DNA of 32,866 bases from Streptosporangium minutum (lineage in GTDB: Bacteria; Actinomycetota; Actinomycetes; Streptosporangiales; Streptosporangiaceae), in the NCBI RefSeq assembly GCF_002149035.1, contig NZ_NGFP01000087.1:1-32866 (forward strand), given 5' to 3'. The translations under genes and the position numbers were made by a program. Below, piece by piece: positions 1 to 32,866 of this stretch (positions are counted from its first letter, which is position 1; every line of letters starts with the position of its first letter). The notes under the pieces are model-generated. The model was given only the letters and a program-made list of their open reading frames with translations. It had not been told where the DNA came from and searched no databases.

Positions 1-1869
1 GTGCTGGACGCGGGGGAGGTGCGGCGGTTCGCGGGGCGGATGCTGCCGGATTACATGGTTCCGGCGGCGGTAGTGGTACTGGAGGCGTTGCCGCTGACGG
101 CCAACGGCAAGCTGGACCGGCGGGCCCTGCCGGTGCCGGAGATCACCTCTTCCGGGCGGGAGCCGTCCACGCCGCGCGAGGCGCTGCTGTGCGGGCTGTT
201 CGCCGAGGTGCTGGGAGTGGAGCGGGTCGGCGTCGAGGACGGGTTCTTCGATCTGGGCGGTGACAGCATCATCGCGATCCAGCTGGTGGCCCGGGCCCGG
301 CAGGCGGGGGTGGTGTTCGGCCCCCGGGACGTCTTCCGGTATCAGAGCGTGCGGGAACTGGCCGCCGTCGCCGCCGAGGAGGAGGAGACGGAACACGAGC
401 CGGAGGACGCGGGGATCGGCCCGCTGCCGGCCACCCCCATCATGGCCTGGCTGGACGGCCTCGCCGGTCCGACCGATGACTTCAGCCAGACGGTCGTCCT
501 CCAGGTCCCCCCGGACCTCGGCCTGGATCATCTCACCGTCGCGGTGCAGGCCGTACTGGACCGTCATGACGCGTTGCGGCTGAGAGCGACCGACGGGCTG
601 GAGGTGCCGGCGCGCGGGGCGGTCCGGGCGGCGGAGCACGTGCGCCGGGTCGAGGTCACCGGGGATCCGACCGGCGCGATCATCGAGCAGGCGGCACGGT
701 CACGCGCCGGACTGGATCCGGCGGCGGGGAAGATGGTCGGGGTCGCGTGGCTGGATGCCGGGCCGGAGATCTCGGGCAGGCTGGTGCTCACCGTCCATCA
801 TCTGGCGATCGACGGCGTGTCGTGGCGGATCCTGCTGCCTGATCTGTTCGCGGCCTGGGAGGCGGCCGCGCGGGGAGCCGTCCCCGAGCTGGCTGCGGTC
901 CCGACCTCCTTCCGCACCTGGGCCCACCGCCTCCAGGACGAAGCCCGCGACAGGGCCGCCGAACTCGACCTCTGGACCCGGACACTCGGCGGCGGGACCA
1001 CGCGGCTGGACCCGGTCGCGGATACCTTCGGCACCCAGGGCCGCCGGCTGGACCCGGCCGTGGACACCTTCGGCACCCAGGGCCATCTGACGCTCGAACT
1101 GCCCCCGGAGATCACCGAGCCGCTGCTCACCCGGCTCCCGGCGGCGTTCCACGCCCGGGTCGGGGACGTGCTGCTCGCCGGGCTCGCGCTGGCCGTCAGC
1201 CGATGGACCGGCCAGGACTCGGTCCTGCTGGACCTGGAGGGACACGGCCGGGAGGAGATCTTCCCCGGCGTCGACCTGTCCAGGACCGTCGGCTGGTTCA
1301 CCACCATGTATCCCGTCCGGCTGGACCCCGGCCAGGCGGACTGGGCCGACCTGCGGGGTCCCACGGCGGGCCGGGCGATCAAACGGGTCAAGGAACAGCT
1401 CCGTGCCATCCCCGACAACGGGATCGGCTACGGCCTGCTCCGCCACCTCAACCCCGTGACCGCCGCCGAGCTGAGCCGGTACCCCGTCCCCGAGCTGGCC
1501 TTCAACTACCTCGGCCGGGTCGAGGCCGCCTCCGGCGCCGACTGGTCCCCGGCACCCGAATCCGACGCGGCCGGCGGCGGGCACGCGGCGGACCTCGCGG
1601 TTCCGCACGCGCTGGAGGTCAACGCGGTCACCCGGGACACGCCCGACGGCCCCCGCCTCCGGGCGACCTGGTCCTGGGCGGGACGCCTGTTCGGCGAGGA
1701 GCGGGTCAGAGAGCTGGCCGAGGCCTGGTTCACCGCCCTCACCGGCCTGTCCCTGCACACCGGCGGCGGCCTGACCCCCTCGGACCTGATGGTCTCCATC
1801 AGCCAGGAAGAGATCGACGCGTTCGCGGCGGAACTCGACGCGGAGTGGAGTGCCCGTGAGTCAGCTTGA
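1..1869 (+). CDS. Nonribosomal peptide synthetase, C-terminal part (A end - PCP - epimerization)
   Basis: The gene enters from outside the window, so the in-frame GTG at base 1 is not a real start. The first ~45 residues are the end of an adenylation domain with the A10 motif [15 protein letters not shown] carrier domain follows, with phosphopantetheine Ser89 in DLGGDSI. Residues ~138-595 are an epimerization (E) domain: HHLAIDG at 266-272, then [30 protein letters not shown] and ELAFNYLGR, which are the usual E-domain motifs in order. It should convert the carrier-bound L-residue to the D form before the next condensation. A 14-codon tandem duplication lies inside the E domain. The last bases overlap the next synthetase gene by 14 nt, indicating one operon. 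The substrate cannot be read because the A-domain core is outside the window. Confidence 0.95.
1003..1086 (+). repeat. Two 42-bp in-frame tandem copies inside the E domain
   Basis: Bases 1003-1044 and 1045-1086 encode [14 protein letters not shown] and [14 protein letters not shown]. The copies differ at a few bases, so the duplication is not brand new. It lies in a segment between the HHxxxDG motif and the EGHGREE motif, probably a surface loop, and keeps the frame. Confidence 0.9.
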
Positions 1870-4800
1870 GGACATCCTGCCCCTGTCGCCGCTGCAGCAG
1901 GGGCTGTTCTTCCACGCCCTGTTCGACGAGGCCGCGCCCGATGTCTACACCGCCCAGCTCGTGCTGGAGCTGGAAGGGCCCCTCGACGTCCCCGCCCTGA
2001 GGAACGCCGTGGCGGCGCTGCTCCGCCGCCACGCCAACCTGCGCGCCTCGTTCCGGCAGCGGACCAACGGCGAACCCGTCCAGCTCGTGCACCGCCGGGT
2101 CGAGGTCCCCTGGCGGGAGGTCGCCACCGCCGACGCCGCCGGGGTGGCCGCCGAGGAGCGGGCCCGCCGCTTCGACCTGGCCGCGCCGCCGCTGATGCGC
2201 TTCGTCCTGGTACGGCTCGCGCCCGGCAGGCACCGGCTGGTCTTCACCAACCATCACATCCTGCTCGACGGCTGGTCCACCCCGCTGCTGGCCGCCGAGC
2301 TGTTCGCCCTGTACGGCGGGGCCGAGCCTCCTGCGGCCCCGCCGTACAAGGGGTATCTCGCCTGGCTGGCCCGCCAGGACCACGCGGCGGCGACGGCGGC
2401 CTGGGGCCGGGCCCTGCACGGGATCGCCGGGCCCACCCTGGTCGTCCCCGATCTCGCGGCCCGCCCGCCCGCCGACCCCGGGCGCGTCCGCGCCCACCTC
2501 AGCGAGGACCTCACCGGCCGTCTCACCGCCGTCCTGCGTGCCCGGTCGCTCACCCTCAACACGGTGATCCAGGGCGCGTGGGCGCTGCTGCTCGCGCTCC
2601 TCACCGGCCGCGACGACGTCGTCTTCGGCGGCACCGTCTCCGGCCGCCCGCCCGATCTGCCCGGCGTCGAGCGCATGGTCGGCCTGTTCATCAACACGGT
2701 TCCGGTGCGCGTACGGATCGATTCGGCCGAGACCCTGGCGGGACTGCTCGGACGCGTCCAGTCCGAGCAGTCGGACCTGTTCGCCCACCACCACCTCGGA
2801 CTCGCCGAGATCCAGCGCCTGCCCGGCCTGGGGCCGCTGTTCGACACCATGACCGTCCTGGAGAACTACCCTCTCGACGCGGCGGCCCTGGACGGCGCAG
2901 GAGCCGGGTCCGGGGCGGAGGGGAGCCTGCGGCTCGCCGGATCCTCGGGCACCGACGCCACCCACTACCCGCTCGCCCTGGCCGTCGTCCCCGGCGGGCG
3001 GCTGTCCCTGCGCCTGGACCACCGCCCCGACGTCATCCCCCGCGCCGACGCCATCCGGCTCCTCAACCGGCTGACACGCCTGCTCAAGGCCGTCGCCGCC
3101 GACCCCGACCGGCCGCTCGCCAGGCTCGACCTCCTGTCCGCCGACGAGCGCGCGCACGTCCTCCACGACTGGAACGACGGAACCACGCCGTCCCCGTCCT
3201 CCGCGGTCTCCCTGGGCTCCGCGCCGTCTCCGGTCTCTTCCGCCACGGCTCCGGCCTCCTCCACGCCGGTCACCGTCCCGCCCGCCGCGTCCGTGCCGCC
3301 GCCTGCCGCGTCCGTGCCTCCGTCCGTCCCGCCCGTGCCTCCGCCCGCCCCGCCCGTGCCTCCGTCCGCGGCGACGATCGCGGAGGCCTTCGCCGAGCAG
3401 GTGGCGCGGACTCCGGACGCCGAGGCCGTCGTCAGCGGCGCGACCTCTCTCACCTACGCCGAGCTGAACGCGCGGGCCAACCTGCTGGCACACCGGCTGA
3501 TCGGACTGGGCGTCCGGGCCGAGACCCCCGTCGCGGTCCTGCTCGAACGGTCGGCGGACGTGGTCGTGGCGACCCTGGCGATCGCCAAGGCGGGGGGCGC
3601 CTACGTCCCGGTGCACCACGGCCATCCGGCCGACCGGATGAGCTGGGTGATGGCCGACACCGGTGCGCCCGTCCTGATCACTGACCGCGATCCAGGCTTC
3701 GGGCACGCCGCCGAGGTGATCCGGCTGGACGGAGGCGCGCCGGATCACCCGCGCGAGGAGGCCGAGGCGGGTCCCGTCCCGCGTGACAACCCGCGTGACG
3801 ACCCGCGTGACGTTCCGCGTGACGACCGGCGTGACGACCCGCGGGTGAGAACCCATCCCGACCAGCTCGCCTACGTGATCTACACCTCGGGCTCGACGGG
3901 CAGACCCAAGGGCGTCGCCGTACGGCACCGCGACGTCCTGGCCCTGGCCTCCGACCGGCGGTGGGCCGACGGCCACCGGCGCCTGCTGATGCACTCGCCG
4001 CACGCCTTCGACGCCTCCACCTACGAGATCTGGGTGCCGCTGCTGAACGGCGGCACGGTCGTCGTCGCGCCGCCCGGCGAGCTCGATCCCGCCACGATCG
4101 GCGCCCTCGTCGCCGGACACCGGCTGACCGCCCTGTTCATCACGACCGCCCTGTTCAACCTGGTCGCAGAGGAGGACCCGGGGGCGTTCGCGGGCCTTCG
4201 CGAGGTCCTCACCGGCGGGGAGGCGGCCTCACCCGAGGCCATGCGGCGGGTCCGGGAAGCCTGCCCGGACACCGTGCTCGGCCACGTCTACGGGCCCACC
4301 GAGACCACCACCTACGCCACCTACCACCGGGTCTCCCGGGTGGACTCGGCCGTGCCGCCCATCGGGCGGGCCATGGACGGCATGCGGGCCTACGTGCTGG
4401 ACGGCCTGCTGCGCCCGGTCCCCCCGGGCGCCCCGGGTGAGCTGTACCTCGCGGGCTCCGGCCTGGCCCGCGGCTACCGGGGCCGTCCCGGCCTGACCGC
4501 CGAACGGTTCGTCGCCTGCCCGTACGGCGGGCGGATGTACCGGACCGGTGACCTGGTCAGGTGGTCGGCCGGCGGGGAGCTGGAGTATCTGGGCCGGACC
4601 GACCACCAGGTCAAGATCCGCGGGTTCCGGATCGAGCCGGGCGAGGTCGAGGCGGTCCTGTCCCGGCATCCCGAGGTCACCCAGGTGTCGGTGCTGGCCC
4701 GCGACAACCGGCTGGTCGCCTACACGGTCGGCACCGCCGCCCCGGAGGAGCTGCGGCGGTTCGCGGCGCGGGCCCTGCCCGAGTACATGGTGCCCTCCTC

Positions 4801-5893
4801 GGTGGTGCCCCTGGACGCGCTGCCGCTCACCCCGAACGGGAAGGTGGACCGCGCCGCCCTGCCCGAACCGGATGTCGCGGTGTCCTCGCGCGGCCCCCGC
4901 ACCCCCGCCGAGGAGCTGCTCTGCCGCCTGTTCGCCCAGGTGCTCGGCCTGGAGCAGGTCGGCGTCGACGACGGCTTCTTCGACCTGGGCGGCGACAGCA
5001 TCAGCGTGATCCGGCTGGTCTCCCGGGCCCGGCAGGAGGGGGTGACGATCACCCCGCGTGAGGTGTTCGCGCGCCAGACGGTCGAGGCGCTGGCCGGAGA
5101 CGGCCGGCCGGACGCGCGGTCGGGGCCGGAGGCGGACGCCGGCGGTCTGGAGGTGCTGCTCCCGCTGCGCGCCGGTGGATCGCGGCCGCCGCTGTTCTGC
5201 GTGCATCCCGGCGCCGGGCTCGGCTGGCCGTACTCCGGGCTGCTCCGCCATCTCGGCCCCGACCAGCCGCTCTACACCTTCCAGGCCCGCGCCCTGTCCG
5301 AACCGGGCTACACGGCCCCGTCGATCGAGGCCATGGCCCTGGACTACCTCGACCGCCTCCGCGAGGTCCAGCCGCGCGGGCCGTACCGGCTGGCGGGCTG
5401 GTCCATGGGCGGCCTGATCGCCCACGCGATGGGCGTCGAGCTGCGCGCACGCGGCGAGGAGGTCGCGCTGCTGGCCCTGCTCGACGCCTACCCCGGCGAG
5501 AAGATCGACTCTGGTGGGCGCGAGGAGCTGCCCGCGCTGTTCGCCGCCGCCGGCTACGAGGGGCCGGAGGAGATCGGGAAGGTCATGGAGTTCGTCCACG
5601 GGCAGGGCGGCAGGTACGCCACCCTCGACGAACAGACACTGCTCGCGGTCTACCGTAATTACCGCAATGGTGTGAAGATCTCTCAGGAGCATGTGCCACG
5701 GCGGTTCGACGGGGACGTGCTCCTCGTCATCGCCGCCCACGGCCGGGAGGCGGACATCCTCACGGCCGCCGACTGGAAGCCGTACGTCACCGGCACGATC
5801 GAGGAGCACACGGTCGCCTGTGACCACGAGGCCATGTTGAACCCCGAGCCGATCGCGGAGATCGCCGCACTGCTCCGAAAGGAACTGACGTGA
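1856..5893 (+). CDS. Nonribosomal peptide synthetase, terminal module (C-A-PCP-TE)
   Basis: This is a 1345-residue final module. GTG 1856 is preferred over GTG 1850 because GGAG at 1847-1850 then sits 5 nt upstream. The condensation domain has HHILLDG at 133-139 and, following an E domain, should accept a D-residue donor. The adenylation domain has [28 protein letters not shown] and A10 [14 protein letters not shown]. The carrier Ser is 1048. The thioesterase triad is probably Ser1183 (GWSMGG), Asp1210 and His1324. Aligning by eye to GrsA gives a specificity code near D-A-Y-F-L-G-V-T-Y-K, closest in my memory to aliphatic (Ile/Val-type) codes; this is a weak prediction. Two oddities are a Pro/Ser-rich C-A linker (~445-505) and a PRDD repeat (642-661). 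The TE implies that this module ends the assembly line. Confidence 0.96.
3180..3370 (+). repeat. Low-complexity Pro/Ser/Ala-rich coding stretch in the C-A linker
   Basis: About 60 residues between the condensation and adenylation domains consist almost only of Pro, Ser, Ala, Val and Thr. The DNA is built from short repeats such as CCGCCTGCCGCGTCCGTG and CCGTGCCTCCGCCC. C-A linkers are usually short and well conserved, so this looks like a locally expanded flexible tether. Confidence 0.85.
3779..3838 (+). repeat. Five 12-bp tandem units encoding PRDN/PRDD repeats in the A domain
   Basis: Five units of the type CCGCGTGACGAC run without interruption and in frame. They encode [16 protein letters not shown] and RRDD (residues 642-661). 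They lie just before the A3 loop (YTSGSTG), where A domains normally have a short variable stretch. The unit length keeps the frame, as expected for replication slippage. Confidence 0.95.
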
Positions 5894-5896
5894 CTT

Positions 5897-5948
5897 CCTC
5901 CCCAGGGCCGAAGCCCGGGGCCCCCACACTCAAGGAGATTCGATGAGC
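5897..5948 (+). repeat. Direct repeat copy 1: leader, ribosome site and start codon of mbtH
   Basis: These 52 bases recur at 6214-6265 with a single mismatch (C5921 versus T6238), offset by 317 bp. The repeat covers a GC hairpin, the ribosome site AAGGAG (5932-5937), the ATG and the next codon. Confidence 0.97.
5900..5920 (+). other. GC hairpin in the mbtH leader
   Basis: CCCC-A-GGGC, loop CGAA, then GCCC-GGGG gives 8 pairs with one bulged A. It starts 7 nt after the NRPS stop. It could moderate read-through, stabilise the downstream message, or be a relic: TGACTTCCTCCCC plus such a hairpin resembles the terminal hairpins of IS200/IS605-type elements as I remember them. The same hairpin recurs at 6217-6237. 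Confidence 0.7.
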
Positions 5949-6152
5949 AACCCGTTCGAGAACGCCGACGGTGTCTACCTGGCGCTGATCAACGATGAGG
6001 GCCAGTACTCCCTGTGGCCGTCCTGGGCCGAGGTCCCGGCGGGCTGGACGGTCGCCTTCGGTGAGGACACCCGGCAGGCCTGTCTCGACCACATCGAGGC
6101 GAACTGGACCGACATGCGTCCCAAGAGCCTGATCAGAGCCATGGGCGAATGA
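5943..6152 (+). CDS. MbtH-like NRPS accessory protein
   Basis: The 69-residue product matches the MbtH family over its whole length. It has the NPFEN start, [14 protein letters not shown] in the middle and DMRPKSL near the end, with the conserved tryptophans. MbtH-like proteins bind adenylation domains and are needed for their folding or activity, so it probably serves the synthetases just upstream. ATG follows AAGGAG by 5 nt. The gene starts 49 nt after the terminal module and belongs to the same transcription unit. Confidence 0.97.
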
Positions 6153-6213
6153 CGCAGCACGGCCGGTGTCGTACGCGTGTTCGATAAATCCTGCGTGGCC
6201 CTGTGTCGCGTCC

Positions 6214-6265
6214 CCTCCCCAGGGCCGAAGCCCGGGGTCCCCACACTCAAGGAGATTCGATGAGC
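6214..6265 (+). repeat. Direct repeat copy 2: mbtH leader and start codon ahead of the thioesterase gene
   Basis: This is the second copy of the 52-bp unit at 5897-5948, with one mismatch. It places the mbtH ribosome site and an ATG 44 nt before the thioesterase start, in a different reading frame from the thioesterase. Confidence 0.97.
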
Positions 6266-6307
6266 CGCACGATCTTCGAGGGACCCGGGGACGAGAGACG
6301 CACGTGA
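6260..6307 (+). CDS. 15-codon mini-ORF, probable remnant of a duplicated mbtH start
   Basis: ATG 6260 has the copied AAGGAG ribosome site. It opens a 15-residue frame beginning MSRTIFEGPGD, reminiscent of [10 protein letters not shown] of MbtH. Its stop TGA (6305-6307) overlaps the thioesterase GTG (6304-6306) in a GTGA junction. The thioesterase could therefore be translated by coupling to this mini-ORF. It is probably a tail-deleted mbtH copy kept as a translation leader; whether the peptide matters is unknown. Confidence 0.5.
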   Translation: MSRTIFEGPGDERRT

Positions 6308-7032
6308 GCTGGCTGAACTGCTTCCACCCCCGCCCGAGGGCGACCACGCGGCTGATCTGCTTCCCGCACGCGGGCGGGTCCGCCACGGCCTACCGCGACT
6401 GGTCCGCGCTGCTGCCCGAGTCGGTCGAGCTGTACGGCGTGCAGCTGCCCGGCCGGGCCGACCGGTTCGGCGAGCCGATGCCGGAGCACATGAGCACGCT
6501 GGTCGACTCGCTCACCGAGGCGATGCTGCCGCTGCTGGACCGGCGCTTCGCGCTGTTCGGCCACAGCATGGGCGCGGTGGGCGCCTACGAGGTCACGCGC
6601 GTGCTGGAGGCGCGGGGGATCGGCCCGGCGAGGCTGTTCGTGTCGGGGGCGACGGCGCCGCACGAGGCCGGGGAGAGACGGAAGGTCTCCGGTTACGACG
6701 ACGCCGCGCTCATGGCCGAACTGTCCAGGCTCGGCGGCACCGAGCTGGAGATCTTCACCCACCCCGTGATGCGCGAGATCATCTTTCCCTACGTCCGCGG
6801 TGACTTCCGGCTGCTGGAGAACTACCGCCACCGTCCGGGCCCCCCGCTGCGCACCCCCGTCTCCGCTCTCGTCGGCGACGCCGACCCGGTGGTCGCCCCG
6901 GCCCAGGCCAAGGCCTGGGAGACGCTCACGGCCTCGGACTTCTCCCTGACGGTCTTCCCCGGCGACCACTTCTACCTGCAGCCACAGCGGGCGCTGGTGG
7001 TGGCCGAGATCGTTCGGAGGTTGAGCGCCTAG
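6304..7032 (+). CDS. Type II (editing) thioesterase of the NRPS cluster
   Basis: The 242-residue alpha/beta hydrolase has the type II thioesterase signature: FPHAGGSA near the N-terminus, LPGRADR, nucleophile Ser88 in GHSMG, Asp194 in GDADP and His222 in GDHFYL. Such enzymes remove misprimed acyl groups from carrier domains and keep the assembly line running. The frame stays open upstream to 6166, but GTG 6304 is chosen because homology starts at SWLNCFHPRP and GAGAG lies just before it. It is the last gene of the peptide cluster in this window and is followed by a strong hairpin. Confidence 0.94.
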   Translation: MSWLNCFHPRPRATTRLICFPHAGGSATAYRDWSALLPESVELYGVQLPGRADRFGEPMPEHMSTLVDSLTEAMLPLLDRRFALFGHSMGAVGAYEVTRVLEARGIGPARLFVSGATAPHEAGERRKVSGYDDAALMAELSRLGGTELEIFTHPVMREIIFPYVRGDFRLLENYRHRPGPPLRTPVSALVGDADPVVAPAQAKAWETLTASDFSLTVFPGDHFYLQPQRALVVAEIVRRLSA

Positions 7033-7132
7033 CTCCGCGCCGTCCGGCCGGACATCGGTGATCAGGCCGCGCTCCACGGCGTCGAGGCCGGCGGGCGCGG
7101 CCCGTGCCACCGGGGCGAGGGCCGGCGCGGCC

Positions 7133-7172
7133 ACCCGGCCAGGCCGGGCCGGGCGGCCTGGCCTGGCCGGGT
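7133..7172. terminator. Bidirectional hairpin between convergent genes
   Basis: ACCCGGCCAGGCCGGGCC pairs with GGCCTGGCCTGGCCGGGT, giving 18 pairs with one G-T wobble and loop GGGC. It lies 100 nt after the thioesterase stop and 10 nt past the stop of the minus-strand gene. There is no T-tract, which is common for actinomycete terminators. Confidence 0.8.
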
Positions 7173-7181
7173 CACTCATGG

Positions 7182-8753
7182 TCAGGGCAGCACGTAACCG
7201 AGCCGCGACTCGTAGGTCCACCCCTCGCAGCCGGCCTGGTTGGTGATGAGATGGTCGCCGTTGACCGCGTTGCGGCAGCGGTAGAGCGGTACCGAGCCGC
7301 TCACCTGCGTGGTGTAGGCGTAGCCGACCGGCCCCATGGGGAACTGCCCCTCGCAGCCGCCGTCGGCGGTGAGGAGGGTGTGGTCACCGACCTTGCACTC
7401 GTACAGGGCCACCGTCCCGGACGCCGGCCTGCGCAGCAGCCGCCAGCTCTGCTCCTGGGTGACGCCCGGCGGCAGCAGCCGCGAGGACGCCAGATGGCCG
7501 CGGGCGGTGCTGAACCCCCGGCGGAGCCGGGTGTAGGGCAGCTGCTCGAAACCGCAGGACAGCTGGGGCGGCGAGAGGTCGGCGCGGTTGGCCAGGGCCC
7601 ACGTGGCCCACGCCGGCTTGGCGGTGCCGTCGGTGCGGCGCAGGCCCACGCCGAGCCCGGCGACCGTCTCGTCGGGATGGTCGCTCATCCGGTGCCAGAT
7701 GTAGCTCTCGATGCCGGGGGTGCCGAGCACGTTGCGGAAGGAGTCGCACAACCTGGCGGCCTGGGCCGACTCGCTCGACGGCGCCAGGGAGTTGACGCCG
7801 CTCTCGGTCAGCTGCACCTCCCACGCCGACGGGGTGCCGGGGAACTGCTGCCGCAGCCATCCCACCAGGACGCCGATGTTGCCGTAGGTCACCCTGGGGA
7901 AGTCGTCGGCGGAGAACTCGGGGCGCAGCAGGTTGGGCGGGTACGGGTGGTAGGCCACCCGCCAGGCGCGGCCGCCCGCCCGCGCGGCCAGCCCCTTGAG
8001 CACGGTCATGCCCGACAGCATCGCCTCGGCCGCCGCCGGTCGATCGTAGGTGGTGCCGAAATAGTGGTCGAGCGAGGTGAGCACCTTGGCCGTCGGCTGC
8101 TGGGCGGTGATCGCGTCGTAGGCGGCGTTGTAGTTCGCGGCGATCGCGTCCAGCCAGGCGGTCTGGTTGCACGGCGTCCCCTGGCCGCAGCCGATGTCGA
8201 ACCAGATGTTGCTGTTGACCTCGTTCATGACGACGAAGTCGGCGATGCGGCCGTGGCCGTGCTGGCCGTCGTAGCGCTGGGCGAGCATTCCCGTATAGCG
8301 GCCGTAGTCGGCCGGGTTGTTCGGGACACAGAACATCTCGAAGCCGGCGGCGGCGGGCGTACACGTCCTGCCCTGCCGGGCCCAGGCAGGCGTGCCGTAC
8401 ACGACCGCGGTGACGACGAGCCCGCGGTCGGTCCAGGCCTTGATGTCGGCGTCGACGCGCGCGCTGACGGTGAAGCAGCGCCCGCCGAACTCCTGCGTGC
8501 CCGCCGCGCACGGCGGCGCCTTGACGCTGGGCTCCCAGTCCGACCAGATGAGGTTCATGGCCACGCCGCCCGCGTTGTTGCCGGAGATGTCGTTCTTCTG
8601 CGGCCAGAAGTCAGGTTGCAGACCCTTGATGCGGTAGTCGGAACGGGTGGGGTACGGCAGCGCGGCCTGGGCTGTGGTGGGTGCTACCACGCCGAGCTGG
8701 GCGATGAGGAGTAAGGCGAGAGCGATGAGAATGCGGTGGAACGTCCGCGCCAT
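7182..8753 (-). CDS. Secreted glycosidase-like protein (DUF5722-type core, DUF5648-like C-terminus)
   Basis: The 523-residue product has a signal peptide with a hydrophobic stretch at ~8-24 and probable cleavage after TAQA30. The core (~45-380) looks like a clan-A (beta/alpha)8 glycosidase. Its candidate acid/base is Glu178 in VVMNEVNSN and its candidate nucleophile is Glu317 in QLTESGVNS, with AYHPYPPNL between them. The same landmarks occur in the 17097-20234 product, so the two are paralogs. The C-terminal ~100 residues hold two repeats of the DUF5648 kind (VALYEC..GDHTLLT and VPLYRC..GDHLITN), perhaps binding cell wall or sugar. ATG 8753 has AGGAG 7 nt upstream. It is probably repressed by the neighbouring LacI protein. 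The substrate is unknown; rhamnose-containing glycans are suggested only by context. Confidence 0.85.
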
Positions 8754-8786
8754 GCGGGATCTCCTGCCAATGTTGCCCCCGATCGG

Positions 8787-8828
8787 TTAAAACGTCTCAA
8801 GAATGATCCAAGAAGCTGATCGGAGCAA
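8787..8828 (-). promoter_or_regulatory. Promoter with LacI-type operator for the 8753 gene
   Basis: On the minus strand, TTGCTC (8828-8823) and CATTCT (8805-8800) are 17 nt apart. The operator TTGAGACGTTTTAA (8800-8787) follows the -10 element directly and covers the likely transcription start. It differs from the local consensus TTGAAACGTTTCAA at two positions. Confidence 0.65.
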
Positions 8829-8921
8829 GAGGCGATCATGTATCAGCAGGTCAACGTGGTTTCAGGGGCCTGGGTGGCCCGGACCGCCGACGGCGGAGCC
8901 GGTGCTCTCAGGGGCTCGTCC

Positions 8922-8935
8922 GTGAAACGTCTCAG
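8922..8935. promoter_or_regulatory. Second LacI-type operator, just past the regulator stop
   Basis: GTGAAACGTCTCAG matches the core GAAACGTYTCA of the local operator family. It lies about 120 bp upstream of the promoter-proximal site, where it could support looping or partial read-through control from the regulator gene. Confidence 0.6.
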
Positions 8936-8940
8936 GCCCG

Positions 8941-10071
8941 TCAGCCGGCGCTCGGGCGGGCGGGGGCCGAACTGGAGGCGCGCACCACGAGTTCGGGCTG
9001 GAAGACGATCTCCTGGTGCCAGTGCCCGGCGTCCCCCCGGGCGTCGGTGAGCAGGAGCTCGGCCGCGGCCCTTCCCAGCTGCTGCTTCGGCTGGCGGATC
9101 GAGGTCAGCGACGGCGACAGCAGTGCGGCGAACTCCACGTCGTCGTATCCCACCACGGCCATCTCGCCGGGGACGGCCATGCCGCGCTGCTCCAGGTTTC
9201 TCAGCGCGCCCAGCGCGACCATGTCGTTCATGCAGAACAGCGCCGTCGGCGGCGGGCCCGCCATGGCGAGCAGCTCGTCCAGCCCCGCCTCGCCCCCCGC
9301 GGCGTTGAGCACGGGCAGGGTGACCTCGGTGACGACCTCGTCGGGGGCGAGCCCGGCGTTGCGGACCGCCCGCAGCAGCCCTTCGCGCCGGTCCCTGCAC
9401 TGCCGTATGGCCGGCGGTCCGTTGAGGAAGCCGATGCGCCGGTGGCCCAGCGAGAGCAGGTGGTTGCCGGCGAGCTCGCCGCCGCGGACGTTGTCGACCG
9501 CCACGGCGCACAGCTGCGAGTCGGCACCGGGCCTGTCGAGCAGCACCACCCCGACCCCGCGCCGGTGGAGGTCGACGAGGTGGCCGATGTCGTCGCCGGC
9601 CGGCGTGATGAGGATGCCCGGCACCCGGTGCTGCTCCAGAGTCTGCAGGTAGTGGGCTTCCTTCTCGGGCGAGTCGTTGGAGCTGCACACCACCAGCAGG
9701 AGCTGCTCCTCCGACAGCCGGCTCTCGATGCCGGGCAGCACCTCGGTGAAGAACGGGTTGCCGATGTCGCGCACGACGACGCCCACCGAGCGGCTCGCGC
9801 CCGCCCGGAGCTGCCGGGCCGGCGCGCTGGGCACGAAGCCGAGCGTCTCGATGGCGGCCTTGACCCGCAGGAGGGTGGGCCTGGCGACGATCTCCGGCCG
9901 GTTGAGCACGTTGGAGACCGTGCCGACGGACACCCCCGCGTGGGCCGCCACGTCGACCATGCTGAGCCGGCGACGGCCCTGGGCCCGCGTGTCCTCGGCG
10001 TCGAGCTTGGCGCTCCTGCGAGGGCGGGGACGCGACGGCGACGCCTCGGCCGTCTTGTCGGTCTCGGTCAC
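8941..10071 (-). CDS. LacI-family transcriptional regulator
   Basis: The 376-residue protein has a LacI helix-turn-helix (MVDVAAHAGVSVGTVSNVLNRP, split here as ~38-60). A hinge and a periplasmic-binding-protein-like effector domain follow (SVGVVVRDIGNPFF, VVGYDDVEFAALLSPSLTSI). A 37-residue basic, disordered extension precedes the HTH; GTG 10071 is still preferred because AAGG lies 7 nt upstream. It sits between the genes it most likely controls, and each of their promoters carries the same palindrome, including its own. The effector is probably rhamnose or a rhamnoside, inferred from the GH78 neighbour. It is transcribed divergently from the GH78 gene and points toward the secreted enzyme gene. 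Confidence 0.95.
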   Translation of the reverse strand: MTETDKTAEASPSRPRPRRSAKLDAEDTRAQGRRRLSMVDVAAHAGVSVGTVSNVLNRPEIVARPTLLRVKAAIETLGFVPSAPARQLRAGASRSVGVVVRDIGNPFFTEVLPGIESRLSEEQLLLVVCSSNDSPEKEAHYLQTLEQHRVPGILITPAGDDIGHLVDLHRRGVGVVLLDRPGADSQLCAVAVDNVRGGELAGNHLLSLGHRRIGFLNGPPAIRQCRDRREGLLRAVRNAGLAPDEVVTEVTLPVLNAAGGEAGLDELLAMAGPPPTALFCMNDMVALGALRNLEQRGMAVPGEMAVVGYDDVEFAALLSPSLTSIRQPKQQLGRAAAELLLTDARGDAGHWHQEIVFQPELVVRASSSAPARPSAG

Positions 10072-10106
10072 CGGCGGACCTTTCTAGCTCGCCTGCTGGA
10101 GGTGCC

Positions 10107-10131
10107 AGTCTACCTGGTTGAAATGTTTCAG
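10107..10131 (-). promoter_or_regulatory. Promoter and autoregulatory operator of the LacI gene
   Basis: Minus-strand TAGACT (10112-10107) is a plausible -10 element, 35 nt before GTG 10071. The palindrome TTGAAATGTTTCAG (10118-10131, plus strand) lies between the -10 and -35 positions and would block polymerase. The -35 hexamer itself is weak. Confidence 0.6.
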
Positions 10132-10161
10132 TGAGCTTGTCACCAGTGATGGCGGGCAGGG

Positions 10162-10212
10162 TTGACGCCGGTTGCCGGGCTGTCTAGCGTTCCCTGGGTT
10201 GAAATGTTTCAA
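10162..10212 (+). promoter_or_regulatory. GH78 promoter with near-perfect LacI operator
   Basis: TTGACG (10162-10167) and TAGCGT (10185-10190) are exactly 17 nt apart. The operator TTGAAATGTTTCAA (10199-10212) begins 8 nt after the -10 element and spans the start of transcription. This is the clearest promoter in the window. The transcript would have a leader of about 55 nt. Confidence 0.8.
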
Positions 10213-10252
10213 TTGCTGGTTTCTGCTGGCTGGGCTGGAAGAGAGCGAACTC

Positions 10253-13200
10253 ATGGAACAGGCCGTCGCGGCCGCCCCCGCCGTCACCGATCTCCGGGTG
10301 GACGGCCGGACCGAACCCCTGGGCCTGGGCGAGAGCGCGCCGAGGTTCTCCTGGCGGCTCGCCGCTCCGGGCCGGGGCCGGTCCCAGAGCGCCTACCGGA
10401 TCGTGGTGGGCCGCGAGTGCGACCCGCTCGCCGAGGGCGCCGAGGTCCTGTGGGACACCGGAGAGATCGGCTCGTCCCGGACGTTCGACATCGCCTACGA
10501 GGGCCCGGAGCTGCGCCCGCGCACGCGCTACCAGTGGCGTGCGCGGGCGGCCGACGAGGCCGGCACGTGGGGCGACTGGAGCCCGGCGCACTGGTTCGAG
10601 ACCGGGCTCGGCGACGCCACGGGGTGGACCGCCGACTGGATCGGCACGCCCGCCGTCCCCGGCTCGCAGCGGCTCCCGTCCCTGGAGAACGTGCCCCGCA
10701 TCTGGGCCGCCGGCCCGCTCGGCCCGTCCGAGGCGCGGACCGGCGGTTTCCGCACCCGTTTCACCGTGCCCGGCGGGGCACGTCCCCTGTCGGCGTGGCT
10801 GGTGATCGGCGGCGCGCTCGATCCACAGGTCCATCTCAACGGGATGCCCGTGGCGGGGGAGGTCCGCGACGGGGCGTTCGTGGCGGACGCCGGCGACCTG
10901 ATCGACTCCGGGGAGAACGTCCTGGCGCTGCGGGCCGGCGCCGGGGACGGCCTGCCCGGTGGGCTGTGCGTGCGCCTGGAGGTCGTCGTGGAGGGCCGCC
11001 CCGCCCTGCCCCAGCTCGTCCCGGTGGCGGGGGAGAGCGCCGTGACCGTGACCTCGAACGGCCGTTGGCGGGCGGCGGGCGAGCCCGCGCCCGGGTTCGA
11101 ACAGCCCGGCTTCGACGACACCGGCTGGTCGCTCGCCGAGGAGGTGGGGCTGCACGGCGACCCGCCGTGGGGACGCGAGCCGGTCGCGGACCGCCCGAGC
11201 CCCTACCTGCGCCGGGAGTTCGACGTGCCCAGGCCGGTGAGCCGTGCCCGGCTGTACGCCACCGCGCTCGGCGTCTACGAGCTGCACCTCAACGGCATGC
11301 GGGTGTCCGCCGACCACCTGGCGCCCGGCTGGACCGACTACCGCCACCGCGTCACCTACCAGACCTACGATGTCACGGCACTGGTCGCCGAGGGGGGCAA
11401 CGCGCTCGGCGCCGTGCTGGCCGACGGCTGGTACGCCGGCAACATCAGCTGGTTCGGCTCCTTCCAGTACGGCAGGCGGCTGGCCCTGCGCGCCGAACTG
11501 GAGATCGTCCACGACGACGGCACCACGACCAGGCTGCGCACCGACCCCGACTGGCGGGCCGGCAGCGGCGCGATCAGGTACGCCGACCTGCAGAACGGCG
11601 AGCGGCAGGACCTGGCGGCCGAGCCGGCGGGCTGGACCGCGTGCGGGTTCGACGACTCCGGCTGGCTGCCCGCCGTACCGGTGAGCCCCCCGGCAGGGCG
11701 GCCGGCGGCGGCCGTCGCCCCGCCCATCCGGGTGCACGAGGAGCTGGCGCCCCGGGCGGTGTGGGAATCGAGCCCCGGTGTCTGGATCGCCGACTTCGGC
11801 CAGAACGTGGTCGGCTGGGTCCGCCTCACCGCCCGCGCCGGCCGGGAGCGGCCGGTCGTGCTGCGCCACGCCGAGGTGCTCGACCACGAGGGGGCGCTGC
11901 ACCTGGCCAGCCTGCGCTCGGCCCGTGCCACCGACGAGTTCCTGCCGCGCGGCGGGGCGGGCGCGGAGACCTTCGAACCCCGCTTCACCTTCCACGGCTT
12001 CCGCTATGTCGAGGTGAGCGGGCTGCGCGAGCCGCTCACCGCGGACGCGATCCGGGCCCGGGTGGCCTACGCCGCGATGGAGCCGGCGGGCGAGTTCGCC
12101 TGCTCCGACGAGCGGCTCAACAAGCTGCAGGACAACATCGTCTGGGGCCAGCGGGGGAACTTCCTGTCGATCCCGACGGACTGCCCGCAGCGGGACGAAC
12201 GGCTGGGCTGGACCGGTGACATCTGGGCGTTCGCCCCCACGGCGCTGTTCAACTACGACGCCCGGGCGTTCCTGCACAGCTGGCTCACCGACGTGGTGGA
12301 CGCGCAGACCGAGGACGGCGCCGTGACCCACGTCGTGCCCGACGTGCTCTCCGGCCGCGGCCTGTCGCCCAACCCCAGGGAGGCCGGCTCGCCCGGCTGG
12401 GGGGACGCCATCGTGATGCTGCCCTGGGCGCTGTACCGCCTGTGCGGCGACGCCGACGTCGTGGCCCGGTACTACGGGCCGATGCGCCGCTGGCTGGCCT
12501 ACCTGGACAGCCGCTCGACCGACGGGATCTTCCCCGACGAGGGCTTCGGCGACTGGCTGAGCATCGGGGCCGACACCCCCAAACGGCTCGTCGGCACCGC
12601 GATCTTCGCGCTGTCGGCGCGGCAGCTGGCCGAGCTGGCCGCCGCGCTCGGCCGCGCCGACGACGAGCGGGCCTGCCTGGAGGTGTACGCCCGGGTCCGG
12701 CGGGCCTTCCGCGCCGCCTTCGTGCAGGGGCCGGGGGTGGTGGAGAGCGGCACGCAGACCGCCTACGTGCTGGCCATCACCGCGGGCCTGCTGGAGGAGG
12801 CCGAGCTGCCCCGGGCCGCCGCGCACCTGGTACGCGACATCGAGGCGCGGGGCGGGCACCTGTCCACCGGCTTCCTCGGCACGCCGTTCCTGCTCGACGC
12901 GCTGACCCGGGCCGGGCACCTCGGCACGGCCTACCGGCTGCTGCTGCAGGACAGCTTCCCGTCGTGGCTCTACCCGGTCGTGCACGGCGACGCCACGACC
13001 ATGTGGGAGCGCTGGGACGGCTGGAGCCACCACCGCGGCCTGCAGGACCCGGGCATGAACTCCTTCAACCACTACGCCTACGGTGCGGTGGGCGCCTGGA
13101 TGTACGAGACGATCGGCGGCCTCGCCCCCGCCTCTCCCGGCTACCGGGCCATCGTGGTACGGCCGCGCCCCGGCGGTGACCTCACCTGGGCCAGGACGGC

Positions 13201-13438
13201 GCACCGGACCAGGCACGGCCGGGTGGAGATCGCCTGGCGGCGGGAGGGCGGGGACTTCACCCTGGAGGTGAGGGTGCCGCCGAACACCCGTGCCGAGGTC
13301 TGGGTCCCCGGCGGGCCCGCGGGCGTGACCGAGTCGGGCCGCCCGGCGGCCGAGTCGCCCGGCGTCGCCCTCGACCGGGTCATGGACGGGCACGCCGTCT
13401 ACGAGGTCGGCTCGGGCTCCTACGCCTTCCACGTCTGA
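10253..13438 (+). CDS. GH78 alpha-L-rhamnosidase
   Basis: The 1061-residue protein hydrolyses terminal alpha-L-rhamnose from glycosides or oligosaccharides. An Ig-like N-terminal domain (~10-120) is followed by an extra beta domain (~140-290, perhaps CBM67-like). Next come the Bac_rhamnosid_N region (YLRREFDVP..ELHLNGMRV), further beta domains, the (alpha/alpha)6 catalytic domain and a C-terminal beta domain. The GH78 hallmark DCPQRDERLGWTGD carries the likely general acid Glu649, and MWERWDGW carries the likely base Glu919. There is no signal peptide, so it should act on imported material in the cytoplasm. The frame is open to TTG 10172, but that lies in the promoter; ATG 10253 with GAAGAGAG upstream is chosen. 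It probably forms a single-gene transcript ended by two hairpins. Confidence 0.96.
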   Translation: MEQAVAAAPAVTDLRVDGRTEPLGLGESAPRFSWRLAAPGRGRSQSAYRIVVGRECDPLAEGAEVLWDTGEIGSSRTFDIAYEGPELRPRTRYQWRARAADEAGTWGDWSPAHWFETGLGDATGWTADWIGTPAVPGSQRLPSLENVPRIWAAGPLGPSEARTGGFRTRFTVPGGARPLSAWLVIGGALDPQVHLNGMPVAGEVRDGAFVADAGDLIDSGENVLALRAGAGDGLPGGLCVRLEVVVEGRPALPQLVPVAGESAVTVTSNGRWRAAGEPAPGFEQPGFDDTGWSLAEEVGLHGDPPWGREPVADRPSPYLRREFDVPRPVSRARLYATALGVYELHLNGMRVSADHLAPGWTDYRHRVTYQTYDVTALVAEGGNALGAVLADGWYAGNISWFGSFQYGRRLALRAELEIVHDDGTTTRLRTDPDWRAGSGAIRYADLQNGERQDLAAEPAGWTACGFDDSGWLPAVPVSPPAGRPAAAVAPPIRVHEELAPRAVWESSPGVWIADFGQNVVGWVRLTARAGRERPVVLRHAEVLDHEGALHLASLRSARATDEFLPRGGAGAETFEPRFTFHGFRYVEVSGLREPLTADAIRARVAYAAMEPAGEFACSDERLNKLQDNIVWGQRGNFLSIPTDCPQRDERLGWTGDIWAFAPTALFNYDARAFLHSWLTDVVDAQTEDGAVTHVVPDVLSGRGLSPNPREAGSPGWGDAIVMLPWALYRLCGDADVVARYYGPMRRWLAYLDSRSTDGIFPDEGFGDWLSIGADTPKRLVGTAIFALSARQLAELAAALGRADDERACLEVYARVRRAFRAAFVQGPGVVESGTQTAYVLAITAGLLEEAELPRAAAHLVRDIEARGGHLSTGFLGTPFLLDALTRAGHLGTAYRLLLQDSFPSWLYPVVHGDATTMWERWDGWSHHRGLQDPGMNSFNHYAYGAVGAWMYETIGGLAPASPGYRAIVVRPRPGGDLTWARTAHRTRHGRVEIAWRREGGDFTLEVRVPPNTRAEVWVPGGPAGVTESGRPAAESPGVALDRVMDGHAVYEVGSGSYAFHV

Positions 13439-13458
13439 GCCGGGCGGACGCCGGCGGA

Positions 13459-13496
13459 CCGGGCGGACGCGGAGGTCTTCCTCCGCGTCCGCCCGG
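13459..13496 (+). terminator. Terminator hairpin after the GH78 gene (17 pairs)
   Basis: CCGGGCGGACGCGGAGG pairs perfectly with CCTCCGCGTCCGCCCGG around loop TCTT, 20 nt after the stop codon. No T-run follows, only AAATTGAG. Confidence 0.85.
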
Positions 13497-13522
13497 AAAT
13501 TGAGCGTTTCATCAGAACTCCC

Positions 13523-13552
13523 CCCGCCGGCCGTGTCGAGACGGCCGGCGGG
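13523..13552 (+). terminator. Second hairpin in tandem (12 pairs)
   Basis: CCCGCCGGCCGT pairs with ACGGCCGGCGGG around loop GTCGAG. It follows the first hairpin by 26 nt and precedes the transporter promoter, so it may act as a back-up terminator insulating the transporter operon. Confidence 0.75.
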
Positions 13553-13581
13553 CCATGTGAACAAACCGTTATTGCTGGCTA

Positions 13582-13634
13582 TTGACACCACTTGGAGGTA
13601 TGACGACACTCGAAACATTCCTGAAACGTTCAAA
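13582..13634 (+). promoter_or_regulatory. Transporter operon promoter with tandem LacI-type half palindromes
   Basis: TTGACA (13582-13587) is a perfect -35 element. GACACT (13605-13610), 17 nt on, is a usable -10. GAAACATTC (13612-13620) and GAAACGTTC (13623-13631) are direct copies spaced 11 bp apart, one helical turn, and lie over the start of transcription. Each is a variant of the local operator core with one base missing from the right half. Confidence 0.65.
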
Positions 13635-13697
13635 TAACACCTCGGAACGAGGTGCTGGCGTAAGGCTCGATATGACAAGCGGAGAGGCAGTTCCATC

Positions 13698-14609
13698 GTG
13701 ATTGGCCGGAAGGCGCCACCAGGGCGCCGGCGCATCCCATGGGGTGTCTACCTGGTTCTCCTGCCCACCTTCGCGGCTCTCGCGGTGTTCGCCTACTACC
13801 CCGCCCTGAGCGGGATGCTGCACTCGCTCTACGAGTGGCGCCCCGGCTTCGCCTCGCCGTTCGTCGGCCTGGAGAACTACGTCACCATGCTCGGCGACGA
13901 CCTGTGGTGGGCGTCGTTCCGCAACATCGGGATCATCTTCGTCTGGGCGGTCACGCTCATGTGGGTCTTCCCGCTGCTGGCCGCCGAACTGGTCATGTCG
14001 CTGTCGAGCGAGCGGCTGCGCTTCGTCTTCCGCACCCTGCTCATCCTGCCGCTCGCCTTCCCCGCCGTGGTCAACGTGCTGCTGTGGCAGTTCATGTACG
14101 ACCCGCGGGACGGGGTCGTCAACAGCCTGCTGCGCGCGGTCGGCCTGGACGGGCTGGCGAGCAACTGGATCGGCGACCCGGACACCGCCCTGACCGCGCT
14201 GATGACCGTCGGCTTCCCGTGGGTGGCGAGCCTGCCGTTCCTGGTCTTCCTGTCCGCGCTGCAGAACGTGCCCGCGGAGATCTACCAGGCGGCGGAGGTC
14301 GACGGCGCGGGCAGGCTGCGGCGCCTGTGGAGCATCGACCTGCCGATGATGCTGCGAGACGTCAAGCTGCTGCTGGTCATGGCGGTGATCGCGGTGCTCC
14401 AGTACGGCATGCAGGCGCACATCATGACCAAGGGCGGCCCTGACAACGCCACCCAGGTGCCGGTGCTGCGCATGCTCGACGCCGCCTTCCTGGACACCGA
14501 CTGGGGTTACGCGGCGGCTCTCGGCACCGTGCTGTTCGTCCTGACCCTCGTGGTGAGCGTCGGCGCGCTGCTCGCCGGAAGGAAGGGAGGCCGGAATGCT
14601 CGTGCGTGA
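13698..14609 (+). CDS. Carbohydrate ABC transporter permease, MalF/UgpA type
   Basis: The 303-residue membrane protein has about six helices, beginning at VYLVLLPTFAALAVFAYYP. The EAA loop that docks the ATPase reads AAEVDGAGRLRRLWSIDLP. It belongs to the carbohydrate uptake CUT1 subfamily. GTG 13698 has GGAGAGG 10 nt upstream. It overlaps the second permease gene by 14 nt, indicating translational coupling. The operon contains no ATPase gene; in actinomycetes a shared MsiK-type ATPase encoded elsewhere often powers such importers. Confidence 0.93.
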   Translation: MIGRKAPPGRRRIPWGVYLVLLPTFAALAVFAYYPALSGMLHSLYEWRPGFASPFVGLENYVTMLGDDLWWASFRNIGIIFVWAVTLMWVFPLLAAELVMSLSSERLRFVFRTLLILPLAFPAVVNVLLWQFMYDPRDGVVNSLLRAVGLDGLASNWIGDPDTALTALMTVGFPWVASLPFLVFLSALQNVPAEIYQAAEVDGAGRLRRLWSIDLPMMLRDVKLLLVMAVIAVLQYGMQAHIMTKGGPDNATQVPVLRMLDAAFLDTDWGYAAALGTVLFVLTLVVSVGALLAGRKGGRNARA

Positions 14610-15495
14610 GAAGGCGCGGGCCGCCGAGCCGACCGCGGGGCCGGTGGCCGGGCGGGCGGCGAAGGTCTGGATGACCCGTACGCGCCGGACGGACCTGATG
14701 GCCGGCGCCGTGCTGTCGGTGCTCGCCTTCGCCGGCCTCTTCCCCTACCTGTTCATGCTGGCCGCGTCCGTCAAGGACAACGAGCAGTTCTACGAGAGCT
14801 ACTGGGCGCCCGCGTGGCCGATCAGGCTCGGCAACTACGCGGTGGCGTGGGAGCAGGTCAGCCCCTATCTGTTCACCTCGTTCGTGGTGGCGGGGTTCGC
14901 GATCGTCGGCACCCTGGCGCTCGCCTCGGCCGCGGCGTTCGTGTTCGCCCGCTACCGGTTCCCCGGCCGGAACCTGCTGTTCGGCCTCGTCGCGGCGCTG
15001 CTCATGGTGCCGGCCGTCACCAGCCTCATCCCGCTGTTCGTCCTGATGCGGGACCTGGACATCCTCGACACCCGGCTGGTGCTCATCATCCCGCACATCA
15101 CCGGCAACACCGTGTTCGGCATCGTGATCATGCGCACCTACATGGCGCAGATCCCCGAGGAGATCTTCGAGGCGGCCAGGGTGGACGGGGCCGGCGGGAT
15201 CCGCATGTTCGTCTCCCTGATGATGCCGCTGGCCCGCCCGGTCGTCGGCACGGTGGCGCTGGTCACCGTGCTGGGGGTGTGGAACGACTACTTCTGGCCG
15301 CTCCTCACCGTGCAGACCGACGAGTTCCGCACGATCCCCGCGGGTCTGGCGTTCTTCGCCAACCAGAACGTGCAGCAGTGGGGGCCGCTGTTCGCGGGCT
15401 ACACCCTGGCGAGTCTCCCGCTGCTGCTCATGTTCACCTTCCTGTCCAAATGGTTCCTGGCGGGCATCCAGGGCGGGATCGTCTCCGGCAAGTGA
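14596..15495 (+). CDS. Carbohydrate ABC transporter permease, MalG/UgpE type
   Basis: The 299-residue partner permease has helices from ~35 onward (AVLSVLAFAGLFPYLFMLAA). The EAA loop AARVDGAGGIRMFVSLMMP and the C-terminal FLSKWFLAGIQGGIVSGK end are typical of MalG-like proteins. ATG 14596 is preceded by GGAGG at 5 nt and lies inside the first permease gene, so the two are probably made in equal amounts as the membrane channel heterodimer. Confidence 0.93.
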   Translation: MLVREKARAAEPTAGPVAGRAAKVWMTRTRRTDLMAGAVLSVLAFAGLFPYLFMLAASVKDNEQFYESYWAPAWPIRLGNYAVAWEQVSPYLFTSFVVAGFAIVGTLALASAAAFVFARYRFPGRNLLFGLVAALLMVPAVTSLIPLFVLMRDLDILDTRLVLIIPHITGNTVFGIVIMRTYMAQIPEEIFEAARVDGAGGIRMFVSLMMPLARPVVGTVALVTVLGVWNDYFWPLLTVQTDEFRTIPAGLAFFANQNVQQWGPLFAGYTLASLPLLLMFTFLSKWFLAGIQGGIVSGK

Positions 15496-15527
15496 CCGCT
15501 CCTGCGGCCTGCCCCATGCCATGACTG

Positions 15528-15545
15528 TATTGAAACGTATCAATA
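15528..15545 (+). promoter_or_regulatory. LacI-type operator upstream of the binding-protein gene
   Basis: TATTGAAACGTATCAATA is an 18-bp palindrome with a single mismatched pair, and its core matches the regulator's other sites. It lies between the second permease gene and the binding-protein gene. TGTATT (15526-15531) could be a -10, so a separate regulated promoter for the binding protein is plausible; a clear -35 is not visible. Confidence 0.65.
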
Positions 15546-15578
15546 TCTAACTCACCCCCCTTGAAAGGACCAGGCTCC

Positions 15579-17051
15579 ATGAACACTCCCTCCACACGCC
15601 GCCGCAGGGCGGCGGCGTCGGTCGCGCTGCTGGCCGCCGGCGTGGCGGCCGGCGGATGCGGACTGCTGGGCACCGACAAAAAGGCCGACTCGGACGGCGC
15701 CGCGGGGCAGGGCAAGGTGACCATCACCTTGGCCGGCCCCAACCAGTGGAACACCAGCGGCAGCAGCTTCGGCCCCTCCTGGGAGGCGCTCGTCGACGCC
15801 TTCGAGAAGCGCGAGCCGGGCATCGAGGTGCGCACCCAGGTGCTCCCGCTCGACGGCTTCATCCAGACGATCACGACGCAGCTCGCCGCCGGCACCGCGC
15901 CGGAGCTGGTCTTCAACCAGCCGCCGCACAAGGCCCACGAGGTGCACGCGCTCGACGCCGAACTGGACAAGCCAAACCCCTACGTCGAGGGCAACCAGAA
16001 ATGGCTCGACGTCTTCAAGAAGGAGTACTTCGGCCCCGGGGTCAGCAAGGCGGTCAGCAAGGAGAGCGGGAAGCTCGAATACATCCCGTTCAACCTGGTG
16101 GCGATCGGCCTGTTCTACAACAAGGACGCCTTCGCCAAAGCCGGCGTCGACCAGCCCCCGGCCACCTGGGAGGACTTCAGGTCCGCCTGCAAGAAGCTGA
16201 AGTCCGCCGGCTACGATCCCGTCGCGCTGGACAAGGGCGGGCTCGCGCCGGGATGGACGTGGGAGTCGATCAGCACCCAGCTCCTGGACAAGTACTACGA
16301 CAAGTGGAACGCCTTCGACGCCACCGGCAAGCCCGGCACGGCGCCGACCGTGACCGAGAAGTCGATCAGCAAGGCGATCAAGGAAGGTGCGCTCACCGCC
16401 GCCGGGACGCCGGAGGTGGCCGAGTCGCTCAAGCTCTACAAGGAGTTCTTCGACTGCGGCACGCCGAACTGGACGGGCGTGGCCGACGGCGGCGCCACGG
16501 TCGGCCACCGCGACTTCGTCTCGGGCAAGGCCGCCATGTCGTGGGGCACCGACTTCGCCGTCGAGGCGCTCAAATCGGACGCCAAGTTCCCGATCGGCAC
16601 CATGCCGTTCCCGACGATCACCAAGGCCACCACCCCGCTGTCGACGGACGCACCCGCCAGGTACGGAGCGTCGGTCGGCGGTACCAGCTACATGGTCCCG
16701 TCCACGGTGAAGGGCGAGAAGTACGCCGCCACGATCAAGTTCCTGCAGTTCATGAGCTCGCCGGCGGTCAAGCCGTGGCTGGACGCCACCGGCGGCCTGC
16801 CCGCGATAGAGGGTGTGGAACCCTCTCCCGAGACCGCCGGCCTTCTCCAGGGCGAGTGGGGCAAGCCGTTCCGGGTGACCGGGCTGCCCGGCGGTCCCGA
16901 GGGCACCTCCTTCCGCGACGTGTTCGACGGTTACCTGCTCGGCAAGCGCCCGCTGGACGAGGAACTGCCCGACCTGCAGAAGTGGTGGGACCGCGGGGTC
17001 GAGGCCGGCATCAAGAAGAACAACTGGGGCGAGGAGGACTGGGCCAAGTAG
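15579..17051 (+). CDS. ABC transporter sugar-binding lipoprotein
   Basis: The 490-residue extracellular solute-binding protein (family 1) starts with four arginines, then a hydrophobic stretch and lipobox AAGGC with lipidated Cys27. The mature protein would be membrane-anchored and deliver the sugar to the two permeases. Family features include VTITLAGPNQW near the start, a middle LEYIPFNLVAIGLFYNKDAF, and GTSYMVPSTVKGEKYAATIKF. ATG 15579 is chosen over the upstream in-frame TTG 15561 because AAAGGA (15564-15569) is the ribosome site. A dedicated operator sits upstream. The exact ligand cannot be read from sequence; rhamnose-containing oligosaccharides fit the neighbourhood. Confidence 0.94.
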   Translation: MNTPSTRRRRAAASVALLAAGVAAGGCGLLGTDKKADSDGAAGQGKVTITLAGPNQWNTSGSSFGPSWEALVDAFEKREPGIEVRTQVLPLDGFIQTITTQLAAGTAPELVFNQPPHKAHEVHALDAELDKPNPYVEGNQKWLDVFKKEYFGPGVSKAVSKESGKLEYIPFNLVAIGLFYNKDAFAKAGVDQPPATWEDFRSACKKLKSAGYDPVALDKGGLAPGWTWESISTQLLDKYYDKWNAFDATGKPGTAPTVTEKSISKAIKEGALTAAGTPEVAESLKLYKEFFDCGTPNWTGVADGGATVGHRDFVSGKAAMSWGTDFAVEALKSDAKFPIGTMPFPTITKATTPLSTDAPARYGASVGGTSYMVPSTVKGEKYAATIKFLQFMSSPAVKPWLDATGGLPAIEGVEPSPETAGLLQGEWGKPFRVTGLPGGPEGTSFRDVFDGYLLGKRPLDEELPDLQKWWDRGVEAGIKKNNWGEEDWAK

Positions 17052-17096
17052 CCCGGTCGGAGGCACCCCCGCCACACCCCCCGAGCAGGAGATGCA

Positions 17097-20000
17097 ATGC
17101 CGTATTCACCACGGAACCTACGTAACGCGTTGATCGCCCTCACCCTCGCCCTGCCGGCGGCGGTGACGGCCCTGCCCGCCCCCGCGCTCGCCAGAGCCGA
17201 GGCGGGCGTCACCGGGGTCGCCGTCGGCCAGAGCGCCGTCACCGTCACCGGCAGGGCGAGCGGCCAGGTGGCGCTGTACGCGCTGGACACCTGGCAGGAC
17301 CCCGCGAGCCACACGGACCTGCAGCCGGTCGCCGTCGTCGCGCCCGGCGCCGACGGCGCCTTCAGCGCCGAGGTGCCGCGCATGGACGGCGCGCAGGACC
17401 GGCTGCACGACAAGTTCCTCGCCGTCGCCGACGGCGAGGTGCTGGGCGACGTGCACTACGCCGACGACCTGCGCTTCCCCTCGGCCAACGACGCCCCCTA
17501 CCCGCAGGTGCCCGGCAAGAAGGGCCTGCAGGTCCAGATGACCGACGACGCCGAGGAGATCGGCGTCGAGCACGCGGGCATCAACCTGGCACTGGACTCG
17601 GTCATGATGGCCGGACCCGGCGCGGCGGGCAACACCATCGAGCACGTCTCGCAGGGCAGGACGTACTACTTCGACAAGGGCGCGGTCGCCGGGCTGGACG
17701 CACAGGTCAAGCCGCTGTCCGACAACGGCGTCCTGGTCAACCTGATCGCCATCGTCTACGACAACAAGGCCGCCAACTCCGCCGCGTCCAAGCTGATCCA
17801 CCCCGAGGCCGAGCGCGGCAAGGGCACGGTGTACGCCTTCGACGTGAAGACCGCCGAGGGCGAGGGCTACTTCACGGCCGCGATGGAGTTCTTCGCCCAG
17901 CGCTACAGCCGCGCCGACGCCAAGTACGGCAGGGCGTGGGGCTGGATCGTCGGCAACGAGATCGACGCCCAGCAGTACTGGTACAACATGGGCCCCCAGG
18001 ACCGCGACGTCTTCCTGGAGCAGTACACCAGGGCCATGCGGCTGACCTGGCAGGCCGTGCGCAAGTCCGACGCCAACGCCCGCGTCTACACCTCGCTGAC
18101 CCACTTCTGGACCGGCGCCGTGGGCGACGACCCGAAGTACACCTACAAGGGCCGTGACGTGGTGGAGGGCCTCAACGCCCTGACCAAGGCCCAGGGCGAC
18201 TTCGACTGGAACATCGCCCACCACCCGTATCCGGAGAACCTGTTCAACCCGGCGTTCTGGAACGACAAGACGGCGACCGACAGCTTCGACACGCTGCGCA
18301 TCACGTTCAAGAACATCGAGCTGCTGCCGCGCTACCTGGCCCAGCAACACCTGCTCCACGACGGGCAGCCGCGCCGGGTGATCCTTTCGGAGCAGGGCCT
18401 GAACTCCCAGGACTACACCGACGAGCAGCTCAAGCTGCAGGCGGCGGCCTACGCCTACGCCTACTACAAGATCGCATTCGCTGAGGGCATCGACTCGTTC
18501 ATCCTGCACAGGCACGTCGACCACAAGCAGGAGGGCGGCCTCCGCCTCGGCCTGTGGACGTGGGACGACGGGCACGCCGCGCCGTCCAACGCCGGTGACC
18601 GCAAGCCGGTGCACGAGGTGTTCAAGTACATCGACACCGAGCGCTCGCTCGAGGTGACCGAGTTCGCCAAGAAGATCATCGGGATCTCCGACTGGAAGGA
18701 CGTCATCCCCGGCTTCGACCCGGCGAAGCTGGCGACCAGGAAGCTCCCGGCCACCGTCGGCGTACAGCTGGACGCCAGGCCCGCGCTGGAGCGCGTGGTC
18801 TCCGACTTCGAGCGGGACACCGGCGGCTGGCGGCCCTCCGACAACGCGGCCGCCGTCGAACAGGTGGCCGTCGACGGCGGGCACGCGCTGCGCGTGCGCT
18901 TCGACCGCGACCTGCCGGGCTGGTCGATGTACGCCAAGTCGTACAAGGGCACCGATCTGGTGCTCGACCGGCCGCTCGACGCCTCGCTCAGGTCACAGCT
19001 GTCGGTGTCGGTACGGGTGCCGGAGAACGCCGACGACGGCTTCGAGCCGGGCAACGCCTTCTCCGCGAAGGTCCGCGTCTACGGCCCGGACGGCAAGGTC
19101 GCCGAGGGCGTCGGCGCGATCGACCCCGCCCGCGGCTGGAACCGGCTCACCCTCGACCTGTCGCGCTGGGCCGGCCGCAAGGCGATCTCCCGGGTCAAGG
19201 TGTGGGTACGCGGCTCGGTCGGCTCCGACTGGGCGGGCTCGTACGAGATCGACAGGCTGAGCCTGGCGGCGGCCGCGGTCCCGGCGGCCGACCGGCGCAA
19301 CGTCGAGATCACCGCCGCGACGGGCGAACGCGGCCGGATCGGCTCCACGGTGAGCTTCACCGTGACCAACCACGATGTGCTGCCCATGGCCGGCAAGGTC
19401 ACGTTGCGGGCCTGCGACGGGGTGAGCCTCGCCCCGGCCTCGCTCGGGGTGGGCGGCCTGCGGACCGGCGCCGACCGTACCTTCACCACCGAGCTGACCG
19501 CCTACGCGCCGGCCGACCAGGAGCACCCGGTGGTGTGCGCGGACTACCTCAAGCAGGAGCACCGGGTCACCTTCCGGCTGCCGCCCGAGGCGGCCTACGT
19601 GCCGCCCTCTCCCGATGCCTTCGCCAACCGGGAGCTGTCCGACGGCTTCGACACCGACAGCTCGGCACGCTACCGGACGCACCGGGTCGAGCCGGAGAAC
19701 AAGGAGGTCCCGCAGGTGAGCGTCGGCGGCGGCACGCTGTCGGCGAGCCACGCCTCCGCGAGCTGGTTCGGGCTGCTCTCCTCGGACGTCTCGCCGCGCA
19801 ACCCGGCCTTCAGCACCGCGATCACGGTCAAGGGGTTCCAGGGGAACTCCACGGACATGGACACGGTCTACACCGGCCTGGTGAAGGACGGGCGGACGGA
19901 CGTGGTGGCCTTCTACGTCAACACCCACAAGTTCGCCGGCTTCGAGGTGCGCGGGCCCCAGGTCCCGGGCGGTCTCGCGGTGTTCGGCGTCAAGCAGGGG

Positions 20001-20234
20001 GTGTCGATCCCGGACGGCGGCAGGTTCGCCCTGTCGCTGGTCGGGGACCGGGCGGCCATGTACGCCGACTCCGGCGACGGCTGGCGGCTGGTCACCGCCG
20101 CCACGCTGGAGCACCTGCCCAAGCTGACGGACCCGGACGTGCGGGCGGAATACCGCTACGGCTTCGGCGTCCGCGGTGACGCCGGCGCCACCCCGCTGGT
20201 GTTGGACGCGGTCGAGGGCCGCAGCGTCTCCTAG
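17097..20234 (+). CDS. Large secreted DUF5722-type glycosidase-like protein with C-terminal beta domains
   Basis: The 1045-residue product has a signal peptide (~1-32, cleavage near ALA32). A small beta domain (~38-130) precedes the core (~140-530), which resembles a clan-A glycosidase barrel. Candidate catalytic residues are Glu288 in WIVGNEIDAQ and Glu432 in VILSEQGLNS; HHPYPENLFNPAF and FILHRHVDHKQ are further landmarks. A carbohydrate-binding-like beta domain (~565-720), an Ig/NEW3-like domain (~735-820) and a concanavalin-like C-terminal domain (~845-1040) follow. ATG 17097 has AGGAG 5 nt upstream. It starts 45 nt after the binding-protein gene and is probably co-transcribed with it. The core is paralogous to the 7182-8753 product. 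It likely releases importable sugar outside the cell; its true activity is unknown. Confidence 0.85.
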   Translation: MPYSPRNLRNALIALTLALPAAVTALPAPALARAEAGVTGVAVGQSAVTVTGRASGQVALYALDTWQDPASHTDLQPVAVVAPGADGAFSAEVPRMDGAQDRLHDKFLAVADGEVLGDVHYADDLRFPSANDAPYPQVPGKKGLQVQMTDDAEEIGVEHAGINLALDSVMMAGPGAAGNTIEHVSQGRTYYFDKGAVAGLDAQVKPLSDNGVLVNLIAIVYDNKAANSAASKLIHPEAERGKGTVYAFDVKTAEGEGYFTAAMEFFAQRYSRADAKYGRAWGWIVGNEIDAQQYWYNMGPQDRDVFLEQYTRAMRLTWQAVRKSDANARVYTSLTHFWTGAVGDDPKYTYKGRDVVEGLNALTKAQGDFDWNIAHHPYPENLFNPAFWNDKTATDSFDTLRITFKNIELLPRYLAQQHLLHDGQPRRVILSEQGLNSQDYTDEQLKLQAAAYAYAYYKIAFAEGIDSFILHRHVDHKQEGGLRLGLWTWDDGHAAPSNAGDRKPVHEVFKYIDTERSLEVTEFAKKIIGISDWKDVIPGFDPAKLATRKLPATVGVQLDARPALERVVSDFERDTGGWRPSDNAAAVEQVAVDGGHALRVRFDRDLPGWSMYAKSYKGTDLVLDRPLDASLRSQLSVSVRVPENADDGFEPGNAFSAKVRVYGPDGKVAEGVGAIDPARGWNRLTLDLSRWAGRKAISRVKVWVRGSVGSDWAGSYEIDRLSLAAAAVPAADRRNVEITAATGERGRIGSTVSFTVTNHDVLPMAGKVTLRACDGVSLAPASLGVGGLRTGADRTFTTELTAYAPADQEHPVVCADYLKQEHRVTFRLPPEAAYVPPSPDAFANRELSDGFDTDSSARYRTHRVEPENKEVPQVSVGGGTLSASHASASWFGLLSSDVSPRNPAFSTAITVKGFQGNSTDMDTVYTGLVKDGRTDVVAFYVNTHKFAGFEVRGPQVPGGLAVFGVKQGVSIPDGGRFALSLVGDRAAMYADSGDGWRLVTAATLEHLPKLTDPDVRAEYRYGFGVRGDAGATPLVLDAVEGRSVS

Positions 20235-20550
20235 AGGCGCATGACGGAGCCGGCGCGCCGGAGAGACCGCCACGAGCACGATCACCGGCAGTCCGGCGGG
20301 CGTGTCTTTCCGGTCCGCCGAGGCTCCTGAGGATTTCCCCGGACCGTGCACGGGTGATGTGGTGAAAGTCGCGGTGGACGCGCCCCCGTTCGGGTGCGTC
20401 CACCGCGATTGTCGCCTGTGCCTTCCGCCAAGAATGACCTGTGGGGAAGAATCTCTCAACGCCTTTTGGTCCACGCCTAAAAGCACTGGTCATGCGGGTT
20501 CGCGCGATACGGCGGTGGGCCGGCTCGGGGCGGAGGGGGCGCTCGGCGGG
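20235..20550. other. Intergenic spacer between convergent genes
   Basis: These 316 bases hold one strong hairpin (listed separately) and no ORF with codon bias or a ribosome site. The right part (20411-20500) is noticeably richer in A/T than the surrounding genes. I see no operator of the LacI family here. Confidence 0.7.
20367..20410. terminator. Bidirectional terminator hairpin
   Basis: TCGCGGTGGACGC (20369-20381) pairs perfectly with GCGTCCACCGCGA (20396-20408). It is extended by a G-T wobble and an A-T pair to 15 pairs. The 14-nt loop has an internal CCC/GGG stem. It lies between the converging 17097-20234 and 20551-21432 genes. Confidence 0.85.
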
Positions 20551-21432
20551 TCAGAGGATGAGCGCGAAGCAGTCCGGGCGGTAGCCCTTCGGCAGCGGGC
20601 CGGGGCTCTCCAGTGCCTTGTTGACGTAGGAGAGCATCACCGGGTCCAGCGTCTCCAGGTTGTGCCCGATCGCGCCCTCGACCAGTCCCTTCAGCGGGCA
20701 GTCGTCCTGGAGCATCCGGTTGGTCACCTGCTCCTCCGGCCCGTCGACGAAGGTCGAGGCCGCCTCCTGCTCGGCCTTCAGCCCGAGGGCGGTGTAGCCG
20801 ACCCCCTCCTCGACCATGGAGGAGTCGTTGAGCTCCCTCATCAGCGGCGAGTCCGAGCGCAGCTCGTCGCAGACCGTCTCCCAGCCGCAGTTCTCGCGCA
20901 ACTCCCCGGTCAGCTCCTGGTGCGGTGCGCCCAGGGTGATCAGCTCCGACACCTTTCCCGCCCCGCCCTCCAGCCGCATGTAGGCCCGGGGCACGATCCC
21001 GCCCAGGCTGTGCCCGACGATCGCCGCCTTCCGCGCCCCGGTGGCCTGGAGCACCCCCTCGACGAAGATCCCCAGCACCTGGGCGGAATCCCTGATCGAG
21101 TTGCTCCACCCGTAGTCGAGCGCGAAGACGCAGTATCCCTGCTTGCTCAGGTACGGCGCCGCCACCGGCCAGGTCACCGCCCCGTTGCTCCTGGCGCCGT
21201 GGACCAGGATCACCGGGTACGGCGAGCCGTCACGGGGCCGGCAGCCGAAGTCGTTGGCGTCCTCCAGCCCGTCGGAGGCCATCCGCCTGGCCTGGGCGAC
21301 CATGTCCGCCTTCGGCACGGCGGGCGCCGTCTCCCGGTTCAGCAGCGTGTCGGCCGCGAACGTGAGGACCGCGAGCCCGGCCACGGCGCACAGGACGATC
21401 ACGACGATGTGGCCGGGACGGAGCTGACCCAC
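20551..21432 (-). CDS. Exported lipase/esterase-type alpha/beta hydrolase
   Basis: The 293-residue protein begins with a single hydrophobic helix (IVVIVLCAVAGLAVLTFAA), a signal anchor or signal peptide. A triacylglycerol-lipase-type fold follows: VILVHGARSNG (oxyanion region), FALDYGWSNS and the nucleophile elbow GHSLGG, with GAPHQ after it. Four or more cysteines in the second half could form disulfides, fitting an extracellular enzyme. Substrates are probably esters or lipids. GTG 21432 is chosen because GGGAGAG lies 5 nt upstream; the frame runs further upstream without support. It is convergent with the sugar locus, divergent from the carbamate kinase gene, and has no LacI-type operator, so it is probably unrelated to that regulon. 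Confidence 0.88.
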   Translation of the reverse strand: MGQLRPGHIVVIVLCAVAGLAVLTFAADTLLNRETAPAVPKADMVAQARRMASDGLEDANDFGCRPRDGSPYPVILVHGARSNGAVTWPVAAPYLSKQGYCVFALDYGWSNSIRDSAQVLGIFVEGVLQATGARKAAIVGHSLGGIVPRAYMRLEGGAGKVSELITLGAPHQELTGELRENCGWETVCDELRSDSPLMRELNDSSMVEEGVGYTALGLKAEQEAASTFVDGPEEQVTNRMLQDDCPLKGLVEGAIGHNLETLDPVMLSYVNKALESPGPLPKGYRPDCFALIL

Positions 21433-21718
21433 TCGATCTCTCCCGTCGGAAGGACGCGGAAGAGAAGCCTTTCCCGTCACCCGGCACGGGTCTATGGCCT
21501 GCCCGCGCCGGTTGGCCCCCCGAAGTTGGCACCGCGCGACAACTCCCGGGAGGCGCCCCCCGCGAGCACGCCCCGGCGCCCGCGCCGCCGCCCGGCGGAG
21601 GAAGTCCGGACGCGGGCAGAAGCCGGCGCCGAGGACCGCGACGAGGTCGCAGGCTGGGGTGGCGTCCTGGCCGTCGACTTCTGTCGAAGAACGGCTCCGC
21701 CTTGGGCAGAGAGTGACC

Positions 21719-22663
21719 ATGAGCCGGATCAGGCAGGCCGTTAGCGTCGCTCGTGTGGGTGAACGAGTACTGATCGCACTCGGCGGCAACGCGATGACGG
21801 CTCCCGACGGAAGCGCCTCGCCGGACGACCAGCGCGGAGCGGTGGAGGGCGCGATGAGCCACGTCACCGCCCTGATCGCGGCCGGCCACCAGGTGACCCT
21901 CACCCACGGCAACGGCCCCCAGGTCGGCAACCTGATCCTGAAGAACCAGCTCGCGGCCGACGTCGTGCCCCCGGTGCCGCTCGACTGGTGCGGCGCGCAG
22001 ACCCAGGCCACGATCGGCACGCTGGTCCTCAACGCCCTGGGCGGCCGTGCCGCGGTCGTGGTGACCCGGACGCTCGTCGACCCCGCCGACCCGGCCTTCC
22101 GCGACCCGGTCAAACCCATCGGCCGCTACTTCACCGAGGCCGACGCCCGGCGCTTCGAAGGGCTCGGCCAGACCTGGCGCCGGTTCGACCGGGGCTGGCG
22201 CCGGGTGGTGGCCTCCCCGGAACCCCTGGAGATCCTCGACGCCCCCGCGGTGGCCGCGCTGACGGCCGCCGGATTCACCGTCGTCGCGGCGGGCGGCGGG
22301 GGAGTGCCGGTGGCCCGCGACGCCGCCGGCCGGCTCACCGGGGTCGAGGCCGTGATCGACAAGGATCTGGCCGCCGCGATGCTGGCGCGCGCCGTACGGG
22401 CCACGGTCCTGGTGATCGCCACCGACGTGCCCCGGGCCGTCGTGGGATTCGGTACGGCCCACGCCCGGCCCATCGGCTCCGTCACCGCGGCCGAGCTGCG
22501 CGTGTTGCACGCGGCCGGGCACTTCGCGGGAGGGAGCATGGGACCGAAGGTCGAGGCCGCGCTCCGCTTCGTCGAGCAGGGCGGCGACCAGGCGGTGATC
22601 ACCTCCCTGGGGGACATCGGGGCGGCGGTCGCCGGGCAGGCCGGCACCGTGGTGCGAAAGTGA
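21719..22663 (+). CDS. arcC: Carbamate kinase
   Basis: The 314-residue amino-acid-kinase-fold enzyme interconverts carbamoyl phosphate plus ADP with carbamate plus ATP. Visible family motifs are VLIALGGNAM, THGNGPQVGNL, the glycine-rich AAGGGGVPV, VEAVIDKDLAAAMLA and FAGGSMGPKVEAAL. ATG 21719 follows GAGAG; GTG 21755 is an alternative that would begin right at the conserved strand. It is followed after 27 nt by a ring-opening amidohydrolase gene, and no arginine deiminase or ornithine transcarbamylase gene is nearby. It may therefore harvest ATP from carbamoyl phosphate produced in a nitrogen-heterocycle pathway rather than in the arginine deiminase route; that role is inference. Confidence 0.93.
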   Translation: MSRIRQAVSVARVGERVLIALGGNAMTAPDGSASPDDQRGAVEGAMSHVTALIAAGHQVTLTHGNGPQVGNLILKNQLAADVVPPVPLDWCGAQTQATIGTLVLNALGGRAAVVVTRTLVDPADPAFRDPVKPIGRYFTEADARRFEGLGQTWRRFDRGWRRVVASPEPLEILDAPAVAALTAAGFTVVAAGGGGVPVARDAAGRLTGVEAVIDKDLAAAMLARAVRATVLVIATDVPRAVVGFGTAHARPIGSVTAAELRVLHAAGHFAGGSMGPKVEAALRFVEQGGDQAVITSLGDIGAAVAGQAGTVVRK

Positions 22664-22690
22664 ACACGACCCGATTGGAAGGTGGCAGGC

Positions 22691-23782
22691 ATGCCGGAAC
22701 CGATTGAAGTGCGCAAGGTGGCCATCGAGAGCGTGACCGACGCCTCCGGGCTGACCCGGCTCATCGACGACGGGGTGATCGAGGCCCACCGGGTGCTCGC
22801 GGTCATCGGCAAGACCGAGGGCAACGGCGGGGTCAACGACTACACCCGCATCCTGGCCGACCGTGCCTTCCGCGAGGTGCTCGCCGCCAAGGGGCACCCG
22901 TCCCCCGAGAGCGTCCCGCTGGTGTGGTCCGGCGGCACCGACGGCGTGCTGAGCCCGCACGCGACGGTCTTCGCCACCACCGCGGACGCCGAGCCGGGCG
23001 ACGAGCCGCGCGTCAGCGTCGGCATCGCGATGAGCGACGTCATCCTCCCCGAGGACATCGGCCGCCCCGCCATGGTGGAGAAGGTCGCCGCCGGAGTGCG
23101 CGAGGCCATGAAGACCGCCGGGATCGACGATCCCGCCGACGTCCACTACGTCCAGACCAAGACGCCCCTGCTGACCCTGGCCACCATCAACGACGCCAAG
23201 TCCCGGGGCAAGGACGTGGTGATCGAGGACACCGGCCCGTCCATGGACATCTCCAACTCCACCACCGCGCTCGGCGTCGCGGTCGCGCTCGGCGAGATCG
23301 AGATGCCCACGGCCGACCAGATCCACCGTGACCTGTCGCTGTACTCCTCCGTCGCGTCCTGCTCCTCGGGCGTCGAGCTGGACCGTGCGCAGATCGTGGT
23401 CGTCGGCAACGTGCGCGGCATCGGAGGCCGCTACCGGATCGGCCACTCGGTCATGAAGGACGCGCTGGACGCCGACGGGATCTGGGAGGCGATCCGCTCC
23501 AGCGGCATCGACCTGCCCGACCGTCCCCACCCGTCCGACCTGGGCGACAGGCTGGTCAACGTCTTCATGAAGTGCGAGGCCGACCCGTCGGGCAGCGTCC
23601 GGGGCCGCCGCAACATCATGCTCGACGACTCCGACGTGCACTGGCACCGCCAGATCAAGGCCACCGTCGGCGGCGTCGCGGCCAGCGTCACCGGCGACCC
23701 GGCCGTCTTCGTCTCGGTCGCCGCGGTCCACCAGGGCCCCAGCGGCGGCGGCCCGGTCGCCGCCATCGCCGACCTCGGCTGA
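22691..23782 (+). CDS. Ring-opening amidohydrolase (cyanuric acid amidohydrolase / barbiturase family)
   Basis: The 363-residue protein matches the AtzD/TrzD/barbiturase family, which opens the rings of cyanuric acid or barbituric acid. The family has three similar domains, each supplying a Lys and a Ser. Here the likely pairs are Lys41 (IGKTEGNG) with Ser80 (WSGGTDG), Lys157 (QTKTPLL) with Ser226 (SCSSG), and Lys294 (FMKCEAD) with Ser351 (GPSGGGP). ATG 22691 has GGAAGGTGG upstream; GTG 22682 overlaps that site and is rejected. It is co-directional with carbamate kinase at 27 nt. Sequence inspection alone cannot tell whether cyanurate, barbiturate or another cyclic imide is the substrate. The gene ends at a strong hairpin. 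Confidence 0.93.
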
Positions 23783-23783
23783 T

Positions 23784-23839
23784 CCGTCCCGGACGCGGTA
23801 CGGTCCTGCTCCCGTGCGGGCCGTACCGCGTCCGGACGG
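23784..23839. terminator. Bidirectional terminator hairpin
   Basis: CCGGACGCGGTACGG (23789-23803) pairs perfectly with CCGTACCGCGTCCGG (23821-23835). It extends outward past a bulge to CCGT/ACGG. The loop carries a small CCCG/CGGG stem. It starts directly after the amidohydrolase stop and ends one base before the stop of the small minus-strand gene. Confidence 0.85.
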
Positions 23840-23840
23840 G

Positions 23841-23957
23841 TCAGCCCCAGAGCGCGTAGACGATCCCGAGGGCCGCGGCGAAGAACAGGACCTCGACCAC
23901 GACGCGTGCCGCCCGGGACTCTCCTGTCCGCCGACCGCGCTCGACCGTCTCCGGCAT
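23841..23957 (-). CDS. 38-residue single-helix membrane protein
   Basis: ATG 23957 follows a strong ribosome site (GGAAGGGAG, 5 nt gap). The product has a polar, arginine-rich N-terminal half (MPETVERGRRTGESRAAR) and then one hydrophobic helix (VVVEVLFFAAALGIVYALWG) reaching the C-terminus. That makes an inner-membrane microprotein with the N-terminus probably inside. The frame is open to 24218, but the upstream part is translated palindromic repeat. I do not recognise a family. It ends at the shared hairpin with the amidohydrolase gene and is divergent from the SseB-like gene. Confidence 0.65.
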   Translation of the reverse strand: MPETVERGRRTGESRAARVVVEVLFFAAALGIVYALWG

Positions 23958-24036
23958 GACCGCTCCCTTCCGTCCGGATTCCCGACAGGAGGATCGTCGC
24001 CCGTCCCCGGCCCCGTCCGCATGGGGCTGGTGTCCC

Positions 24037-24176
24037 GGTTTCTCCGGGACTCCGGGTCCCGGAGTTCCCGCCCCCTCCCGGGACTCCGGGACCGGGAGCC
24101 CCGCACGGCTTCTTCGGGGTTCCGGGTCCCGGAGTTCCCGCTCCCTCCCGGGACTCCCGGCCCCGGAGTTCTCGCC
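24037..24176. repeat. 70-bp tandem duplication built on a GC palindrome
   Basis: Unit 24037-24106 repeats at 24107-24176, best conserved over 24051-24087 versus 24121-24157 with one mismatch. Each unit carries a palindrome of the form CTCCGGGTCCCGGAG (TTCCGGG in copy 2). A related palindrome is at 32427-32444. It fills the spacer between two divergent genes. Confidence 0.85.
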
Positions 24177-24193
24177 TCCCCACCGGTCGCGGG

Positions 24194-24199
24194 TAGGCT
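24194..24199 (+). promoter_or_regulatory. -10 element for a leaderless transcript
   Basis: TAGGCT lies 8 nt before GTG 24208 and there is no ribosome site, so transcription probably begins at or next to the start codon. No convincing -35 is visible. Confidence 0.5.
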
Positions 24200-24207
24200 C
24201 CGGATCC

Positions 24208-24762
24208 GTGCCGAGCATTCCCCAGCCCCTGGTCCCCGATGACGACGGCAGCGCCGACGCCTCCGTTTCGTCCGCGCTCGCGGCCTACTCCGCCGGTACG
24301 GCCGACGCCGGGGCGGTGATAGCCGCGCTGGGCGGAGCCCGGCTGCTCGTCCCGGTGGTGGCCCTGCTGACGGCGTCGGAGGTCGGGGAGCACGGCCTGC
24401 GGCAGGAGAAGGAGAGCGAGATGGCCCTGCCGAAGCTCATCGGCAACGACGGGCGCGAGGCGGTGCTCGCCTTCACCGGGGTCGAGCCGCTGCGGCTCTG
24501 GCGCCCCGACGCCCGGCCCATCCAGGCCACCACCCTCCAGGTCTGCCAGGCGGCGGTACACGAGAACGCGGCCGCGGTGGTGGTCGACGTGGCGGGTCCG
24601 GTGCCCTTCGTGATCGAGGGGAGCGTCCTGCGGGCGTTCGCCGCGGTCGAGTCGGGCACCGTCGACCAGCTCGGACCCGAGGTCACCGTGGCGCGGATGG
24701 AGGAGGCGGCTCCGGCCCCTCGGCGGCGGCGGTTCGGCTGGCCGTTCCACGGACGGGACTGA
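24208..24762 (+). CDS. SseB-family protein
   Basis: The 184-residue soluble protein resembles the SseB N-terminal domain family found widely in actinomycetes. Landmarks are ARLLVPVVALLTA, MALPKLIGNDGREAVLAFTGVEPLRLW, and AVVVDVAGPVPFVIEGSVLRAF. Its biochemical role is not known. The C-terminus is basic (APRRRRFGWPF). GTG 24208 is preferred because it sits at the expected transcription start and the upstream frame is repeat sequence. It appears to be monocistronic, with repeats on both sides. Confidence 0.82.
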   Translation: MPSIPQPLVPDDDGSADASVSSALAAYSAGTADAGAVIAALGGARLLVPVVALLTASEVGEHGLRQEKESEMALPKLIGNDGREAVLAFTGVEPLRLWRPDARPIQATTLQVCQAAVHENAAAVVVDVAGPVPFVIEGSVLRAFAAVESGTVDQLGPEVTVARMEEAAPAPRRRRFGWPFHGRD

Positions 24763-24842
24763 CCTTCTTCCCCGGGGAGCCGGGGCACGGCCGTCCCCGG
24801 GACGCCGGGGCCCGGCAGGGATCTCCCAGAGCCCTGTCACCC

Positions 24843-24917
24843 GGTCCGGACCTTCGTCTCGTGACTGGGTCCGGACTTTCGTCTCGTGACCGGGTCCGGA
24901 TCCTCGTCTCGTGACCG
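24843..24917. repeat. Three tandem 25-bp repeats
   Basis: Units 24843-24867, 24868-24892 and 24893-24917 follow GGTCCGGAYYYTCGTCTCGTGACYG, with 1-3 differences between them and no spacers. Each contains TCCGGA. They lie between the SseB-like gene and the prepilin peptidase unit. There is no evidence of coding. Confidence 0.95.
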
Positions 24918-24983
24918 AGGCCGGCCCCTTCGGATCCCATGATCCGGCAGGCGTCTTCCGGGGACGCCGGGAGCGGGGCCGGA

Positions 24984-24989
24984 TATGGT
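24984..24989 (+). promoter_or_regulatory. -10 element for the prepilin peptidase unit
   Basis: TATGGT lies 6 nt before GTG 24996, which starts a 21-codon frame without a ribosome site. This is the pattern of a leaderless transcript. A -35 is not evident. Confidence 0.5.
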
Positions 24990-24995
24990 CGGCCC

Positions 24996-25061
24996 GTGGA
25001 GGAGCGCGGCGAGCGAGCAGGCGACCGTCCGTGGGCGGCGCAGGGCGGGGAGGCCTCGTGA
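24996..25061 (+). CDS. 21-codon leaderless mini-ORF coupled to the prepilin peptidase
   Basis: The frame begins GTG-GAG-GAG (VEERGERAGDRPW...) immediately after a -10-like TATGGT. Its TGA (25059-25061) overlaps the GTG (25058-25060) of the peptidase. This geometry suggests a translated leader that delivers ribosomes to the next gene. The peptide has no recognisable features and may only serve coupling. Confidence 0.4.
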   Translation: MEERGERAGDRPWAAQGGEAS

Positions 25062-25822
25062 TCCTTCTGCCGGTCCTGGCGGCGCTCACCGGCCTGGCGG
25101 CCGGGCGCTGGACGCGGGGCCTGGTGGTCCGGCACTCGGTGGCCGAGGGCGAGCCGCTCCGGAGGGACTGCCCGCACTGCGGCGCCACGCTGTCCGCCGC
25201 GCGCTGCCCCGGATGTTCCGGACGGATCGGGCCGCCGCCGCTGGCGGTGGAGCTCGTCACCGCGCTGGCACTGGCCCTTCTCGCCCTGCGCGCCGTGTGG
25301 GCGGCCCGCTCCGGCGCCGTCCCGGCGGGGCAGCCGCCCGGGCCGCTGCCGGAGGTCGTGACGGCGGTCGAACTGGCCGCCTACGGATGGCTGGCGGTGG
25401 TCGCCGTCGCGCTGGTCTTCGTCGACGCCGCCGTCCACCGGCTGCCCGACCGGCTCACCCTCGCCGCCTACCTCGGCACCGCCGCCCTGCTCACGGCGAC
25501 GGCCATGCTCGGAGGCCGGTTCGACGACCTGCTCGGAGCCGGGCTGGGCGGGCTCGCCCTGGCGGCCTTCTACCTGGTGCTGTTCCTGGTCAACCCGGCG
25601 GGCATGGGGCTGGGCGACGTCAAACTCGCGGCTGCCCTCGGCACCGCGCTCGGCTGGCTGGGCTGGGACGCGCTGGTCGCCGGGGCCTTCCTGGGCTTCC
25701 TGGCGGGCGGCCTCTACGGAGTCGCGCTGATGATCCTGCGGCGCGCCGGCCGTAAGAGCGAGATCCCCTTCGGCCCCTTCATGGTCGTGGGGGCCTTCGC
25801 GGCCATCCTCACCGGTCTCTGA
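25058..25822 (+). CDS. Type IV prepilin peptidase (A24 family)
   Basis: The 254-residue membrane enzyme cleaves leader peptides of type IV pilin-like proteins and, in family members with both activities, methylates the new N-terminus. The two catalytic aspartates are probably Asp123 (FVDAAVHRLPD) and Asp186 in the diagnostic GMGLGDVKL. The N-terminal cytoplasmic part has two Cys pairs (CPHC 38-41, CPGC 50-53), as in zinc-binding members. About seven hydrophobic helices are visible. GTG 25058 has GGGGAGG upstream. A prepilin peptidase next to aro genes is common in actinomycetes, so the position is probably ancestral; no pilin genes are in the window. Confidence 0.92.
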   Translation: MILLPVLAALTGLAAGRWTRGLVVRHSVAEGEPLRRDCPHCGATLSAARCPGCSGRIGPPPLAVELVTALALALLALRAVWAARSGAVPAGQPPGPLPEVVTAVELAAYGWLAVVAVALVFVDAAVHRLPDRLTLAAYLGTAALLTATAMLGGRFDDLLGAGLGGLALAAFYLVLFLVNPAGMGLGDVKLAAALGTALGWLGWDALVAGAFLGFLAGGLYGVALMILRRAGRKSEIPFGPFMVVGAFAAILTGL

Positions 25823-25936
25823 CCGCCGCCTGCCGCCTGCCGCCTGCCGCCGGTCGCGGGCCGGGTGGGCGCCGATCGGGCCGACGCCACCATCGATGAT
25901 CAATACCTTCGTCTGTTAGCCTCCTCGTGTACGAAT

Positions 25937-25960
25937 TATTTAGTTCGCTCTAACGAAATA
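25937..25960. promoter_or_regulatory. Inverted repeat, probable MarR operator
   Basis: TATTTAGTT (25937-25945) and AACGAAATA (25952-25960) are inverted with 8 of 9 matches around a 6-bp centre. They lie in a conspicuously A/T-rich patch 19 bp before the regulator start. A MarR dimer commonly binds such a site and represses its own gene. Confidence 0.6.
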
Positions 25961-25978
25961 CAGGAGAGGATCTCCGTC

Positions 25979-26428
25979 TTGTCGAGGGAGCGACTGCTGG
26001 CGGCCCTGGCCGAGGCGGGCCGGGAGCACAGCACCACCGCCGTGATGTTCCACACCGCGGTCAGCGCGCGGATGGGCCTGGGCATGACCGAGGCGAAGGC
26101 GCTCGACCTGCTGCGGCGGCTGGGCCCGCTCGCCGCGGGAGAGATCGCCGGGCACTCCGGCCTGACCCCGGCCTCGGTGAGCGGGCTGATCGACCGGCTG
26201 GAGCGCAAAGGTTTCGTCCGGCGGATACGCGACACCGAGGACCGGCGCCGGGTCATCGTGGAGATCAGGAACGACGGCGTCGCCGGGTTCGGCGCGCTGT
26301 TCGAGGACGTGGTCCAGGGCCTGGAAGGGCTGTACGCCACCTACACCGACGAGCAGCTCGAACTCATCCTCGATTTCCTGCGCAGATCCGCCGAGGTCCA
26401 GCGCGCGGCCACCGCCGGACTCGGCTGA
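25979..26428 (+). CDS. MarR-family transcriptional regulator
   Basis: The 149-residue winged-helix protein has the recognition helix region [22 protein letters not shown] and the wing [12 protein letters not shown], both typical of MarR. TTG 25979 is chosen because GGAGAGG (25963-25969) is 9 nt upstream and the N-terminus then matches the family length. The frame is open to 25865, but that runs through the operator. The gene stands between the prepilin peptidase and aroC with its own A/T-rich promoter region, so it is probably an insertion into an otherwise conserved neighbourhood. Its ligand and targets beyond autoregulation are unknown. Confidence 0.88.
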
Positions 26429-26486
26429 CGTCTCACCTGATGAGCTGAGGCCATATCAGTGGGCGGCACATGGAAGACTTGGCACC

Positions 26487-27665
26487 ATGTTGCGCTGGTT
26501 GACCGCTGGAGAGTCCCACGGCCCTGAGCTCGTCGCGATCCTGGAAGGCCTGCCCGCCGGGGTGGGAGTGACCACGGCCGATATCGATGGAGCACTGGCG
26601 AGGCGTCGCCTGGGCTACGGCCGCGGCGCCCGGATGAAGTTCGAGCAGGACGTGGTGAGCGTCGTGGGCGGCGTGCGGCACGGCCGCACGCTCGGCAGCC
26701 CCATCGCCATTCGCGTGGGCAACACCGAGTGGCCCAAATGGGAGACCGTCATGGCCGCCGACCCGGTGGACCCGGCGCTGCTGGAGGGCCAGGCCCGCAA
26801 CGCGCCGCGTTCGCGCCCGCGCCCCGGCCACGCCGACCTGGCCGGCATGCAGAAGTACGGCTTCGACGACGCCCGCCCGGTGCTCGACCGGGCCAGCGCC
26901 CGCGAGACCGCCGCCCGCGTGGCCCTCGGCCAGGTCGCCAAGAACTTCCTCAAGCAGGCACTCGGCGTCGACATCGTCAGCCACGTCGTCTCGATCGGCG
27001 CGGCACAGGCCACGCAGGGCGTCGTCCCGGGCCCCGGCGACATGGAGGCGGTCGACGCCGACCCGGTGCGCTGTGCCGACCCGGCCGGCAGCGCCGCGAT
27101 GGTCGCCGAGATCGACAAGGCGCACAAGGAGGGCGACACCCTCGGCGGCGTCGTCGAGGTGCTCGCCTACGGCCTGCCGCCGGGCCTGGGCAGCTACACC
27201 CACTGGGACCGCCGCCTCGACTCCCGCCTCGCCGCAGCCCTGATGGGCATCCAGGCGATCAAGGGCGTCGCCGTCGGCGACGGCTTCGAGACCGCGCGCC
27301 GTCCCGGCTCCCGGGCCCACGACGAGATCGAGAACACCGCCGACGGCGTGCGCCGCATGACCAACCGGGCCGGCGGCGTCGAGGGCGGGATGACCAACGG
27401 CGAGCCGCTGCGCGTCAGCGCGGCGATGAAGCCGATCTCCACGGTGCCCCGCGCGCTGGCCACGATCGACGTGCTGACCGGTGAGGCGGCCAAGGCCCAC
27501 CACGAGCGCTCCGACGTGTGCGCGGTCCCGGCCGCCGCGATCGTCGCCGAGGCGATGGTCGCGCTGATCCTCGCCGACGCCGCGATCGAGAAGTTCGGCG
27601 GCGACTCCGTCGAGGAGGTCGCCCGTAACCTGTCCGGCTACCTCTCGTCGATGGTGATCAAGTGA
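26487..27665 (+). CDS. aroC: Chorismate synthase
   Basis: The 392-residue enzyme converts 5-enolpyruvylshikimate-3-phosphate to chorismate with reduced FMN, the last common step to aromatic amino acids. Signatures include [18 protein letters not shown], the FMN/substrate motif [27 protein letters not shown] and [19 protein letters not shown]. The length is normal for the family. It is first in an aroC-aroK-aroB cluster, 34 nt before aroK. Precursor supply for aromatic residues in the nearby peptide cluster is possible but not implied. Confidence 0.97.
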
Positions 27666-27699
27666 ACGGGAAGCCCGGCGAGCAGCCAGAGGAGGCGCA

Positions 27700-28203
27700 G
27701 TGAGTCCCCGCGTAGTTCTGATCGGTCCTCCCGGATCGGGCAAGTCGACCGTCGGCCGGCTGCTGGCCGACCGCCTGGGGGCCGCCTTCCGCGACACCGA
27801 CACCGACGTGGAGGCCGTGGCGGGCAAGCCGGTGGGCGACATCTTCGTCGAGGACGGCGAGGAGCGCTTCCGCGAGCTGGAGGCGGCGGCCGTACGGCTG
27901 GCGCTGGCCGAACACGACGGCGTGCTCTCCCTCGGCGGCGGCGCGGTCCTGGCCGAGACCACGCGGGAGCTGCTGGCCGGCCACTCGGTGGTCTACCTTG
28001 AAGTGGGGCTGTCGCAGGCCGTGCAGCGGGTGGGCCTGGCCTCGGCGCGGCCGTTGCTCGTGCTGAACCCGCGCAGCCAGCTCAAGAAGCTGATGGACGC
28101 CCGCCGCCCGATCTACGAGGGGCTGGCCACGGTCGTCGTGGCGACCGACGAGCGCAAGCCCGACGAGGTCGTCGACGAGATCGTGAAGGGGCTGCGGCCG
28201 TGA
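27700..28203 (+). CDS. aroK: Shikimate kinase
   Basis: The 167-residue P-loop kinase phosphorylates shikimate at the 3-hydroxyl. Walker A is GPPGSGKST near the N-terminus. Shikimate-binding DTDTDVE, FRELE and LSLGGGAVL follow, and the lid region is around ARPLLV. GTG 27700 is preceded by GAGGAGG. The stop overlaps the aroB start in GTGA, indicating tight coupling. Confidence 0.96.
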
Positions 28204-29276
28204 CGGTCTCCAGGATCAAGGTCCACGGCGACGCCCCCTACGACGTGGTGATCGGCGCCGGCGTGCTCGGCGAGCTCCCCGGCCTGCTCGGCTCCGGGGT
28301 CCGCACCGTCGCCGTGATCCACCCGGCGAGCCTGCCGGAGATCGCGCGGCCGGTCTGCGGCGCGATCGAGGCCGCGGGATACGCGGTCGTCCCGCTGCCG
28401 GTGCCCGACGCCGAGCAGGCCAAGACGGTCGAGGTGGCCGCCCAGCTCTGGTCGGCCTTCGGCCGCTACGGCATCACCCGCTCCGACGCCGTGGTCGGTG
28501 TCGGCGGGGGAGCCACCACCGACCTGGCCGGGTTCGCCGCCGCCACCTGGCTGCGCGGGGTCAAGGTCGTGCAGGTGCCGACCACCCTGCTGGGCATGGT
28601 CGACGCCGCGGTCGGCGGCAAGACCGGGATCAACACCCCCGAGGGCAAGAACCTGGTCGGTTCCTTCCACCCCCCTGCCGGGGTCCTGTGCGACCTGGCC
28701 ACCCTGGTCTCGGTGCCCCGCGACGACTACGTCGGCGGTCTCGCGGAGATCATCAAGGGCGGCTTCATCGCCGACCCGGCGATCCTGGCGCTCATCGAGG
28801 ACGACCCCGCCGGCGCCCGGCTCCCCGAGGGGCGGCACACCCGCGAGCTGATCGAGCGGAAGATCCAGATCAAGGCCGACGTCGTCGGCGCCGACCTGCG
28901 CGAGGGCGGCCTGCGGGAGATCCTCAACTACGGGCACACCCTGGCCCACGCCATCGAGCGGGTCGAGGAATACCGGATGCGCCACGGCGAGGCCGTGGCA
29001 ATCGGGATGGTCTACGCCGCGGAGCTGTCCCGCCTGGACGGCCGGATCGGCGCCGACGTCGTGGACCGGACCCGGTCCATCCTGACCTCGGTCGGGCTGC
29101 CCGTCTCCTACCGCCGAGACGCCTGGCCCGAGCTCCGTGACCACATGCGCCTGGACAAGAAGAGCCGCGGCGCCAAGCTGCGCTTCGTGGTCCTGGACGA
29201 CCTGGCGAAGGTGTCCCCGCTGGAGGACCCGCCCGAGGCCCTGCTCGAAGCCGCCTACGAGGAGGTCGCCCGGTGA
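28200..29276 (+). CDS. aroB: 3-dehydroquinate synthase
   Basis: The 358-residue NAD- and metal-dependent enzyme cyclises DAHP to 3-dehydroquinate. NAD-binding [40 protein letters not shown] and the metal-ligand region [11 protein letters not shown] with [10 protein letters not shown] are all present. The GTG start overlaps the aroK stop by 4 nt. A type II dehydroquinase gene (aroQ), a frequent follower elsewhere, is absent here; the next gene is an SGNH hydrolase. Confidence 0.97.
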
Positions 29277-29379
29277 GGCCCGGGACGATCCCGGCGCGGC
29301 GCGCCGGCCGGGCCGCCGCCGCCGGCTCCGGGCGGAGGTCCCACGCGCTCGCCCCGCACGCCGTCGCCGGGAGCGCCCG

Positions 29380-30168
29380 GTGAGCGGCTACCGTTCCTTC
29401 GTCGCCCTCGGCGACAGCTTCACCGAAGGCATGAACGACCCCGCGGTGGCCGGGCCCGGCGCGGACCCGGCGTGGGCCGGACGCTATCGGGGCTGGGCCG
29501 ACCGGGTGGCCGAGCGGCTGGCCGCGCTCGACCCGGAGTTCCGCTACGCCAACCTCGCCGTGCGCGGCAAGCTCATCGACCAGATCGTCGAGCACCAGGT
29601 CCCGCGCGCGATCGGGATGCGACCCGACCTGGTCAGCTTCTGCGCCGGAGGCAACGACCTGCTCCGGCCGGGCAGCGACCCCGACCGGATGGCCAAGAAG
29701 CTGGCGGGAGCCGTACGCGATCTGCGGGCCACCGGCGCCGAGGTGCTGCTGTTCACCGGCGTCGACCCGCGCGACACCCCGATCATGCGCCGCGCCCGCG
29801 GCACATTCGCGATCTTCTACATGCACGTCAGGTCGATCTCCGAGCTGTACGGCTGCCGCCTGGTGGACCAGTGGTCGATGCAGGGCCTGCGCGACTGGCG
29901 CGCCTGGAGCGACGACCGCCTGCACATGAACGAGGAGGGTCACCGGATGGTGGCCGCCAAGGTGTGCGAGGTCCTCGGCATCGACTGCGACGACGACTGG
30001 CGCAAGGCCTGGCCGCCCCGCGACCGGGTGGACCCCGGGGTCAAGCGCCGCGAGGACGTGCAGTGGGTGCGCCGGCACCTCGGCCCCTGGGTGATCCGCC
30101 GGCTGCGCGGCCGTTCCTCCGGTGACGCCCTCGACCCCAAGCGCCCGGAGCTGGGGATCTTCCCCTGA
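29380..30168 (+). CDS. SGNH/GDSL-family hydrolase
   Basis: The 262-residue protein has the SGNH blocks: ALGDSFTEG with the nucleophile Ser at the N-terminus, a conserved Gly in LAVRGK, CAGGNDL with the Asn, and DRLHMNEEGH with Asp and His. It has no signal peptide, so it is probably a cytoplasmic esterase or acetyl-hydrolase; the substrate is unknown. GTG 29380 has GGGAG 6 nt upstream. The C-terminal ~60 residues are basic (VIRRLRGRSS). It lies 103 nt after aroB and may be co-transcribed, but it need not be functionally linked. Confidence 0.92.
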   Translation: MSGYRSFVALGDSFTEGMNDPAVAGPGADPAWAGRYRGWADRVAERLAALDPEFRYANLAVRGKLIDQIVEHQVPRAIGMRPDLVSFCAGGNDLLRPGSDPDRMAKKLAGAVRDLRATGAEVLLFTGVDPRDTPIMRRARGTFAIFYMHVRSISELYGCRLVDQWSMQGLRDWRAWSDDRLHMNEEGHRMVAAKVCEVLGIDCDDDWRKAWPPRDRVDPGVKRREDVQWVRRHLGPWVIRRLRGRSSGDALDPKRPELGIFP

Positions 30169-30209
30169 ACCGGCGGGCCGGGGCCGGAGCGGTGTCGGCC
30201 GGACGGTCC

Positions 30210-30288
30210 GCCCGCCGCTCTTCGGCCAGGTGGCCGGGGGTGACGACGGCCCGCCGCTCCCCAGCCGGGCGGGCCGGGGGTGACAACG
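30210..30288. repeat. Imperfect 39/40-bp tandem duplication
   Basis: Units 30210-30248 and 30249-30288 both begin GCCCGCCGCTC and end GGCCGGGGGTGACRACG. They occupy the spacer between the convergent SGNH and helicase genes, where no clean terminator hairpin is visible. Confidence 0.85.
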
Positions 30289-30326
30289 GCCGATCCGCCG
30301 GCACCCTCGGCCGGTGAGCCCGAACC

Positions 30327-32351
30327 CTACGACGCTGACAGGCGCCTGAGGGCCTCGCGGACCTTCGCCGGGTCGTTGGTGGGCCAGAAGGGCGGCAGCG
30401 AGTCGCGCAGGAAACCCGCGTAGCGCGCCGTGGCCAGGCGGGGATCCAGGACCGCGACCACTCCCTTGTCGTGCTGGCTGCGCAGCAGCCGGCCCGCGCC
30501 CTGGGCGAGCAGCAGGGCCGCGTGGGTGGCGGCGACCGACATGAAGCCGTTGCCGCCCTTGGCCGCGACGTGGCGTTGGCGGGCGGAGCTCAGCGGGTCG
30601 TCCGGCCGGGGGAAGGGGATGCGGTCGATGATGACCAGCCGCAGGGAGGGGCCCGGCACGTCCACGCCCTGCCAGAGGGACAGGGTGCCGAACAGGCAGG
30701 TCGGCTCGTCCTCGGAGAACTGCTTGACCAGCAGCATCGTGGAGTCGTCGCCCTGGCAGAGCAGCGGCACGCTCAGCCGGTCCCGCAGGGCCTCGGTGGC
30801 GGCCTTGGCGGCCCGCATCGAGGAGAACAGGCCGAGGGTCCGGCCGCCGGCGGCCTCGATCAGCTCCGTTATCTCCTCCAGGTAGGCCTCGGGCAGACCG
30901 TCACGGCCAGGCTGGGGCAGGTGCTTGGCGACGTAGAGGATGCCGCTGCGCGGGTGGTCGAAGGGGGAGCCGACGTCCAGCCCGGTCCACCCGGACCGCT
31001 CCTTGCCTCCCTCCTTGGCGCCCAGCCCCCACTGGCGGGCCAGCCCGTCGAACGCGCCGCCCAGGGCCAGCGTGGCGGAGGTCAGGATCACCGTGCGGTC
31101 GCCGAAGAGCTTGTCGCGGAGCATGCCGGCCACGGTCAGCGGAGCGACCCGCAGCAGGGGCGGACGGCGCTCGGTGCCCGCCTCCAGCCAGACCACCTCG
31201 GCCCGGTCCACCTCCTCGGCGTGCCCGAACGCGTTCAGCATCCGCTGCGCCGTGTCGTGGACCTCGTCCAGGGCGGTGAAGGCGGCCTTGCGCAGTCCCG
31301 CGCCCTCGGGGTCGTCCTTGTCGGAGCTCATCCGGGGCCCGAGGGCGGTGATGCACCCCCACGCCGCGTCGCGGATCAGGGCCAGCGTCAGCCCGAGCAC
31401 CTCGGGGAGCTCGTCGAGGCGTCCGGCGGGCGCGACGGCGAGCAGGGCCTTCAGGTCCTCCCCGGCCTCCACGAGCCGGTCGCCGAGGTGCGGCTCGATC
31501 AGCTTGCCGACCCGGCGCGCCGCCAGGGCGACCATGACCTCCGACAGCTCGCCGGTCACCACCGAGGTGACCCGGTCGACCAGCTCGTGAGCCTCGTCCA
31601 CCACGACCACCTCGTGCTCGGGCAGGAGGGGGAAGTCCTCCATCGCGTCGATCGCGAGCAGCGCGTGGTTGGTGACGACGACGTCCGACTCGCCGGCCCG
31701 GGCGCGGGCCAGCTCGGCGAAGCACTCCATCCCGCTCGGGCAGCGGGTGGCGCCCAGGCACTCCCTGGCGCTCACCGAGAACTGCCGCCAGGCCTGCTCG
31801 TTGACGCCGGGGACGAGCTCGTCGCGGTCGCCGGTCTCGGTCTCCTGGGCCCATTCCTGGATGCGCTGGACCATCCGCCCGGTCAGGCTCACCTCACGCG
31901 GGTCGAAGAGCTGGTCCTGCTCGTCGTCGGGCCATCCCGCGCTGGCCTTGTAGCGGCACAGGTAGTTGCGGCGGCCCTTGAGGATCGCGTACGTGGGCTC
32001 GTGCGGGAGCTGCGGGGCGAGCGCCTCGGAGAGCCGGGGCAGGTCGCGGTCGACGAGCTGGCGCTGGAGCGCGATGGTGGCGGTGGAGACGACCACGGCG
32101 CCCTTGGAGGTCATCGCGTGGCGGATCGAGGGGATCAGATAGGCCAGGGACTTGCCGGTGCCGGTGCCGGCCTGGACGGCCAGGTGGTCACCCGACTGGA
32201 TCGAGTGCTGCACCGCCTGCACCATCTTGATCTGTCCGGGGCGCTCCACCCCGCCGACGGCCTCGACGGCGGTGCTCAGCAATTCCTCCACCGGCGGCAG
32301 ATCCGCCTTCGGGGAGACGTCTTCGGTGGGGGCGATGGAGTCGGTCGGCAC
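30327..32351 (-). CDS. DinG/XPD-type ATP-dependent DNA helicase
   Basis: The 674-residue superfamily 2 helicase should unwind DNA 5'-3' in repair. Counting from the alternative TTG 32360, Walker A is QAGTGTGKS (64-71), DEAH is at 255-258, and four cysteines (135, 201, 207, 213) between them are the expected 4Fe-4S ligands. Later motifs include LTSATLALGG, LFSSMRAAK, LWQGVDVPG and the last motif QGAGRLLRS. GTG 32351 is preferred because TACGGT, a -10 element, lies 8 nt upstream and no ribosome site is seen for TTG 32360, suggesting a leaderless message. It is convergent with the SGNH gene and divergent from the gene at the window end. Confidence 0.93.
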   Translation of the reverse strand: MPTDSIAPTEDVSPKADLPPVEELLSTAVEAVGGVERPGQIKMVQAVQHSIQSGDHLAVQAGTGTGKSLAYLIPSIRHAMTSKGAVVVSTATIALQRQLVDRDLPRLSEALAPQLPHEPTYAILKGRRNYLCRYKASAGWPDDEQDQLFDPREVSLTGRMVQRIQEWAQETETGDRDELVPGVNEQAWRQFSVSARECLGATRCPSGMECFAELARARAGESDVVVTNHALLAIDAMEDFPLLPEHEVVVVDEAHELVDRVTSVVTGELSEVMVALAARRVGKLIEPHLGDRLVEAGEDLKALLAVAPAGRLDELPEVLGLTLALIRDAAWGCITALGPRMSSDKDDPEGAGLRKAAFTALDEVHDTAQRMLNAFGHAEEVDRAEVVWLEAGTERRPPLLRVAPLTVAGMLRDKLFGDRTVILTSATLALGGAFDGLARQWGLGAKEGGKERSGWTGLDVGSPFDHPRSGILYVAKHLPQPGRDGLPEAYLEEITELIEAAGGRTLGLFSSMRAAKAATEALRDRLSVPLLCQGDDSTMLLVKQFSEDEPTCLFGTLSLWQGVDVPGPSLRLVIIDRIPFPRPDDPLSSARQRHVAAKGGNGFMSVAATHAALLLAQGAGRLLRSQHDKGVVAVLDPRLATARYAGFLRDSLPPFWPTNDPAKVREALRRLSAS

Positions 32352-32359
32352 GACAGCCA

Positions 32360-32365
32360 ACCGTA
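32360..32365 (-). promoter_or_regulatory. -10 element for the helicase gene
   Basis: Minus-strand TACGGT lies 8 nt before GTG 32351. The -35 position reads CCGCGA and is poor. Confidence 0.45.
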
Positions 32366-32419
32366 CCCGTTCCGCCCGACGATCGCGGCTGCCTCCGGGC
32401 AGTCGCCGGCCGGGCGCAT

Positions 32420-32444
32420 CCCGGAATTCCGGGACCCGGAGCTC
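32420..32444. repeat. GC palindromes in the divergent spacer
   Basis: CCCGGAATTCCGGG (32420-32433) is a perfect 14-bp palindrome. It overlaps TTCCGGGACCCGGAGCTC, which resembles the palindrome in the 24037-24176 repeat (TTCCGGGTCCCGGAGTTC). This may be a dispersed palindromic family. Confidence 0.7.
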
Positions 32445-32607
32445 GGCACGCGTGGCAAACTGGCAGGATCATCCGGCTCACCGCCCTCCCAACGAGCAAA
32501 GAAGATCGCCCGTTTTGGTGTCATAGTGATGGAAGGTGGGGACGGAAAGACCGGTTCGGTAGAGTTTCCCGAGGTCGAGTGGACGAATAAAGGCTGGTTA
32601 AAGCACT

Positions 32608-32866
32608 ATGTCTTCCATGTCGGAAGTTGTCCCGTTGCCGTCGTTCGGCGAAGTGTTCTTTGACGAGCGTGGCCAGGAGCGGGTTCTCCGGGTCACCTGG
32701 CACGAAGGCACGCTGGTGCTGAGCTTGTGGCGCGGCGAGATGTGCAGTGCCAGTTTCCGGATGCCCATGCAGGATGTGGGCCGTCTGGTGGACACCCTCG
32801 ACGAGGGCTTCGTCGAGGCCGGGGGCCAGTATCCCGACGAGGTGGGCGAGCAGCAGCCCGCACCCG
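32608..32866 (+). CDS. Conserved actinobacterial hypothetical protein, 5' part
   Basis: Eighty-six codons run to the window edge without a stop. The product begins MSSMSEVVPLPSFGEVFFDE and continues with RVLRVTWHEGTLVLSLWRGE and FRMPMQDVGRLVDTL. I recognise this as a small beta-rich protein common in actinomycetes, with no known function. ATG 32608 and ATG 32617 are both possible starts; neither has a strong ribosome site. A -10-like TAGAGT lies at 32560-32565. The 3' end is outside the window. Confidence 0.75.
   Translation, partial: MSSMSEVVPLPSFGEVFFDERGQERVLRVTWHEGTLVLSLWRGEMCSASFRMPMQDVGRLVDTLDEGFVEAGGQYPDEVGEQQPAP

Follow-up and report, generated by a model that had tools for sequence, protein, structure and literature searches.

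The kinase–amidohydrolase pair in the window

The window analysed here, a stretch of 32,866 nucleotides from Streptosporangium minutum, carries on its forward strand a gene for a carbamate kinase (CK; positions 21719 to 22663, from the ATG at 21719 to the TGA at 22663), followed, after a spacer of 27 nt between the CK stop and the next ATG (22664 to 22690), by a gene for a ring-opening amidohydrolase of the AtzD/TrzD family, which we place in the barbiturase clade (PF09663; 22691 to 23782, ATG to the TGA at 23782, same strand). These ORF coordinates bear out the first-pass annotation of this DNA, which had described a CK and a cyanurate/barbiturate ring-opening enzyme as neighbours separated by 27 nt. 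An in-frame GTG at 21755 offers a second possible start for the kinase, and in 31 of the 47 near-full-length CKs that neighbour related hydrolase genes the alignment begins only at residue 12–16 of the longer form. Because the lipase-like gene upstream of the CK gene (20551–21540) lies on the strand opposite to the pair and no terminator-like site was found when positions 21400–24100 were scanned, it is plausible that the two genes constitute a single transcription unit; the same scan found no sigma-70-like site. In the family of the window, SseB and aro genes neighbour the pair.

The kinase is a member of PF00696 and contains all four of the usual CK motifs GGNA, GNGPQ, DKD and SMxPK, which are present in 147–150 of 151 collected copies. 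It scored 319 bits with TIGR00746, the arcC equivalog model, below the cut-off of 358.25, and reached the cut-off of the subfamily model NF009007 (276.8 bits, cut-off 266). The kinase had been noted earlier to lack an arginine deiminase (ADI) partner, and neither ADI nor OTC was found adjoining it when 20 ORFs of the window were scanned with Pfam or NCBIfam models. The genome has a separate ADI–OTC–CK operon on contig C23, and an arginine deiminase context for the window CK was therefore rejected. In a tree of 51 chosen CKs, built by a quick method and containing two long branches, 39 barbiturase-linked CKs fell on one side of a branch with an SH-aLRT value of 95, and the CK from the genome's own arginine deiminase operon fell outside this group. 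The window CK thus appears, from its sequence, to be dedicated to the barbiturase locus.

PF09663 covers residues 1–358 of the 358 residues of the hydrolase (489 bits), a full-length family match, and TIGR02714 matched it at 527 bits. The closest solved structure is the barbiturase 5hwe (578.9 bits), which we take to be from R. erythropolis, and the best cyanuric acid hydrolase (CAH) reached 323.1 bits. The earlier description of the enzyme as a cyanurate/barbiturate ring opener was right about the ring opening, but by this comparison barbiturate is the more apt of its two substrates, and the window hydrolase is probably a barbiturase rather than a CAH. The protein also passed the NCBIfam equivalog model for cyanuric acid amidohydrolase (471.7 bits, cut-off 360), a pass that in our view is misleading; CAH was rejected as a name despite it.

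At the position of CAH Arg188, the window protein and 5hwe both have Asn in our alignment. PMC4051656 states that the barbiturase subgroup lost this Arg and has glutamine in its place, which differs from the Asn aligned here in 5hwe. The Lys of the Ser–Lys dyad together with Asn at the Arg188 place was found in 194 of the 210 collected hydrolase copies, which come from overlapping loci and represent 161 distinct sequences; two copies have Arg, and 14 fell outside the search pattern. Inspection by eye revealed Asn also in the distant family members L144, L145, L148, L150 and L274 and in one L147 copy; Arg occupies the position in L146, the other L147 copy, L258 and the plasmid enzyme L255. Since distant members share Asn, the residue is weakened as a clean barbiturase marker and cannot name the enzyme by itself.

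Conservation of the pair and of its partners

In a class sample of 296 Actinomycetes genomes (completeness filter 90), a PF09663 gene was present in 69; five of these were excluded because their only members are 34–42% identical to the window protein, leaving 64 barbiturase-clade genomes from 29 genera. The survey of pair co-occurrence in actinomycete genomes that the first-pass annotation had suggested was run on this sample, and 56 of the 64 genomes had a co-directional CK immediately upstream, with 27–216 bp between profile edges (two of these CKs are fragmentary, that of G018 being in two pieces and that of G044 cut by a contig end). No adjacent CK was found in G007, G114, G185, G292, G220, G200, G179 and G188. 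The barbiturase of G007 sits 140 bp from a contig end, the CK of G200 is located approximately 4 kb from the gene for AllG, one of the subunits of oxamic transcarbamylase (AllFGH), rather than beside barbiturase, and G179 and G188, the latter with its barbiturase in two pieces, have no strong CK match genome-wide, yet keep AllG. Strong CK matches (>200 bits) occurred in 103 of the 296 genomes, comprising 62 of the 64 barbiturase-clade genomes and 41 of the 232 others. Chance neighbourhood was rejected on the basis of this adjacency and co-occurrence. The genomes share ancestry, so that Fisher values for the co-occurrence overstate independence, and recurrence in distant lineages is for this reason the better argument. 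An absence of conserved pairing in relatives, named beforehand as the outcome that would speak against the link, was not observed, though the pair is missing from a good part of the nearest loci: among the 80 closest named loci, a near-full-length CK lies upstream in 47, a remnant in two frames only in one (L033) and none in 30, of which 21 are named Nonomuraea, and two are cut by a contig end.

The first-pass annotation had also remarked that a biuret- or ureidomalonate-type hydrolase was missing from the window. The missing step would indeed lie outside the window, but the candidate is different: CK needs carbamoyl phosphate, which a hydrolase of either type would not provide, and the step is likely to be performed by a transcarbamylase of the AllFGH type whose genes are found on other contigs of this genome. 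AllG (PF06545, 324 bits) is encoded on contig C359 together with a partial AllF truncated at the contig end, and AllH (PF11392, 99.6 bits) is on contig C203. The AllG proteins compared are 43–50% identical to E. coli AllG, and the sole actinomycete AllF scanned, that of G234, scored 349.8 with the FdrA/AllF model NF004760, below the cut-off of 433. In E. coli, oxalurate is turned by AllFGH into oxamate and carbamoyl phosphate (PMC11326118).

AllG was present in 72 of the 296 class genomes, namely in 63 of the 64 barbiturase-clade genomes and in nine others. The lone exception, G185, has CoxL, the subunit of a molybdenum hydroxylase described below, and the five genomes with distant family members only have neither AllG nor a group-5 CoxL. 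In the search of relatives, AllG was found in 25 of 31 genomes, including that of the window, and, when 24 of the 80 named loci were submitted, in all 23 searchable genomes, seven of which have no CK adjacent to barbiturase. In the nine genomes with AllG only, CK is 356–374 bp from AllG in five (profile edges), approximately 9 kb away in three and absent in G267; with CK 10 kb or nearer in eight of the nine, it evidently remains linked to the transcarbamylase in genomes that lack barbiturase.

Gene content, order and linkage could be observed directly where the genes lie together. Of the 63 genomes with both AllG and barbiturase, 40 carry the two on one contig, at a distance of 18–48 kb in 33, 90–133 kb in six and 1.7 Mb in one. 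In 16 joined clusters chosen from these 40 genomes, AllF, AllG, PucR, CoxM, CoxS, CoxL, CoxG, HyuA and HyuB were each present in all 16, barbiturase in 15, CK in 14 (in G074 both lie outside the joined stretch), a permease in 14 (12 at 63% identity or more), a CaiB-type (family III) CoA-transferase in 11, a nitrilase-family amidase in 10 (eight at 64% identity or more and two at only 35%), an AccDA-like carboxyltransferase in nine and cytosine-deaminase-like genes in two. By blast, AllH exceeded 60 bits in three of the 16, and it was confirmed in all six of the actinomycete clusters in which a candidate gene was scanned, including the same-genus locus L231. The idea of an invariant third gene adjoining the pair was rejected; the genes between AllFGH and CK–barbiturase vary across the class sample. 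In four same-genus genomes, AllF, AllG, PucR, the permease and CoxMSL form one locus, with no barbiturase within the fetched 40 kb, and in the window's genome CoxL is on contig C203 with AllH, and HyuAB are on contig C135 with an AccDA-like gene. The scanned cluster proteins included a PucR domain (98 bits) and a match to Xan_ur_permease, and one scanned actinomycete permease scored 349 bits as RutG, 258 as uracil permease and 168 as pbuX, all below cut-off. No allantoin genes were recognised among the scanned cluster proteins, a scan that took in a minority of the unclustered genes.

The CoxL search used the NCBI model NF040766 ("aerobic CO dehydrogenase group 5") with E values up to 1e-200 and matched 64 of the 296 genomes, comprising 63 of the 64 barbiturase-clade genomes (all except G018) and G243. 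The closest solved relative of a representative CoxL is quinoline 2-oxidoreductase (459 bits), with the best CO dehydrogenase at 399 bits. Aerobic CO dehydrogenases have the copper-binding loop AYxCSFR; at the site of this cysteine loop, in an alignment to 8uem, the cluster CoxL has PYRGAGR instead. This motif occurs in 37 of 44 copies, and the seven copies without it comprise six of fewer than 200 residues and one of 685 residues.

The linkage recurs outside the class. A search of the phylum revealed 12 genomes outside Actinomycetes with a family member, and 11 loci were fetched. In five of them (L259, L261, L263, L267 and L271), barbiturase, CK, AllF and AllG are co-directional within approximately 10 kb, with a divergent PucR gene alongside, and the runs of L259 and L271 extend into CoxMSL. 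In L272 the stretch breaks off after CK, barbiturase and PucR; L266 combines barbiturase with PucR and CoxMSL and has neither CK nor AllFG; L270 has a 67% identical barbiturase and none of the partners in the approximately 32 kb fetched; L268 is a 3-kb contig, and L258 and L274 are distant members. In a plasmid collection, Embleya sp. NBC_00888 has AllFGH, CoxMSL, nitrilase, CK and barbiturase within 43 kb, a cluster in which no HyuAB was seen, and Nonomuraea gerenzanensis has AllF, AllG, CoxMSL, HyuAB, CaiB, AccDA and barbiturase, with no CK found within 50 kb. No locus was found for R. erythropolis; the genus of G027 yielded a family member in five of 39 genomes, and these five score 391–403 bits, akin to the distant member of G027 itself.

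Among enterobacterial plasmids, NZ_OQ821180.1 (L255) carries a ring-opening amidohydrolase, an NCS2 permease, AllH, fdrA, AllG and arcC in one row. The L255 stretch was matched by 49 plasmid records, of which 47 cover 80% or more of its length, and a megablast search of E. coli genomes gave no match to the operon. Its ring-opening enzyme is of the CAH type (580 bits) and keeps the CAH Arg, and its permease passes the cut-off for the xanthine permease pbuX (421.7 versus 414).

A proposed route from uracil and the competing readings

We consider it probable that the pair is a tail detached from a gene cluster that is conserved among actinobacteria and serves to break down pyrimidines oxidatively, with phosphorolysis and recovery of ATP by CK. 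The reactions of this scheme, with their directions, substrates and fluxes, are deduced from sequence. Uracil would be taken up by the PucR-regulated permease and oxidized to barbiturate by the molybdenum hydroxylase CoxMSL ("group 5 CODH"); this oxidation calls for hydroxylation next to a ring nitrogen, which CoxMSL may perform, and to our knowledge no gene has been assigned to uracil dehydrogenase. The window barbiturase would open barbiturate to 3-oxo-3-ureidopropanoate (ureidomalonate), and the AllFGH-type transcarbamylase encoded elsewhere would phosphorolyse this product to malonamate and carbamoyl phosphate, on the model of E. coli AllFGH acting on oxalurate, the homologue one CH2 shorter. 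Like oxalurate, ureidomalonate is an N-acylurea that ends in a carboxylate. The window CK would then convert carbamoyl phosphate and ADP to ATP, NH3 and CO2. Malonamate might be processed through malonate and malonyl-CoA to acetyl-CoA by the nitrilase-family amidase, the family III CoA-transferase and the AccDA-like carboxyltransferase, enzymes that are not universal in the joined clusters, as the counts given above indicate. HyuA and HyuB, found in every joined cluster, have no step in the scheme. The conserved linkage and co-occurrence lend good support to the original idea of a cyclic-ureide route in which CK salvages energy or a carbamoyl group; the substrate and the missing step that came with it need to be changed.

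We also lean slightly towards a more general reading, in which AllFGH-type complexes are general acylurea phosphorylases that work with varied ring openers and feed a CK in each case, group 5 CODH is the uracil dehydrogenase, and the pair is part of a uracil pathway that yields ATP. The substrate would be oxalurate in E. coli, ureidomalonate in Actinomycetota and, on the enterobacterial plasmids, carboxybiuret derived from cyanurate. Compared with oxalurate (HOOC-CO-NH-CO-NH2), ureidomalonate has an inserted CH2, and carboxybiuret an inserted NH, after the carboxyl group.

The PucR domain and the Xan_ur_permease match also suit a purine cluster, because PucR and this permease family occur in purine catabolism as well; a xanthine-type permease and a xanthine-dehydrogenase-like enzyme would then accompany AllFGH acting on oxalurate, the activity described in PMC11326118, the "barbiturase" would open a purine-derived ring, and CK would still recover ATP. 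The plasmid permease, being above the pbuX cut-off, fits this reading, but the one scanned actinomycete permease scored best as RutG and uracil permease, albeit below every cut-off, the ring opener is far nearer to the solved barbiturase than to any other solved entry, cytosine-deaminase-like genes accompany two of the clusters, and the scanned cluster proteins included no recognised allantoin gene. We therefore regard a purine cluster as unlikely. Still less probable is a classical route in which barbiturase and an unseen ureidomalonase yield malonate and urea; CK would then simply share the transcript and might, for instance, control the carbamoyl phosphate supply for pyrimidine synthesis. 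PMC4051656 cites a 2001 paper whose title names a ureidomalonase, and some genomes do have barbiturase without an adjacent CK; however, AllG accompanies barbiturase in all but one of the 64 genomes, and the linkage of CK, AllF, AllG and ring opener is seen again on enterobacterial plasmids and in Actinomycetota outside the class.

That the enzyme is instead a CAH in an s-triazine route seems very improbable to us. The NCBIfam pass and the plasmid operon, in which a CAH-type enzyme that retains the Arg has the same partners, point in that direction, but the comparison with solved structures (579 versus 323 bits) favours barbiturase, as does the Asn shared with 5hwe, a residue that distant members can have too. 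We give the least credence to the hydrolytic version put forward originally, in which hydrolysis releases carbamate or ammonia and CK acts on free carbamate: CK is reversible in principle, but the conversion of carbamate to carbamoyl phosphate would consume ATP to no apparent purpose in this setting, and the genome encodes a candidate transcarbamylase.

Relation to known systems

No description of a barbiturase–CK or barbiturase–AllFGH pathway was found in the open-access literature searched. The strings "barbitur", "fdra" and "duf1116" do not appear in the main text of PMC12507026, on reductive uric acid degradation, and PMC12625717 reports that no atzD was found in its nitrifier MAGs. The pair looks like part of a pathway, widespread but to all appearances not yet described, in which soil bacteria would degrade uracil-type compounds with recovery of energy. 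If the oxidative pyrimidine scheme is correct, it would tie a set of genes to the oxidative pyrimidine pathway, propose a gene for uracil dehydrogenase and replace a hydrolysis with an energy-conserving phosphorolysis. Genomes called CO oxidisers through the group-5 model would then probably belong to pyrimidine users, the recently identified AllFGH transcarbamylase would become a family in place of an enzyme with a single substrate, and a mobile cyanurate-type version would be flagged on enterobacterial plasmids.

The nearest parallel is the oxamate branch of the E. coli allantoin (ALL) pathway, which combines AllFGH (fdrA, ylbE, ylbF) with the carbamate kinase AllK (ybcF). The proposed route has the same three transcarbamylase subunits and a CK, and its presumed substrate is likewise an N-acylurea with a terminal carboxylate, but barbiturase and a molybdenum hydroxylase take the place of the allantoin genes and, unlike in E. 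coli, CK is beside barbiturase and not AllFGH in the 56 class genomes with an adjacent pair. As in the arginine deiminase pathway (ArcABC), CK would turn carbamoyl phosphate and ADP into ATP, whereas the window CK has no ADI or OTC partner and the CK of the genome's own ADI–OTC–CK operon belongs to another branch of the tree. Cyanuric acid degradation (AtzD, BiuH or AtzE, AtzF) uses a homologous ring opener, but one of a different clade and with hydrolytic downstream steps; the L255 plasmid operon, by pairing a CAH-type enzyme with AllFGH and CK, differs from the hydrolases of the AtzD route. The oxidative pyrimidine pathway of R. erythropolis consists of uracil dehydrogenase, barbiturase and ureidomalonase, the last of which forms malonate and urea. 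The proposed route resembles it in having a relative of its barbiturase (5hwe) and, putatively, the oxidation of uracil to barbiturate, and would differ in the last step, which is hydrolytic in R. erythropolis and would here be a phosphorolysis with recovery of ATP.

Genes surrounding the pair

Downstream of the barbiturase, the window encodes SseB, a prepilin-peptidase-like protein and MarR, followed by chorismate synthase, shikimate kinase and dehydroquinate synthase (23956-29276), and this block adjoins the barbiturase in many Streptosporangiales. The window also holds the end of a nonribosomal peptide synthetase gene with MbtH (1-6152) and a stretch (7182-20234) in which two DUF5722 proteins flank a LacI regulator, an alpha-L-rhamnosidase and genes for a sugar ABC transporter.

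Companion genes and apparent decay of the pair

In the class sample, the barbiturase was accompanied in 63 of 64 genomes by the large subunit that NCBI names "group 5 aerobic CO dehydrogenase", located in the window's own genome on contig C203 (2728-5097). This subunit is without the CO dehydrogenase cysteine loop, and the label is probably a misannotation. Caprolactamase-like HyuA/HyuB were present in all joined clusters (16/16), as at positions 3-3874 of locus L112.

Two genomes of one genus, G179 and G188 (loci L163 and L149), kept AllG and the molybdenum hydroxylase large subunit CoxL. No strong carbamate kinase match was found in either genome, and the G188 barbiturase is split into two pieces. 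In Sinosporangium album, only a carbamate kinase remnant in two frames lies upstream of the barbiturase (L033, 7620-7963), apparently an intermediate on the way to losing the pair.

A related operon on enterobacterial plasmids

The IncX5 plasmid NZ_OQ821180.1 carries a compact operon (L255, 6746-14387) encoding a cyanuric acid hydrolase-type ring-opening amidohydrolase, an NCS2 permease, AllH, FdrA, AllG and carbamate kinase, followed by LysR. Matches at ≥95% identity were found in 49 plasmid records (Citrobacter, Klebsiella, Enterobacter and others), and the records carrying this amidohydrolase include shower and clinical isolates. The plasmid operon suggests a mobile phosphorolytic route for cyanurate.
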